From an uncultured Draconibacterium sp. (GTDB lineage Bacteria > Bacteroidota > Bacteroidia > Bacteroidales > Prolixibacteraceae), in the NCBI RefSeq assembly GCF_963677155.1, contig NZ_OY781884.1, forward strand, positions 2,972,501-3,036,500: 64,000 nucleotides of DNA. Reading direction: 5' to 3'. The notes beneath the pieces were generated by a model that was not told the DNA's origin, did not search any database, and worked only from the letters and a program-made list of their open reading frames with translations. This document shows positions 1-64,000 of the stretch, one piece after another. Numbering within the stretch: position 1 is the stretch's first letter; each line of letters opens with the position of its first letter. A program made the translations under genes and the position numbers.

Positions 1-184
1 AACCGGCGTTTCACATTCTGGTCAAGGGAAAGTGATTTCGTTTCGGATAAATAAATTTCCTCTTCCGGCCGGATCTCCTGAAAAAACTGCACTATAAAAT
101 TGCATAGTCCACTACGACATATGCTAATTCTCAGATTTAATATGAGCGAATTCAATCGCTCTTGTTATAGAACTATTTGCCTTG
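1..184. other. left edge, no confident gene
   Basis: This stretch lies downstream of gltD, which reads leftward. Frame 1 on the plus strand is open from base 1 to a TAA at 52-54 and could be the last codons of a neighbouring gene, but 17 codons are too few to call. A short hairpin (GAGCGA/TCGCTC, about 153-170) lies downstream of the gltD stop but lacks a clear U-tract on the minus strand. Confidence 0.3.
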
Positions 185-1669
185 TTAGGGCAAAACAGTG
201 TCGCCCATTAAGTAGGTATCTACTTCGCGGGCAGCAGCGCGTCCTTCGTTAATCGCCCAAACCACCAACGATTGTCCGCGGCGCGAATCACCGGCAGCAA
301 AAACCTTTTTAATACTGGTTTTAAATTTGCCGTATTCTGCTTTGTAATTCGACCGCTGATCACGTTCCATATCCATTTCCTCGGCAATTTTATCCTCAGG
401 CCCCAAAAAGCCCATCGCTAACAATACAAGGTCGGCTTTGATGTATCTTTCTGTTCCTGGTACTGCCTGAGGCATTCTACCACCATTATCGGTTTTTACC
501 CACTCTACCTGAACGGTGTGCAAAGCTTTTACTTTGCCATTTTCACCTTCAATTTTAGTGGTCATAATCGAATATTTTCGCGGATCTTTTCCTTTTGCCA
601 AAATAGCTTCATGCTGGCCGTAATCGGTTTTTTCGTTTCCGGGCCATTCGGGCCATGGATTAACTTCGCCATTACGTTCTTTTGGTGGTTGAGGCATAAT
701 CTCTAACTGAGTTACGCTCTTGCAACCATGACGCAGCGATGTGGCTACACAGTCGGTACCAGTATCGCCACCACCAATTACAATTACATTTTTATCTTTT
801 GCCGAAATATAATTTCCATCTTCCAGTTTACTGTCGAGCAAACTTTTTGTGTTGGCTTTCAGGAACTCCATGGCGAAGTGTACGCCATCCAGCTCACGGC
901 CTTCAACATTCAGGTCGCGTGGTTTTGTAGCACCGGTGGTTAAAACAACGGCATCAAAGTCGTCGAGCAACTTTTTGCTGCGAATATCTTTTCCAACTTC
1001 GGTATTGGTTTCAAAAATAATACCTTCAGCTTCCAGAATATCAACACGACGCTGTACCACATCTTTATCCAGTTTCATGTTCGGAATTCCGTACATCAGC
1101 AAACCTCCGATACGATCGTCGCGTTCGAAAACAGTAACGGTATGACCGGCTTTGTTTAACTGAGCTGCACATGCCAGCCCTGCCGGACCTGATCCTACTA
1201 CAGCAACTGTTTTTCCTGTGCGCGATTCCGGTGGCTCAGGAACTACCCATCCTTGTTCGAAACCATTGTCGATAATGGTACGTTCGTTGTCGTGAATGGT
1301 AACAGCCGGTTCGTTAATTCCCAATACACATCCTGCCTCGCACGGTGCCGGGCAAACTCTTCCTGTAAATTCAGGAAAGTTATTGGTATGGTGAAGGCGT
1401 TCCAGTGCATCTTTCCACTGTCCTTTGTAAATCAAATCGTTCCACTCCGGAATCAGGTTGTAAACCGGACATCCTGAAGCTCCGTTGTGTAATAAGGCTC
1501 CGCGATGGCAGAATGGAACACCGCAGTCCATGCAGCGTGCACCCTGTGTTTCACACGTTTCTTTATCGCGTAATATGTATACCTCGTTCCAATCTTTAAG
1601 GCGTTCCTCAATTTTTCGTGTTGGATTGGAAACTCTTTTATATTCTATAAATCCTGTTGGCTTTCCCAT
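185..1669 (-). CDS. gltD: glutamate synthase (NADPH) small subunit
   Basis: The 494-aa product is the electron-input subunit of glutamate synthase. It oxidises NAD(P)H on FAD and passes electrons through iron-sulfur clusters to the large subunit. The N-terminal third has the cysteine clusters for 4Fe-4S centres (CxxCGVPFC near residue 46, CPAPCEAGC near 107). An FAD-binding GSGPAGL motif follows near residue 160 and a second nucleotide-binding motif GGGDTGTD near 300. Length matches bacterial GltD. It lies 19 nt downstream of gltB on the same strand, so the two form a gltBD operon read leftward. The start [12 protein letters not shown] is the usual family N-terminus. Cytoplasmic. Identification is secure. 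Confidence 0.96.
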
Positions 1670-1688
1670 GTCTTAGCGTCTATAAAAA

Positions 1689-6281
<4,593 letters not shown>

Positions 6282-6389
6282 TATTTCCTTTCTCTTTAAA
6301 ATTCGCACTAGCGCAACAACAGGCGCTGTCAATACCGCATTGCTGCAAGATTGTAAGTTAAAATCATGTTTTTACTTACGAAGTGAAAC

Positions 6390-6420
6390 CAAAAATAAAC
6401 AAAGAGGTGTGTATTTGCAA
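6390..6420 (-). promoter_or_regulatory. predicted gltB promoter
   Basis: On the minus strand TATTTTTG (6390-6397) matches the Bacteroidota -7 box TAnnTTTG, and a TTG lies 20 nt upstream (6418-6420) where the -33 element is expected. The implied transcript would begin roughly 100 nt before the chosen gltB start. Inferred from motif and spacing only. Confidence 0.5.
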
Positions 6421-6512
6421 TCTTAAATGGTGTAAATTGTGTTTAATAACATACAATTAACCTTGAGAAATATCATAAAAAACTATAATCCTTTGTCTGT
6501 ATTTTTTGTAAG

Positions 6513-6528
6513 CGTGACATTTGTCACG
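6513..6528. promoter_or_regulatory. perfect palindrome CGTGACA-TT-TGTCACG
   Basis: A perfect 7-bp inverted repeat with a 2-bp centre lies between the 3' end of argH and the gltB promoter, about 115 bp upstream of the predicted gltB -7 box. Its GTGAC/GTCAC half-sites resemble operators of CRP/FNR-family dimers. There is no U-tract, so a terminator role is unlikely. Which protein binds is unknown. Confidence 0.4.
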
Positions 6529-6547
6529 TTTACAGGAACTTGAAGCT

Positions 6548-7879
6548 CTATTTGAGTAAGTTGTTTTTTGCTTCTTCTATTTTGTTAAATAGAAATTTTC
6601 TAATGATTTCCTCTTTCTTATTCGAAATACTATCCAGGCATAAATTTCCGATACTCCCTTCGTGGCTATGGTCTACGGATTTTTCGGGCGTAAAGTTTCC
6701 GTTTTCAATTTGAGCGCCAACTTGTTTGTAGGCTTCGCGGAATGGAATTCCTTGTAGCACAAGTTTATTGACTTCTTCAACACTAAAGAGGTAATCGTAT
6801 TTGTTGTCGTTTAATATTTCGCTGTTTACCGACATTTTATCAATAGCCAGGCTGACAATATTCAAACAGTCGTTCATTTCCTTAAACGATGGCAGAAATA
6901 CTTCTTTTACCATTTGCAAATCGCGGAAATAGCCGCTGGGCAAATTGTTGATGATTAAGCTGATTTGGGGCGGAACACCTTGCAGTTTGTTGCAACGTGC
7001 GCGGGTGAGTTCAAAAACATCAGGATTTTTTTTGTGTGGCATAATACTCGAACCTGTTGTAAATTCGGTAGGCAGGCTCACAAAATTGAAGTTCTGGCTC
7101 ATGAATAAACAAACATCGTAAGCTAATTTTGAGAGTGTGCCTGCAATATTCGCAATGGCAAACGAAACAATTTTTTCAACTTTTCCTCTTCCCATTTGCG
7201 CATAAACCACGTTGTAATTCATGGTTGCAAAACCCAATAAATCCGTCGTCATTTGGCGGTTAAGCGGAAATGAAGAACCATAACCGGCAGCTGAGCCAAG
7301 CGGATTTTGATTGGTGATATTGAAGGCCGACAAAAGCAATTCCAAATCGTCGGATAAACTTTCGGCATAAGCGCTAAACCACAGTCCGAACGACGATGGC
7401 ATGGCCACCTGCAAGTGGGTGTAGCCCGGCATTAAAATATCTTTTGTTTCATCGGCACGTTTTAACAAAGTGTCGATAAGGTTCGAAGTTGTTTCGGCGA
7501 TCTCTTTGATGGCACCGCGGGTAAACAGTTTTAAGTCGAGCAGAACCTGATCGTTGCGCGAACGTCCGCTGTGAATTTTTTTACCAAGGGTGCCGAGTTT
7601 CTCGGTAAGCATAAATTCAACCTGAGAGTGTACATCTTCAACTCCTTCTTCAATCGTGAATTCGCCTTTTTCGGCAATAGCATAAAGGCTTTTCAGCTCA
7701 GACAGAAGTATGGGAAGCTCATCCTTTTCGATGAGTCCAACCGATTCGAGCATAGTTACGTGCGCCATCGAACCCAAAATGTCGTGTGTTGCCAAGAAGA
7801 GATCCAGTTCGCGGTCTTTACCAACAGTAAATTCTTCAATTGCTTTGTTAACAGGTGTACCTTTATCCCAGAGTTTCAT
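6548..7879 (-). CDS. argH: argininosuccinate lyase
   Basis: The product (443 aa) splits argininosuccinate into arginine and fumarate, the last step of arginine synthesis. The superfamily signature GSSIMPHKKNPD holds the flexible catalytic-serine loop, and HSGRSRND and GYTHLQ(V)AMP are further active-site segments. The open frame runs 28 codons upstream, but MKLWDKG at 7879 is where family similarity begins and is also preceded by a good -7 box, so it is taken as the start. argH is about 12 kb from the rest of the arginine operon and has its own promoter. It forms a homotetramer in known relatives. Confidence 0.95.
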   Translation of the reverse strand: MKLWDKGTPVNKAIEEFTVGKDRELDLFLATHDILGSMAHVTMLESVGLIEKDELPILLSELKSLYAIAEKGEFTIEEGVEDVHSQVEFMLTEKLGTLGKKIHSGRSRNDQVLLDLKLFTRGAIKEIAETTSNLIDTLLKRADETKDILMPGYTHLQVAMPSSFGLWFSAYAESLSDDLELLLSAFNITNQNPLGSAAGYGSSFPLNRQMTTDLLGFATMNYNVVYAQMGRGKVEKIVSFAIANIAGTLSKLAYDVCLFMSQNFNFVSLPTEFTTGSSIMPHKKNPDVFELTRARCNKLQGVPPQISLIINNLPSGYFRDLQMVKEVFLPSFKEMNDCLNIVSLAIDKMSVNSEILNDNKYDYLFSVEEVNKLVLQGIPFREAYKQVGAQIENGNFTPEKSVDHSHEGSIGNLCLDSISNKKEEIIRKFLFNKIEEAKNNLLK

Positions 7880-7960
7880 TTTAAGATAGTTGGAAGGCGT
7901 CATGCAGATTGCGGAAAGAAAACCAGAATGCAACGCTGGCGCCTCTATTATTAATAAGTG

Positions 7961-7968
7961 CAAAGATA
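7961..7968 (-). promoter_or_regulatory. predicted argH promoter -7 box
   Basis: TATCTTTG on the minus strand is a full match to TAnnTTTG and lies about 80 nt upstream of the preferred argH start. No clear -33 TTG at 19-21 nt spacing was seen. No convincing ARG box was seen here. Confidence 0.45.
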
Positions 7969-8107
7969 AAATTTCAAATGAAAGCTTCTTTCGATTTATA
8001 GGAACTAAAGCTTATTAATAACATGCGAAACAGAGACTAGGAACTATGCAGTGAAAATTGACTGTAGATAAGCTAATTTGAAAGAGATTTTTCTGGCTTA
8101 ATATTAT

Positions 8108-8115
8108 TAGATTTG
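8108..8115 (+). promoter_or_regulatory. predicted -7 box for the 219-aa membrane protein
   Basis: TAGATTTG matches TAnnTTTG about 64 nt upstream of the start at 8179. The -33 element is not convincing. Confidence 0.4.
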
Positions 8116-8178
8116 CACTTCGTTATTGGCATCTCTGATGGCACTGTTGTTGGAGGTGTTGCCAGAAAATTTTAAAGA

Positions 8179-8838
8179 ATGAAGAAAGTATTATTGATTA
8201 TATGTTACCTGATTATTGCTGTGGCTTTATATTCGGCAGCAAGTTTTTATTTTAATTATGATTTTTGCCACATAATGGTGGCCGAAGATGGTCCGCTTGA
8301 GAATCTAACAGCGTTGGGTTTATTGCTAATTTCTGTATTGTTTACTATTCGTTTATTCAAGCAGTATCCGGATCGGAACAAACTCTGGGTTGCTTTAAGT
8401 TTGATAATTATTGTCGGCACATTTTTTGGTTTTGGCGAAGAGATTTCATGGGGGCAAAGAATATTTTCGGTTAAGACCACCGGTTTTTTTGCGCAGCATA
8501 ATTATCAGGGTGAAACCAACCTGCATAATCTGGAGATAGGAGGTGTGAACCTGAATAAGCTGATTTTTTCTACCGGGCTGGTAGTGGTTTTCGGAACTTA
8601 TTTTGCTTTAACACTTTTGCTCTATAAAAAGTGGCCTTTTTTCACACGTACAATCGATAAATGGGGGATTCCTGTGCCGAAAATTAAATACTCTATTCTT
8701 ATATTGGTATGTACAGGTGTTGTGTTGGTTATTCCGGAAAGGCGAATATGGGAATTGTGGGAGGCTATTTTTGTTGCCACATTATTGATGGTTTTTCTTG
8801 ATTGTTATAATCGTAAAGAAGAATTAATATCTGGCTAG
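8179..8838 (+). CDS. conserved membrane protein with FGEEISWGQR motif
   Basis: Unrecognised 219-aa integral membrane protein. About six hydrophobic segments are visible (residues 4-24, 43-60, 71-90, 127-149, 170-186, 190-207). Polar conserved-looking residues cluster at predicted membrane edges: EDGPLE near 36-41, FGEEISWGQR near 93-102, and a HNYQGETNLHN stretch near 112-122. Such grouped Glu/His/Asn residues suggest an active or ligand site rather than a structural role, but no reaction can be assigned. The gene is monocistronic or leads into the GT-C genes 185 bp downstream. The start is ATG with MKK followed by a hydrophobic segment. Confidence 0.7.
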   Translation: MKKVLLIICYLIIAVALYSAASFYFNYDFCHIMVAEDGPLENLTALGLLLISVLFTIRLFKQYPDRNKLWVALSLIIIVGTFFGFGEEISWGQRIFSVKTTGFFAQHNYQGETNLHNLEIGGVNLNKLIFSTGLVVVFGTYFALTLLLYKKWPFFTRTIDKWGIPVPKIKYSILILVCTGVVLVIPERRIWELWEAIFVATLLMVFLDCYNRKEELISG

Positions 8839-9023
8839 TATTAAGTTGACCCTCGAGTTTTGTTATGTTAGGTTTATTTCAGCATATTTTATACGATAAC
8901 GATTCCGAAAACAAGTGCGGGATGAAATCCTCAATGTTTAATACTTGACATTAGTTTGAGGTGCTTATGTATTGTTTTTGAGGTTGTTTGTAATCATTAC
9001 CGTGTGTTGGAGGACGGGAAATT

Positions 9024-10673
9024 ATGAAAAAGATGAAGATTCAAAATATCGGTGTAATATTGATTGGCATCATTGTTTTGCTGGCCTATTGTTTTGGGCT
9101 TTTTGTTGATTTAACCGGTGATGCCGGAAAGTATGCTGCTATTTCCCGGCATATTGTTGAAAGCGGGGATTGGATTAATCTAAAAATTCATAATGAGCCA
9201 TATGACCAAAAACCTCCATTGATATTTTGGCTTTCAGCAGTAAGTTTTAAGTTGTTTGGTATGCATAACTGGTCGTTTAAAATACTGCCGGTGTTGTATG
9301 GTTTTACAGGGGGCTGGTTCACTTTTCAGCTGGGCAAATCTTTATATAACCGAAATGTTGGAGTTTTGGCAGCAATAATGTTGGTTACTTCCTGGGTGTA
9401 TTTTATGTTCTCGATGGATGTGCATACTGACCTGATTTTAACTGCCAATGTTACTTTTGCTATTTGGCAACTGGTAGAGTATGAAAGGATAAGAAGACGA
9501 TTAAACTTTATTTTGGCTTTTGTTGGTGTTGGGCTTGCGATGCTGACAAAAGGGCCAGTTGGAGCTGCAATTCCTGCTTTTGCTTTAGTAGTACATTTGC
9601 TTGTAACAGGTAAAATACGGGAGTTGTTTAGCCCGAAATGGCTGATTGGGATAAGTATTTCCGGTATTGTTTGTATTCCCGCATTTGTAGGGCTGTATAA
9701 TCAATTCGGACTGAAGGGGATTCAATTTTTCTTTTTTACCAATAATATTGGAAGGATAACTGGTTCTTATGTTGGCAGCAATACTGACTACTTCTTTTAT
9801 ATTCATACTCTGTTCTATCTTTTGCTCCCCTGGACCTTCTTGCTGTTATTTGCATTTTATTATGAGATTAAGGATTATTTTACTGCTTCAACTCAACATC
9901 GGGAGTATTATACAGTGGGGGGGATTTGGTTGTTCTTTTTGATTATAAGTATAGCAAAAGGTAAAGCACCTCATTATGTCTTTCCTGTGGTTCCAATGAT
10001 CTTTATTGTTGTTGCCAGGTGGGTAAGTGTCAGTTTTGCTGAAAATAAAATTAAAACGATTAAAAGGTTATTGAACTTGCAAATTATTATACCCATTCTG
10101 TTGCTGTTCTTGTTGGTAGTAATTTTGTTTTATGTGTTTCCGGTTCAAAATTCAATTTTTATTGTGGGATTACTGGTTCTGGTAATACTTTTAGGTATTT
10201 CTCTATATTTTTATATTCCTTTTTCTGTTTATAGATTAATCCTTCCATCGGTGTTTCTCATGTCTGTATTTATTGCGTTTCTTAACGCATATGCTATTCC
10301 TAAGGCTTTTAGCTATCAGGGTTCGACAAGAGCTAGTCGGATATATAATAATGAGGCGTTGGAAGGTGAGAAAATGTATAATTATCTTTATCATCAGTTT
10401 GAGGTGTATTTTTATAGTAAGGATAATGCAGTATATTTGAGTTCCTGGGATGAGTTTAGTCCTGATAAGAATGCGGCATCGTGGATTTATACGACAGGAT
10501 TGGGCAAGGATACAATATTGTCAAATTATGATGGATTGGTTAGTCGGATTGATACGCTTCCGCATCGGGGGATGACAAGTATAAGTCCGCACTTTTTAAA
10601 TCCTAAAACCCGTGAAGAATCATTGACGGAGACTTATCTGATTAAACTTGATCCTGGAAAGAAGGAGGACTAA
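9024..10673 (+). CDS. ArnT/PMT-like GT-C glycosyltransferase
   Basis: The 549-aa multipass protein (about 12 hydrophobic segments) has the architecture of the dolichol/undecaprenyl-phosphate-sugar-dependent ArnT/PMT family. The first outer loop carries GDAGKYAAISR, which aligns with the DExRYAE motif holding the catalytic Asp of ArnT-type enzymes (Asp33 here). HTDLILTANV near 135 and MLTKGPVGAAIP near 173 are also typical. A soluble periplasmic tail of about 100 residues closes the protein. The likely role is transfer of a sugar from a lipid carrier to an envelope acceptor; donor and acceptor are unknown. A paralogue follows 227 bp downstream. Confidence 0.82.
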   Translation: MKKMKIQNIGVILIGIIVLLAYCFGLFVDLTGDAGKYAAISRHIVESGDWINLKIHNEPYDQKPPLIFWLSAVSFKLFGMHNWSFKILPVLYGFTGGWFTFQLGKSLYNRNVGVLAAIMLVTSWVYFMFSMDVHTDLILTANVTFAIWQLVEYERIRRRLNFILAFVGVGLAMLTKGPVGAAIPAFALVVHLLVTGKIRELFSPKWLIGISISGIVCIPAFVGLYNQFGLKGIQFFFFTNNIGRITGSYVGSNTDYFFYIHTLFYLLLPWTFLLLFAFYYEIKDYFTASTQHREYYTVGGIWLFFLIISIAKGKAPHYVFPVVPMIFIVVARWVSVSFAENKIKTIKRLLNLQIIIPILLLFLLVVILFYVFPVQNSIFIVGLLVLVILLGISLYFYIPFSVYRLILPSVFLMSVFIAFLNAYAIPKAFSYQGSTRASRIYNNEALEGEKMYNYLYHQFEVYFYSKDNAVYLSSWDEFSPDKNAASWIYTTGLGKDTILSNYDGLVSRIDTLPHRGMTSISPHFLNPKTREESLTETYLIKLDPGKKED

Positions 10674-10900
10674 TTTATTTGTTGGATGTAAAACGGAGAA
10701 TGTTTCATTTTGATAAATGAATTTATATTATTGGAAAATGCTTTTTGTGATTTTTCATAATCGGCAAAAGCCATAGTGGAAAAGCATAAGCAGGAATAGT
10801 AAATAGTTGTAATTAATGAACAATTTTTCCTCATTGGTTATTATCTTGATTGAGACCGGAGGAAATAACTTTTTTATATTTTTCGATTAATTTATCGCAA

Positions 10901-12535
10901 ATGAACAACCAGCGTTTTGGCTTTACAATCCTTATCCCTGTTCTATTGATAATAGTGTCAGCGTTGCCGATTCCCTTGGTTGTAAACGCAGCAAAGTATG
11001 CTGAAATTGGTCGCGAGATACTTTCTAATCATGATTGGATAAATCTAACTATTGGAGGCGATGCTTACGGGCAGAAACCGCCGCTTTTGTTTTGGATTGC
11101 TGCAGTTACTTTTAAGATGTTTGGCTTGTCAATTCCTGCCTACAAGCTGGCGGTTTTGATGTTTTCATTTGCCGGAGCTTATTCTACCTTTCGGTTGGGA
11201 AAGCTTTTTTACGGAAAAGAAACCGGTTTGCTGGCAGCTTTTTTTTGGATATCGTCTTTGGGATTTCAGCATTTTAACAACGATATACATACTGATACTT
11301 TATTGGCCGATTTTGTGGTTTTCTCAGTGTGGCAGTTTTCGGCGTATTTGAAAAGGCATAAATGGCACAATTTTCTGCTTGGTGTAGTTGGTGTCGGTTT
11401 ATCGATGTTGGCAAAAGGCCCGGTGGGAGTAGTAATCCCTGTTGCTGCAATAGTCGGGAGTATGCTGATTCATAAACAGTGGAAAGAAATTTTCAGTTAC
11501 CGTTGGCTGGTTGCTCTGGTAATTGTAGGTATAATGATTTTGCCTGCAATGTTAGGATTGCTCGATCAGTTTGGATTAGAAGGAATCAAATTCTATTTCT
11601 GGACCAACAATGTTGGCCGGGTTACCGGTTCATATAAAGGAAGTGGTGTTGATTACTCTTATTACCTGCATACATCGTTATATATATTATTACCATGGAC
11701 CATATTTATGGTTTATGCTTTTGTTGAAGAATTCAAAAGTCTGAAGCGTTTTCGAAAAGAAACAACTGAATGTTTTGAGTTTGTAAACATTTTAGCCGTT
11801 GTGGTTTATCTGGGGATCTTGTCGATTGCCCAACAGCAAAATCCACATTATATGCTTTCAGCAGTTCCTTTTATGTATATAATAACTGCAAAATGGACTG
11901 TGCTTTTATTTTCGGATGAAAATAAATCAAAAATCCGAAATATAATTGCAGTAATAAATAAAGGAATTGCAACTGTTGGTCCTATAGCACTATTACTGTT
12001 GCCCGTTGTGGCATTCCCTGAAAAACGCCTGTGGTTTTGGGGGATATACGGGATTCTTTATGGCGGGGTGATGGTGATGGTTGTAAAAAAGATTAGTTTG
12101 CAGAGGCAGATTGTAATGCTAACCTTTGCTATTGCAATAATGCTATTTACTGTTAATGTAAACATGTTGCCAAATATGCTGAAGTTTCATACATCGATTG
12201 AGGCTGCTGAAATTTTTAACGAAAAAGCTCCTGAAAACTCAACACTGAGTATTTATACTGAGAATGCCAGGCTTTGGAATTTGTTTCTGTATTCAAAATC
12301 TCCGGGCAAATATCTTGTTGAAAAAGAAGATTTAGAGGCTTTTTTACCTAAGCCGGGGGCGTGGATATATACCTCGGAAGCGGGGTATAGTGATATGCTC
12401 GCAATGGGAGTGAATATGAATGTGGTTAAAAAATTTACAGAGCACAAACAGCTGACATCTCAGACAGTTGTATTTTTAATTCCGAAAAACAGGGCGAGCA
12501 GATTTAATACGATGTATCTTTTAGAATTAAGATAA
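10901..12535 (+). CDS. second ArnT/PMT-like GT-C protein, catalytic Asp replaced by Asn
   Basis: This 544-aa protein is a clear paralogue of the preceding gene (shared KPPL(I/L)FW, MFGL, HTD, MLAKGPVG, NNxGRxTGSY and LLPWT). At the catalytic position of the first outer loop it has VVNAAKYAEIGRE, so Asp is replaced by Asn29 (codon AAC); the rest of the loop is conserved. It may be inactive, regulatory, or use another acid. The frame can be read from a TTG 17 codons upstream, but ATG at 10901 matches the start of its paralogue. It has multiple membrane segments and a periplasmic C-terminal tail. Confidence 0.8.
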   Translation: MNNQRFGFTILIPVLLIIVSALPIPLVVNAAKYAEIGREILSNHDWINLTIGGDAYGQKPPLLFWIAAVTFKMFGLSIPAYKLAVLMFSFAGAYSTFRLGKLFYGKETGLLAAFFWISSLGFQHFNNDIHTDTLLADFVVFSVWQFSAYLKRHKWHNFLLGVVGVGLSMLAKGPVGVVIPVAAIVGSMLIHKQWKEIFSYRWLVALVIVGIMILPAMLGLLDQFGLEGIKFYFWTNNVGRVTGSYKGSGVDYSYYLHTSLYILLPWTIFMVYAFVEEFKSLKRFRKETTECFEFVNILAVVVYLGILSIAQQQNPHYMLSAVPFMYIITAKWTVLLFSDENKSKIRNIIAVINKGIATVGPIALLLLPVVAFPEKRLWFWGIYGILYGGVMVMVVKKISLQRQIVMLTFAIAIMLFTVNVNMLPNMLKFHTSIEAAEIFNEKAPENSTLSIYTENARLWNLFLYSKSPGKYLVEKEDLEAFLPKPGAWIYTSEAGYSDMLAMGVNMNVVKKFTEHKQLTSQTVVFLIPKNRASRFNTMYLLELR

Positions 12536-13256
12536 GTAAATCAAAACAAAAGATTTCCCCTTATGCAGAAAGTAAAATCGAATGGTCTGTTCTTTAGTCG
12601 TTTGCACATTTGAAGTAAAAATGATTCCCTGGTGTTGGTTTTATATCTCGGTGTTTAATATTTATTAATCTGAGTTCGATTCTAAAATACTTTCCTATTA
12701 GGCTTTGCTCTTTTTGTCATAAACTTCCCCAAATTTTCTTGTATTATTCTGTTTCTCTTGCATTAGGCAAGAAAGTAGTGCCTCGAAGACCGGTGTTTCT
12801 GCCTAAAAATAGCTAAAGCAGTGAGTTGTTTTAAAGCCGAACTCAGATTAATAAATATTGAACAGCCATGCTTCAATGTGATGATAATCCGCGTTTTCTA
12901 TTGGGGGAGACCTATTGTCCTTTAATTATTTTTTGGTCTAAGAACAATAAAAGTGCTAGTCGTTTAGTGTTTTGTAATTGCAATGTGGTATTTCGGTGTA
13001 GAAATGATATGTAAATGAATGGAATATGCCAAAAAGACAGAATAGGACCTCAAATATTAATAATTTGTTAAGTGGATTGATATGTGTGATGAGAATGGGG
13101 GGATGAATGAAAAAAGTGCATTTCTTTGAATTAACAAATAAAAAAAAGAGGGTGTAGGGTGAAAAATATCACAAAAAAAGAAGAACACCTCTATTATAAT
13201 AGGGCAGTCAAGATTTAAAATTAAAAATAGCAGTTTAACTTTTAAAATTTATGATT
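12536..13256. other. 720-bp intergenic region
   Basis: No credible coding region was found on either strand. It contains the inverted-repeat-bounded element at 12657-12859. The part nearest the porin gene is A-rich and should hold its promoter, but no clear TAnnTTTG box with good spacing was found; a CTATTATAATAG palindrome lies near 13191. Confidence 0.5.
12657..12859. repeat. 203-bp element with 22-bp terminal inverted repeats
   Basis: AATATTTATTAATCTGAGTTCG (12657-12678) recurs perfectly inverted at 12838-12859. The 159-bp interior has no intact ORF. The shape is that of a miniature inverted-repeat element or a large structured RNA. No target duplication is obvious beyond the arms. Confidence 0.5.
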
Positions 13257-13937
13257 ATGAAAAAGACACTACTGATTACAGTAAGTATGTTATTACTTTT
13301 AGTTGTATCAACAACGAATGTAAAAGCTCAGGAATGGAGTACCGGTTTAGACATTTATAGTAGTTATTTGTGGCGTGGTTCTAAGTTCGGAACAGGAGCA
13401 GCTTTTCAACCTTCGGTTGAGTTTAGCGCAGGTGATTTCTCTATAGGTGCATGGGGATCGTACAGCACAGGCGGCGTAGAAGATGCTGAGGCCGATCTTT
13501 ACATGGGATATGGTTTCGATTTGGGTGAAGATGCTTCATTAAGCTTCACAGTAACAGATTATTTTTTCCCGGGATCATCAGACTGGACAGAGGCAGAATC
13601 ACACTCTATTGAGCCAATGGTTAGCTTGGGTGTAGGTGCTTTTACTTTTACTGCCGCTTATATGGAAGGTTTAGGCGAAGATGATCCGGCAATTGACGGA
13701 TCGAATACAAATAGTGATGTTTACTTCGAAGCAGCTGTTTCAGCAGGTGCTGTAGATATTGCACTTGGTGCTGGTGACGGACAGTATACTGATGGCGATT
13801 TCAACATCTGTAACATCATGATTGGAACCTCAAAAGAAGTACAGATTACTGAAAGCTTTACTCTACCGGTTTCAGGAACAGTTATGCTGAACCCATCAAC
13901 CGGAGGATTCCACATTGCAGTTGGTATTTCACTGTAA
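13257..13937 (+). CDS. outer-membrane beta-barrel protein (putative porin) next to ammonium genes
   Basis: The product (about 226 aa) begins with a clear signal peptide (MKKTLLITVSMLLLLVV..., cleavage near KAQ|EW). The mature part alternates aromatic and small/polar residues as in a small beta-barrel, beginning with SSYLWRGSKFG and ending in an amphipathic strand (FHIAVGISL). The style resembles the TorF-like putative porins. It is 82 bp upstream of glnK and on the same strand, suggesting an outer-membrane channel expressed with the ammonium uptake system; that function is inferred from position. An in-frame ATG two codons upstream (13251) is an equally possible start. Confidence 0.7.
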   Translation: MKKTLLITVSMLLLLVVSTTNVKAQEWSTGLDIYSSYLWRGSKFGTGAAFQPSVEFSAGDFSIGAWGSYSTGGVEDAEADLYMGYGFDLGEDASLSFTVTDYFFPGSSDWTEAESHSIEPMVSLGVGAFTFTAAYMEGLGEDDPAIDGSNTNSDVYFEAAVSAGAVDIALGAGDGQYTDGDFNICNIMIGTSKEVQITESFTLPVSGTVMLNPSTGGFHIAVGISL

Positions 13938-14019
13938 CAGAGAAGATATTTTGATATGAAACGAGTCTGGAAAAGGCTCGTTACATCTTATACTTTAAAA
14001 AACAAACAATATAAATAAG

Positions 14020-14376
14020 ATGAAAAAAATTGAAGCAATAATTCGCAAATCAAAGTTTGATGAGGTAAAAGATGCGCTGTATGAAGCAGGCATCGAATTC
14101 TTCTCTTTCTGGGATGTGAGAGGAGTTGGACAGGCTCGCGAAGGCCGCTCGTACCGTGGTGTAGTTTACGATACCAGTACTATTGAAAGAATAAAATTAT
14201 CCATTATTGTTCGCGATAAAAATATTGATAAAACAGTTCAAGCCATTTTAGGATCAGCCAGAACAGGTGAGATCGGCGACGGTAAAGTATTCGTTCTTCC
14301 TATCGAAGAATCATATCGAATAAGAACCGGAGAGCATGGCGATGAGTCACTATTTATTAAAGGTAAAGAAGAGTAG
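14020..14376 (+). CDS. glnK: PII nitrogen regulatory protein (GlnK type)
   Basis: This 118-aa PII signal protein begins MKKIEAIIRKSKFDEVK as in GlnB/GlnK. The T-loop reads GRSYRGVVYDTSTIERIK; Tyr50 aligns with the uridylylated Tyr51 of Escherichia coli GlnB, with the loop one residue shorter. The C-terminal half has GEIGDGKVFVLPIEESYRIRTGE, the nucleotide-binding B/C loop region. Known relatives bind ATP/ADP and 2-oxoglutarate and block the AmtB pore when nitrogen is plentiful. The amtB start lies 23 nt downstream, the usual glnK-amtB pairing. Whether modification occurs here is not shown. Confidence 0.95.
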   Translation: MKKIEAIIRKSKFDEVKDALYEAGIEFFSFWDVRGVGQAREGRSYRGVVYDTSTIERIKLSIIVRDKNIDKTVQAILGSARTGEIGDGKVFVLPIEESYRIRTGEHGDESLFIKGKEE

Positions 14377-14399
14377 TAACTGAAAAAGATTAAATTATC

Positions 14400-15632
14400 A
14401 TGGAAGAAACTTTGCAAGGCCTACAAATAGGTATAGATAATATGTGGTTATTGGTTGCTGCATTTCTGGTAATGTTCATGCAACCTGGATTTGCCCTGGT
14501 GGAGGCAGGTTTTACACGATCAAAGAACACCGCGAACATTTTAATGAAAAACCTGATGGACTTTTCTATCGGTTCGATATTATATTGGGCTATCGGTTTT
14601 ACCATTATGTATGGAGACTCAATCGGAGGATTCATCGGAACACCTGACCTGTTCTTTATGAGCGATGGTTTTGGAAGTAATTATTCAGATTATGCCGACC
14701 TTTTTTTCCAAACTGTATTTGCTGCAACTGCTGCAACTATTGTTTCGGGAGCAATGGCTGAAAGAACTGAATTTAAAGCATACTTAATTTTTAGTATTGT
14801 TATTACTGTAATTATTTACCCAATTTCCGGTCACTGGACATGGGGTGGTGGTTGGTTGAGCCAACTTGGATTCCACGATTTTGCCGGTTCATCTATTGTA
14901 CACTCTGTTGGTGCATGGGTTGGTTTAGCAGGTGCGTCTATTATTGGACCTCGTATCGGAAAATACAAAAAAGACGGAACTCCGACTGCAATTCCTGGTC
15001 ACAACCTGGCTTACGGTGCACTTGGTGTATTCATCCTGTGGTTCGGATGGTTCGGATTTAACCCCGGATCTCAATTAGCAGCTGCCGGTACTGATAACGC
15101 TGTTGCAATTGGTCACATCGCTGTTACAACTAACCTGGCTGCTGCAGCTGGTGCTGTTACTGCAATGATGGTTGCATGGTTCCGTTACAAACGTCCATCA
15201 CTTTCAATTTCATTGAACGGTGCATTGGCTGGTTTAGTTGCCATTACTGCTGGTTGTGATGCTGTTAATCCTATGGGAGCATTATTCATCGGTATTATTG
15301 CTGGTTTCATTCTGCCATTCGCTGTTGAATTTATTGATAAAGTGTTAAAAGTTGACGACCCTGTAGGTGCTATTTCAGTACACGGTGTTAGTGGTGCTTT
15401 GGGTACACTGGCAGTAGGTTTATTCTCTACTTCTGAAGGTTTATTCTACGGTGGTGGAGCAAAATTACTGGGTATCCAGGCTGTTGGTGTAGCAGCATTC
15501 TTTGCTTGGGCATTTGGTTTAGGTTTGGTATTATTCTTCATCCTGAAGAAAGCAAATATACTGCGCGTTTCTAAGCGCATTGAAGAAGAGGGCCTCGATG
15601 TTTACGAACATGGTGAGAGTGCCTATAATTAA
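14400..15632 (+). CDS. amtB: ammonium transporter
   Basis: The 410-aa membrane protein has about 11 transmembrane segments. It contains the Amt signature around HDFAGSSIVHSVG (near residues 159-171), which includes the first pore histidine, and SVHGVSGALG (near 325), the second pore histidine. There is no obvious cleavable signal peptide. It takes up ammonium as a trimer in known relatives and is gated by the PII protein encoded just upstream. The gene is followed by a strong intrinsic terminator, so the porin-glnK-amtB unit ends here. Confidence 0.96.
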   Translation: MEETLQGLQIGIDNMWLLVAAFLVMFMQPGFALVEAGFTRSKNTANILMKNLMDFSIGSILYWAIGFTIMYGDSIGGFIGTPDLFFMSDGFGSNYSDYADLFFQTVFAATAATIVSGAMAERTEFKAYLIFSIVITVIIYPISGHWTWGGGWLSQLGFHDFAGSSIVHSVGAWVGLAGASIIGPRIGKYKKDGTPTAIPGHNLAYGALGVFILWFGWFGFNPGSQLAAAGTDNAVAIGHIAVTTNLAAAAGAVTAMMVAWFRYKRPSLSISLNGALAGLVAITAGCDAVNPMGALFIGIIAGFILPFAVEFIDKVLKVDDPVGAISVHGVSGALGTLAVGLFSTSEGLFYGGGAKLLGIQAVGVAAFFAWAFGLGLVLFFILKKANILRVSKRIEEEGLDVYEHGESAYN

Positions 15633-15671
15633 TAATCTTCTTCAGCTTTTAAGTCTGTAGCTGTCTGTTTG

Positions 15672-15700
15672 TGGCCCCGTCGTTGGGCGGGGCCATTTTT
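15672..15700 (+). terminator. intrinsic terminator of the glnK-amtB unit
   Basis: TGGCCCCG (15672-15679) pairs perfectly with CGGGGCCA (15688-15695) around an 8-nt loop and is followed by TTTTT, 39 nt after the amtB stop. Confidence 0.9.
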
Positions 15701-15821
15701 CTTTTCAACTACATAACTTGAAAAAAGATTAGAACATTAACTGCATAATATATTTCGTTTTACATTAAATTAAGGTCAAGGGTAGTTATTAGTTAGTTTA
15801 GTTAGATTAAAAGAATCGGAG

Positions 15822-15850
15822 ACCGACTGCAATATGTAGTCGGTTTTTTG
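15822..15850 (+). terminator. second terminator-like hairpin
   Basis: ACCGACT (15822-15828) pairs with AGTCGGT (15838-15844) and runs into a T-tract. It lies 127 nt beyond the amtB terminator with no ORF between, so it may end a small RNA or act as a back-up terminator. Confidence 0.6.
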
Positions 15851-15895
15851 TTGATAAAAATGCAGGCTTTTGAGTGAAAGTATTTGAGGCTTATG

Positions 15896-15903
15896 TATTT
15901 TTG
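15896..15903 (+). promoter_or_regulatory. predicted promoter -7 box of the DUF4494 gene
   Basis: TATTTTTG matches TAnnTTTG and lies 24 nt before the ATG pair at 15928. It falls after the frame's first possible start (GTG at 15874), which argues for the downstream start. Confidence 0.5.
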
Positions 15904-15927
15904 TCTCTTCTAAAAAATGTAGAAATT

Positions 15928-16557
15928 ATGATGCAGACTTGGTTCGAGAGTAAAGTAAAATATATGAAAGTTTCCGAGAGCGGAAGCGAATCGATGGTAA
16001 CTGAAAACTTTTTGCTGGATGCCGTATCGTACACCGATGCCGAAACGCGGATTATTCGCCAAATGCAGCAAATAGTTAGAGGTGGAGAGTTTCAGATTGT
16101 TGACATTAAAAAATCGCGTATTGCCGAAGTTTTTCCATTTGAAAATGGTGAATGGTGGTTTAAAGCAGCCATTAATCTGGTTACAATTGACGAGGAAGCA
16201 GGTAAGGAGAAGAAAATAAAAACAAATTACCTGATAATGGCCGACGACATTAAAGAGGCACTTACCCGATTAGACGAAAGTTTGGAATACCTGGTGATTC
16301 CATTTGTCGTTACTTCTTTGGCGGTTAGTCCGATTGTAGATGTTTTTCCTTATAATCCTGAGGAAGCACAAATTCCCGATGGTTATGTTCCGGTAGAAAA
16401 TAACGAAGACGAACAGAAGAATCCGATATTTACTGATGGCGTAAATCCTTATGCCGAAGATGAGTCGGAAGCGGCTCCATCATCGGAAGAGGAGCTTGAA
16501 GTTGATGAAAATCACGAAGAAATAGACGACTCCGCCGAAGAAAAAACGGAGGAATAG
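15928..16557 (+). CDS. DUF4494 family protein
   Basis: The cytoplasmic product (about 209 aa) begins MMQTWFESKVKYMKVSE. The pattern TWFExKVxY, then VTExxLxDAxSxTxAExRI, then VxxIKKSRIAEVF is that of DUF4494, found almost only in Bacteroidota and of unknown function. The C-terminal 60 residues are very acidic (runs of Glu/Asp after residue 145) and look disordered. A GTG start at 15874 is possible but would begin upstream of the predicted promoter. It is convergent with the next gene, sharing a bidirectional terminator. Confidence 0.75.
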   Translation: MMQTWFESKVKYMKVSESGSESMVTENFLLDAVSYTDAETRIIRQMQQIVRGGEFQIVDIKKSRIAEVFPFENGEWWFKAAINLVTIDEEAGKEKKIKTNYLIMADDIKEALTRLDESLEYLVIPFVVTSLAVSPIVDVFPYNPEEAQIPDGYVPVENNEDEQKNPIFTDGVNPYAEDESEAAPSSEEELEVDENHEEIDDSAEEKTEE

Positions 16558-16565
16558 AAAAAAAA

Positions 16566-16602
16566 CAGTCCGCCTGTAAGTAATGTACAGGCAGACTGCT
16601 TT
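16566..16602. terminator. bidirectional terminator between convergent genes
   Basis: A 13-position stem with one mismatch (CAGTCCGCCTGTA at 16566-16578 against TACAGGCAGACTG at 16586-16598) lies between two converging stop codons, preceded by an A-run and followed by a T-run, so it can serve both strands. Confidence 0.85.
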
Positions 16603-16623
16603 TAAGTAGTTGACGAAAAATCG

Positions 16624-17304
16624 TTATAGGTTTACCATTACTTTGTAGTAGTTGAATTTACAACGCATTTTCGGATCGAATTGGTAGTAAGCAATTGCAA
16701 TCCGGCAAATGTCCTGTATTGTTTCGTAAATCTTTGCTACTTCTTTTTTGCCGTAATTATCCAGCTCGGTATCTCCTTCTAAAGCAATAAAGCAATCTTC
16801 AAACTGGCTGATGCGGTTGGCACAAACAAGAATCTTATCAAATAAGGCATCAGGAGTTCCCTTTTCACTAATGTTTTGCCTTAAGCTTTCGTTTAAATTG
16901 GCGGCAAATGTTTTCAGAAATTTGAACAGGCTAATGTGGTCGCCGTTTTTGGCATCGCTGAAATAATCGGTATATCCGGTATTTTGAAAGAATTCTTTTA
17001 AAAAGACCTTGTTGTTTTTGAAATCAACTTTCATTGATGCTCTTAAGACTTTCAAATGCTGAAGACCTTCAATCATGATGTCGTGCCACTCGCGATAGCG
17101 CTCGTCTTGGAGTGAGTCGAGGCTGTCGGCATAATGTTTATCAATGGTGTCGTCAATCCACACCATTAGCGATGTAGCGAATTCCGGATCCCATTCTTTT
17201 CGAAGAATAGATAACTCGTAGATGTTTTCTTTAAAGGTTTTTGCAATTTGCTGACAAGCTAAGATGGTTGCGGTACTGGTAGGACAAACGGTTAATGTTT
17301 CCAT
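16624..17304 (-). CDS. hypothetical helical protein
   Basis: Unrecognised 226-aa soluble protein with no signal peptide or membrane segment. It looks all-helical, with conserved-looking aromatic and acidic stretches (WIDDTIDKHYADSLDSL near 49-65, FNYYKVMVNL at the end). It has its own promoter and converges with the DUF4494 gene. The three bases before the stop and the shared terminator mark the 3' end clearly. Size and composition resemble Bacteroidota-specific proteins without known function; no role is assigned. Confidence 0.65.
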   Translation of the reverse strand: METLTVCPTSTATILACQQIAKTFKENIYELSILRKEWDPEFATSLMVWIDDTIDKHYADSLDSLQDERYREWHDIMIEGLQHLKVLRASMKVDFKNNKVFLKEFFQNTGYTDYFSDAKNGDHISLFKFLKTFAANLNESLRQNISEKGTPDALFDKILVCANRISQFEDCFIALEGDTELDNYGKKEVAKIYETIQDICRIAIAYYQFDPKMRCKFNYYKVMVNL

Positions 17305-17335
17305 ACAAGCGGTTTTTAGAAGTTAGAAGATATAA

Positions 17336-17368
17336 CAAAGCTACGGAGTACTGCTGGAATATACCAAA
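17336..17368 (-). promoter_or_regulatory. predicted promoter of the 226-aa gene
   Basis: On the minus strand a TTTG (17365-17368) is followed after 21 nt by TAGCTTTG (17336-17343), a good Bacteroidota -33/-7 pair, 32 nt before the start codon. Confidence 0.6.
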
Positions 17369-17518
17369 TTGCAAAGTATTAATATACAATGTTTTATAAC
17401 TATGTTGTGGAGCTATGTTTCATAACTGTGTTTTATAATATGTTTTTCAATGTCAGGAGTACTGAAAATCTGCTGACACGAGTGGGGTGACTTGTCTAAG
17501 TAGTTAAAATAGAAGTGT

Positions 17519-18136
17519 TTACTTGTGGCGTTTTTTAAGCTCGCGAACCACGTCTTCAATGCGGTAACCTTTATGAGTAAGCAACACAACGAGGTGATAA
17601 AGTAAATCTCCGGCTTCGTACATAAAGTTTTCGTCATCGTTTGCCATTGCACCAATAATAGTTTCAACAGCTTCTTCGCCAACTTTTTGTGTGATTTTTC
17701 GTGTTCCCTTTTGGAAAAGTGAAGTGGTGTATGAACCCTCTGGCATTTCGGCTTTCCGCTTGTCGATAAAATCCTGTAGGTAGCTCAAGAATTGAATATC
17801 GTTGCCAGTATTTGATTCTTTAAAGCAAGTGTCATCGCCTTTGTGGCAAACCGGCCCAACAGGATTTACCTTGATTAGAAGCGTATCATCGTCGCAATCA
17901 ATTGCCATTGAAACAACATTAAGAAAATTTCCCGATTCCTCGCCTTTGGTCCACAAGCGGTTTTTGGTGCGGCTGAAAAACGTTACTTTACCAATTTTCT
18001 GTGTTTTGGCAAGCGCATCTTCGTTCATAAAACCAAGCATCAAAACATTTTGCGTTTCCGCATCCTGAATGATTGCCGGAATTAGTCCGTCCATTTTATT
18101 AAAATCGATTTTTGAAATATCTGTTAGCTGTCTCAT
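17519..18136 (-). CDS. hisIE: bifunctional HisI/HisE histidine biosynthesis protein
   Basis: The 205-aa fusion performs steps 2 and 3 of histidine synthesis. The HisI half (residues 1 to about 110, phosphoribosyl-AMP cyclohydrolase) has SRTKNRLWTKGEESGN, DCDDDTLL and the metal-binding CHKGDDTCF. The HisE half (phosphoribosyl-ATP pyrophosphatase) has KVGEEAVETIIGA and EAGDLLYHLVVLL. Length and order match other fused HisIE proteins. It follows hisF after 84 nt and closes the hisA-hisF-hisIE unit. Identification is secure. Confidence 0.95.
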   Translation of the reverse strand: MRQLTDISKIDFNKMDGLIPAIIQDAETQNVLMLGFMNEDALAKTQKIGKVTFFSRTKNRLWTKGEESGNFLNVVSMAIDCDDDTLLIKVNPVGPVCHKGDDTCFKESNTGNDIQFLSYLQDFIDKRKAEMPEGSYTTSLFQKGTRKITQKVGEEAVETIIGAMANDDENFMYEAGDLLYHLVVLLTHKGYRIEDVVRELKKRHK

Positions 18137-18220
18137 AATCTTTAGTCAAAAGTCCGAAGCCTGAAGCCCGGAGCAATTTATAATTCTGTAATTGTGCTGC
18201 GAAGTTAGTATTTTGATTGG

Positions 18221-18976
18221 CTATCGGACAACAATGCCTTTTTCTTTTAAGTATTTCTTAAGAACCGGAATTGGAATTTCGTTGTAATGGAAGATGCTGG
18301 CTGCCAGTCCGGCGTCGGCTTTGCCCTTTGTAAAAACATCAACAAAATGTTCTTTAGTGCCTGCGCCACCCGATGCAATGATCGGAATCTTCAGCATATC
18401 GGCCATTTTCGAAAGCTCTTTATTGGCGAATCCATTTTTTGTTCCGTCGTGGTTCATCGATGTAAAAAGGATTTCTCCGGCACCACGATCTTCGGCTTCT
18501 TTGGCCCACGAAAAAAGTTCTTTGTCGGTCGGAATGCGACCTCCGTTTACCGTAACCGTCCAGTGTTCGTTCTCATCGCCCCGTGCATCTATGGCAACAA
18601 CTACAAACTGGCTTCCAAAATTCAGTGCCAGATCATCAATTAGTTTTGGATTACGAACCGCCGATGAGTTAATTGAAATTTTATCGGCGCCTGCAGCCAA
18701 AAGCTTTTCTGCATCGCTCAATTCGCTAATGCCACCTCCAACAGTAAAGGGGATGTTTATGTGCGCTGCAATTCGTTTTACCAGTTCAACAAAAGTTTTG
18801 CGGCCTTCGTGTGTTGCTGTAATATCCAGAAAACACAGTTCGTCGGCGCCGTCGGCTGCATATTTTGCCCCCAGTTCTACCGGGTCGCCCACTTCTTTTA
18901 TGTCGACAAAATTGATTCCCTTAACGGTTTGTCCGTTTCGGATATCGAGGCATGGTATTATTCGTTTTGCAAGCAT
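18221..18976 (-). CDS. hisF: imidazole glycerol phosphate synthase cyclase subunit
   Basis: The 251-aa (beta/alpha)8 barrel closes the imidazole ring using ammonia delivered by HisH. It begins [16 protein letters not shown], with the catalytic Asp in PCLDI, and has the phosphate loops VGGGI near 80 and ASGGAG near 222. Its glutaminase partner HisH is not encoded in this window, so the rest of the pathway must be elsewhere. An 81-bp palindromic repeat lies between hisA and hisF. Confidence 0.95.
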
Positions 18977-18991
18977 TTTCTTATCAGTTTG

Positions 18992-19072
18992 GTCATTTCG
19001 ACGAGTAGGCGAGGAGAAATCTGTTAATATGAGGTAGATTTCTCAGCTTCGTTCATCAGTATTCGAAATGAC
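18992..19072. repeat. 81-bp REP-like palindrome between hisA and hisF
   Basis: The outer arms GTCATTTCGA (18992-19001) and TCGAAATGAC (19063-19072) and inner arms AGAAATCT (19015-19022) and AGATTTCT (19036-19043) make a long imperfect hairpin. The type is common as a dispersed intergenic repeat in Bacteroidota; copy number here cannot be judged from one window. Confidence 0.65.
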
Positions 19073-19082
19073 AGTATCATTG

Positions 19083-19814
19083 TTATGAAATGAACTTCTC
19101 AATTTCTTTCAAAGTTATGCGATTTTCATAAATGGCTTTTCCGGTGATCACACCCGGAACGCCCATTTCATCTAATTTTAATATGTCGTCCATGGTGGCA
19201 ATTCCGCCACTGGAAATTATTTCCACTTCGGGAAGCTTTTTCATAATGTCAGCGTACAGTTCAAAAGAAGGGCCGCTTAACATTCCGTCGCGGCTGATAT
19301 CCGTTGAAATTACTTTGCTGATTCCCTGTTTGTGGAATTCTGAAATAAAATCGATAACACCTAATTCTGTGGTTTCCAGCCAACCGCTTACAGCAATATT
19401 GCCGTCTTTAGCATCGGCACCCAGAATGATTTTTTCGCTGCCAAATTTCTCCAGCCAGCTCAGAAAAGTATCTTTTTCTTTTACCGCGATACTTCCTCCG
19501 GTAACCATTGCTGCACCTGAGTTAAATGCAATTTCCAGATCTTTATCCGATTTTAATCCGCCACCAAAGTCAATTACCAAATTGGTTTTTCCGGCGATTG
19601 TTTCAAGTACTTTGTAATTTACAATATGCTTGGCTTTTGCCCCGTCCAAATCAACAAGGTGCAAACGCGTGATTCCTGCATCTTCAAACATTTTAGCCAC
19701 CTCCAGCGGATTCTCATTGTAAATCGTTTTTTGGTTATAATCTCCCTGAGAAAGTCGCACGCATTTGGCGTCAATCAGATCAATCGCAGGAATTATCTCT
19801 ATTTTTTTTATCAT
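19083..19814 (-). CDS. hisA: ProFAR isomerase
   Basis: The product (about 243 aa) is the barrel enzyme that isomerises ProFAR to PRFAR, the substrate of HisF. It begins [25 protein letters not shown], with the catalytic Asp in PAIDL, and has phosphate loops FGGGLKS and SSGGIA and the [10 protein letters not shown] segment with the second catalytic Asp. Eleven further codons could be read upstream, but the [12 protein letters not shown] start is the family norm. It begins the hisA-hisF-hisIE unit. Confidence 0.95.
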
Positions 19815-19844
19815 GTTTTTAATTTCTCTCAATCCGCGAGGCCA

Positions 19845-19852
19845 CAAAGGTA
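19845..19852 (-). promoter_or_regulatory. predicted hisA promoter -7 box
   Basis: TACCTTTG on the minus strand matches TAnnTTTG 31 nt before the hisA start, in the gap after argF'. It suggests that the three his genes are transcribed separately from the long arg/pro operon just upstream. Confidence 0.5.
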
Positions 19853-19858
19853 GCAGAA

Positions 19859-20806
19859 TTAAGCATTTTCAAGAATCATTTTCAATACTGCCTGTGTAGT
19901 AACTTCGCGGTTGTAAGCTTCTTCAACCACAATTGAGTTCGGGCTGTCGATCACACTATCGGTAACGACCATGTTACGGCGCACGGGAAGGCAGTGCATA
20001 AATTTGGCATCGTTGGTTAATGCCATTTTTGCTTCATCAACCGTCCAGCTCATATCTTTCGAAAGGATTTGCCCATATTCGGTGTACGAAGCCCAGTTTT
20101 TAGCGTAAATAAAATCAGCACCTTCAAATGCTTTTTTCTGATCGTACTCCACTTTTATATCGCCCATAAATTCCGGAGCCAGTTCGTAACCTTTCGGGTG
20201 GGTAACAACCAATTCGTAATCGGTTTCACGCATCCACTCAACAAACGAGTTGGCAACGGCTTGTGGTAAAGCACGCGGATGCGGTGCCCATGTAAGAACT
20301 ACTTTTGGCTTTTCTACCTTTTTGTGTTCTTCAATGGTTACCAGGTCGGCAAAACTTTGCAAAGGGTGACGAGTTGCAGCTTCCATGCTTACCACCGGAA
20401 CGCCGGCATATTCAACAAACTGGCTCAGTATTTTTTCTGCATAATCGTCTTCACGTTTTTCAAATTTGGCAAAAGCCCGTACGCCAATTACATCACAATA
20501 TTTACCAATAACAGGGATGGCTTCGCGTAGGTGTTCGGCATTTTTGCCATCCATAACCACGCCCATTTCCGATTCCAGTTGCCAGCTGTCTTCGTTCACG
20601 TTCATCACCATTGTGTTCATGCCCATGTTCATGGCAGCTTTTTGGGTGCTGAGACGTGTGCGCAGACTTGAGTTGAAAAATACCAGAACCATGGTTTTGT
20701 TTTTTCCCAGGTGTTGAAATCCAAATTTGTTATTTTTTACTTCGAATGCAGTTGCCAGCGCTTTTTCAATACTGGGAATATCTTTTACTGATGTAAATTT
20801 TTTCAT
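19859..20806 (-). CDS. argF': N-acyl-ornithine carbamoyltransferase (ArgF' type)
   Basis: The product (about 315 aa) transfers a carbamoyl group to an N-acylated ornithine, the variant route in Bacteroidota and Xanthomonas. The carbamoyl-phosphate loop reads [15 protein letters not shown], with HPLQSFADL and [11 protein letters not shown] further on, closely matching the Bacteroides fragilis succinylornithine enzyme. In the acyl-group loop this protein has [14 protein letters not shown]; the position reported to separate the succinyl (Pro) and acetyl (Glu) enzymes is Ala, so the acyl group is uncertain. The start is [12 protein letters not shown]. It is the last gene of the arg/pro operon. 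Confidence 0.93.
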
Positions 20807-20870
20807 GTTTAAAAAGTTGAAAGTCAGAAGTTGGAAGCACAAAGCCTCAACTTCAAACTAGATTTGATTT

Positions 20871-22121
20871 TTATTTAGGTCGTACTTGTCCGTTTCCTTT
20901 AATTATCCATTTGTAGCTGGTCAATTCTTCCAGTGCCATTGGCCCGCGGGCGTGTAATTTTTGTGTGCTGATGCCAATTTCAGCTCCAAGTCCAAATTGT
21001 GCACCATCGGTATAAGCGGTTGATGCATTTGAATACACAGAAGATGCATCAACCATTTTGCAGAATGTTTCAATTCGCTCCTGGTTTTCAGTAATAATCG
21101 CCTCGCTGTGTTTTGATGAATGTGTATTAATATGGTCCAAAGCTTCGTTGAAAGACCCAACAGTTTTAATCGACATTTTCATTGATAAGAATTCTGTTCC
21201 GAATGATTCTTCTGTGGCCTCGAATAACAGCTCTTTGGGGTAAATAGGTTCTATTTGTTTGTAAGCTTTTTCATCGGCATAAATTACCACCTGTTCTTCC
21301 GATAGTTTTTGAGCAAAATCGTTCAGTTCATTCAATCGGTTTTCGTGAATTACCAAACAGTCCAACGCGTTACAAACCGAAACACGGCGGGTTTTGGCAT
21401 TAAATATAATTTCGCGGCCTTTTTTGGCATCGCCAAATTCATCGAAATAAGTATGGCATATTCCTGCACCGGTTTCAATTACCGGAATGGTGGCATTTTC
21501 GCGTACAAAATTTATTAGCCCCTGGCTTCCGCGTGGAATAATCAAATCGATATATCCGCGAGCGCGCAACATTTCGTTGGTTTCCTCGCGCCCGGCAGGA
21601 AGTAATGTTACTGTATTTTCGTCGAAATCGAATTTCTTTAGCACATCGCGTATGATAGAAACAATGGCCTGGTTGGAGTAAATGGCATCGCTGCCACCTT
21701 TTAAAACACAAGCGTTTCCAGACTTTAAACACAAAGCAAAAACATCAAAAGTAACGTTTGGGCGGGCTTCATAAATTATCCCGATTACACCAAACGGCAC
21801 GGTGACTTTTTTGATTTTCAGCCCATTTTCGCGAACCGTTTCTTTTAATGTTTTCCCAACCGGACTTTCAAGGCGGGCAACGTTTTCCATGTCTGAAGCG
21901 ATTCCTTCAAGTCTTTCTTTTGATAATTTAAGACGGTCGAATTTTGGATCTTGCGGATCCATCCGATCCAGGTCTTTTTGGTTCTCCGAAAGAATAAAAT
22001 CGGATTTTGCCCTTGCTTCGTTAGCCAGCTCCAGCAACAATTGTTTAACCTGGTCGTCATTCACCAGGTTTAATTTGCGTGATGCATCAAGCGTTTTTTT
22101 AAGCTGTTGTTCTATTTTCAT
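20871..22121 (-). CDS. proA: gamma-glutamyl phosphate reductase
   Basis: The product (about 416 aa) reduces gamma-glutamyl phosphate to glutamate semialdehyde with NADPH, step 2 of proline synthesis. It has the aldehyde-dehydrogenase fold. The catalytic Cys is in [12 protein letters not shown], and [14 protein letters not shown] and IPRGSQGLI are family hallmarks. Two overlapping starts (22127 and 22121) differ by two codons. It lies after proB, separated by about 150 nt containing a GC-rich hairpin. Confidence 0.95.
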
Positions 22122-22145
22122 AATCAATGGTCTTTCAACGAAAAA

Positions 22146-22169
22146 CCCTCTCCCGGGGGAGGGAGAGGG
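22146..22169 (-). terminator. GC-rich hairpin with U-tract between proB and proA
   Basis: CCCTCTCCC and GGGAGAGGG (22146-22154, 22161-22169) form a 9-bp stem with a 6-nt loop. Read on the minus strand it is followed by TTTTT, the form of an intrinsic terminator inside the operon. Partial termination before proA, or a dispersed repeat with the same shape, are both possible. Confidence 0.5.
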
Positions 22170-22272
22170 AGCTCAGAATATGTTTAAATTAAGGCATCAA
22201 AAAAAGGGAGTAAGAGTAGTTTGTCGTGGGTGACAAACTTAGTTAAAGGTTACTCTGAGCTATTTTTATATT

Positions 22273-23382
22273 CTATGTTAATGTTTCGTTCGTTTTATAT
22301 TCTACGTACAAATAATCGTAATGTATTACTGGTTTTTGCTTGTCGGATTGTTTTTCCTTTTCAATTCTTTCCGAGCCGTACGAGGCTTTGCCCATGCCAA
22401 CAAACTCGCCGTTTATGCCTGTTATTTTTATTAAATCTCCTTTTTTGAATTCGCTTTCAATTTTTTCAATTCCCACCGGTAGCAAGCTTACGGCCTTGTC
22501 TGAAAACAATGCCTTTTTTGCTCCATTGTTGATTTGTATCTGTCCCTTTGCAAAACCATCAGAATAACCGATCCACTTTTTTACTCCGCTTGATGGTTTC
22601 TTGTTCGGTACGAAAAAAGTGTGTTTTAGGTTTTTCGATTTATCTAATAAATCAACAAGAATATTTGTGCGCGTTCCGTTTGCAACATGAACACCAATCC
22701 CGTCGCTGGCCACTTTTTTCGCAATTCTGAATTTGGTGAGCATTCCGCCGCGGCCAAAATCTGATCGTTCCGACGAAATTGCATCCTGCGGGCCTTTGTC
22801 TGTTACCTGAATACGCTCAATTAGTTTGGCTCCTTCACTATCGGGGTGAGCAGTGTAAACACCATCTATATTGCTGAGGATTATCAGTGCTTCAGAATCA
22901 ACCATCGATGCAATTAATCCAGACAGTTCATCATTATCGGTAAACATTAACTCGGTTACCGAAATGGTGTCGTTCTCGTTTACAATCGGGATCACCTTGT
23001 TTTCAAGCAAAGTGGTGATACAGTTTTTCATGTTCAGGTAATGTGCACGGCTTGAAAAATTTTCCTTTGTGGTGAGCACTTGTGCGCAGGTAAGCCCCTC
23101 TTCGTGGAAAAAATCAGAATAACGCGAAATTAATTTTACCTGACCCAGTGCAGCCCATAACTGTCGTTGCGATACGGCGTCCGACTTTTTTGTTTTTTTC
23201 ATTACAGCACGGCCTGCAGCAACTGCCCCCGATGATACCAAAACCACCTCAACGCCATTTTTCTGCAAATGAGCAATTTGGTCTACCAGGTGGGCAATGC
23301 GCGCCACGTTGAGTGTTCCGTCGGCTTTGGCTAACACATTGCTGCCTACTTTTACTGTTATTTTTTTATAGCGGGTCTGCAC
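22273..23382 (-). CDS. proB: glutamate 5-kinase
   Basis: The 369-aa enzyme phosphorylates glutamate, the committed step of proline synthesis. The N-terminal amino-acid-kinase domain has KVGSNVLAKADG, VLVSSGAVAAG and the VNENDTISV substrate loop. The C-terminal 80 residues form a PUA domain (KKALFSDKAVSLLPVGI...), as in full-length ProB. Proline feedback inhibition is known for the family. The start lies 6 nt after the proC stop, indicating tight coupling. Confidence 0.95.
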   Translation of the reverse strand: MQTRYKKITVKVGSNVLAKADGTLNVARIAHLVDQIAHLQKNGVEVVLVSSGAVAAGRAVMKKTKKSDAVSQRQLWAALGQVKLISRYSDFFHEEGLTCAQVLTTKENFSSRAHYLNMKNCITTLLENKVIPIVNENDTISVTELMFTDNDELSGLIASMVDSEALIILSNIDGVYTAHPDSEGAKLIERIQVTDKGPQDAISSERSDFGRGGMLTKFRIAKKVASDGIGVHVANGTRTNILVDLLDKSKNLKHTFFVPNKKPSSGVKKWIGYSDGFAKGQIQINNGAKKALFSDKAVSLLPVGIEKIESEFKKGDLIKITGINGEFVGMGKASYGSERIEKEKQSDKQKPVIHYDYLYVEYKTNETLT

Positions 23383-23388
23383 AATTTT

Positions 23389-24186
23389 TTAGTTGTCTTT
23401 TATTTTTTTGTACGAGGCCAGAACTCCCTGAATTAATGAAGAGCTAAAGCCTTTGTGTTCCATTTCGTTTAGGCCGGTTATGGTAACACCCATCGGAGTG
23501 GTTACTTTGTCGATTTCTCTTTCGGGGTGATGTTCGGATTGCAGCAACAATTCGGTTGCACCTTTTACTGTTTGTGCGGTGATTAGCTGTGCCATTTCGG
23601 CGCTAAAACCAATTTCGATACCACCTTGCATGGCTGCACGAATATAACGTAGCGCATAAGCAATACCACACGAGGAAAGTACAGTTGCAGCTGCCATTAA
23701 TTCTTCCGGAATCTCGATGGTTTTCCCCAGCTTATCAAATAGCTCAACTACATACTCGCGGTAAGGTTCGGTGTTGCCGTTTGCCGAAATACAGGTTAAC
23801 GATTCCTGTAACGCAATAGCAGTGTTTGGCATTACCCGGAAAATAGGGACGTCGTTTCCGGCCATTTTTCCCAGATCATCGATACCAACTCCTGCAACAA
23901 TGGAAATGAAAATCTTCTCCGGCGACAAAATGGGTTTCAGGGTATTAATTACTCCCTCAATATGATAGGGTTTTACGGCAACAATGATCACGTCAGCATC
24001 TTTTGCTGCGTCGATGTTGTTGTCGAAAGCATCAATTCCCAGGTCACTCATCTTTTTGAGTGTCGCTTCTTTTCTGTCGGAAACGGAGATGTTACTTGCT
24101 TTAACTGAGCCCGATTTTAAAAGGCCAAGTGCAATGGCGCCTCCCATGTTTCCTACCCCGATTATTGCTATTTTTTTATTTTCCAT
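23389..24186 (-). CDS. proC: pyrroline-5-carboxylate reductase
   Basis: The product (about 265 aa) reduces pyrroline-5-carboxylate to proline. The N-terminal Rossmann motif is IIGVGNMGGAIA; KPYHIEGV and VMPNTAIALQES follow, and the C-terminal helical dimerisation region ends with VTTPMGVTITGLNEME. The frame opens 10 codons earlier, but MENKKIAIIGVGNMG is the expected start. With proB and proA it completes the proline pathway within an arginine operon, an order also known from Bacteroides. Confidence 0.94.
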   Translation of the reverse strand: MENKKIAIIGVGNMGGAIALGLLKSGSVKASNISVSDRKEATLKKMSDLGIDAFDNNIDAAKDADVIIVAVKPYHIEGVINTLKPILSPEKIFISIVAGVGIDDLGKMAGNDVPIFRVMPNTAIALQESLTCISANGNTEPYREYVVELFDKLGKTIEIPEELMAAATVLSSCGIAYALRYIRAAMQGGIEIGFSAEMAQLITAQTVKGATELLLQSEHHPEREIDKVTTPMGVTITGLNEMEHKGFSSSLIQGVLASYKKIKDN

Positions 24187-24224
24187 TTTGTCTAATTTAG
24201 AAAATGTCGTGTTCAAATCATTTT

Positions 24225-25361
24225 TTATTCAGCGAACGAACCAAGTACTTTTGCAAATGCTGCTAAAAAGGTGTCGGCTTGTTCGGTTGTAAGGTTGAGC
24301 GGTGGCAACAGCCTGATAATATTTTGCCCCGATACGCCGGTAAAAATACCGTAATCGAAAAGCAGTTTCTTGCGAATTTCGGCAATTGGTTTCTTGAATT
24401 CCAAGCCGATCATCAATCCTTCTCCCCTGATCTCAAACTCTGCATCAATTGTCGCCAGTTTATCCATCAGGTAATTTCCAACTTTTTCGGCATTCTCCAC
24501 CAGGTTTTCTTCTTTCATTACATCCAGAACTGCAATTGCAGCAGCACAAGCCAGGTGGTTACCACCAAATGTGGTTCCGAGCATGCCAAACCAGGGCTCA
24601 ATTTCCGGTTGAATCAGTACGCCTCCAATCGGGAATCCGTTACCCATTCCTTTGGCCATGGTAACAATGTCGGGTTTTATATCCGTATGCTGGTAGGCGA
24701 AGAATTTTCCGCTTCGTCCGTAACCCGACTGAATTTCATCCAGGATTAGAACGGCCACATATTTTTCGGTCAGTTGTTTTAGCTTGTTCAGGAATTCGGT
24801 GTTGGGTACGTAAATTCCTCCAATTCCCTGAATTCCTTCAACAATTACCGCAGCCACGTCGCCTTTTTTTAATGCTTCTTCCGTTGCGTCTATGTCGTTA
24901 AACGGTAGAATTAATGCATTGTCTGTTTCGTTAACAGGAGCTATAATTTTCGGATTATCGGTAATGGCCACAGCAGCAGAAGTACGTCCGTGGAAACCCT
25001 TTTTATAACTGATAATTTTCTTTTTACCGGTTATAAAAGAAGCCAGTTTCAGTGCATTCTCATTGGCCTCGGCACCCGAGTTACAAAGAAAAAGCTGATA
25101 ATCTTCACAGCCTGATTGTCTGCCCAATTTTTCAGCCAGCTCCTTTTGTAAAGGATTTTGTACTGAATTGGAATAAAATCCGATTTGCTGAAGTTGATTG
25201 CTTATCTTTTCAACATAAGTTGGGTGACTGTGCCCAATTGAAATTACCGCGTGCCCCCCGTAAAGATCGAGGTATTTCTTTCCGTTCTCATCCCAAACAT
25301 AGCAGCCTTCTGCCTTTACGGGAGCGATGTCGAAAAGTGGATATACGTTAAATAGTTCCAT
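24225..25361 (-). CDS. argD: N-acylornithine aminotransferase
   Basis: The 378-aa class III PLP-dependent aminotransferase converts an N-acylglutamate semialdehyde to N-acylornithine. The PLP-binding Lys is in TMAKGMGNGFPIGG, LILDEIQSGYGRSG holds the cofactor Asp, and NSGAEANENALK binds the phosphate. Whether the acyl group is acetyl or succinyl depends on the pathway type (see argF'). It sits between argC and proC in the operon. The start MELFNVYPLFDI is the usual family N-terminus. Confidence 0.93.
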   Translation of the reverse strand: MELFNVYPLFDIAPVKAEGCYVWDENGKKYLDLYGGHAVISIGHSHPTYVEKISNQLQQIGFYSNSVQNPLQKELAEKLGRQSGCEDYQLFLCNSGAEANENALKLASFITGKKKIISYKKGFHGRTSAAVAITDNPKIIAPVNETDNALILPFNDIDATEEALKKGDVAAVIVEGIQGIGGIYVPNTEFLNKLKQLTEKYVAVLILDEIQSGYGRSGKFFAYQHTDIKPDIVTMAKGMGNGFPIGGVLIQPEIEPWFGMLGTTFGGNHLACAAAIAVLDVMKEENLVENAEKVGNYLMDKLATIDAEFEIRGEGLMIGLEFKKPIAEIRKKLLFDYGIFTGVSGQNIIRLLPPLNLTTEQADTFLAAFAKVLGSFAE

Positions 25362-25457
25362 TCTTTATTGATTGTAACGTTGATGACTCTGGTTTAGAAG
25401 ATGAGCACTGATTTTTTTCAGCGAGAATCTGCAAAATCCGTGTTATCCGCGTTCGTT

Positions 25458-26426
25458 TTAAAATGCTACCGGTTTTAAATTCAGTCCGGTTTTCTCATCC
25501 AGGCCAAACATCAGGTTCATATTCTGAACTGCCTGTCCGGATGCGCCTTTTATTAAATTGTCGGTTAAGCTGATTATTACCAGTTTGTTACCGTGTTTTT
25601 CCAAGTATATTACGCCTTTGTTGGTATTTACTACCTGTTTTACGCCCGGGTTTTTGTCGGTTACAAAAATAAAGGGGTGATCGGCGTAGTAATCCTTGTA
25701 AATCTCGTTGGCTTCTTCAAGTGAGCCATCAAATTTTGTATAACAAGCTACAAATATACCCCGCGTATGGTTTCCGCGAATGGGTACAAAATTGAAATCC
25801 TTTTCAAATTCCGGCTGTAATTGCGTAAGGCTTTGGATGATCTCTCCTTCGTGCTGATGCTCAAAAATTTTGTACGCCGAAACATTGCTGCTTCTCCAGC
25901 TAAAATGCGATGTTGCTGTTGGTTTTTGCCCCGCTCCGGTTGATCCGGTTATTGCCTGAACATGAATTTCATCCTGCAACAAATCGTTGGCTGCCAATGG
26001 CAACAGTGCCAGCTGAATTCCGGTTGCAAAACAACCCGGGTTGGCAATCCGTTCTGATGACTCAATTTCTTCGCGGTTTAATTCAGGTAAGCCGTAAACA
26101 AAGTCGTTGCCGTCTCTTTTCAATCTAAAGTCGTGGCTTAAGTCGATAATTTTCAAATATTGTGGGAAAGTATTTTTCTTCACAAATTCAACCGACTTGC
26201 CGTGCCCCATACAAAGGAAAATAACATCCACTTCGTCAAAAGGCATTTGGTCGGTAAATTTGATATCGGTTTCACCCAGCAAATCAATGTGAACATCCGA
26301 AATCAAATTGCCCGCATTGCTGGTGCTTTGTACAAAACCAATTTCTGCTTGCGGATGATTTAATAAAATTCTCAACAGCTCTCCGGCGGTGTATCCGGCT
26401 CCTCCTATAATTCCAACTTTAATCAT
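25458..26426 (-). CDS. argC: N-acyl-gamma-glutamyl-phosphate reductase
   Basis: The 322-aa enzyme reduces N-acylglutamyl phosphate to the semialdehyde. The N-terminal NADP motif is GGAGYTAGELLRIL, and the catalytic Cys lies in ANPGCFATGIQL. HNHTRGI-type C-terminal residues (RGNHTRGIFVACY) are present. The start codon lies one base after the argG stop, so translation is probably coupled. The gap to argD (96 nt) holds only A/T-rich filler resembling dispersed intergenic repeats. Confidence 0.94.
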   Translation of the reverse strand: MIKVGIIGGAGYTAGELLRILLNHPQAEIGFVQSTSNAGNLISDVHIDLLGETDIKFTDQMPFDEVDVIFLCMGHGKSVEFVKKNTFPQYLKIIDLSHDFRLKRDGNDFVYGLPELNREEIESSERIANPGCFATGIQLALLPLAANDLLQDEIHVQAITGSTGAGQKPTATSHFSWRSSNVSAYKIFEHQHEGEIIQSLTQLQPEFEKDFNFVPIRGNHTRGIFVACYTKFDGSLEEANEIYKDYYADHPFIFVTDKNPGVKQVVNTNKGVIYLEKHGNKLVIISLTDNLIKGASGQAVQNMNLMFGLDEKTGLNLKPVAF

Positions 26427-26427
26427 C

Positions 26428-27621
26428 CTATAAATTTCCGTTTACTTTATTGTAGATTTTTAGTGAGTTCGATAAGATTTTGGTAAAACCTTTTACATCG
26501 TCGGCTGTCCATTCTTCAACGGTTTCGCCATACTCGCCAAATCCTGAGTTCATTAAGTCGTGCTCTGATTCAATTCCTACCAACTCGAAATTGTAAGGTC
26601 TCAGTTTTACAATCACTTTTCCGGTTACGTTTTCCTGAGTTGATTCCAGGAAATCTTCGATGTTACGCATAACCGGCTCCTGGTACATGGCTTCGTGCAA
26701 AAACATTCCATACCAGTTGCCCAACTGTTCTTTCCAGTACGATTGCCATTTGGTAAGCGTATGTTTTTCCAGCAGGTGGTGTGCTTTTATGGTAATCAGC
26801 GGTGCGGCAGCCTCAAAGCCAACGCGGCCTTTAATTCCAATAATAGTATCGCCAACATGGGTGTCGCGGCCAATGGCATATTTCGATGCAACATCTTCCA
26901 GCGCACGAATCACATCGGGGCCGTTTTCGTAAAATTCACCGTCCAGCGAAACCAGTTCCCCTTTTTCAAAACCAAGCTCAATGGTTTTTGTTTCGGTGGC
27001 TTCCAGTTGACTTGGATAGGCCTCTTCAGGAAGATTTTTGTTGGTGGTTAACGTTTCTTTTCCGCCAACGCTAGTTCCCCAAAGTCCCTGGTTAATGGAA
27101 TATTCCATTTTTGTGAAATCGGCTTCGAAACCATATTTTTTCAGGTAATCAATTTCGTACTGACGCGTAAGTAACATATCGCGCGTTGGCGTGATGATCT
27201 CAATCTCGGGCGCTAATACCTGGAAAGTAAGGTCGAAACGGATTTGATCGTTTCCAGCACCGGTACTACCATGAGCAATGTATTTTGCCCCAATTTCTTT
27301 GGCGTACTCAATAATAGCAATGGCCTGAAATGCTCTTTCGGAGCTTACCGAAATAGGGTAGGTGTTATTACGCAACACATTCCCAAAAACCATGTAACGA
27401 ATACATTTTTCGTAATACTCGTTGGTTACGTCGAGGGTAATATGTTCAACCGCACCCAGTGCCAGTGCACGTTCTTCAATGGCTTTTAACTCTTCGTCAT
27501 TGAATCCGCCTGTGTTGGCAATCGCTGTATAAACATCATAACCTTTTTCTTCTTTCAGGTATTTTACACAAAACGATGTGTCTAAACCTCCGCTAAATGC
27601 CAGTACCAATTTTTTACTCAT
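26428..27621 (-). CDS. argG: argininosuccinate synthase
   Basis: The 397-aa enzyme condenses citrulline with aspartate using ATP. The ATP-pyrophosphatase P-loop is AFSGGLDTSFCV at the N-terminus, GSTGAGNDQIRFD binds citrulline/aspartate, and SINQGLWG and NGPDVIRAL are typical. It is the third gene of the operon after argR and the GNAT gene. Its partner argH is encoded separately at 6.5-7.9 kb. Confidence 0.95.
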   Translation of the reverse strand: MSKKLVLAFSGGLDTSFCVKYLKEEKGYDVYTAIANTGGFNDEELKAIEERALALGAVEHITLDVTNEYYEKCIRYMVFGNVLRNNTYPISVSSERAFQAIAIIEYAKEIGAKYIAHGSTGAGNDQIRFDLTFQVLAPEIEIITPTRDMLLTRQYEIDYLKKYGFEADFTKMEYSINQGLWGTSVGGKETLTTNKNLPEEAYPSQLEATETKTIELGFEKGELVSLDGEFYENGPDVIRALEDVASKYAIGRDTHVGDTIIGIKGRVGFEAAAPLITIKAHHLLEKHTLTKWQSYWKEQLGNWYGMFLHEAMYQEPVMRNIEDFLESTQENVTGKVIVKLRPYNFELVGIESEHDLMNSGFGEYGETVEEWTADDVKGFTKILSNSLKIYNKVNGNL

Positions 27622-27702
27622 GTCTCAATATCTTTAAAAGAGTGACGGCGTTTGTTATTCAACTTAAGTCTGTAGCTGTCCGCCGAATAGCGAGCCGTCG
27701 CT

Positions 27703-28362
27703 CTACTTTTTATTATCTGTTATTTTATTTTTCTTTTTTGCAACTCCCACAAAACGTTTTGGAAGAAGATCGAGCAGGCTGCGTTTCCGAATCCCGTTTC
27801 CGTTGGCGTAGGTTGGTTTTTCCCATGCCGGATCGTACAACATTCCGGTGCACAGGCATTTTGTTCGGCCGGTACGCTCCAAAATATCGTGGTTTATACA
27901 GCCCTGGCAGCCTTTCCAGAATTGGTCATCTAAAGTCAATTCCGAAAATGTAACCGGCCGATACCCCAGTTCGTGGTTAATTTTCATAACCGCCAACCCG
28001 GTTGTTAAACCAAATATTTTTGAGTTTGGATATTTTTTACGCGAAAGCTCAAATGCTTTTTTCTTAATGGCCTTAGCAAGTCCAAGCCCCCTATATCCTT
28101 CAGCAACAATTAAACCCGAGTTGGCAACAAAACCTTTTTCCTGCCAGGTTTCTATGTAGCAAAAGCCTGCAAAGTTTTCTTCATCCAGGGCTATAATTGC
28201 TTTTCCCTCCTTCATTTTTGAAGAAAGGTATTCATAAGTCCGACGAGCAATACCTGTTCCTCTTTGTTGCGATGCACTGTCGATAGCGTCGTTAATGGCA
28301 TCGATAAATTTCAGGTGTTTTTCGCTGGCTATAGTTACTTCTATGTCTTTTAATCGCTTCAT
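27703..28362 (-). CDS. GNAT acyltransferase, candidate N-acylglutamate synthase
   Basis: The 219-aa protein has a GNAT fold. The acyl-CoA loop is YRGLGLAKAIKKKAF near residue 92, preceded by SGLIVAEG. A Cys-rich segment (GCQGC near 151, KCLC near 169) could bind a metal or be structural. It sits between argR and argG, where arginine operons of Bacteroides carry a GNAT gene reported to start the pathway by acylating glutamate. No classical argA or argJ is in the window, so that role fits, but it rests on context. The start is 10 nt after the argR stop. Confidence 0.8.
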   Translation of the reverse strand: MKRLKDIEVTIASEKHLKFIDAINDAIDSASQQRGTGIARRTYEYLSSKMKEGKAIIALDEENFAGFCYIETWQEKGFVANSGLIVAEGYRGLGLAKAIKKKAFELSRKKYPNSKIFGLTTGLAVMKINHELGYRPVTFSELTLDDQFWKGCQGCINHDILERTGRTKCLCTGMLYDPAWEKPTYANGNGIRKRSLLDLLPKRFVGVAKKKNKITDNKK

Positions 28363-28371
28363 CTTTTCGAA

Positions 28372-28857
28372 CTACAATTTGTCGTTTAGCTTCGGCAGAA
28401 TTTTTATTAATGCCTCAGTCAAATCATTTTTCGATATTCCTTCTCTTTGTATTATTAATATCGTATCGTCTCCGGCAACGGTTCCTAAAATTTCCCACGG
28501 ACTAGCCGAATCAATTACGGCTGCAATGCTGTTGGCGTAACCGGGAATCGTACGTATAACGGCCAGATTGCCCGAAAACTGTATGTCCTTAAATCCGTCG
28601 GCAAGGTAATTTATGCGGTTAACATGTTCTGAATTTTGTCTTTCAGATTGTCCGTTTTCAGGAATCGTATAAACATATCCTTTGGCCGGATGTGGCACTT
28701 TGGCTACCTGCAATACTTTTAAATCGCGCGATAGTGTAGCTTGTGTCAGTTCGTATCCGCGGCGTTTTAGTTCAACCAATAATTCATCCTGGCTGTGTAC
28801 ACTACCTCTCTGTATTATTTTTCGGATTTCTCGTTGTCGTTGTGCTTTATTCTTCAT
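28372..28857 (-). CDS. argR: arginine repressor
   Basis: The product (about 161 aa) is the ArgR/AhrC regulator. The N-terminal winged helix includes RGYELTQATLSRDLKVLQV, and the C-terminal arginine-binding oligomerisation domain has GTVAGDDTILIIQR. The start MKNKAQRQREI (28857) is preferred: longer starts at 28872 and 28893 would overlap the ARG-box-like operator and the predicted transcription start. First gene of the arginine/proline operon, probably autoregulated. Confidence 0.95.
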   Translation of the reverse strand: MKNKAQRQREIRKIIQRGSVHSQDELLVELKRRGYELTQATLSRDLKVLQVAKVPHPAKGYVYTIPENGQSERQNSEHVNRINYLADGFKDIQFSGNLAVIRTIPGYANSIAAVIDSASPWEILGTVAGDDTILIIQREGISKNDLTEALIKILPKLNDKL

Positions 28858-28892
28858 TGAATAAATATTCATTTGTAATGCAAAAATATACA
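28858..28892 (-). promoter_or_regulatory. tandem ARG-box-like operator over the argR promoter
   Basis: Box 1, TGAATAAATATTCA (28858-28871), matches every defined position of the enterobacterial half-operator core TnAATwwwwATTnA and lies just before the argR start codon. Box 2, TGCAAAAATATACA (28879-28892), is a weaker match. Their centres are 21 bp apart, the spacing of paired ARG boxes in Escherichia coli. Box 2 contains the predicted -7 element. Confidence 0.7.
28881..28888 (-). promoter_or_regulatory. predicted argR operon -7 box
   Basis: TATTTTTG on the minus strand matches TAnnTTTG. It is buried in ARG-like box 2, so ArgR binding would block transcription. The -33 element is weak. Confidence 0.5.
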
Positions 28893-28931
28893 TTTTTATA
28901 AAAAAGCAGGTAAGAATTTCAGAATATTTTC

Positions 28932-28939
28932 TATTTTTG
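28932..28939 (+). promoter_or_regulatory. predicted carA promoter -7 box
   Basis: TATTTTTG on the plus strand matches TAnnTTTG and points toward carA, giving a leader of about 130 nt. The promoter is divergent from argR, 40 bp from ARG-like box 2. Confidence 0.45.
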
Positions 28940-29020
28940 CATCGGAAAATGATTTTAATATCATGTTCTTAACATTATGGCTGAGAAAGTGTATTTGAAA
29001 ATAAGTATAAAGAATAACTG

Positions 29021-29060
29021 AAATGCGTTTGAACTATTTTAGGGCAAGCGCATTTTTTTT
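29021..29060 (+). terminator. terminator-like hairpin in the carA leader
   Basis: AAATGCGTTTG (29021-29031) pairs with CAAGCGCATTT (29045-29055) over 11 positions including one wobble pair and runs into eight T in total. It ends 17 nt before the carA start. This is the form of an attenuator; no leader peptide rich in Arg or a clear anti-terminator was identified. Confidence 0.65.
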
Positions 29061-29077
29061 AATTATTAAATCGGAAT

Positions 29078-30157
29078 ATGTACAAAGTAAAACAGGCAAA
29101 ATTAACGCTTGAAGACGGGACGGTTTTTATGGGAAAATCCTTCGGAAGCGAAAAGTCGGTGGCCGGAGAGGTCGTTTTTTATACAGCAATGACGGGGTAT
29201 CCGGAGAGTTTGACTGACCCGTCTTACACCGGACAAATCCTGGTGTCGACCTACCCAATGATTGGAAACTATGGCGTTCCTTTTAACAAAAAAGAGAACG
29301 GTATTCACAAGTATTACGAATCGCACAAATTGCACATTTCCGGTCTTATAATCTCAGATTATTCATTTGAATTTAGCCACTGGAATGCAGAAAAAAGTTT
29401 GAGCGACTGGCTAAAAGAATACGAGGTGCCGGGCTTGTTTGATATTGACACGAGAGCCTTAACAAAAATTTTACGTGAGAAAGGTTCGATGTTGGGTAAG
29501 ATTGAATTTGAGGAGGAAATTGATTTTTACGATCCGAATAAAGAAAACCTTGTGGCTGTTGCAAGTTGTACCGAACGCGAGGTTTACGGGGATGGAGAAC
29601 ACAAAGTTGTACTGGTTGACTGCGGCGTGAAAAACAATATTATTCGTTGTTTACTTAAGCGGGGAGCAACTGTTATTCGTGTACCTTGGGATTACGATTA
29701 TACAAAAGAAGACTTTGACGGATTGTTTATTTCTAACGGACCAGGCGATCCGGCCAATTGCGATGCAACCGTTGAATATATTAAAAACGTAATCGGGGTT
29801 GAAAAGCCAATTATGGGAATTTGCCTGGGCAACCAACTGCTGGCACGTGCTGCCGGTGCCGAAACCTATAAATTGAAATTTGGGCACCGAAGCCACAACC
29901 AACCTGTGTTGTTAGAAGGAACAAACAAATGTTACATCACTTCGCAAAACCATGGGTTTGCGGTAGCAACCGAAACATTATCTGACGAATGGGAACCATT
30001 GTTTACCAATGTAAATGATGGAACTAACGAAGGAATCAGGCATAAAACAAAGCCCTTCTTCTCAACGCAGTTTCATCCGGAAGCATCAAGTGGTCCGGTA
30101 GATACTGAGTTTTTATTTGATGAATTCATTAAAAATATCGAAGAGAGCAAAAAATAA
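29078..30157 (+). CDS. carA: carbamoyl-phosphate synthase small subunit
   Basis: The 359-aa glutaminase subunit supplies ammonia to CarB for carbamoyl phosphate, shared by arginine and pyrimidine synthesis. The N-terminal CarA domain has FYTAMTGYPESLTDPSY. The class I amidotransferase triad is visible: Cys in GICLGNQLLA, and His and Glu in QFHPEASSG. Length is slightly short of the usual 370-390. It is divergent from argR, with carB 470 bp downstream on the same strand and one small ORF in between. Confidence 0.95.
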   Translation: MYKVKQAKLTLEDGTVFMGKSFGSEKSVAGEVVFYTAMTGYPESLTDPSYTGQILVSTYPMIGNYGVPFNKKENGIHKYYESHKLHISGLIISDYSFEFSHWNAEKSLSDWLKEYEVPGLFDIDTRALTKILREKGSMLGKIEFEEEIDFYDPNKENLVAVASCTEREVYGDGEHKVVLVDCGVKNNIIRCLLKRGATVIRVPWDYDYTKEDFDGLFISNGPGDPANCDATVEYIKNVIGVEKPIMGICLGNQLLARAAGAETYKLKFGHRSHNQPVLLEGTNKCYITSQNHGFAVATETLSDEWEPLFTNVNDGTNEGIRHKTKPFFSTQFHPEASSGPVDTEFLFDEFIKNIEESKK

Positions 30158-30200
30158 AATTGAACCGCAGAATGACGATTAACGATTTATGATTGCAGAT

Positions 30201-30563
30201 ATGAACAAGTATGATTTGGAAGATAGATTAATTAGATTCGCGGCCAATATTATCAGGCTTGCAGAATTGCTTCCGAAAACTCCAATCGGCAATCATATGA
30301 AAGGTCAAATCGTTAGATCTGGAACTTCGCCTGCACTCAACTATGGAGAAGCACAAGGTGCTGAAAGTAAAAACGACTTTATCCATAAAATGAGTGTTTG
30401 TTTAAAAGAATTAAGAGAAACTTTTGTTGCTATTAAAATTATAAAACAATCAGGTCTTGTTAAAAATCTGAATATGCTTGAAGATTGTTATGTCGAGAAT
30501 GACGAACTGATATCGATCTTCGTGAAAAGTATTGAAACTGTCAAAAAGAATAATAAAAAGTAA
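30201..30563 (+). CDS. four-helix-bundle (23S rRNA intervening-sequence type) protein
   Basis: The product (about 120 aa) matches the small four-helix-bundle family originally described from ORFs in 23S rRNA intervening sequences: LEDRLIRFAANIIRL, IGNHMKGQIVRSGTSPALNYGEA and an LKELRETFVAIKII helix. Its function is unknown. It sits between carA and carB, whose order is normally tight, and both flanks are A/T-rich with ACGATTAACGATTT-like filler, so it looks like an inserted unit. A start four codons upstream (30189) is also possible. It ends 63 nt before carB. Confidence 0.85.
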   Translation: MNKYDLEDRLIRFAANIIRLAELLPKTPIGNHMKGQIVRSGTSPALNYGEAQGAESKNDFIHKMSVCLKELRETFVAIKIIKQSGLVKNLNMLEDCYVENDELISIFVKSIETVKKNNKK

Positions 30564-30626
30564 CAATAGAATGGTAAATCTAAAATCTTAATTCGTTAAT
30601 CATTATTCGAAATTCAAAAAAATATC

Positions 30627-33600
30627 ATGATAGAAACACATATTAAAAAAGCAATTGTTCTTGGTTCAGGAGCACTTAAAATTGGAGAGGCCGGTGAGTT
30701 CGATTATTCCGGTTCGCAGGCGCTTAAGGCGTTGAAAGAGGAAGGTGTTGAAACGGTTCTTATCAATCCGAACATTGCAACCATTCAAACATCTGAAGAC
30801 ATTGCAGACAAAATTTATTTTTTGCCTGTTACACCTCATTTTGTTGAAGAGGTAATCAAAAAAGAAAAACCACAGGGAATACTTCTTGCATTCGGTGGAC
30901 AAACTGCGCTGAACTGCGGAGTTGCACTATACGAATCGGGAGTTCTCGAAAAATATAATGTTGAAGTAGTTGGTACGCCAGTTCAGTCGATTATTGATAC
31001 GGAAGACCGCGACATTTTTGCCAATATGCTGGCCGAAATCGGTGTAAAAACGCCAAAAAGTATTGCTGCTTCAAATATGGCCGAAGCAAAAGCGGCGGCT
31101 AAGGAAGTTGGCTTCCCAATAATCATTCGCGCGGCATACACGCTCGGTGGATTAGGTTCTGGGTTCTGCGAAAACGAAGAGGAGCTGGAAAAACTGGCCG
31201 GAAGCGCATTCTCTTATTCGCCTCAAATCCTGGTTGAAGAATCGATTAAAGGATGGAAAGAAGTGGAGTACGAAGTAGTTCGCGATAAATACGATAACTG
31301 TATTACTGTTTGTAACATGGAGAACTTCGACCCGCTTGGAATTCATACCGGCGAGAGTATTGTTGTGGCTCCATCGCAAACACTGTCGAATTCAGAATAT
31401 CATAAACTACGCGAAATCTCGATAAAAATTATTCGCCGGGTCGGTGTAATTGGCGAGTGTAACGTGCAGTTTGCGCTCGATCCGTACTCGGAAGATTACC
31501 GAGTAATTGAGGTAAATGCGCGTTTATCTCGTTCGTCGGCACTGGCGTCGAAAGCTACCGGTTATCCGCTGGCATTTGTAGCCGCAAAATTGGGATTGGG
31601 TTATGGTTTGCACCAACTTAAAAACTCGGTAACTAAAGTAACAACTGCTTGTTTCGAACCTGCACTCGACTACTGTGTGGTAAAGATTCCTCGCTGGGAT
31701 TTGAGCAAATTCGTAGGGGTTTCGAAAACCATTGGAAGTTCGATGAAATCGGTTGGCGAGATCATGGCCATTGGTCGAACTTTTGAAGAGGCTATTCAGA
31801 AAGGTATTCGAATGGTTGGGCTTGGTATGCACGGTTTTGTGGCCAACAACGAGGAGATTACAATTGAGGGAATTGAAGAAGAATTGTCAAATCCTACTGA
31901 CCGACGGATATTTGCGATTGCCGAGGCATTTAATAAAGGTTATTCTATCGATCAGATTCACGAGAAAACAAAAATTGATCGATGGTTCCTCCAAAAGCTG
32001 AATAATATTTACAAGATAAAGCTGGAACTGAAGAAATTTAACGAATTGGAGAAATTGCCAATTCCGCTGTTAAAAGTATCAAAACAGGCCGGTTATTCCG
32101 ATTTCCAAATAGCACGTTTGGTGCTGAGGAGTAAGAATGTTAATATTAATGAAGATATTCTGAAAGTTAGGGCTTTCCGTAAGGCTAACGGTATTGTCCC
32201 GGTAGTTAAACAAATTGATACACTGGCAGGAGAATATCCTGCGCAAACCAATTATCTGTATCTTACACATAACGGCACCGAGAATGATGTTGAGTATCTG
32301 GGAGATCACAAGTCAGTTGTTGTGCTCGGATCCGGAGCTTATAGAATTGGTAGTTCGGTTGAGTTTGACTGGTGTAGCGTAAATACCATTAAAACGATTA
32401 AAGAGCAGGGCTACCGTTCGGTAATGATCAACTATAACCCGGAGACGGTGAGTACGGATTACGATACCTGCGACAGGCTTTATTTTGATGAGCTGACTTT
32501 TGAGCGCGTAATGGATGTTTACGATCTGGAGAATCCGCACGGAGTTGTGGTTTCGATGGGAGGTCAGATCCCGAATAACCTGGCGATGAAACTAGATGGG
32601 CAAAATGTTCCGATTCTTGGTACATCGGCCAAAAAGATTGACAATGCTGAGGATCGTGAGAAATTTTCGTCACTGCTTGATGATCTGGGGGTTGACCAAC
32701 CGCGCTGGGCACGCCTTTCTACAATAGAAGAAATTCACAAGTTTGTTGATGAGGTGGGTTATCCTGTGTTAATCCGTCCATCGTACGTACTTTCGGGTGC
32801 TGCCATGAATGTGGTTTCCAATCCCGATCAGCTGGAGCACTTCCTTCAGATGGCAGCTAATGTGTCGAAAGAGCATCCGGTGGTTGTTACTGAGTTTATC
32901 GAGCAGGCCAAAGAAATTGAGCTTGACGCAGTGGCCAATAAAGGTGAGATGGTTGCTTATGCCATTTCGGAGCACGTGGAGTTTGCCGGAGTTCATTCGG
33001 GTGATGCTACCATCGTTTTCCCGCCGCAGAAACTATATGTTGAAACCATTCGCAGGGTGAAGAAAATTGCTCGTCAGATTGCAAAAGGACTGGAAATTAC
33101 CGGACCTTTTAATATGCAGTTTCTGGCAAAAGATAACGACATTAAAGTTATTGAATGTAACCTGCGTGCGTCGCGAAGTTTCCCGTTTGTTTCGAAGGTA
33201 ATGAAGCTTAACCTGATTGAAATTGCCACGAAAGTGATGTTGGGAATTGATGTGCCGAAACCAGACAAGTCGTTGTTCGAGCTGGATTATGTGGGGGTTA
33301 AAGCTCCTCAGTTCTCATTTGCGCGATTGCTGAAAGCCGATCCTGTTTTGGGTGTTGACATGTCGTCGACCGGCGAGGTTGGTTGTATTGGAGAGACCTA
33401 CTACGAAGCAATTATAAAAGCGATGATGTCTGTTGGGTATAGTTATCCTAAAAAGAATATTTTGATTTCATCTGGTCCATCGCGGGGCAAGCTGGAGTTG
33501 CTGAACAGCACCCGATTGTTGGTTGAAAAAGGTTATAATATTTTTGCCACTGAGGGAACACATAAATTTTTCCGGGATAACGGTATTGAAAATACCCTGG

Positions 33601-33860
33601 TGCACTGGCCCGACGAAGAAGATCAGTCGCCAAATACTATTGAGATGATCAAGAATAAAAAGATTGATCTGGTGGTTAATATTCCGAAAAACCATACTAA
33701 TCGTGAGTTGAAAAATGGTTATACGATTCGCCGTAGTGCAATTGACTATAACATCCCGCTAATTACCAATGCTCGTGTTGCAAGTGCATTCCTTTACGGA
33801 ATTTGCAAATACAGCCTCGAGGATATTAAAGTGGTGAGTTGGGACGAATACAAAGAGTAG
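30627..33860 (+). CDS. carB: carbamoyl-phosphate synthase large subunit
   Basis: The 1077-aa enzyme has the expected duplicated ATP-grasp layout: first carboxyphosphate domain to about residue 400, oligomerisation domain, second carbamoyl-phosphate domain (beginning near VVLGSGAYRIGSSVEFDW, residue 568), and a C-terminal MGS-like allosteric domain from about 945 (ILISSGPSRGKLEL). Typical motifs are GSGALKIGEAGEFDYSG and EVNARLSRSSALASKATGYP. It makes carbamoyl phosphate from bicarbonate, ammonia and two ATP. A terminator follows 27 nt after the stop. Confidence 0.96.
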   Translation: MIETHIKKAIVLGSGALKIGEAGEFDYSGSQALKALKEEGVETVLINPNIATIQTSEDIADKIYFLPVTPHFVEEVIKKEKPQGILLAFGGQTALNCGVALYESGVLEKYNVEVVGTPVQSIIDTEDRDIFANMLAEIGVKTPKSIAASNMAEAKAAAKEVGFPIIIRAAYTLGGLGSGFCENEEELEKLAGSAFSYSPQILVEESIKGWKEVEYEVVRDKYDNCITVCNMENFDPLGIHTGESIVVAPSQTLSNSEYHKLREISIKIIRRVGVIGECNVQFALDPYSEDYRVIEVNARLSRSSALASKATGYPLAFVAAKLGLGYGLHQLKNSVTKVTTACFEPALDYCVVKIPRWDLSKFVGVSKTIGSSMKSVGEIMAIGRTFEEAIQKGIRMVGLGMHGFVANNEEITIEGIEEELSNPTDRRIFAIAEAFNKGYSIDQIHEKTKIDRWFLQKLNNIYKIKLELKKFNELEKLPIPLLKVSKQAGYSDFQIARLVLRSKNVNINEDILKVRAFRKANGIVPVVKQIDTLAGEYPAQTNYLYLTHNGTENDVEYLGDHKSVVVLGSGAYRIGSSVEFDWCSVNTIKTIKEQGYRSVMINYNPETVSTDYDTCDRLYFDELTFERVMDVYDLENPHGVVVSMGGQIPNNLAMKLDGQNVPILGTSAKKIDNAEDREKFSSLLDDLGVDQPRWARLSTIEEIHKFVDEVGYPVLIRPSYVLSGAAMNVVSNPDQLEHFLQMAANVSKEHPVVVTEFIEQAKEIELDAVANKGEMVAYAISEHVEFAGVHSGDATIVFPPQKLYVETIRRVKKIARQIAKGLEITGPFNMQFLAKDNDIKVIECNLRASRSFPFVSKVMKLNLIEIATKVMLGIDVPKPDKSLFELDYVGVKAPQFSFARLLKADPVLGVDMSSTGEVGCIGETYYEAIIKAMMSVGYSYPKKNILISSGPSRGKLELLNSTRLLVEKGYNIFATEGTHKFFRDNGIENTLVHWPDEEDQSPNTIEMIKNKKIDLVVNIPKNHTNRELKNGYTIRRSAIDYNIPLITNARVASAFLYGICKYSLEDIKVVSWDEYKE

Positions 33861-33887
33861 AATTAGAATACTTTATCTCGATAATAG

Positions 33888-33917
33888 AAAAGCTCCGGCC
33901 ATTGGTCGGAGCTTTTT
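33888..33917 (+). terminator. intrinsic terminator of carAB
   Basis: AAAAGCTCCG (33888-33897) pairs with CGGAGCTTTT (33907-33916) and is followed by T-rich sequence. The A-rich 5' side allows use from the opposite strand as well. Confidence 0.9.
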
Positions 33918-33973
33918 GTTTTTATAGTGGACATTAATTTGACTGGTTTATTTTGTGTGATTTTTTCACTCAT

Positions 33974-34004
33974 AAAAAAAGCCTGCAGTAAAACTACAGG
34001 CTTT
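33974..34004 (-). terminator. terminator-like hairpin for minus-strand transcription
   Basis: AAAGCCTG (33978-33985) and CAGGCTTT (33997-34004) form a stem. Read on the minus strand it ends in a run of seven T, so a transcript from the right (34.1-34.6 kb) would stop here. Confidence 0.65.
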
Positions 34005-34099
34005 CGTGGTTGACCACCTGAGACAACACAGGCAATTCCTCTGTTAGGCATAACTGCAATGTGAAAATTCCCTTTGTCTTTTTCTCTAAATTGTTCGTG

Positions 34100-34312
34100 C
34101 TAATTTGTCTCGTCTGATAAAGTAAATTTTACAAAATTCCAGGATTGTCCTCTCCACAGTTCTGGCAAGTCAAATATGATTTCTTCATATTCTCTTGAAA
34201 CTGGAATTGTATCTAATTTTTTAGCTTTTGCCATCTTTCTAAAATGCACTATACCACGCTTTCTGTTTTTTGTTTCGGCAATTTGAAAATCATGTAAATA
34301 ATTGTTGTCCAC
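34100..34312 (-). CDS. possible small hypothetical protein
   Basis: A 70-codon frame with a GTG start encodes a basic, soluble product (RKRGIVHFRKMAKAKK, then IIFDLPELWRGQSWNFVKF). Its composition looks coding, and a minus-strand terminator lies about 100 nt downstream. It could equally be the remnant of a longer gene. No family recognised. Confidence 0.3.
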   Translation of the reverse strand: MDNNYLHDFQIAETKNRKRGIVHFRKMAKAKKLDTIPVSREYEEIIFDLPELWRGQSWNFVKFTLSDETN

Positions 34313-34605
34313 AAAAATATTCGAAAGAATTTAGTGTGAAAAGCGAAAACAATAACAAGAAATCGGAGTAAATAGAAATGCAAGAGCAATACAAAGCGTT
34401 GGAATCAACCGAATAGCCAAAATTTAGTTTTATCAAGAATGCCAGAACCCCGGTGCCTAGCCGCACGGTGAGGTAGCTAAATGTCAGGAGATCGCTCATG
34501 TTAAAGTACTGCATTTCTTCGCGGTGAAGTTTATCGTTGGTGCTGGTTAACAGGTGCAGTTTTAGAACGATGAAAAAAGTAGCCAGTGTGATTTCGTGCT
34601 TGATT
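34290..34605 (-). pseudogene. possible remnant of a membrane protein gene
   Basis: A minus-strand frame is open from a TAA near 34607 through 34290, but it lacks an ATG in its first 30 codons. The translation has protein-like character (EITLATFFIVLKLHLLTS, then MSDLLTFSYLTVRLGTG) and suggests two hydrophobic helices. It may be the decayed end of a membrane protein gene. Family unknown. Confidence 0.25.
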
Positions 34606-34935
34606 TTTTAGTTCTGGGTTCAATAATATAAAGTTCTTTACCTAAGATTTTACCTTAAATATTCATTCATCCAGGATTATAAGTAGTCGACTTCAGAAAT
34701 GCTTACTGGTAAATAAGTATTTTTGGAGTTTTTTGATTTGTAAAATCAGTAATCGAGCAGTCGTAAATCAGTAAAAAATCAGGAGACCTTACAATTGAGC
34801 CTAATATATTTGCCCACAAACTGAACATTTGCTCCGAAAATTGAACTGAAATATTGAAAGTAAAAATATTCACACCGAGGACCACCTTTCAATTTAATCA
34901 GTTCGTTTCTTGAAGTATAAATTAAAAAGAAAAAA
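34606..34935. other. gap before the exported-fibre cluster
   Basis: This A/T-rich stretch has no supported gene. It must contain the promoter of the 34936 gene, but no clear TAnnTTTG box was found close to it. Confidence 0.4.
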
Positions 34936-35451
34936 ATGAAAAAAGTTTACAGACTGAATATCTTGGCTGCTTTTTGGGTAGTATTTGCTTTTCTCGGGGC
35001 ACAGGCTCAGGAAGTTAAGGTTGATGGTTTTTTTAATAGTTACGGAACTTCAGCATTTCAGGAAAGCAAACTTGTATCAAGTACTGGAGAGCCGGTTATT
35101 GGCATGTTGAATAATGGTGAATTACATTACCTACAGGGGTTTGTTTATAAAACACTGGGAACAGCCATTTCTACTAGCATTCCATTTACGGGTTTGGCTC
35201 CCATATCAATAAATATATATCCAAATCCTGCAAGCGATTTTATAAATATCGGGTACCCCTCTGAAGATTATGACAGGCTGCGGTACTCTTTATTTTCCGA
35301 AAAGGGAGAATTAATTAAGACTGGTTTGCTAACCGGACAGGAAACACAAGTAAGTGTATCTGAATTAGTACCCGCATTTTATCTTTTAATTGTTGAAAAC
35401 ACAAAATTAGAAACTACCATTAGCAGGAATAAATTAATGATTATGAAATAA
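34936..35451 (+). CDS. secreted protein with T9SS type A sorting domain
   Basis: The 171-aa protein has a signal peptide (cleavage near QAQ|EV). A short N-terminal segment follows with LVSSTGEPVIGMLNNGELHYLQGF, the pattern seen before sorting domains in many Bacteroidota proteins. A C-terminal type IX sorting domain starts near residue 95 (INIYPNPASDFINI) and ends in LMIMK. In known systems this domain directs export across the outer membrane and anchoring to surface lipid A. It is 5 bp from the next gene and likely co-transcribed with it; it may anchor or accompany the large fibrous proteins (inference). Confidence 0.8.
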   Translation: MKKVYRLNILAAFWVVFAFLGAQAQEVKVDGFFNSYGTSAFQESKLVSSTGEPVIGMLNNGELHYLQGFVYKTLGTAISTSIPFTGLAPISINIYPNPASDFINIGYPSEDYDRLRYSLFSEKGELIKTGLLTGQETQVSVSELVPAFYLLIVENTKLETTISRNKLMIMK

Positions 35452-35456
35452 ATTCT

Positions 35457-38400
35457 ATGAAAAAATTGTACCCTAAATTAATAATACTAAGTGCCGGATT
35501 GTTGCTTTTTTGCCAAACCTATGCACAACAATCTGAACCATTTAATTATCAGGCCGTCATAAGAAAATCTGACGGAACTATTGTAAAGAACGAACAGATT
35601 AATGTGAAATTCACTCTTAAAAGCAATGATGAAACAATTTACTACATGGAAGAGCAAAATCTTTCAACTGATGTATATGGAGTCATTAATGTTTCTGTTG
35701 GAAATGGGCAGGTAATTACCGGGGCTTTTGAGGGCATTAATTGGTCTGGGCAACTTGAATTTGATGTTGAAATTGACACAGATGGAGACGGAATCGCTGA
35801 CTTGCAAGGAAGTAATGAAATAACTTCGGTTCCTAAAGCTTGTTTTGCACAAAAGGCAGCGGTAGCTGACTCCCTATCATTCAGTTTAGCTTCTGTAGCA
35901 ATCAGTGGTGACTATAATGATTTGTCCAATAAACCCTCTTTGTCAATTAAGGGGACTACCTTACAAATTTCTGGTGGCAATAGCGTGATCCTTCCTCAGG
36001 TTAATGGGCAATCAGCCTACCAGATAGCAGTAAACAATGGATTTGCCGGGACCGAAGAGGAATGGTTGAATTCAATAAAAGGTGCTGACGGTAAAGATGG
36101 AATCAACGGTACCGATGGACAATCAGCTTACCAGGTAGCAGTAAACAATGGATTTACCGGGACCGAAGAGGAATGGTTGAATTCAATGAAAGGTGCTGAT
36201 GGTAAAGATGGGGTCAACGGTACCGATGGACAATCAGCCTACCAGGTAGCAGTAAACAATGGATTTACCGGGACCGAAGAGGAATGGTTGAATTCAATAA
36301 AAGGTGCTGACGGTAAAGATGGAATCAATGGTAAAGATGGACGATCAGCCTATGAGGTAGCAGTAAACAAAGGATTTACCGGAACAGAAGAGGAATGGTT
36401 GAATTCAATAAAAGGTGCTGACGGTAAAAATGGAATCAACGGTACCGATGGACAATCAGCCTATCAGGTAGCAGTAAACAAAGGATTTACCGGAACCGAA
36501 GAGGAATGGTTGAATTCAATAAAAGGTGCTGATGGTAAAGATGGAATCAACGGTACCGATGGACAATCAGCCTACCAGGTAGCAGTAAACAAAGGATTTA
36601 CCGGAACCGAAGAGGAATGGTTGAATTCAATGAAAGGTGCTGATGGTAAAGATGGGATCAACGGTACCGATGGACAATCAGCCTACCAGGTAGCAGTAAA
36701 CAATGGATTTACCGGAACCGAAGAGGAATGGTTGAATTCAATAAAAGGTGCTGACGGTAAAGATGGAATCAATGGTAAAGATGGACGATCAGCCTACCAG
36801 GTAGCAGTAAACAATGGATTTACCGGAACCGAAGAGGAATGGTTGAATTCAATAAAAGGTGCTGACGGTAAAGATGGAATCAATGGTAAAGATGGACGAT
36901 CAGCCTACCAGGTAGCAGTAAACAATGGATTTACCGGAACCGAAGAGGAATGGTTGAATTCAATAAAAGGTGCTGACGGTAAAAATGGAATCAACGGTAA
37001 AAATGGAATCAACGGTAAAAATGGAATCAATGGTGAAAATGGAATCAACGGTGAAAATGGAATCAACGGTACCGATGGACAATCAGCCTACCAGGTAGCA
37101 GTAAACAATGGATTTACCGGAACCGAAGAGGAATGGTTGAATTCAATGAAAGGTGCTGATGGTAAAGATGGGATCAACGGTACCGATGGACAATCAGCCT
37201 ACCAGGTAGCAGTAAACAATGGATTTACCGGAACCGAAGAGGAATGGTTGAATTCAATAAAAGGTGCTGACGGTAAAGATGGAATCAATGGTAAAGATGG
37301 ACGATCAGCCTACCAGGTAGCAGTAAACAATGGATTTACCGGAACCGAAGAGGAATGGTTGAATTCAATAAAAGGTGCTGATGGTAAAGATGGAATCAAC
37401 GGTACCGATGGACAGTCAGCCTACCAGGTAGCAGTAAACAATGGATTTACCGGAACAGAAGAGGAATGGTTGAATTCAATAAAAGGTGCTGATGGTAAGG
37501 ATGGAATCAACGGTGCCGATGGACAATCAGCCTACCAGGTAGCAGTAAATAAAGGATTTACCGGAACCGAAGAGGAATGGTTGAATTCAATGAAAGGTGC
37601 TGTTGGTAAAGATGGGATCAACGGTACCGATGGACAATCAGCCTACCAGGTAGCAGTAAACAATGGATTTATGGGGACAGAAGTAGAATGGTTAAATTCA
37701 ATAAAAGGAACTAGTTCTCCGGATGCAGATGCTGACACTAAGGGGGTAATACAATTAACCGGTGATTTAGCAGGTACAGCCACATCGCCTGTTATTGCAG
37801 AAAATGCAGTAACCACTTTGAAAATCGCTGATGCCAGCGTTACCGATATAAAGATCGCATCGGGAATCAGCGCATCCAAGGTTGGGCTCGGAAATGTGGA
37901 TAACACGGCAGATACAGATAAACCAATAAGCTCCGCGACACAAACAGCGCTCGATTTAAAATCGCCGCTGGCTTCTCCCGCTTTTACAGGAACACCAACA
38001 GCTCCAACAGCCACAGAAGGAACAAATGATACACAAATCGCAACAACTGCCTTTGTTGCCGCAGCAGTATCTTCTGTAGGTGGAGGAATTTCCACAGCAT
38101 CAAATGGTCTTACAGCATCATCGGGTGATGTAAAACTAGGTGGAACACTGACGTCATCAACTACCATTAATCAGGGAGCTAATGATGTGAATTTTACAGG
38201 AACCGGGACAGTTAGTGCAGATAGGTTAAAAATGGCTGGCGCTGTATATGCCACTGTTAGAACATATACCGGAGCTACAAATGTTGATTGGCAAGCCAAT
38301 GATTATGTGATCATTTTGACTAATAACAGTATTTCGGGAAGCTTCGCATTGCCAGCCCCCACTGCAAATGTGGGCAGAATATTATGCGTAAGAAACAATA

Positions 38401-38531
38401 CAGGAGGTTCCGTTGCACCACTACTGGCAGACGGGGTTTCATATCCTGAAAATGCCTTGAATTTAGCTGGAGGGGCTGCAATGATGTTTATTTCTGATGG
38501 AACAAACTGGCATACAATCGCCGGACGCTAA
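35457..38531 (+). CDS. exported collagen-like, phage-tail-fibre-like repeat protein
   Basis: The 1024-aa protein has a signal peptide (near CQTYAQ|QS) and, at about 25-135, an N-terminal domain common in Bacteroidota surface proteins (FNYQAVIRKSDGTIV ... SVPKACFAQKA). A short SGDYNDLSNKP linker follows, then fifteen repeats of a 37-residue unit at about 184-752 combining SAYQVAVNNGFTGTEEEWLNS with five GXY triplets. The C-terminal part has phage-tail hallmarks: GLGNVDNTADTDKP near 811, ASPAFTGTPTAPT near 840, TQIATTAFV, and a tip-like domain ending SDGTNWHTIAGR. Likely a trimeric extracellular fibre or adhesin; the ligand is unknown. Confidence 0.85.
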   Translation: MKKLYPKLIILSAGLLLFCQTYAQQSEPFNYQAVIRKSDGTIVKNEQINVKFTLKSNDETIYYMEEQNLSTDVYGVINVSVGNGQVITGAFEGINWSGQLEFDVEIDTDGDGIADLQGSNEITSVPKACFAQKAAVADSLSFSLASVAISGDYNDLSNKPSLSIKGTTLQISGGNSVILPQVNGQSAYQIAVNNGFAGTEEEWLNSIKGADGKDGINGTDGQSAYQVAVNNGFTGTEEEWLNSMKGADGKDGVNGTDGQSAYQVAVNNGFTGTEEEWLNSIKGADGKDGINGKDGRSAYEVAVNKGFTGTEEEWLNSIKGADGKNGINGTDGQSAYQVAVNKGFTGTEEEWLNSIKGADGKDGINGTDGQSAYQVAVNKGFTGTEEEWLNSMKGADGKDGINGTDGQSAYQVAVNNGFTGTEEEWLNSIKGADGKDGINGKDGRSAYQVAVNNGFTGTEEEWLNSIKGADGKDGINGKDGRSAYQVAVNNGFTGTEEEWLNSIKGADGKNGINGKNGINGKNGINGENGINGENGINGTDGQSAYQVAVNNGFTGTEEEWLNSMKGADGKDGINGTDGQSAYQVAVNNGFTGTEEEWLNSIKGADGKDGINGKDGRSAYQVAVNNGFTGTEEEWLNSIKGADGKDGINGTDGQSAYQVAVNNGFTGTEEEWLNSIKGADGKDGINGADGQSAYQVAVNKGFTGTEEEWLNSMKGAVGKDGINGTDGQSAYQVAVNNGFMGTEVEWLNSIKGTSSPDADADTKGVIQLTGDLAGTATSPVIAENAVTTLKIADASVTDIKIASGISASKVGLGNVDNTADTDKPISSATQTALDLKSPLASPAFTGTPTAPTATEGTNDTQIATTAFVAAAVSSVGGGISTASNGLTASSGDVKLGGTLTSSTTINQGANDVNFTGTGTVSADRLKMAGAVYATVRTYTGATNVDWQANDYVIILTNNSISGSFALPAPTANVGRILCVRNNTGGSVAPLLADGVSYPENALNLAGGAAMMFISDGTNWHTIAGR
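36006..37713 (+). repeat. fifteen tandem 111-bp coding repeats
   Basis: Units of 111 bp (37 codons) start at 36006 and follow without gaps. Unit 9 (36894-37076) is 72 bp longer because its GKNGIN/GENGIN hexapeptide is present five times instead of once. The units differ at only a few alternating positions (Q/R, N/K, I/M, T/K, D/N), so they were homogenised recently. Confidence 0.95.
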
Positions 38532-38679
38532 TATTTTATAAAGGGTTTTCACAATATCAAAAAGAGATAATAAAGAGAGTATGAAAGAGGTAATACATAA
38601 TAGAAACAAAGTTTCTTATGTAAATGAAAGAATATTGTTTCCAATTGCTCAGGTAGGTAAATACTCCTATTCTGTTCGA

Positions 38680-39396
38680 ATGAGAAAGGGAAAGTTCAAT
38701 TGCCTGTTACTTTTGTTTTTACTTGTATTACCTGGAGTTGGTTTTGCTCAGGTTCAAACTAACGGGAAACCAGCTTATACCATTACGAATGAGAATCCAT
38801 TTTTTGATGCTTCCACCAGTTTTAACGACGGTGTTAACATTGGAAAAGGCCTTGTTTTTCCACGAACTGATTTAACGGTTTTCACTTTTAGAACCGGTTC
38901 AGTGGATGGAATCAATTTTCCAACAGCTTTTGACGGGATGATAGTTTATAATTCAGGAACAGGCAATACCGTGTCAGGACAGGGACAGGTTACCGAGGTT
39001 GCTCCTGGATTCTATTATTTTAGCAATCCAGCAGGAACAACTTCTGTTACCAATGGAAAATGGGTTCGAATAGCGGATGGCACTGATGTTATAACGGGAA
39101 AATCGACATCCGAAATTGTTGAAAATGGAACAGCTTTGGCTACAGGTGGTCAGATTTATGATTTTACACTTCAAAGCATTTCAGATTCAATTCAAAACTT
39201 ACAACCTATGCTTTTTGAAAAGGAACTGATTACCGGTGAAAACAACATTGATGTAGGTTTTTCATTAAATGAAAACGTACAAGTGCTATACAACGGACAG
39301 GCTATTTCCAAAAGCCAGTGGACAGGTATTGGCTCTACGGTTATCCATTTAAATCTGGCAACAAAATCATACGATAATTTAACAGTAAAACGATAA
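38680..39396 (+). CDS. exported protein with tail-tip-like C-terminus
   Basis: The product (about 238 aa) has a signal peptide (KFNCLLLLFLLVLPGVGFAQ). The frame opens 33 codons earlier at 38581, but that extension is charged and would place the signal peptide internally. The middle region (VFPRTDLTVFTF, FDGMIVYNSGTG, NGKWVRIADG) resembles Bacteroidota surface proteins. A GTALATGGQIYDF module is shared with the 1822-aa protein and resembles phage TGxxVYD modules. The C-terminus (VQVLYNGQAISKSQW) resembles phage NG-type tip domains. Precise function unknown. Confidence 0.7.
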   Translation: MRKGKFNCLLLLFLLVLPGVGFAQVQTNGKPAYTITNENPFFDASTSFNDGVNIGKGLVFPRTDLTVFTFRTGSVDGINFPTAFDGMIVYNSGTGNTVSGQGQVTEVAPGFYYFSNPAGTTSVTNGKWVRIADGTDVITGKSTSEIVENGTALATGGQIYDFTLQSISDSIQNLQPMLFEKELITGENNIDVGFSLNENVQVLYNGQAISKSQWTGIGSTVIHLNLATKSYDNLTVKR

Positions 39397-39438
39397 AAGT
39401 AAAGTTAATTAATTTATAAATTTTAAAAAATCAGAGAA

Positions 39439-40221
39439 GTGAAAAAATTGATTATTACAATGGGCATTATTCTTGCCACCATGGCAGGATTCTCACAGGT
39501 TGCACCAACTTCTGTTTACCGGGTTGCCGATGCGGAAACAGTATTCGGTATAAATATTTCAGTGGGTAAGCAGGTTTACAATATTGCAACTGAAGAGCTC
39601 TGGGTTGCAACAGAGGGTGTGGTAAGTACTGCTACCCTTACTTCAGCAGCCTCTTCGTTTAAAATTGTTAACGGAACAGGAACTACAAATTTAGCCGAAG
39701 CCAATGCTACAGAAACAACAGTTGATATAACGTCAAGTACCGGAACAAAAGCTACGCTTCAGAGCGCCACTACCAGCCGGGCAGGTTTAATGTCGAAAGC
39801 AAAATTTGATGAGGTTGAACTTAACAACGCCAAAGAAACAAATGTTTCCACTCAGTTGGAAACAGGAACTGTTACAGGAACTACCGTTGCGATTACTAGT
39901 GATGGCGATGACGACGATGTTATACTGGTGGCTGCAAATACAGATGACGCAGGTTTAATGACTGCCGACCAGTTTGACAAACTGGATGCCGTTGAAGCCG
40001 GAGCCCAGGTGAATTATACATTGATAACTGAAAAGTTTGAAGAAACCAGTGAAACTGCGACAACACACGCGCTGGCACACACAGCTCAAACCGGCGGATG
40101 TACTGTTTCACTAAACGGAACAGTACTTGATCCTTCAGATTATACACTTACAGCAACAACTATAGCAATTAATCTACCTGTAGCACAATACGATATCGTG
40201 CTTATTACTTACAACTACTAG
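39439..40221 (+). CDS. exported tail-fibre-like protein
   Basis: The 260-aa protein starts at GTG and has a signal peptide (MKKLIITMGIILATMAGFSQ). The N-terminal part (GINISVGKQVYNIATEELW) is shared with the next gene. AGLMSKAKFDEVELNN and AGLMTADQFDKLDAVEAGAQVN are classic phage tail-fibre modules. The C-terminal VSLNGTVLDPSDYTLTATT matches the tip-like NG domain of the preceding protein. It is 42 bp from the upstream gene and 201 bp from the downstream one. Confidence 0.75.
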   Translation: MKKLIITMGIILATMAGFSQVAPTSVYRVADAETVFGINISVGKQVYNIATEELWVATEGVVSTATLTSAASSFKIVNGTGTTNLAEANATETTVDITSSTGTKATLQSATTSRAGLMSKAKFDEVELNNAKETNVSTQLETGTVTGTTVAITSDGDDDDVILVAANTDDAGLMTADQFDKLDAVEAGAQVNYTLITEKFEETSETATTHALAHTAQTGGCTVSLNGTVLDPSDYTLTATTIAINLPVAQYDIVLITYNY

Positions 40222-40422
40222 AATAAAAGTACGCATCATTATGCTTTCTTCTAAAAAAACAACCATTAACTTTTAAAAAGAAAGCAAAGAGTTTTTCATT
40301 TAACATATGCCTGAACAAGCATAAAAGTCCGGGCTGAGGGATGAAATAATTTTTAGTATAAATGACAGGTATTTTTTAATATGGTTATTGTAGAATGATT
40401 TAACGATTTAAAAGTAGTATTA

Positions 40423-43400
40423 GTGAAAAAGTTAATAATTTCCATACTCATATCCTTTGTCTTTCTTTTTACTTATGGGCAGAATACTCCTGTAAAAGTA
40501 GTACGAATTAAAAATGCAACAACAGCATTTGGCTCGAATATTAGTGCCGGAAGTCAGGTGTATAACGTGGCTACCAAAAAATTATGGATTGCGAACACCG
40601 GAGTAGCCGAAACAGAAACCCTGACCTCGGCTTCTTCTTCGTTTAGCCTGATTAATGTAGGAGGCACTATTACAGAAGTAACTACGGCAAATACCGAACA
40701 GTTAACGGTAATAAATGGAACAACCACCCCGGAACTTTCGGTAGTTACAGATGCGGTAACAAACCATGGGACAGCTTTGACCACAGGAGGTCAGGTTTAT
40801 AATTTTGTAACTGGTCAGAATTACCTGACAAATGAAACCGACCCGGCAGCCGGTGCTGTAAACGGAGCAATCTCCTCCGACGGGGCAGGCAATTTCAGCC
40901 AGGCATCAAGTACTGACCTGAGCGATGTTGCAGGATTAACCACGGGAACTCTTCCCTATAAAACAGCTACAGAACTGAATGACAGTCCTGTTTATTCAAA
41001 TGGGAACAATGTCGGTGTGGGAACGACTAATCCTTCCGAAAAACTCGAAGTAGTTGGAAGAATCCTGGCCGACTCTGTTACCGTAGGCGACAACACTACC
41101 GGAATTTACAAAGATGCTTCCAACAATCTGGTATTTACCGATGCGACAACCGGTAACAAAACATTGGCTGAATTGACCAGCTCAGCAGTTTCCAATTGGG
41201 GCCTGAGCGGAAATACAGGTACCACAGCAGGCACCAACTTTATTGGTACCACCGATGATGTAGATGTGGTATTTAAACGCAACGGCATACAAGCCGGATT
41301 CCTTAATACCGTTAATACCTCCTGGGGTGTAGGTGCACTTAATCCCGCAACAACCGGGATTAGTAATGTGGCTATTGGGGATTCTGCATTGGCTTACAAC
41401 ACAACGGGAGGCATAAATACGGCCGTAGGTTTCAGGGCACTTACAACGAATGAGACAGGTAGTGGAAACTCTGCCTTTGGATTCTGGGCGCTTTATAATA
41501 ATATAAACGGAATGAACAACACTGCTTCAGGAAGGTCAGCTCTTAATGATAACACAACCGGATCAGCAAACACAGCTATAGGAACAGCTGCACTTAGGGC
41601 TAATACAACCGGAAACAACAATATCGCTATCGGATTCAGTGCTGGTAAAGGCGATCCTTCAAATGCTGAAACCCAGAGCTCTGTTATTGACGAAAATGCA
41701 GTATTTGTAGGCTATCAAGCAAGCCGCGACGGGGTGTCCAACACCACGGCATTGACCAACATAACTGCTATTGGTTACAAAGCCAAAGTAAGCCAAAGTA
41801 ATAGTATGGTTTTAGGTGGCATCGGTGAAAATGCCGTAAACGTGGGTATCGGAACAACAGCTCCTACCGCAAAACTCGAAGTAGTTGGAAGAATCCTGGC
41901 CGACTCTGTTACCGTAGGCGACAACACTACCGGAATTTACAAAGATGCTTCCAACAACCTGGTATTTACCGATGCGACAACAGGAACCAAAACATTGGCA
42001 GAATTGACCAGCTCAGCAGCTTCTAACTGGAGCCTGAGCGGAAATACAGGTACCACAGCAGGCACCAACTTTATTGGTACAACCGATGATGTGGATGTGG
42101 TATTTAAACGCAACGGCATACAAGCAGGGGGGCTAAATCCAGATAATACCTCCTGGGGGGTAGGTGCACTTAATCCCGCAACAACTGGGGTTAAGAATGT
42201 GGCTATTGGGGATTCTGTATTGGTCTATAACACAACGGGACTTGTAAATACTGCCGTAGGTTCCAAAGCACTTTTTAAGAATGAGACAGGTACTGGAAAC
42301 TCTGCCGTTGGATTCGCGGCGCTTTATAGCAACACAACCGGAGCACAAAACACAGTTTTAGGAAGGGGAACTCTTTATGATAACACAACCGGATCAGAAA
42401 ACATAGCTGTAGGAGCATTTGCACTTAGGGCTAATACAACCGGAAATTATAACACAGCTATTGGAATCGGAGCAGGTCAAGGATATTACTTAAATGAAAA
42501 CGAACACTCTGTTATTGATGAAAATGCACTATTTATAGGCTATGAAGCAAGCCGCGACGGGGTGTCCAACACCACGGCATTGACTAACATAACTGCTATT
42601 GGTTACAAAGCCAAAGTAAGCCAAAGCAACAGCATGGTTTTAGGTGGTACCGGTGAAAATGCCGTAAACGTGGGTATCGGAACAACAGCTCCTACCGCAA
42701 AACTCGAAGTAGTTGGAAGAATACTGGCCGACTCTGTTACCGTAGGCGACAACACTACCGGAATTTACAAAGATGCTTCCAACAACCTGGTATTTACCGA
42801 TGCGACAACCGGTAACAAAACATTGGCTGAATTGACCAGCTCAGCAGCTTCTAACTGGGGCCTGAGCGGAAATACAGGTACCACAGCAGGCATCAACTTT
42901 ATTGGTACAACCGATGATGTGGATGTGGTATTTAAACGCAACGGCATACAAGCAGGGTTACTTGATACCGTTAATACTTCCTGGGGTGTAGCTGCATTAA
43001 ATGCGGCAACAACCGGGATTAGTAATGTGGCTGTTGGGGATTCTGCATTGGCCTATAACACAACGGGACTTGTAAATACTGCCGTAGGTTCCAAAGCACT
43101 TTTTAAGAATGAGACAGGGAGTTCAAACTCTGCCTTTGGATTCACAGCGCTTTATAATAATACAACTGGAGCCGTAAATACTGCTTCAGGAAGGTCAGCT
43201 CTTTATAATAACACAACCGGAGACGAAAACACAGCTGTAGGAACAGGCGCACTTAGGGCTAATACAACCGGAAATAACAACACAGCTATTGGAGCCTTTG
43301 CAGGTAAAGGCGATCTTTCAAATGCTGAAACCCAGAGTTCTGTTATTGACGAAAATGCAGTATTCATAGGCTATGAAGCAAGCCGCGACGGGGTGTCCAA

Positions 43401-45891
43401 CACCACGGCATTGACCAACATAACTGCTATTGGTTACAAAGCCAAAGTAAGCCAAAGCAACAGCATGGTTTTAGGTGGTACCGGTGAAAATGCCGTAAAC
43501 GTGGGTATCGGAACAACAGCTCCTTCCGCAAAACTCGAAGTAGTTGGAAGAATACTGGCCGACTCTGTTACCGTAGGCGACAACACTACCGGAATTTACA
43601 AAGATGCTTCCAACAATCTGGTATTTACCGATGCGACAACCGGTAACAAAACATTGGCAGAATTGACCAGCTCAGCAGCTTCTAACTGGAGCCTGAGCGG
43701 AAATACAGGTACCACAGCAGGCACCAACTTTATTGGTACCACCGATGATGTGGATGTGGTATTTAAACGCAACGGCATACAAGCAGGGTTACTTGATACC
43801 GTTAATACCTCCTGGGGTGTAGCTGCATTAAATGCGGCAACAACCGGGGGTGATATTGTGGCTATTGGGGATTCGGCATTGGCCTACAACACAACGGGAT
43901 TCGCAAATACTGCCATAGGTTCGAAAGCACTTACAATGAATGAGACAGGTAGTGGAAACTCTGCCTTTGGATTCACAGCGCTTTATAATAATACAACTGG
44001 AAAAAACTCTGCCTTTGGAGCAGAGGCACTTTATAATAATACAACTGGAGCAAGAAACACAGCTTCAGGATGGAGGACTCTTTATAACAATACAACCGGA
44101 GAAAAAAACGCAGCTATAGGAACAGTTGCACTTTGGGCTAATACAACCGGAAATAACAATATAGCTATCGGGTTCGGTGCACTTTATTATAGTACAACCG
44201 GAAATAACAATATAGCTATCGGGGTCGGTGCAGGTAAAGGATATTATTTAAATGAAAACGAACACTCTGTTATTGATGAAAATGCACTATTTGTCGGCTA
44301 TGAAGCAGGCCGCGATGGCAGTGTCCCCAATACTACGGCGCTTACCAACATAACTGCAATTGGCTACGAAGCTAAAGTGAGCCAAAGTAACAGCATGGTT
44401 TTAGGTGGTACCGGTGAAAATGCCGTAAACGTGGGTATGGGAACAACAGCTCCTACCGCAAAACTCGAAGTAGTTGGAAGAATCCTGGCCGACTCTGTTA
44501 CCGTAGGCGACAACACTACCGGAATTTACAAAGATGCTTCCAATAACCTGGTATTTACCGATGCGACAACCGGTAACAAAACATTGGCAGAATTGACCAG
44601 CTCAGCAGTTTCCAATTGGGGCCTGAGCGGAAATACAGGTACCACAGCAGGCACCAATTTTATTGGTACCACCGATGATGTGGATGTGGTATTTAAACGC
44701 AACGGCATACAAGCAGGGGTACTAAATGCAGATAATACCTCCTGGGGGGCAGGTGCACTTAATCCCGCAACAACTGGGGCTAAGAATGTGGCTATTGGGG
44801 ATTCTGCATTGGCTTACAACACAACAGCAGTTATAAATACTGCCGTAGGTTCCAAAGCACTTTTTACGAATGAGACAGGTAGTGGAAACTCTGCCTTTGG
44901 ATTCACGGCGCTTTATGTTAATACAACTGGAATGGCAAACACAGCTTTAGGAAGGTCAACTCTTTTTAGTAACACAACCGGATCAGAAAACACAGCTGTA
45001 GGGACATTTGCACTTTGGGCTAATACAACCGGAAATTATAACACAGCTATTGGAGTCCGTGCAGGTACAGGCGGAGGCACAGCTGAAAATCACCCCTCTG
45101 TTATTGACGAAAAAGCAGTATTTGTAGGCTATCAAGCAAGCCGAGATGGTAGTGTCCCCAATACTACGGCACTTACCAACATAACTGCAATTGGCTACGA
45201 AGCCAAAGTGAGCCAAAGCAACAGCATGGTTTTAGGTGGCATCGGTGAAAATGCCGTAAACGTGGGAATTGGAACAACAGCACCTGAAACATCACTACAT
45301 ATCGAAAGAAATTTTAACGGAACAGGCCCGGCTTCATCAATTCCTTCGCTTAAAGTATCGAATACCAACACAACCGGCAATAGTTTTGCTGCTGTAGATG
45401 TAACAGCCGCAAACGGGGCAAGTATCGGATTGCTGGCCGACGGTCTTGGAACGGCCTTTAACGATGGTGTTCCGATGGGGATGATTCGCACCATGCAGGA
45501 TGTACCTCTTGTTTTAGCCACTGGTACCGCGACAGAGCAGGTACGGATAATGCCTAATGGGAATGTTGGTGTTGGTACGAAAACACCAACATCAAAACTG
45601 GAGGTTAATGGAGCAGTAAGCTATCCTATCATAAAAACAAATACCGATATTGATTTAGACGAAACAATGCATACTGTAATCTTTGAACCCGGAATCGAGA
45701 ATGTGCTTCTACCACAGGCGTCAACCGCAACGGGAAGGGTGTATATATTGGTAAATCGAACAGATAACGAAGTTATCATTTCGAGTTACTATGGTCTCAA
45801 TAATTATTTTGATACTGATATAACAAAAATTCCGGCAACTTCAAGTATCACACTTCAATCTGATGGTACAAATTGGTACCAGATACAATAA
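40423..45891 (+). CDS. giant exported protein with YadA-head-like and GIGTTAP repeats
   Basis: The 1822-aa protein starts at GTG and has a signal peptide (near FTYGQ|NT). After an N-terminal region shared with the previous gene come five large units. Each holds a GIGTTAPTAKLEVVGRI segment, a GNTGTTAGTNFIGTTDD segment and a run of 21-22-residue motifs of the type NTAVGSKALFKNETGSGNS. The last resemble the left-handed beta-roll head repeats of YadA-like trimeric adhesins. The C-terminus (LLPQASTATGRVYILVN ... SDGTNWYQIQ) matches that of the collagen-like protein. No S74 chaperone or T9SS domain is visible. Last gene of the cluster. Confidence 0.85.
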   Translation: MKKLIISILISFVFLFTYGQNTPVKVVRIKNATTAFGSNISAGSQVYNVATKKLWIANTGVAETETLTSASSSFSLINVGGTITEVTTANTEQLTVINGTTTPELSVVTDAVTNHGTALTTGGQVYNFVTGQNYLTNETDPAAGAVNGAISSDGAGNFSQASSTDLSDVAGLTTGTLPYKTATELNDSPVYSNGNNVGVGTTNPSEKLEVVGRILADSVTVGDNTTGIYKDASNNLVFTDATTGNKTLAELTSSAVSNWGLSGNTGTTAGTNFIGTTDDVDVVFKRNGIQAGFLNTVNTSWGVGALNPATTGISNVAIGDSALAYNTTGGINTAVGFRALTTNETGSGNSAFGFWALYNNINGMNNTASGRSALNDNTTGSANTAIGTAALRANTTGNNNIAIGFSAGKGDPSNAETQSSVIDENAVFVGYQASRDGVSNTTALTNITAIGYKAKVSQSNSMVLGGIGENAVNVGIGTTAPTAKLEVVGRILADSVTVGDNTTGIYKDASNNLVFTDATTGTKTLAELTSSAASNWSLSGNTGTTAGTNFIGTTDDVDVVFKRNGIQAGGLNPDNTSWGVGALNPATTGVKNVAIGDSVLVYNTTGLVNTAVGSKALFKNETGTGNSAVGFAALYSNTTGAQNTVLGRGTLYDNTTGSENIAVGAFALRANTTGNYNTAIGIGAGQGYYLNENEHSVIDENALFIGYEASRDGVSNTTALTNITAIGYKAKVSQSNSMVLGGTGENAVNVGIGTTAPTAKLEVVGRILADSVTVGDNTTGIYKDASNNLVFTDATTGNKTLAELTSSAASNWGLSGNTGTTAGINFIGTTDDVDVVFKRNGIQAGLLDTVNTSWGVAALNAATTGISNVAVGDSALAYNTTGLVNTAVGSKALFKNETGSSNSAFGFTALYNNTTGAVNTASGRSALYNNTTGDENTAVGTGALRANTTGNNNTAIGAFAGKGDLSNAETQSSVIDENAVFIGYEASRDGVSNTTALTNITAIGYKAKVSQSNSMVLGGTGENAVNVGIGTTAPSAKLEVVGRILADSVTVGDNTTGIYKDASNNLVFTDATTGNKTLAELTSSAASNWSLSGNTGTTAGTNFIGTTDDVDVVFKRNGIQAGLLDTVNTSWGVAALNAATTGGDIVAIGDSALAYNTTGFANTAIGSKALTMNETGSGNSAFGFTALYNNTTGKNSAFGAEALYNNTTGARNTASGWRTLYNNTTGEKNAAIGTVALWANTTGNNNIAIGFGALYYSTTGNNNIAIGVGAGKGYYLNENEHSVIDENALFVGYEAGRDGSVPNTTALTNITAIGYEAKVSQSNSMVLGGTGENAVNVGMGTTAPTAKLEVVGRILADSVTVGDNTTGIYKDASNNLVFTDATTGNKTLAELTSSAVSNWGLSGNTGTTAGTNFIGTTDDVDVVFKRNGIQAGVLNADNTSWGAGALNPATTGAKNVAIGDSALAYNTTAVINTAVGSKALFTNETGSGNSAFGFTALYVNTTGMANTALGRSTLFSNTTGSENTAVGTFALWANTTGNYNTAIGVRAGTGGGTAENHPSVIDEKAVFVGYQASRDGSVPNTTALTNITAIGYEAKVSQSNSMVLGGIGENAVNVGIGTTAPETSLHIERNFNGTGPASSIPSLKVSNTNTTGNSFAAVDVTAANGASIGLLADGLGTAFNDGVPMGMIRTMQDVPLVLATGTATEQVRIMPNGNVGVGTKTPTSKLEVNGAVSYPIIKTNTDIDLDETMHTVIFEPGIENVLLPQASTATGRVYILVNRTDNEVIISSYYGLNNYFDTDITKIPATSSITLQSDGTNWYQIQ
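41041..45290 (+). repeat. five tandem coding repeats of 0.83-0.93 kb
   Basis: The phrase AAACTCGAAGTAGTTGGAAG recurs at about 41039, 41870, 42698, 43529 and 44459, giving periods of 831, 828, 831 and 930 bp. The first about 260 bp of each unit is nearly identical, while the beta-roll part varies. Unit 4 is longer by extra beta-roll motifs. Confidence 0.92.
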
Positions 45892-45923
45892 GAGTAGCTA
45901 AGAAGGCAAAATAATTTGTCAAT

Positions 45924-45970
45924 GGGGCAACGATTCCTGGTTTTTAAAATCAATATGGTTGCCCCGTTTT
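45924..45970 (+). terminator. terminator after the fibre cluster
   Basis: GGGGCAAC (45924-45931) pairs with GTTGCCCC (45958-45965) across a 26-nt A/T-rich loop, followed by GTTTT. It lies 33 nt after the stop of the giant gene. Confidence 0.6.
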
Positions 45971-46185
45971 AAAATAAATTGATGACAGCATACTTATCAG
46001 AATAAGCTGGCTGCTAGAAGAAGGTAAGTGAGGATGATAGGAGATAACTTATTAATTTGAAATTATAGTTTTCCTTACTTTCACTTCGTGGCCTTTCCGG
46101 CGGGGAGCAGTACAGACTAGATATAGTTGCAAATGTTAGGAATACCAGAAAAATAGTTGGGATATCAAACAGCAAAACAGAAACT

Positions 46186-46410
46186 TCATTGTTTTGCGAT
46201 GTGCTTCTTTAGTACCACCAACAAATCTGCTTTTTTCACTGGTTTAACAATATAATCAACGCAGCCGGCTACTAGCGATTGTTCTTTTCATTGTTCAGAA
46301 CATTAGCAGACTGTGCTATAATCGGCACCGAGTTGTTAATTGTTTTTATATTAAAAGTAGCACCTAACCCATTCATTACCGCCATTAATTCTTTGGAAGC
46401 TGTGCGTGTT
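46186..46410 (-). pseudogene. frameshifted response-regulator receiver remnant
   Basis: On the minus strand TASKELMAVMNGLG ... VPIIAQSANVLNNEKNN reads into two stops. After a one-base shift it continues LVAGCVDYIVKPVKKADLLVV and ends with TGA at 46186-46188. The PIIAxSAN and AGxxDYIxKP segments are beta4 and the Lys-Pro switch of a CheY-like receiver. The N-terminal half and any kinase are missing. Confidence 0.6.
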
Positions 46411-46648
46411 TGCAGAACCGGAACTTGAAAAACTGGAACTCCTGTTTGAAAAATGCAGTGGAGAAAACTTTTTCAGAGAACTGGATAACTACAATCAGTT
46501 TTTCCATGGCATCTCCTGTTTAAAAGAAGAAGAACAGCTTATCATGGATGAAATCCTACAGCTACTGTTACAAAAACTAGAATTAGCCTGCTCTTGTATA
46601 AATGATAAAAATAAAGAAACGTGTTACTCCCTTGCGAACCAGGTATGA
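46406..46648 (+). CDS. short helical ORF, probable gene fragment
   Basis: An 80-codon frame encodes an acidic, leucine-rich, helical product (EPELEKLELLFEKCSG, EEEQLIMDEILQLLLQKLEL). Its composition is protein-like. It begins where the opposite-strand receiver remnant ends, as expected at a recombination junction, and the first codon may not be a real start. No family recognised. Confidence 0.35.
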   Translation: MFAEPELEKLELLFEKCSGENFFRELDNYNQFFHGISCLKEEEQLIMDEILQLLLQKLELACSCINDKNKETCYSLANQV

Positions 46649-47169
46649 AAAGTCTCCTGTATCAGTTCTGATATAGGAAGTGCGACAGGTACTGGTACAA
46701 GAAGCAATACAGGAACAATTGTGGCTAATGTAGTACCCGGTAGCTTAATATAAATAAGTTACGGGGAATGATTAGCCGGTGGAGTTGAATCTATCGTCGT
46801 TACAAATTACTTGTTTCCCTTAACCGATCGCAAAGAATTAACAGGATTACTTGCCTTCCCGGGAATCCCAACCTGGTGTGTCAAATGATTTAAAATATCG
46901 TCTTCTGGCAGCTGATTTAACATGTTTATGGTTTTACTCTTTGTCTAAGGCCCGGATCAGCTCAATATCACTCATTATATACGTTTTTTTGAAGGTCAGA
47001 TTCATTTTATTTAGTGATATTGAGCTTGTTTGCTGTTTTCTTTTTGTGTTCTGTTACCTAACTTTATTTCCATAAAAAGCCCCTTTCGAGGTAGGATAGC
47101 AAGTTTATGTTTTGGGCAGACCAAAACCCATGTTTAGCATCCCGTTGGTCTAAAAAATGGTAATAAAAT
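46649..47169. other. gap upstream of the mobilization genes
   Basis: No complete gene was found. A short plus-strand frame reads GSATGTGTRSNTGTIV before a stop near 46750 and may be a fragment. The oriT-like inverted repeat (46959-47026) lies here, 144 bp before the MobC-like start. Confidence 0.45.
46959..47026. repeat. 14-bp inverted repeat, candidate oriT region
   Basis: AGCTCAATATCACT (46959-46972) recurs perfectly inverted at 47013-47026, separated by 40 bp. Its place just upstream of mobC and the relaxase gene is where the transfer origin of small mobilizable elements usually lies. No nic consensus was recognised. Confidence 0.45.
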
Positions 47170-47514
47170 ATGGTACAATTTAACAAAGGCGGACGTCCAC
47201 GAAAGTTGGATGGTGAGAAGATGAAATATAAGGTAACGGTAAAAATGTCGACCGTAGAATTTTACTCCTTAATTGGCAAATCGCAAGAAGCCGGAATTAC
47301 CCAAAGTGAGTTTATCAGACAGTCAATAATGAGTATGACCGTCGTCCAACGCTTAACACCTGAATTAAATGCAGAAATAAGAAAACTTTCAGGAATGGGT
47401 AATAAACTGAATCAGATTGCACGTAAAGCCAATGCGCTTGGTTACGATCATATTCGGAGCGAATACCTGTTTTTAGCGCGTAAGATTGACCGAATCATAA
47501 ACAAGATGCTATGA
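47170..47514 (+). CDS. MobC-like mobilization accessory protein
   Basis: The 114-aa basic protein has an N-terminal GGRPRK segment. An MSTVEFYSLIGKSQEAGITQSEFIR stretch reads like a ribbon-helix-helix DNA-binding region, and the C-terminus has the MobC-type GNKLNQIARKANALG. Such proteins help the relaxase open oriT. The stop codon overlaps the relaxase start by 4 bp (ATGA), so the pair is translationally coupled. Confidence 0.8.
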   Translation: MVQFNKGGRPRKLDGEKMKYKVTVKMSTVEFYSLIGKSQEAGITQSEFIRQSIMSMTVVQRLTPELNAEIRKLSGMGNKLNQIARKANALGYDHIRSEYLFLARKIDRIINKML

Positions 47515-48299
47515 TTGCCAAGATTACAACAGGTGGAGATTTTTCCGGGGAAGTAGAATATATACTTGATCCAAAGAAGGCGGCTGAATTGTTTATAGGA
47601 GTGGGTGTACGTTTGAAAAATACTCACTCGATTATAAAAAGTTTTACGGCTCAAACAGAACTTAATTTGCGGGTAGGCAAACCGGTAGGTCATATTTCCC
47701 TTGATTTCTCTGTTCAGGATAAAGCAAAATTAAGTAATACCTTTATGCTGAAAGTTGCAGATGATTACATGAATAGAATGGGAATTGTAAATACCCGGTT
47801 TATAATAGCCCGGCACTACGATAAGGAGCATCCCCATATACATATTGTTTTTAACAGGGTGAACAACCTGGGGAAAACCATTTCTAACAAAAACGATCGT
47901 TACCGTAGTGAAAAGATCTGCAAAGAACTTACACGAAAAAATGACCTGTATTTTGCAAAAGGAAAAGAAAATGTAAAAGTTCATAGACTCAAGGAGCCGG
48001 ACAAAACAAAATATGAAATTTATTACAGCCTGAAAGAACTTATTCCCAAATGTAAAGACATGGATGAACTGGAAGCTAAGCTGAAAAAAGAGGGGATAAT
48101 TTTCCACTATAAATACAGGGGGAATACAAATGTTGTCCAGGGGATTTCGTTTATTAAAAACAATTTAAGATTTAATGGTTCGAAAGTTGACCGAGAATTT
48201 AGTTACTCCAAAATAAAGTACCGGTTGGATCAGAATAAGGTGCAGGAATATTTTAAGGCATACAGAATTCATCCGATGATTATAACTTTCAACAGCTAA
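47511..48299 (+). CDS. relaxase/mobilization nuclease, short form
   Basis: The 262-aa relaxase of the MobA/VirD2-like (PF03432-type) family has a candidate catalytic Tyr in EYIL at residue 17. The metal-binding histidine motif lies in RHYDKEHPHIHIVFNRV near 100-116 (His-x-His). Family members nick oriT and lead the strand during transfer. At 262 aa it lacks the long C-terminal part of many relaxases, and degenerate sequence follows, so truncation is possible. It could still act on the inverted-repeat region upstream if intact. Confidence 0.82.
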   Translation: MIAKITTGGDFSGEVEYILDPKKAAELFIGVGVRLKNTHSIIKSFTAQTELNLRVGKPVGHISLDFSVQDKAKLSNTFMLKVADDYMNRMGIVNTRFIIARHYDKEHPHIHIVFNRVNNLGKTISNKNDRYRSEKICKELTRKNDLYFAKGKENVKVHRLKEPDKTKYEIYYSLKELIPKCKDMDELEAKLKKEGIIFHYKYRGNTNVVQGISFIKNNLRFNGSKVDREFSYSKIKYRLDQNKVQEYFKAYRIHPMIITFNS

Positions 48300-48692
48300 T
48301 CAAAGCCGGGCTTCTTCTGGCATAGAAGGATGAAGAAAGACAAAGCAAAAAGGAATCATCTCAGAGAAGAAAAACACCAAAGAAAAAGAATAGAGGTTAC
48401 AGGATGTAGAATAGATAGGTTTTCCCAAACCTTCAACAAATTGATTTCAATTCAGGCAAACGTCAAAAGCGTACGGCATAAACGCAGCCATCAAATTGAC
48501 AAGAGTTTTGGAAGCGTTTGAATTCTTTGCTGCCAAGATATCTTCCTCAAACTTCTAAAGGAGACCTAGCATCAAAGTATTGGAAAAACATTTGCCAATT
48601 TACTGGCCTCCAGCGCTATCTTTCAGTCCATTTATTCCGCTTCCTTTTGCCAATTGCCTGAATTGGAAAGTCCTGGTGTTTACGATTTGGGA
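48300..48692 (+). other. degenerate sequence after the relaxase
   Basis: A 63-codon frame (48330-48521; basic, KKDKAKRNHLREEKHQRKR) is followed by sequence without an intact ORF. It looks like the worn 3' part of the relaxase or another mobilization gene. No family identified. Confidence 0.3.
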
Positions 48693-49106
48693 TTAAGGGG
48701 TGGTTATTTTGTAGTTTTTATTTGTGCTCGCCGAAAGCTTGCCGGATTCGGTCAGGTGATGGTAGTCAAACAACTTGTTTAATGAATGAACGTTTTCATC
48801 TTCACATAGAAAATGTGATTTAATGGTTTCAGTAGTAATAAATTCTCTTTTGAGTTGAAGTTTCTGGTAGCACTCGACTAATTTAGACTGTACGAATTCC
48901 AGGTAGGTATTGAAAGATCTACTACCAGGAGCGTTACTTTTAAGCTTACCTTTAGCTGCATTCCAATGCTTGGTTTTGACAGTTTTCTTAAGCGAAATCT
49001 CCACTCTCTTTTTATTAACTGTAATTCTTGCATAGACTAAACTGTCAGTAGTTTTTCCCTTCCGTCTGCTAATGAATTGAATTCCAAATGATTGATTTGT
49101 TCTCAT
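48693..49106 (-). pseudogene. truncated tyrosine-type site-specific integrase
   Basis: The 137-codon frame has the arm-binding and SAM-like N-terminal parts of Bacteroidota integrases: SLVYARITVNKKRVEISLKKTV, KHWNAAKGKLK, LEFVQSKLVECYQKL and LNKLFDYHH. It stops after KNYKITTP. The whole catalytic domain with the R-H-R-Y residues is absent, so it cannot recombine DNA. It points away from the tRNA-Gln gene 310 bp to the right, the usual place of an integrase beside its attachment site. Confidence 0.8.
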
Positions 49107-49261
49107 CTTTTCAGGTTTTTAATTAGTAATTCATTTTCGTTTGTTTTGAAGGCAAATGACCTACAAGAGAGTTGCTACTGGTATCGTTTTTCAATCATTT
49201 GTGAGCAAATTTCATGAAAAATTTTTCGCCTGTAACGATTTGTAAAACAGGGAACTAAGCC

Positions 49262-49320
49262 TTTCTGGTGAGCTGTAAATATAGGAAATATCTAAAACAC
49301 ACACCAGAACTCACCAGAAA
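49262..49320. repeat. inverted repeats between integrase and tRNA-Gln, possible att arm sites
   Basis: TTTCTGGTGAG (49262-49272) recurs inverted as CTCACCAGAAA (49310-49320), and a further CACCAGAA copy precedes the second arm. Repeats like these next to an integrase are typical of arm-type binding sites. The rest of 49107-49415 has no gene. Confidence 0.45.
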
Positions 49321-49360
49321 CTTGAAATTATTTGATTTGAATTGATTGAATAAAAATCAA

Positions 49361-49394
49361 AAAAGCCTGTAAATCAATCGATTTACAGGCTTTT
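49361..49394 (-). terminator. terminator downstream of tRNA-Gln
   Basis: AAAAGCCTGTAAATC (49361-49375) and GATTTACAGGCTTTT (49380-49394) form a 15-bp perfect stem. On the minus strand it runs into a T-rich tract. It lies 22 nt past the tRNA 3' end. Confidence 0.85.
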
Positions 49395-49415
49395 GAATTC
49401 ATTTGAATTCTGCTT

Positions 49416-49491
49416 TGGTTGACCCACCAGGGCTCGAACCTGGACTCTTCTGGACCAAAACCAGACGTGTTGCCAATTACACCATGGGTCA
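49416..49491 (-). tRNA. tRNA-Gln (anticodon TTG), CCA encoded
   Basis: On the minus strand a full cloverleaf can be drawn. The acceptor stem is TGACCCA/TGGGTCA, the D-arm is near TGTAATTGGCAACA, the anticodon loop TTTTGGT carries TTG, and the T-arm contains GGTTCGAGCC. The discriminator A and CCA are encoded. The 3' end faces the decayed mobile element, so this gene is the likely integration site. Confidence 0.95.
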
Positions 49492-49638
49492 GTCCTTGAT
49501 GTGTCTTTTTGTTAAAGACGCTGCAAAAGTATAAAAAAATTTTATTCTGCAATATCTGGTCAAAAAAAAAATAGCTCTTTCTAAAATTTACTTGCCTGCA
49601 TTTCATTATTATGTTCGCAGCATTATTGTTTAAAAGCT

Positions 49639-49646
49639 TATATTTG
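49639..49646 (+). promoter_or_regulatory. predicted promoter -7 box of the DUF2723 gene
   Basis: TATATTTG matches TAnnTTTG and lies 28 nt before the preferred ATG. It falls after the frame's first ATG at 49611, which supports the downstream start. Confidence 0.5.
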
Positions 49647-49673
49647 CCTTTGTTCAAAAATAATATGCAGATC

Positions 49674-52600
49674 ATGCAACACACAAAATTAATCAATAAT
49701 ATTCTTGGTTGGCTTGTTTTTATAGTCGCTTGTATAACTTATTTTGCTACTCTTGAACCCACTGTAAGCTGGTGGGATTGTGGAGAGTTTATTACAAGTG
49801 CTTTTAAACTGGAAGTGGGACACCCGCCGGGTGCGCCTACCTTTATGATTTTGGGGCGGATATTTACACTATTTGCTCCTGATGCCACTAAAGCCGCTGT
49901 TATGGTTAATTCGTTATCAGCCATTGCAAGTGCAGCAACAATCATGTTTTTATATTGGACGATTGTACATCTTGCCCGTAAACTTTTCGCAGAGGAAAAA
50001 CTAAGTCCCGGCGAGCAAATTGCCGTGTGGGGTAGTGGTTTGGTTGGTGCACTGGCTTTTACGTTTACCGATTCATTTTGGTTTTCGGCAGTTGAAGGAG
50101 AAGTTTATGCACTGTCGTCGCTGTTTACGGCTATGGTATTTTGGGCCATTTTGAAATGGGAAAATGTGGCACATGAAAAATATGCAAACCGCTGGTTGGT
50201 ACTTATTGCGTATTTAATGGGCTTGTCAATTGGGGTTCACTTGCTGAACCTGTTGGCGATTCCTGCCATCGGTATGGTTTATTATTTTAAAAAATACAAA
50301 TTCTCGTGGAAAGGAGTGATTTATGCGTTGGCAGCTTCGATGTGTATTTTGCTGGGTATTCAGTATGGAATTATTCCGGGAGTGCCGCGCATTGCTTTTA
50401 TTTTCGACCGCATTTTTGTTAATGCATTCGGATTGCCGTTTAACTCGGGAATATTGTTTATGGGTGCCCTGTTGGTAGCTGGCTCTGTTTGGGGAATCAA
50501 TTACACCCGAAAAAGAAATAAGGTAGTGCTGAATACTGCACTTACCATGTTTATTGTAATTCTGATCGGCTATTCATCGTTTGCACTCATCGTAATTCGT
50601 GCGTCGGCAAATCCGCCAATGAACCAAAATGATCCGGATAACGCCTTTGCGTTGGTTCGTTACCTGAATAGAGAGCAGTATGGCGATCGTCCGCTTGCTA
50701 AGGGACCGTATTATAATGCGCCGCGTATCGGATCGAAAGCTCCAAAAGAACAATACAATGAAGTAGACGGGAAATATAAAATTACCGGAACAATGCCGGG
50801 AGGTTCGGTGTACGAGCCGAAAATGGAAACTTTTTTTCCGCGAATGTACAGCGATAAGGCAAGCCACATTCGGGTTTATAAAGAATGGGGAAAAGTAAAA
50901 GGAACTCCGGTACGGGTGCGCGATCGTGGCGAAGTAAAAACGCTGCAAAAGCCAACTTTTGGCGAAAACCTGCGCTTCTTTTTTAGTTACCAGGTGGGGC
51001 ATATGTACATGCGCTATTTTATGTGGAATTTTGTGGGGCGGCAAAACGATTTACAAGGCCACGGAGGTTTCCAAAATGGGAATTGGGTAAGCGGAATCTC
51101 ATTTATCGATGAACCAAAAACAGGACCACGCGATAACATGCCCGATTTTATGAAAAACGATCCGAGTAGAAACGTCTACTACTTTTTGCCACTTTTGTTA
51201 GGATTGCTGGGCTTGTTCTTTCAATACAATCAAGGCAAAAAAGGCAAAGAAACATTTGCAGTTACTATGCTGTTGTTTATCCTTACCGGTATTGCAATTG
51301 TGGTTTACCTTAACCAGTATCCGCATCAGCCACGCGAGCGCGATTATGCTTATGCAGGCTCGTTTTATGCCTTTGCTATTTGGATTGGGCTGGGTGTGTT
51401 GGCCGTTTATACCGGATTAAAAAAAGTGCTGAAAGGAGCACCGGGAGCAGTGCTGGCCACTGTAATTTCGGTGGTTGCCGTGCCGGGTGTGCTGGCTTCT
51501 CAAAACTGGGACGACCACGACCGCTCGGGAAAATATATGACACGCGATTATGCTATCGACTACCTGGAATCGTGTGCGCCCAATGCTATATTGTTTACCT
51601 ATGGCGATAACGATACTTTTCCGCTGTGGTATGTACAGGAAGTGGAAGGGGTGCGTCCGGATATTAAAATTATAAATACCAGCTACCTGGGAATGGACTG
51701 GTACATTAATCAGCAACAGTTTAAAACCTATGAAGCTGATCCGGTGCCGTTTTCTTTCACAAAAGACAAATACTACATGGGCCGTATGGATGCGGTGCTT
51801 TTTCAGGATCGGATAAAAGGATCGGTAGAATTGAGCGAGGCCATGGATTTCCTGGGCAGCGACGATGTGCGTACCAAAGTTAAAGTTACCAGTGGAGAGA
51901 TGTATGATTATCTGCCGTCGCGCGATTTTCATATTACGGTTGATAAACAAAAAATTTTGGATTCGGGAACTGTAAAACCTGAAGATGCAGACCAAATTGC
52001 CGACAAGGTAAGTTTTAAAATCACAAAAAGTATGATTACTAAAAGTGAAATGGCCGTACTGAATATGATTGCCGCCAACAACTGGGAACGCCCGATATAT
52101 ATCGACCACAGTTTGGTTTTTACCGGAAATATTCACTTCCTCGATTGGTTGCAGTTTGAAGGACTTGCATATAGGTTTGTGCCTATAAGAACTCCAAAAA
52201 AAGGAGTGACTGCCGGACGGATCGATACCGATGTTCTTTACGATAATGTGATGAATAAATTTATTTGGGGCAATGTAAACGATCCGGATATTCACATGGA
52301 CGAATACAACCGCAAGCAGATAAACATTATGCAGGCACGTTATATGTTTACGCGTTTGGCGCAAGCCTTACTCGCCGAGGGGAAAAAGGAAAAAACCATT
52401 GAGGTGGCCGATAAAATGTTCGAGATTTTCCCGAATGAGAAAATTCCGCTCGATTATAGTTCATTCCAAATGGCTGCCCAGTATTACGGTGCCGGAGCCA
52501 TCGAAAAAGGAAATGAAAAAGTGCGCATAATGGCTGACAACTGTTTTGCTATGCTTGATTATTTTGCCTCGTTGCCCGACAATTTTGCGGCTGCGGTACA

Positions 52601-52742
52601 AAGTGAACAAAATCGTCAGATCTCACATTTACAAAACCTGATAATTCTTACGCGAAACTACAAGCAGGATGAACTGAATACTGAGCTGGATACAAAGTTG
52701 CAGGAGTTAATCAATAAATTTCAGAACAAAGCCGCTTCCTAA
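49674..52742 (+). CDS. DUF2723 family GT-C-like membrane protein
   Basis: The product (about 1022 aa) starts MQHTKLINNILGW. The family signature TVSWWDCGEFITSAFKLEVGHPPGAPT lies near residue 30: DUF2723, a GT-C glycosyltransferase-like family common in Bacteroidota. About a dozen membrane segments fill the N-terminal 600 residues (including YPHQPRERDYAYAGSFYAF near 550), followed by a large soluble region with YGDNDTFPLWYVQEVEGVRPD. Glu in CGEF and the HPPG loop are candidate catalytic residues by analogy. Role in protein or envelope glycosylation is suspected, not shown. Its stop overlaps that of the convergent next gene. Confidence 0.88.
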   Translation: MQHTKLINNILGWLVFIVACITYFATLEPTVSWWDCGEFITSAFKLEVGHPPGAPTFMILGRIFTLFAPDATKAAVMVNSLSAIASAATIMFLYWTIVHLARKLFAEEKLSPGEQIAVWGSGLVGALAFTFTDSFWFSAVEGEVYALSSLFTAMVFWAILKWENVAHEKYANRWLVLIAYLMGLSIGVHLLNLLAIPAIGMVYYFKKYKFSWKGVIYALAASMCILLGIQYGIIPGVPRIAFIFDRIFVNAFGLPFNSGILFMGALLVAGSVWGINYTRKRNKVVLNTALTMFIVILIGYSSFALIVIRASANPPMNQNDPDNAFALVRYLNREQYGDRPLAKGPYYNAPRIGSKAPKEQYNEVDGKYKITGTMPGGSVYEPKMETFFPRMYSDKASHIRVYKEWGKVKGTPVRVRDRGEVKTLQKPTFGENLRFFFSYQVGHMYMRYFMWNFVGRQNDLQGHGGFQNGNWVSGISFIDEPKTGPRDNMPDFMKNDPSRNVYYFLPLLLGLLGLFFQYNQGKKGKETFAVTMLLFILTGIAIVVYLNQYPHQPRERDYAYAGSFYAFAIWIGLGVLAVYTGLKKVLKGAPGAVLATVISVVAVPGVLASQNWDDHDRSGKYMTRDYAIDYLESCAPNAILFTYGDNDTFPLWYVQEVEGVRPDIKIINTSYLGMDWYINQQQFKTYEADPVPFSFTKDKYYMGRMDAVLFQDRIKGSVELSEAMDFLGSDDVRTKVKVTSGEMYDYLPSRDFHITVDKQKILDSGTVKPEDADQIADKVSFKITKSMITKSEMAVLNMIAANNWERPIYIDHSLVFTGNIHFLDWLQFEGLAYRFVPIRTPKKGVTAGRIDTDVLYDNVMNKFIWGNVNDPDIHMDEYNRKQINIMQARYMFTRLAQALLAEGKKEKTIEVADKMFEIFPNEKIPLDYSSFQMAAQYYGAGAIEKGNEKVRIMADNCFAMLDYFASLPDNFAAAVQSEQNRQISHLQNLIILTRNYKQDELNTELDTKLQELINKFQNKAAS

Positions 52743-53275
52743 CGATCTCTTTTCTGGATTTGCTTAAATAATTTAGTCGCCAGTTTTTTTCCCCGCGACC
52801 GAATTCCTGCAGTTGGATGGAATTCCATTTCCTGCTCTATTAATTGTAGAACCTCTGGTTTTAGGTCGGGTTCCAGTTCTGAGATATTGTACAGAATTTG
52901 CATGGCATGTACGCGCACGGCCACAGCCTCGCTGCCCGAGGTAAATATTTCAATGCAATAATCAAACAGAAACCCGCTGTGTTCTTCCGGGAGGGCATTC
53001 ATACTAATAAGCTTTAGCCAGTGACGGCGTTTGCTGGCATTCTTTTCGGTTCGCAGTTGCCCAATCAGCATTGGAATATAAGGCTGCAAGAGCTCCGGAT
53101 TTTCGTCATGAATTTTATCGACAAGGTACGCAGCACGCCAGCTTTTTTGCCGGGTGTCGTTTAAGGCGAGTTGAATGAGTGTAGTAAACTGTGCCGGATC
53201 GTTAAGTATTGATGCGGCAACAATTTCAATGTTTTCCCATGCGTCGAGATGTTCGAAAATTTCTTGTTCAGTCAT
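52739..53275 (-). CDS. HEAT-repeat-like hypothetical protein
   Basis: The 178-aa soluble, all-helical protein has a repeat pattern like HEAT/ARM proteins (SWRAAYLVDKIHDENPELLQPY, VRVHAMQILYNISELEPDLKPE). It has no signal peptide. The stop codon overlaps the DUF2723 stop (4 bp, convergent). Proteins of this size and pattern in Bacteroidota have no assigned role; resemblance to DNA-alkylation-repair-type HEAT folds is only general. Confidence 0.7.
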   Translation of the reverse strand: MTEQEIFEHLDAWENIEIVAASILNDPAQFTTLIQLALNDTRQKSWRAAYLVDKIHDENPELLQPYIPMLIGQLRTEKNASKRRHWLKLISMNALPEEHSGFLFDYCIEIFTSGSEAVAVRVHAMQILYNISELEPDLKPEVLQLIEQEMEFHPTAGIRSRGKKLATKLFKQIQKRDR

Positions 53276-53339
53276 CGGTGGTTGATTTCAAGTGCGCAGA
53301 AAAGATAGAAAATATTCTTCAAGTTTCTATTTTTACCGA

Positions 53340-53747
53340 ATGATTCAAGTTGCCTGCGCCATAATAATCGATCGTGAAAAAATTCTTATTGCTCAAAACA
53401 ACGAAAGTTCCGATCATGCTTTTCAATGGGAATTCCCCGGAGGGAAGGTAAAAACCGGAGAAACAGAAAAAGAATGTATTGTTCGCGAAATTGAGGAAGA
53501 ATTAAACCTGACGGTTGAAGTTGTGGAAGCACTAACTCCGGTTGAATACGATTATAAAATTAAAGCCATTCGTTTGATTCCTTTTGTTTGTTCATTGGTT
53601 TCAGGGGAAATGAAATTGAACGATCATAAGGCGGTAAAGTGGATGACTATTGACGAATTGGGCGAACTTGATTTAGCCGAGGCTGATAAGGTGTTGATTC
53701 AATTGGTTGAAAACCGGACGCGTTTAAAGAAATACCTTGGGGAATAG
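53340..53747 (+). CDS. Nudix hydrolase, MutT-like
   Basis: The product (about 135 aa) starts MIQVACAIIIDREKILIAQ. The Nudix box GGKVKTGETEKECIVREIEEEL is complete in its Glu and Arg positions; the box's final Gly is Asn (EELNL), a tolerated variant. This subgroup usually hydrolyses modified nucleoside triphosphates such as 8-oxo-dGTP, so a sanitising role is likely. A longer reading from 53292 is possible, but family similarity starts at 53340. Its 3' end overlaps the convergent next gene by 24 bp. Confidence 0.88.
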   Translation: MIQVACAIIIDREKILIAQNNESSDHAFQWEFPGGKVKTGETEKECIVREIEEELNLTVEVVEALTPVEYDYKIKAIRLIPFVCSLVSGEMKLNDHKAVKWMTIDELGELDLAEADKVLIQLVENRTRLKKYLGE

Positions 53748-54227
53748 ATGCACCAGACCCGACAAAACACCTGCCCATCCAATTATCGATAAAATCATAT
53801 ACAAAACGGTATGTTGTCGTTTGGCGTAGTATTTATTGGCCAGAAAAGCGCCAATGGGAATGGTTAAAATAACCGGTGTGGCAATTATAACTCCCCAAAA
53901 TCCGTAGTTCGATTTCATGCGGGAGATGAAACGATTTTTCCGGGTAAATGTTCGTTTGGGCTTTTTCTTCATTCTGTTGATGCACCAATTGCGGTAGCGT
54001 CCGCGCATTGAATTCGGAATAGCTTTGCACAAACATGGCCATAAAAGCATTAAGCCACGGTTTAAGGGTTTGCTGATGTAGTAAAAAAACAGAAATCCGC
54101 CTATTCCCCCGGTAAGTACAGCTAGCAACGCGTACTTGTAATCAAGGCCGATAATCATGGCATAAGGTAGAGTAACAATATACTTTACCGACGCCAGCAA
54201 TATAATATGTAATATTTTTAGCAACAC
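53724..54227 (-). CDS. small integral membrane protein
   Basis: The 167-aa protein has about four hydrophobic segments (3-25, 30-52, 109-130, 140-160) and a very basic central loop (RNWCINRMKKKPKRTFTRKNRF). The segment NYGFWGVIIATPVILTIPIGA followed by YY resembles small-multidrug-export/DedA-like families, but the match is general. Transport substrate unknown. The terminal 24 bp overlap the Nudix gene. Confidence 0.6.
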   Translation of the reverse strand: MLLKILHIILLASVKYIVTLPYAMIIGLDYKYALLAVLTGGIGGFLFFYYISKPLNRGLMLLWPCLCKAIPNSMRGRYRNWCINRMKKKPKRTFTRKNRFISRMKSNYGFWGVIIATPVILTIPIGAFLANKYYAKRQHTVLYMILSIIGWAGVLSGLVHLFPKVFL

Positions 54228-54320
54228 AATTACCCTTTCGTGTGCAGATAGAACGTATTACGGGCTGAAAAGGTTGCGAGCCTTTGACGGGCTTTATATA
54301 TTCTTAACTATTTAAACATG

Positions 54321-55271
54321 TTAGCCAACCACATTTATAGGATTGCCATCAATAAATGCCTTTAAATTATTAGCGGCAATTTGCATTAATCGTTGGCGGG
54401 CTTCAAGAGTTGCCCAGGCAATATGTGGCGTTATAAAGCAATTCTTTGCTTTTGGCAGAGGATTTTCGGGCAGTGCCGGTTCCTCCGACAATACATCGAG
54501 GCCGGCACCGGCAATCTTGTTGTTGTTTAGCGCATCAGCGAGATCTTGTTCATTTATAAGTGGTCCGCGGCCGGTGTTTATCAGAAAAGCCGTTGGTTTC
54601 ATTTTGGCAATGCTTGTTTTATTAATGAAGCCCTGGTTTTCGTTGGTAAGCGGGCAGTTGATGCTGATAAAGTCGCTGGTCGCCAGTAAAGTATCCATAT
54701 CAACTTGTAGGGCATCGAGTGCTGTTGCTTTTTTGCTGCGGTTGTTAAAAATAACCTTTATGCCAAAGGCAAGTGCTATGCGGGCAACGGCTTGTCCAAT
54801 CTGTCCGAAACCAATAATTCCCAGTGTTTTTCCGGCCAGCTCGGTTTGCGGCGACAGCCAGTAGGCAAAGTCTTTACTTGAGGCCCAATCGCCATTACTT
54901 ACCGATTTGGCGTGCAGACCCACCTTATTGGTAAAATGCATAATGTGGGCAAAAACCAATTGCGCTACCGATTGTGTACTGTAGACCGGAATATTACAAA
55001 CGGTAACTCCGGCATCGTTGGCTGCGGTTATATCAACAACATTATAACCTGTTGCCAGCACTCCAATAAACTTTAACCGGGGCAGCTTGCTAATGATTTC
55101 GCGGTTAAGAATGACCTTATTAGTGTAAACGATATCAGCATTTGCCGCCCGTTCAAGGGTTTGCGCCGGAGTTGTGCGATCGTACACCGTTAATTCTCCC
55201 AATGCTTCCAAATTCTCCCATTTTAGGTCGCCGGGATTTAGTGCGTAGCCATCCAAAACAACAATCTTCAT
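54321..55271 (-). CDS. D-2-hydroxyacid dehydrogenase
   Basis: The product (about 316 aa) starts MKIVVLDGYALNPGDL; the frame is open 33 codons further upstream, but this is the family N-terminus. It contains the NAD-binding GIIGFGQIGQAVAR near 150, INTGRGPLINEQDL with the catalytic Arg, LDVLSEEP with the Glu, and ITPHIAWAT with the His. The sequence style fits glycerate/hydroxypyruvate-type enzymes, though the substrate cannot be fixed. A TATTTTTG -7 box (minus strand, 55296-55303) precedes it. Confidence 0.9.
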   Translation of the reverse strand: MKIVVLDGYALNPGDLKWENLEALGELTVYDRTTPAQTLERAANADIVYTNKVILNREIISKLPRLKFIGVLATGYNVVDITAANDAGVTVCNIPVYSTQSVAQLVFAHIMHFTNKVGLHAKSVSNGDWASSKDFAYWLSPQTELAGKTLGIIGFGQIGQAVARIALAFGIKVIFNNRSKKATALDALQVDMDTLLATSDFISINCPLTNENQGFINKTSIAKMKPTAFLINTGRGPLINEQDLADALNNNKIAGAGLDVLSEEPALPENPLPKAKNCFITPHIAWATLEARQRLMQIAANNLKAFIDGNPINVVG

Positions 55272-55474
55272 ACTTCTAATATATTTATTTGTTGTCAAAA
55301 ATAAACAAAATGAATAACCCGGTTGTTTCGCGAATCGAAAGGAAATCCATATATTTAATGTGTTATACAAAAAAAGGATAACTTAAGGACGAGTTAAATT
55401 GTGGATTTTTACCCGGCACAATAGTAGTAATAGCTTTACTGCATGTAAAAGATTCATATAAACGAATAAACCCT

Positions 55475-55873
55475 ATGGAAACAAATAACCCGGACAGTGC
55501 ACCTGTCATAAAAAAGCTAAGAATTTTACTGGCTGAAGATGATCAGATTAATCAAAAACTATTTACCTACATGTTAAACGATATTGTAGAAGAACTAATA
55601 ATTGCTTCAACAGGTTTAGAGGCCATTAATCTGTATAAAGAGCATTCTGATATCGATTTAATTTTAATGGATTTAAAAATGCCTGAAATGGATGGCTACG
55701 AGGCTGTGAAAAATATCAGAGAAACGGATAAGGAGGTAAAAATATTTGCCTTATCGGCTTTTTCTCCCGAAACACAGAAGGCATCAGTAAATGGAAGTGG
55801 TTTTAATGACTACGTGAGCAAACCCATTCGTAAAGCTGAGCTTTTAAAAGTTATTGTGAACCATTTTTCGTGA
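55475..55873 (+). CDS. stand-alone response regulator receiver
   Basis: The 132-aa CheY-like protein has no output domain. The acidic pocket is LLAEDDQIN near 18-26, the phosphoacceptor is Asp66 in LILMDLKMPEMDGYEA, and the switch Lys lies in YVSKPIRKAEL. The sequence is closest in style to receiver domains cut from hybrid histidine kinases. No kinase is adjacent, so its partner is unknown. Confidence 0.88.
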   Translation: METNNPDSAPVIKKLRILLAEDDQINQKLFTYMLNDIVEELIIASTGLEAINLYKEHSDIDLILMDLKMPEMDGYEAVKNIRETDKEVKIFALSAFSPETQKASVNGSGFNDYVSKPIRKAELLKVIVNHFS

Positions 55874-55955
55874 TTAAAGAAATAGCATGCCTGCAACTTA
55901 TAATGTTCAGTCTAAAACCAGTCGTGTATTGCTCAAATCAATTAATAATTAAGTG

Positions 55956-56858
55956 ATGAGAAAACTAACACATATACTCTTGGGGAGTATTATGCTCTTT
56001 TGCGCAGCATGCGACAGGGAGGTTGAAAAAGGAGTGTGGAAAAGTGATTTATCAAAAGATGTTCAGTTAGTTACTGATTTTGGAACCGTAGTTTTACGCT
56101 TATCGGACGAAACGCCTATACACCGCAATAATTTTATAAAACTGGTGAACGAGGGGGCTTACGACAGTGTATCGTTTCATCGTGTTATCGAAAACTTTCT
56201 TATTCAAACCGGCGACATGGCCACAAAACCTGCCGGGCTGGGAAGTAAAAGAGATAGTGCCGACTGGTATTATATGATAGATGCTGAATTCAGACCCGAT
56301 TTGTTGCATAAAAGAGGTGCTGTAAATGCTGCCCGAATGGGTGATGACCAAAACCCGGAACAAGCTTCTGATGGCACGCAGTTTACCATTATTCAGGGCC
56401 GCATATACAACGATAGTATACTTGATGTTGTTGAAAAAAGAATTAACAGCTGGCTGGCCTATAATAAGGTGATTAACAAACCCGAAAACAAACCCGAGCA
56501 TGAAAAACTTAAGGAGCTGTTGGATAAAATGGATGCTATTTACAGCAAAAATGATTCTCCCGACAGCTTATTGATTAGCGCGTTAGAAGTTGATGTAAAC
56601 ACCTTGAAAATCCGATTCGATTCGTTGGCCGAAATAGAATTGACAACAATGAACCCTTACCGTTTCCCGGAAGCGCATCGCGAAATTTATAAAACAGAAG
56701 GCGGCGCTGCTCACCTCGATCAGAACTACACCGTTTTTGGGCAGGTGATAAGCGGAATGGATGTGGTTGACAGCATTGCAGGTGTTGCTACTGACCCGGC
56801 AGACAAACCCATCGATGATGTGCGTATTTTGTCGGCAAAAATGATTGCGCGTAGGTGA
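55956..56858 (+). CDS. cyclophilin-type peptidyl-prolyl isomerase, lipoprotein
   Basis: The product (about 300 aa) starts MRKLTHILLG with a lipoprotein signal (SIMLFCAAC; lipid-anchored Cys near 19). The cyclophilin domain begins VVLRLSDETPIHRNNFIKLV and has the catalytic Arg in YDSVSFHRVIENFLIQTG, FTIIQG and YTVFGQVISGMDVVD. About 90 residues between FTIIQG and the last strands (charged, helical, NKPENKPEHEKLKE...) are inserted relative to compact cyclophilins. It likely helps fold envelope proteins. A GTG codon directly before the ATG could also be used. Confidence 0.9.
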   Translation: MRKLTHILLGSIMLFCAACDREVEKGVWKSDLSKDVQLVTDFGTVVLRLSDETPIHRNNFIKLVNEGAYDSVSFHRVIENFLIQTGDMATKPAGLGSKRDSADWYYMIDAEFRPDLLHKRGAVNAARMGDDQNPEQASDGTQFTIIQGRIYNDSILDVVEKRINSWLAYNKVINKPENKPEHEKLKELLDKMDAIYSKNDSPDSLLISALEVDVNTLKIRFDSLAEIELTTMNPYRFPEAHREIYKTEGGAAHLDQNYTVFGQVISGMDVVDSIAGVATDPADKPIDDVRILSAKMIARR

Positions 56859-56955
56859 TAAATCTCCTGTTTTGTTGTCTGTTGTATAATCGGAGCTTAT
56901 TTTATTGGTTTAACCCCGGAGGGAATTAAAGGTGGGATTTACAATTCTTACAAAC

Positions 56956-57141
56956 TATTGAACCCTAACATTATTTTTCGTAACTTTTGTTCACCAAAAA
57001 TAACACAAGTGCATTTTGCCAATTTTATATATGCCCATTCAGCGTGTTTTTGCCTGCTCTTGGTGAATACAAACTACCGAATTATTGTGCAAAAATGTAT
57101 GCCGCTGCAGTTGGAGGGCCGCATTTGTAAACAAAAATGGT
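56956..57141 (+). repeat. 186-bp direct repeat, copy A
   Basis: It matches copy B (58356-58541) at 183 of 186 positions without gaps, exactly 1400 bp apart. TTCACCAA and TTGGTGAA inside the element are inverted to each other. No convincing gene lies within. Confidence 0.93.
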
Positions 57142-57593
57142 AATTACAAATAGGTTTTGTGAGCAAGAATAACACGGTGTAATCGTATGATTGCACCAAG
57201 ACTTATTTCTATAATTTCATGTGGTTTTAATGGTGTTCGATTACTGGCAGAACTACAATATTAGCCGCATTGAAAGATTTTGTTTTCATTCTCAGAGAAC
57301 TGGACCGATTGAAAGCCCTGGATTTTTTGTAATATCCTCATTTGGTTCTACCACCTGTTTAATTTTATCGCACAGAAAGATAAAAGAGTAGATAATAAAG
57401 ATGCATTTATGGTATGAATTATGTAGTATTGATCGAAAACATATCATTTTTGTGTTTCCCATATTAATGATTTTGTTAAGTTTGTTGTGCTAGGAATAAC
57501 CGTTATTATGCGAACATACGCTGAAAATATAGCCACCTTTGATTGTGTACTTATTATACTGATCGTATTTTATATTTAAATAACATCTATAAC
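57142..57593. other. 450-bp A/T-rich gap
   Basis: No gene is supported. A short plus-strand frame near 57296-57390 (RTGPIESPGFFVISSFGSTT) has protein-like composition but no start and may be a fragment. Confidence 0.35.
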
Positions 57594-57953
57594 ATGAATA
57601 AATATGTTCTGCGTTTTATGAATTTTATTATCGATACTACAATTTATCTTATCGGAATGATAATAGTAGTTCTATTATTTCAGAACATTATTGCTCAGGA
57701 ATTTTTAAAGTGGATGTCGCTGGCAGTTTATTTGGGGTATTATTTTATAAGCGAGTATTTCTTTGGGCGGACAATTGGAAAATTGATTACCAAAACAAAG
57801 GTAAAATCCTTAGCAGAAAGCAGCGATTATTATTTTCTACAAATACTTATAAGAACAATAATAAGAGTTTTGCCCATTGATATAATATCCTATTTGTTTG
57901 GTTTTAGAGGATTGCATGATTGGATATCGAAGACAACTATATATAAATTGTAG
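57594..57953 (+). CDS. RDD family membrane protein
   Basis: The product (about 119 aa) has three hydrophobic segments. The RDD pattern appears as RFMNFIIDTTIYL near the N-terminus and FFGRTIGKLITKTKV in the middle. The family is of uncertain function, with some members linked to ion transport. ATG at 57594 is chosen over an upstream in-frame ATG because the RDD pattern begins there. It lies between the two 186-bp repeats with a small lipoprotein gene. Confidence 0.75.
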   Translation: MNKYVLRFMNFIIDTTIYLIGMIIVVLLFQNIIAQEFLKWMSLAVYLGYYFISEYFFGRTIGKLITKTKVKSLAESSDYYFLQILIRTIIRVLPIDIISYLFGFRGLHDWISKTTIYKL

Positions 57954-57987
57954 TTATGAATAATTAATGTTTTAAAACCTAATTTCA

Positions 57988-58224
57988 ATGAAAAAGAAAA
58001 TTTTTAATGTATTAGCCGTTGTAATGATTGCGATTACCATGTCGAGTTGTGCAACAGTGTTTGGAGGAGAAGTTTCCGAGTGTCAAAGGACTAAGCCTGA
58101 GGAGGGCGAGCCTTCTCGAGAAGTACGAGGTGGCGCTTTAGTTGCTGATATTTTATTGTTTTGGCCAGGAGCAATTATTGACTTTGCTACAGGAGCAATT
58201 TACAAGCCATGCGATAAAGAATAG
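57988..58224 (+). CDS. small lipoprotein
   Basis: The 78-aa product has a signal ending in a lipobox (AITMSSC). The short mature part CATVFGGEVSECQRTKPEEG ends with a hydrophobic stretch (ADILLFWPGAIIDFATGAIY). It resembles small Bacteroidota lipoproteins with a CATVFxG start. It is 34 bp after the RDD gene, probably co-transcribed, and is followed by a strong terminator. Function unknown. Confidence 0.75.
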   Translation: MKKKIFNVLAVVMIAITMSSCATVFGGEVSECQRTKPEEGEPSREVRGGALVADILLFWPGAIIDFATGAIYKPCDKE

Positions 58225-58250
58225 TTTACTCTCGCTAAGGGAACTAAAAG

Positions 58251-58280
58251 GGTCTTAACAAAATTTGTTAAGACCTTTTT
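58251..58280 (+). terminator. terminator after the lipoprotein gene
   Basis: GGTCTTAACAAA and TTTGTTAAGACC form a perfect 12-bp stem around one base (58251-58275), followed by a T-run. Confidence 0.9.
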
Positions 58281-58355
58281 TATGTAATGATTCTATTTCT
58301 CCAGATCGGAGATATTAGCTCAAGTGAGGTGGTGTTTTATATGGTGTTCTCTTTT

Positions 58356-58541
58356 TATTGAACCCTAACATTATTTTTCGTAACTTTTGTTCACCCAAAA
58401 CAACACAAGTGCATTTTGCCAATTTTATATATGCCCATTCAGCGTGTTTTTGCCTGCTCTTGGTGAATACAAACTACCGAATTATTGTGCAGAAATGTAT
58501 GCCGCTGCAGTTGGAGGGCCGCATTTGTAAACAAAAATGGT
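58356..58541 (+). repeat. 186-bp direct repeat, copy B
   Basis: This is the second copy of the element at 56956-57141, in the same orientation. The sequence from here to the IS (58542-58713) contains no gene. Confidence 0.93.
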
Positions 58542-58713
58542 TCTCTCCAAGTGCGGAGAGCTTAAACTCTCGTGTAAATGTTCGTCTTTCTCTACTCATA
58601 ATTCTAAGATACAATTTTATAACAATCATATCTTAACCTAATGTCTGATCAAATGTAACAATCTCATAGCCAGTCGAATCCTCCGTCCGCCTACCGACGG
58701 GCACCTCCTTTTA

Positions 58714-60286
58714 AAAACTACCCTTTATACACAAATATACGTTCTTTGATTTATTGTTGAGCTAACATTTTATTGTTGATAAAACATTGCCTAACTATCA
58801 GTAATACAGTGCTTTAATCTTGCAGGCTCTGACAATTATCACTATCTTAAAGTCGTGATAGTCAGAGAGTTTAAGAGGTTCTTCGATGGATTTCTCCCAG
58901 ATATCCGAATCGAAAAACGAGCCAATAAAATTATGTCAGATATGCTTACCTTCGGTAAAGTTACTGTCAATAAATTTTGTACAACGAATACCGAAAAGAT
59001 AGGAGCATATCGTATGTTTGGGAATAATAGTTTCAGCCATTTTGAATTAACAGAAGGTGTAGTTTCTAATTGTAAAGCCAACCAAGGTTCTACTCATCTT
59101 CTTTGTATCCAGGATACAACAGAGTTTAACTTTACCAGCCACCTACAACGGATTGGGAAAAAGGACAAGGATATTGGTCCGGTAACAAAAAATGATAATG
59201 CAGGTTTCTTTTGCCATCCGATGTTGGTGATAAACGAAAAGGATAAACTGCCTATCGGCTTGTCAAGCATTGATTTGTGGAACCGCAACTGGGACAAACA
59301 AGATAAATTTGAACGAAGTTATTGGAAACAAGATATCACAGAAAAGGAATCATACCGCTGGATTGAAAGCGCCCGAAAAACAAAATCTGTTTTAGACAAA
59401 GCACCAATGTTAACTGTTATCGGAGACAGGGAGTCTGATATTTTTAGTGAGTTTGTCCTTATCCCAGAAGAACGCACACACTTGCTCGTGCGTTCAAGAA
59501 TAAACCGAAAATTGGCAGGAGAGGATGTGAAACTTTATGAAAAGTTATCGCAACAGGAACAAAAAGCTGTTTACGATTTAGAAATTAAAGGAAATAAAAA
59601 ACGAAAAGCCCGGACAGCAAAAATGTCCTTAAAATATGTAAAGCTTAAAATAAAAAGGCCAGAAAAACTACATGATAAGAATCTTCCTGAATATGTTGAA
59701 TTATGGGCTATTGAAGCCCGTGAACAGCCAAAGACAGTGCCCAGAGCAGAATCTCCAATAGTTTGGAGGTTATTGACTACGCACCCAATAACAGAGGTTG
59801 ACCATGCAATGAAATGTTTGGAGTGGTACGGTAACAGGTGGTTTATTGAAGAACTCTTCAGAATAATGAAAAGTAAAGGCTTTGAGCTTGAAGCCTCACA
59901 GCTTGAAACCGGTGCTGCATTAAAGAAACAGGTTGTTATGGCACTTCAGGTTGCATTAACAATAATGGTGCTTAAATTATCGCTCAACAAGAAAGAAGCA
60001 TTAAACGCTGAACTGATATTTAACCAACAGCAAATAGAGTTTATAGAGTTATTACTAAAAAATGAAATAGAAGGAAAAACGAAAAAACAACAAAACCCAT
60101 ATCCCTCCAGAAGTTTAGCATGGTGTGCATGGGCAATAGCCCGGCTTAGTGGCTGGAGCGGATATAAGTCTCATGGCCCACCAGGCTACATATCAATGAA
60201 AAATGGACTTGATACCTTTAATACTAAATATGAGGGATACCTTGTCGCAATGAAGTTCTTAAAAGATGTGTATAAAGGGTAGTTTT
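58714..60286 (+). mobile_element. IS4-family insertion sequence
   Basis: An element of about 1.57 kb is bounded by perfect 20-bp inverted repeats (AAAACTACCCTTTATACACA at 58714-58733 and its complement at 60267-60286). One transposase gene fills it and ends inside the right repeat. The flanks CCTCCTTTT (left) and AAAAAAGGAGG (right) are also mirror images, so the IS appears to have entered the centre of a short palindrome. No clear target duplication was seen. Confidence 0.85.
58855..60282 (+). CDS. IS4-family (Tn5-like) transposase
   Basis: The 475-aa DDE transposase appears complete. The catalytic residues can be placed as Asp in CIQDTTEFNF, Asp in TVIGDRESDIFSEF and Glu in YGNRWFIEELFRIMKSKG, the Y-(2)-R-(3)-E-(6)-K arrangement of the IS4 family. 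The N-terminal segment (IRIEKRANKIMSDML) resembles Tn5-type DNA-binding regions. The start is GTG at 58855. The stop lies within the right inverted repeat. No frameshift, so the IS may be active. Confidence 0.92.
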   Translation: MIVREFKRFFDGFLPDIRIEKRANKIMSDMLTFGKVTVNKFCTTNTEKIGAYRMFGNNSFSHFELTEGVVSNCKANQGSTHLLCIQDTTEFNFTSHLQRIGKKDKDIGPVTKNDNAGFFCHPMLVINEKDKLPIGLSSIDLWNRNWDKQDKFERSYWKQDITEKESYRWIESARKTKSVLDKAPMLTVIGDRESDIFSEFVLIPEERTHLLVRSRINRKLAGEDVKLYEKLSQQEQKAVYDLEIKGNKKRKARTAKMSLKYVKLKIKRPEKLHDKNLPEYVELWAIEAREQPKTVPRAESPIVWRLLTTHPITEVDHAMKCLEWYGNRWFIEELFRIMKSKGFELEASQLETGAALKKQVVMALQVALTIMVLKLSLNKKEALNAELIFNQQQIEFIELLLKNEIEGKTKKQQNPYPSRSLAWCAWAIARLSGWSGYKSHGPPGYISMKNGLDTFNTKYEGYLVAMKFLKDVYKG

Positions 60287-60421
60287 AAAAAAGGAGGACG
60301 AGCAAGTAATCTAATCCTCCTGATTTCAATTTGTCTTGTATTTTAAACATAAGATAACTACATTTAAACCACTAAAATTTAAACCGTTGAATTCGTGCCC
60401 TGAATATAGGATGTCCACAAA

Positions 60422-60461
60422 AACTACATATACACGCCCAATTCAGGCGGGTATATGTAGT
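60422..60461. repeat. 40-bp palindrome
   Basis: AACTACATATAC (60422-60433) pairs perfectly with GTATATGTAGTT (60450-60461), and inner CGCC/GGCG bases extend the stem. No U-tract follows, so it is not a standard terminator. Confidence 0.65.
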
Positions 60462-60587
60462 TACTAATAGGGATATAAGTGTAATTGTATGTTTATACTT
60501 ACGTTGTGCATAATTCCCCACATAAGAACCTCCCGAATAGATTTGAACCAATTTATCTATTCATACAGTTCTTATTAAATTCGGTTG

Positions 60588-60684
60588 CTAACGATAAAAT
60601 TTGCAGCTTTTTAAGCAGCTTAATTTGTGGAAAAGGATTATAAATAAAGAGATAGAGACGGAAATAGACTAGTTTTACCGTTAG
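60588..60684. repeat. attC-like imperfect palindrome, upstream copy
   Basis: CTAACG (60588-60593) and CGTTAG (60679-60684) bound about 97 bp with short inner complementarity (GCAGC...). The right core CCGTTAGT ends 26 bp before the following ATG, as in gene cassettes. Confidence 0.35.
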
Positions 60685-60709
60685 TCAGAATTTAGGAAAA
60701 ACATTGCAA

Positions 60710-61948
60710 ATGAAGAAAATAGTGAAAATAATAGGAAAAATTGTTTTATTGATAATTGGACTGATAGGAATAGTTTATTTAGGATTTTGGATAAATGAGT
60801 ATTTAGCAGGGAATAAGTATGTGGATTACTTAAAGAAACATAAATTAATATCGACTCAGATTAATGATTCTATTCCGCTAAAATTCGACAATACTTTTTC
60901 TGACAATCAATTGTTTTTAGTTGGAGAAATACACGAAGTGGGAACTTCACCTATTATTGATGTGTCAACTTTTAAATATCTCAATCAGCAAAATAATATT
61001 ACAACTTATATTGTAGAAATGGATATTCCACAATCCTATTATATCAACAGATATCTAAAGGATTCCACTGATTTAAGTCTTGAAAAAATACTTAATGAAT
61101 GGGTTGTCTATATTGGCACTGTAAGTACCGAATACAGATACAAAAAATGGGGGAACCTCAAAAAATATTACCAACAATTGGATGATACAAAGAAATTTGA
61201 AGTTTATGGTTTAAATAGACTTAATGATTTTAATTTATTAAATAGACTTTTAAAAGAAAAATTGCCTCTAACTTATTCTACCGAAATCCCTGAAAGTAAA
61301 GATTATTTAATTAATTGGGTTTCGTCTAATATTCCTCAAATATTAAGGACTGCGTCCTTCTCAAAGCAGGATAGTTTACTATTATCAAATATTGAATTTA
61401 ACTGTTCGAATCTTGATAAAATTAAATCCAGAGATGAATTTATGTATGATAATTTCCATAGGTATTATGAACAAAATGATTGGGAATCTAAAAAAATATA
61501 TGGCTGTTTTGGTTTATATCATTCTTTGCAGGGTATTGATAATACCTTAGGTGGAAGAATTAAGACAAATTCCTTTTTAAGTGGAAATATGGTTTCGTTG
61601 ATTGCTCTTTATAATCATTCTCATCTTACAGTGCCAAGTCAAGGATTACCTGCTTGTTTAGCTGATGATAATATTTATACCAGATTACCCTACAGCAATG
61701 GCAATATATTTTTGGGATATATAAAAGGTATTGAGGATTTTAAACGTGTATCGGCTAAGAACTCAATTAATTTATTTAAGCTTGATGGCGCAAATTCACC
61801 GTACAATCTATCAAATAGAGGATTAGATAACTTTAGCCTGATTAAATTATTTGGAGGAATCCCAATAAATGAGAATAGAGTGACGACTGACTATATTCAA
61901 TATCTTTTTTATGTGGATGGAGCTGATTGGATAAAACCTGAAGAATAA
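60710..61948 (+). CDS. erythromycin-esterase/ChaN-like membrane-anchored protein
   Basis: The product (about 412 aa) has one N-terminal membrane anchor (residues 5-28). The rest resembles the EreA/ChaN/TIKI group: FLVGEIHEVGTSP with the Glu-His pair near 80, YIVEMD, RDEFMYDNFHRYY near 250 and KIYGCFGLYHSLQG with a late His. These match the Glu/His positions used by EreA-type hydrolases, but the substrate is unknown and macrolide resistance should not be assumed. A TTG two codons upstream also fits. The gene is A/T-rich, consistent with acquired DNA. Confidence 0.65.
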   Translation: MKKIVKIIGKIVLLIIGLIGIVYLGFWINEYLAGNKYVDYLKKHKLISTQINDSIPLKFDNTFSDNQLFLVGEIHEVGTSPIIDVSTFKYLNQQNNITTYIVEMDIPQSYYINRYLKDSTDLSLEKILNEWVVYIGTVSTEYRYKKWGNLKKYYQQLDDTKKFEVYGLNRLNDFNLLNRLLKEKLPLTYSTEIPESKDYLINWVSSNIPQILRTASFSKQDSLLLSNIEFNCSNLDKIKSRDEFMYDNFHRYYEQNDWESKKIYGCFGLYHSLQGIDNTLGGRIKTNSFLSGNMVSLIALYNHSHLTVPSQGLPACLADDNIYTRLPYSNGNIFLGYIKGIEDFKRVSAKNSINLFKLDGANSPYNLSNRGLDNFSLIKLFGGIPINENRVTTDYIQYLFYVDGADWIKPEE

Positions 61949-61949
61949 A

Positions 61950-62084
61950 AACTATGCACAACAATAAATATACGTAATGCGGGGCGATTTGGTAAATTTG
62001 AACATTAAAACATTTAATAAAACACTTAGCGGTATGATAGTGAAGTGCCTTGAAATCCCGCACTACGCATATTCGAGCCGTTAG
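61950..62084. repeat. attC-like imperfect palindrome, downstream copy
   Basis: TATACGTAATGCGGGG (61969-61984) faces CCCGCACTACGCATAT (62057-62072) with two mismatches, preceded by ATGCACAAC and followed by GCCGTTAG (to 62084). The size, an AAC-type left end, a GTTAG right end and a nearby downstream start codon are features of integron attC sites. No integrase of that class is in the window. Confidence 0.45.
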
Positions 62085-62131
62085 TTGGAAAGCTGAAAAA
62101 ACCAAAAATGAGACAAGATTGAGATAAAATT

Positions 62132-62977
62132 ATGGTATTAAATTATATTCACTGGAATCCCGACCCTGAGATTATAAATGTTTTTGGAATCTCAATCCGT
62201 TACTACGGACTATTGTTTGTAACAGGACTGATTATTTGTCTTTATATTCTTGGCTGGATTTTTAAAAATGAGAATATTCCTCCCGCGAATCTGGAAAAAC
62301 TTTCAATTTATGGAATGATTGGAATCCTTGCAGGAGCGAGATTAGGACATTGCCTTTTCTACGAACCAGGCTATTACTTTGCACATCCTCTAGAAATGAT
62401 TTTACCTGTTAAATTCATAAATGGAGGAGTTAAATTTACAGGCTATCAGGGATTGGCTAGTCATGGAGGAGCATTAGGACTGATAATTGCACTTATTTTT
62501 TACTCCAAAAAAACAAAACATGCAATAATTGACACTCTTGATTTGATTGCAGTAGTTGCGGGAATTGGAGGCGGATTTATTCGACTTGCAAACTTAATGA
62601 ATTCGGAAATTATTGGAATGCAAACATCAAAACCGTGGGGGTTTATATTTGAGAGAGTCGATAATATTCCAAGACATCCTGCCCAACTATATGAAGCGCT
62701 CACCTACTTCTTGATTGCGGGAATAACAATAACGCTTTACAGGACAAAAAGAGAATACTTAAAAAATGGTTTCTTTTTTGGATTAACATTAGCCTTGATA
62801 TTTACAGCTAGATTTTTCATCGAGTTTATTAAAGAAAGACAAGTAGATCTTGAAGAAAGCATGAAACTCGACATGGGACAATTATTGAGTATTCCCTATA
62901 TAATCATTGGGGTTGGATTTATAATATATGGAATACGAAAAACGAAAAGAAATAAAAGTTCAGTGCATATTGCATAG
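62132..62977 (+). CDS. lgt: prolipoprotein diacylglyceryl transferase
   Basis: The 281-aa membrane enzyme attaches diacylglycerol to the lipobox Cys of prolipoproteins. It has about seven membrane segments. Family motifs are GISIRYYGLLF, LASHGGALG with the conserved His, FIRLANLMNSEIIG (the Lgt signature with Ala in the Gly/Ala position), PRHPAQLYEAL and MGQLLSIP. Lgt is usually a single-copy core gene, so its presence in this accessory region suggests a second or transferred copy. It lies 48 bp after the attC-like palindrome. Confidence 0.92.
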   Translation: MVLNYIHWNPDPEIINVFGISIRYYGLLFVTGLIICLYILGWIFKNENIPPANLEKLSIYGMIGILAGARLGHCLFYEPGYYFAHPLEMILPVKFINGGVKFTGYQGLASHGGALGLIIALIFYSKKTKHAIIDTLDLIAVVAGIGGGFIRLANLMNSEIIGMQTSKPWGFIFERVDNIPRHPAQLYEALTYFLIAGITITLYRTKREYLKNGFFFGLTLALIFTARFFIEFIKERQVDLEESMKLDMGQLLSIPYIIIGVGFIIYGIRKTKRNKSSVHIA

Positions 62978-63414
62978 CGGGGTCTGGTGGTGTGCCATTC
63001 GCGGATTCTCGCATCGCCGTTCAGTTCTCTCGGACAGGAACGCTCTCCAATTTAAACGATGAACCTATAGCATAGAAGATTTTTCAGAAGATAACTTCCT
63101 CTGCTGACGCGGATTTTCAACCGTGCCCTGGTTGTGACCCAGATCGATAATGACATCAATCTTTTAAACGACTATTAATCGAACCAGTTTTCTGTCCCTT
63201 TTCTAAATCTATTCACATTCTCGGTATCCGGTACATGGGAGTGCTTCCTTTTATCAGATTTAAAAGAACTACTACATAACAGTGGGTTCTAATGTGAATT
63301 AATTATTTTTACAATATGATTTAGCATATATAACTTAAGTATTTGTAGGATATGAAAGACAGCGAAACTTCTTAGCCTCATTATTCATTATCAAATATTT
63401 GTGGAGTTTGTATT
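62978..63414. other. gap between lgt and the sensor gene
   Basis: No gene is supported. The composition changes abruptly after lgt, toward G/C-rich and stop-filled sequence near 62978-63240, and looks like worn mobile or coding DNA. The last 100 bp are A/T-rich and should hold the promoter of the next gene. Confidence 0.4.
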
Positions 63415-64000
63415 ATGAGAATATTGTTGAGATATATCATTACTATTTTATTGTCGATAGTAGTCATTGCTGCAAAGGCTGAATTGACCAATAACATATT
63501 CGACATCAGGCATATCGGCTATTCGGAAGGTCTCAGCAGTCAACGTGTATTTTCGATTGTTGAAGATCAGAACAGCGCAATGTGGATTGCCACAAAAGCA
63601 GGAATAGATCGCTATAACGGCAATACCATAAAAAGCTATACATTATCAGGTAACTTTTACTACGGAGACATGGGCGGGCGTACACTTCGCTTGCTGTACG
63701 ACAAGCAGTACGGACTATGGGCGTACGACAATACCGGGAGAATCTATCGTTATTCAATACAGGATGACCGTTTCGAACAATATATGTACTTGGCCCAATT
63801 CATCAACAAAGAAATTATTTTAAACAAGTTGTCGCTGGATCAAAACGGAACATTATGGTTGGGACTTAGCATAGGGCTATATAAGAAAGAAGCTGAAAAA
63901 ACGATCACTCCGGTCATTAGCGGACAATATGTAAATGACATTATATCTACAGGCGAATCGCTTTTTATTGGTACATCCACAGGGGTGCTACAGCTTTCGT
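63415..64000 (+). CDS. 5' end of a two-component-regulator propeller protein (cut by the window edge)
   Basis: The frame is open from ATG at 63415 to the last base (195 codons, no stop). It begins with a signal peptide (MRILLRYIITILLSIVVIAAKAE). Propeller repeats follow: GYSEGLSSQRVFSIVEDQNSAMWIA-type with GIDRYNGN, then LSLDQNGTLWLGLSIGLY, then SLFIGTSTGVLQLS. These are the regulator-propeller blades of Bacteroidota periplasmic sensors, usually followed by a Y_Y_Y domain, a membrane helix and a kinase or HTH output. What follows cannot be seen. Confidence 0.8.
   Translation, partial: MRILLRYIITILLSIVVIAAKAELTNNIFDIRHIGYSEGLSSQRVFSIVEDQNSAMWIATKAGIDRYNGNTIKSYTLSGNFYYGDMGGRTLRLLYDKQYGLWAYDNTGRIYRYSIQDDRFEQYMYLAQFINKEIILNKLSLDQNGTLWLGLSIGLYKKEAEKTITPVISGQYVNDIISTGESLFIGTSTGVLQLS

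Follow-up and report, generated by a model that had tools for sequence, protein, structure and literature searches.

The P1–P5 genes and their island at tRNA-Gln

The window, the whole 64,000-nucleotide stretch of DNA from an uncultured Draconibacterium sp. that was analyzed, contains five ORFs (P1–P5) that are co-directional on the + strand between positions 34936 and 45891, as an earlier sequence-only reading had described. P1 (34936..35451) ends 5 bp upstream of P2 (35457..38531), and these two are followed by P3 (38581..39396), P4 (39439..40221), and P5 (40423..45891). Each N terminus opens with basic residues, runs on into a hydrophobic stretch, and closes with an AQ/SQ/GQ-type motif; by hydropathy it is like a Sec signal peptide, with cleavage sites placed by eye, suggesting that all five proteins are exported via Sec. 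A signal peptide had been claimed for each gene, which agrees with the anatomy and hydropathy of all of them, although in P3 the agreement depends on initiation at the internal ATG (38680), its probable start.

The cluster sits on a 15.4-kb island at the tRNA-Gln gene (49416..49491, − strand), whereas relatives without the island retain an empty site. Comparison with the empty site placed the left copy of a 9-bp junction, TGGTTGACC, at 34007..34015 (putative attL) and the right copy at 49416..49424, within the end of the tRNA-Gln gene (putative attR). Toward the tRNA, the island encodes a MobC/NikA-like mobilization protein (47170..47514, + strand; PF21983 and PF05713), a MobA/VirD2-type relaxase (47511..48299, + strand; PF03432, 6.6e-34), and a 137-aa integrase fragment (48693..49106, − strand; PF17293, 2.1e-13). 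A complete integrase is absent from the island, as Pfam shows the arm DNA-binding domain alone. The island thus carries the marks of an integrative mobilizable element, namely a relaxase and site-specific insertion at a tRNA gene, the latter documented by the empty site and the 9-bp junction. Base composition does not mark the island as foreign, its G+C content (0.406) being no different from that of the window outside it (0.402). The P1–P5 set is the cargo of a now degraded mobilizable island at tRNA-Gln, a setting that lay beyond the reach of the sequence-only reading. The absence of phage structural, lysis, and replication genes noted in that reading held: the PHROG scan of P1–P5 returned fiber-type matches only, and Pfam found none in the three mobilization ORFs, so that no phage structural gene was found between the fiber genes and the tRNA.

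Evidence for fiber modules in P2–P5

P2 (1024 aa) is a chimeric fiber in which a signal peptide and an N-domain of the mosaic adhesive trimer (MAT) type (35457..35906, + strand, signal peptide included) are followed by 37-aa repeats with collagen-like stretches, DUF5907 and tail-fiber modules, and a C-terminal tip, as delineated by Pfam (collagen and DUF5907), PHROG, NCBIfam, and repeat analysis. The 37-aa unit is present in 15 copies, encoded by 111-bp tandem repeats (36004..37708, + strand) that are interrupted by a short collagen-like stretch. The N-domain matches the MAT family NF053851 with an E value of 1.7e-13 over profile positions 3–78 of 162 only. While its score of 50.7 bits misses the curated cut-off of 60, a leave-one-out profile built from relatives recovers the P2 N-domain at 3.4e-24, and homology to the MAT N-domain is clear. 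The signal peptide expected of the MAT superfamily is present in P2, as judged by anatomy and hydropathy alone. This homology to the Bdellovibrio MAT fibers was likewise not within reach of the sequence-only reading. The matches of P2 to PHROG tail-fiber families have scores inflated by the repeats, and the support for phage modules therefore rests on the nonrepeat C-terminal 270 aa, which match 17 of 50,697 phage records, each over at most 27% of the query. On this basis, P2 clearly holds phage tail-fiber modules.

Three further exported proteins, one of them a clear fiber, come after the P1–P2 pair in the window. P5 is a large exported protein (1822 aa) with five repeat units of ~277 aa each. 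PHROG assigns it to virion-structural and tail-spike families, and 80 phage records were hit by its C-terminal 530 aa, every one at <60% identity; P5 thus also clearly holds phage tail-fiber modules. Its matches to IL1 in Pfam and to a cobalt-precorrin methyltransferase and SecB in NCBIfam were dismissed as fortuitous, given how repetitive P5 is. YadA-type trimeric autotransporter adhesins combine YadA-head repeats with a YadA-type membrane anchor. P5 resembles them in YadA-head-like repeats recognized by eye, and PF05658 occurs in 3 of 71 related fibers; however, no family of the YadA-type C-terminal membrane anchor was found in P5 by Pfam at E values up to 1, and the assignment of P5 as a trimeric autotransporter was therefore rejected.

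P4 shares its N-domain with P5 (49% over 96 residues), and relatives of this domain were found in just one other of 61 genomes. A match to one Vibrio phage tail protein (3e-4) suggests that P4 is weakly tied to phage fibers. P3 had no phage match, no Pfam or NCBIfam family, and no PHROG match, and genome comparison returned one marginal match (9.2e-4), leaving it not detectably tied to phage fibers by these searches. Hence, of the four proteins previously described as assembled from tail-fiber modules, P2 and P5 clearly fit, P4 fits weakly, and P3 does not detectably do so. The accompanying view of a surface fiber system with adopted tail-fiber modules still best accounts for P1, P2, and P5 but extends to P3 and P4 weakly or not at all.

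Pairing of MAT-type fibers with a short T9SS protein

The T9SS sorting domain formerly recognized in the first gene was confirmed. P1 (171 aa) matches PF18962, the T9SS type A sorting domain, at residues 94–161 with 35.4 bits (cut-off, 27), while TIGR04183 falls just under its cut-off (22.8 versus 23 bits). PorU and SprA were both found in the same genome, together with 30 sorting-domain matches. P1 is therefore predicted to be a type A substrate on both counts considered, the C-terminal sorting domain and the presence of the machinery. A fiber-side partner from G045 matches P1 over the full length (4.7e-13). The N-domain of P1 aligns with those of its relatives in alignment A2, but leave-one-out profiles of the relatives did not recognize it at E values up to 10, and the E values of a second leave-one-out test (0.4 and 1.7) were close to those that shuffled sequences gave. 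The domain thus appears too divergent for independent recognition, and P1 is assigned to the small-partner family by its size and sorting domain together with gene order and position.

Pairing was defined as a short sorting-domain protein on the same strand within 200 bp of a fiber ORF. In three partly overlapping sets, fiber ORFs with a MAT-type N-domain were adjoined by such a protein in 27/41, 72/94, and 26/43 cases, with median gaps of 15 bp in the 41-ORF set and 9 bp in the 94-ORF set. An intact partner was missing for 6 of the 43 phylum-wide fiber ORFs. None of the fibers carries a type A sorting domain (0/41, 0/94, and 0/43). The specificity runs in both directions: with the partner N-domain as the sole query, using profiles trained on fiber neighbors, all nine matches in 148 genomes of the phylum and 29 of 30 loci within the order adjoined a fiber. 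As a control, sorting-domain ORFs lay beside a fiber in 18 of 22 cases when they had the partner N-domain and in 0 of 17 when they lacked it. The MAT N-domain family matched 85/85 related fiber N-domains at an E value of 0.001. At first, two fiber-bearing genomes in which PorU was not found argued against dependence on the T9SS; both proved to encode SprA, and PorU or SprA is present in 33/33 fiber-bearing genomes. In profile searches of solved structures, the small-protein family hit T9SS sorting domains for the most part, and the fiber N-domain had no convincing match (best E value, 0.088). The tips of related fibers vary, including Lcl_C/Fib_succ_major, S74, and others; the Lcl_C/Fib_succ_major tips are presumably C-type-lectin-like folds.

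Judged from these comparisons, the small T9SS gene is a conserved partner of MAT-type fiber genes in Bacteroidota. The sequence-only reading had treated the T9SS gene as the exception among the five, whereas the comparison makes such a gene the constant companion of the fiber gene, and it probably explains surface display. Of the gene order that this reading proposed to look for in other Bacteroidota, the fiber and its small partner recur there side by side. No description of the pair was met in titles or abstract openings of the open-license literature, although one may still be published.

Probable surface display of the fiber and comparison with known systems

We consider it probable that P1 and P2 exemplify a two-protein surface-fiber system widespread in Bacteroidota, in which the small protein serves as the T9SS adaptor or anchor of the fiber. 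The recurrence of the pair in many relatives suggests that the small protein carries the fiber to the cell surface or fixes it there. The fiber, which has a Sec signal and no T9SS sorting domain, would place its MAT-type N-domain nearest the cell, with collagen-like and tail-fiber modules forming the shaft and a variable tip beyond it, probably as a trimer that may act in adhesion. The partner would comprise a signal peptide, a small N-domain that binds the fiber N-domain, and a type A sorting domain, replaced in some genomes by a type B one. This sorting domain would take the partner through the T9SS, with the fiber attached or captured outside, and fix it on the surface.

The pairing data fit export and anchoring equally, and the small protein might leave by the T9SS alone as a surface dock, catching a fiber that crosses the outer membrane otherwise or is released. 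The attachment of type A substrates to lipopolysaccharide, or their release, and the anchoring of type B substrates by carriers, as given in PMC10994853, would suit an anchor. In L236 and L237, an outer-membrane-barrel-like gene, below the family cut-off, lies between partner and fiber and would suit docking there. However, no other outer-membrane exporter was seen beside the pair in most loci, in neighborhoods that were not systematically searched, and we regard docking alone as rather unlikely. It is still less likely that the two genes are neighbors through co-expression and the small protein acts alone. While short gaps are typical of any operon and the P1 N-domain is very divergent, the partner N-domain by itself leads to fibers, and the tag is exchanged while this domain stays: type B tags occur on fiber neighbors in five loci, and the partner N-domain was recognized in four of them. 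Moreover, the N-domain of the partner co-diverges with the fiber more strongly than its sorting domain does, by a modest difference (95% range, 0.03–0.375; species tree not corrected for). Pairing also persists where the order varies, with the partner downstream of the fiber in 6/27 pairs of the 41-ORF set, and the broken locus L238 retains pieces of both genes. Leftover tail-fiber genes of an integrated phage are very improbable and this reading of the island was rejected, since the tail-fiber modules of P2 and P5, the tRNA insertion with its integrase fragment, and a related pair on a viral-collection contig alongside phage-family genes (L199) are set against signal peptides on all five proteins, the T9SS tag on P1, a relaxase and MobC in place of any head, tail, terminase, lysis, or replication gene (P1–P5 by PHROG, mobilization ORFs by Pfam), and the spread of the pair over the chromosomes of many Bacteroidota.

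Beyond the adaptor-or-anchor reading of P1 and P2, we tentatively raise the possibility that large, untagged, phage-derived trimeric fibers are exported in trans by Bacteroidota. A dedicated small T9SS-tagged protein might bind the MAT-type base and take it through the T9SS or dock it there, so that one tag would serve an exchangeable fiber repertoire, spread by mobile islands and even by phages. In that case, what the small protein does in Bacteroidota would correspond to the role of the surface element by which Bdellovibrio holds its MAT fibers. Short T9SS proteins form a common class, and the pairing suggests what they probably do, as it also does for many tail-fiber-like proteins of bacteria.

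Among known systems, the Mfa1 fimbriae of Porphyromonas gingivalis are similar in being surface fibers with one component, the tip protein Mfa5, that has a T9SS C-terminal signal domain (PMC7835359). However, they are type V pili of unrelated subunits, and Mfa5 is a tip protein, whereas the P1-type protein is the small partner of a one-chain fiber. Known T9SS substrates (PMC10994853) share the type A sorting domain with P1 and its relatives and type B with some partners; they bear the tag themselves, whereas here the fiber lacks one and a second, small protein has it. The pair could represent the recruitment of cargo to the T9SS by another protein that bears the tag. The MAT fibers of Bdellovibrio bacteriovorus (PMC10769870) and P2 have in common a signal peptide, a homologous N-terminal domain, and a mosaic of phage-fiber modules, and the relatives of P2 also share exchangeable tips with them. 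In contrast, P2 is under the MAT family cut-off, and the S74 tip was not found in P2 or P5 by Pfam. The main text of that report does not mention type IX secretion and, in the portion available, leaves the surface element holding the N-domain unidentified. In Bacteroidota, a gene for a T9SS-tagged partner adjoins the fiber gene, and its product is a concrete candidate for what partners a fiber domain with homology to the MAT N-domain.

Architecture and genomic setting of the cluster

The sequence-only reading of five exported genes on the + strand at 34936–45891 was borne out by the open reading frames and by the anatomy of the export signals, and the cluster, P1 to P5, is real. The intergenic gaps are 5 bp (P1–P2), 49 bp (P2–P3; 148 bp with the P3 start at 38680, which fits the export signal by anatomy), 42 bp (P3–P4), and 201 bp (P4–P5). 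P1 indeed carries a T9SS type A sorting domain (PF18962 at its C-terminal end, 35.4 bits, cut-off 27), and its TIGR04183 score is slightly below the cut-off of that family. P2 contains a 37-residue repeat in 15 copies, encoded by tandem arrays in the DNA, together with collagen and DUF5907 (Pfam). Among 50,697 phage records, 17 matched its C-terminal 270 residues, and a few of these carry annotations as minor tail or structural proteins. P5 has five units of ~277 residues each, and its last 530 residues matched 80 phage records. P4, whose N-domain is common to P5 (49% over 96 residues), gave a single weak phage match (3e-4), and P3 gave none in the search of phage records. Of the four genes proposed to hold tail-fibre modules, P2 and P5 thus bear the proposal out firmly and P4 weakly, and for P3 it is unsupported.

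Residues 15–86 of P2 matched NF053851, the N-terminal domain of Bdellovibrio mosaic adhesive trimer (MAT) fibres, at 2.7e-11 for whole P2 and 1.7e-13 for its first 150 residues; as the latter score (50.7 bits) is below the cut-off of 60, P2 is not filed as a MAT protein. When P2 was excluded from a profile of relatives, the profile still found it at 3.4e-24, and NF053851 matched all 16 members of one fibre N-domain set (E ≤0.01) and all 85 of another (E ≤0.001). The genome bearing the window encodes one such domain only. According to the MAT paper, the MAT N-domain is without a structural homologue in the PDB and attaches to a surface element that awaits identification (PMC10769870, section 16).

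P1–P5 lie in a 15.4-kb island at a tRNA-Gln gene, together with MobC/NikA, a relaxase, and a 137-aa integrase fragment; its G+C content gave no sign of foreign origin. In two relatives (G002 and G010), carB, tRNA-Gln, and a TMEM260-like gene follow in succession, and the window matches this site on the left as far as 34015 and on the right from 49416 onward, with 9 bp, TGGTTGACC, common to both matches. A third relative, G005, has the same junction and its own ~1.1-kb insertion nearby. Among ten relatives, two (L244, L245) have tRNA-Gln and the TMEM260-like gene arranged differently, and five (L243, L246–L249) have neither in the 12 kb behind carB. Elsewhere in the window, a 23S rRNA-intervening-sequence-type protein (PF05635) is encoded at 30189–30563 between the two carbamoyl-phosphate synthase genes, of which that of the large subunit, named by eye, is at 30627–33860. 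Short open frames at 46150–46650 resemble, by eye only, remnants of a decayed regulatory gene.

Pairing of the fibre with a T9SS-tagged partner

The new point, with newness judged from literature searches, is that a MAT-type fibre is paired with a separate T9SS-tagged protein and that this pairing is conserved over Bacteroidota. P1 relatives include short proteins of ~150–190 aa, and a fibre gene often adjoins them. We counted these partners, which have a signal peptide, a small N-domain, and a sorting domain, in three partly overlapping sets. Set one started from 43 fibre N-domain matches across 31 relative genomes; the 40 regions fetched contained 41 fibre ORFs, and a same-strand sorting-domain protein of ≤220 aa lay within 200 bp of 27 of the 41 (21 upstream, 6 downstream; median gap 15 bp), or 18 of the 26 with ≥600 bp on both sides. 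Set two comprised the 80 best-scoring among at least 570 named loci (two labelled Chlorobiota, the others with Bacteroidota names). Here a partner stood beside 72 of 94 fibre ORFs, in 69 of the 80 loci; it lay upstream in 71 cases and downstream in 1, with a median gap of 9 bp. Where both flanks were long enough, the count was 61 of 76. Some unpartnered ORFs there are further tandem fibres behind one partner (L158, L178, L179, L185).

Set three came from genomes sampled evenly from the phylum, with 43 of 48 fibre N-domain matches fetched. A type A partner of ≤260 aa adjoined 26 of the 43 fibre ORFs. The other 17 include the second member of two tandem fibre pairs (L204, L209) and one ORF (L208) that lies 736 bp from a 295-aa protein bearing the partner N-domain. 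Three more (L234, L236, L237) have a partner N-domain protein one gene further along, the one in L234 without a sorting domain known to Pfam. For five, the neighbouring protein bears a type B sorting domain, and six have no intact partner (L207, L225 twice, L235, L238, L239). At L238:1538–3836, a broken fibre gene follows a 69-codon remnant of the partner N-domain, both members having decayed together. An outer-membrane-barrel-like gene (weak, below cut-off) separates partner and fibre at L236:3466–4613 and L237:3447–4699. At L158, L179, and L085, a much larger protein (598, 666, and 1322 aa) terminates in the partner N-domain plus sorting domain, and one to several fibre genes come after it.

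The pairing also emerged from the partner side. A partner N-domain profile lacking the sorting domain and including P1 (A7) gave nine matches, spread over 6 of the 148 phylum genomes, and all nine, the window's own included, lay ≤312 bp from a fibre N-domain (chance ~0.001 per match). Within the order, A7 matched 57 of 149 genomes; among the best 30 loci, to which this count is confined, 29 had a same-strand fibre N-domain ORF within 200 bp, and the remaining locus stops 126 bases past the partner gene. Across the first 38 loci, a fibre lay alongside 18 of 22 sorting-domain ORFs with the N-domain versus 0 of 17 without it (Fisher p 1.8e-7). Because the partner profiles were built from neighbours of fibre genes, they could overlook lone copies of another kind.

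P1 itself was not found at E up to 10 by a partner N-domain profile built without it. Other leave-one-out searches gave E 0.4 (8.3 bits, against 7.9 for the best of 1000 shuffles) and E 1.7 (6.3 bits, against 8.7 for the best shuffle). Its N-domain being unrecognised, the placement of P1 rests on size, order, position, its sorting domain (1.9e-14 in the leave-one-out search), and a full-length match to a partner in genome G045 (4.7e-13).

Export tags and possible contact between fibre and partner

The type A domain was found in none of the fibre ORFs (0/41, 0/94, and 0/43 in sets one, two, and three, of which six, four, and two are truncated by the end of the locus), and neither sorting-domain type was among the 25 commonest of 33 families in 71 full fibres. 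The best explanation is that the partner would bind the fibre, which would be exported or anchored in trans. The earlier view of the cluster as a surface-fibre system is likely.

The type B domain (PF13585) occurs on the fibre's neighbour in L215, L223, L224, L227, and L229. The partner N-domain was recognised on those of L224 (1.1e-9), L223 (7.3e-8), L229 (0.008), and, by a second profile, L215 (0.0012), implying that the N-domain is kept while the tag changes; the profiles did not recognise it in L227. A PorP/SprF gene is next in line in L223. As described in the Main section of PMC10994853, type A substrates exit with PorV to lipopolysaccharide or release, and type B substrates use other carriers, which anchor them. 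PorU (E ≤1e-10) was present in 31 of 33 fibre genomes versus 75 of 115 without a fibre (p 8e-4, kinship ignored); in G185 the match reached no better than 2.3e-22. The two fibre genomes without a PorU match (G139, G197) have SprA, which was not found in G062, a fibreless genome of the same family. The genome bearing the window has PorU, SprA, and 30 sorting-domain matches. In the relative G032, an exported-protein cluster (L196:7090–19835), three members of which have the P4/P5-type N-domain, adjoins a PorP/SprF gene.

Across 88 pairs, fibre N-domain distances tracked partner N-domain distances (partial rho 0.456, controlling for the sorting domain) more closely than sorting-domain distances (0.259, controlling for the partner N-domain), and 0 of 500 permutations reached either value. 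The bootstrap difference was 0.19 (95% range 0.03 to 0.375). As the partner's two parts share one gene history, this difference weakly points to the partner N-domain as the part that would contact the fibre.

Viral contigs and fibre tips

The fibre N-domain was not detected in annotated phage records but is encoded on three viral-collection contigs. On two of the three, partner and fibre are adjacent (L198:2437–4374, L199:2467–3654). Of five other ORFs tested per contig, four in L199 and none in L198 matched phage families, which are of unknown function. Phages may be among the carriers of this host surface system, as the L199 contig suggests.

Among 71 complete set-two fibres, Lcl_C was found in 26, Fib_succ_major in 16, collagen in 14, the S74 chaperone in 6, and the YadA head in 3. 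Like MAT fibres, the set-two fibres are mosaics whose ends vary.
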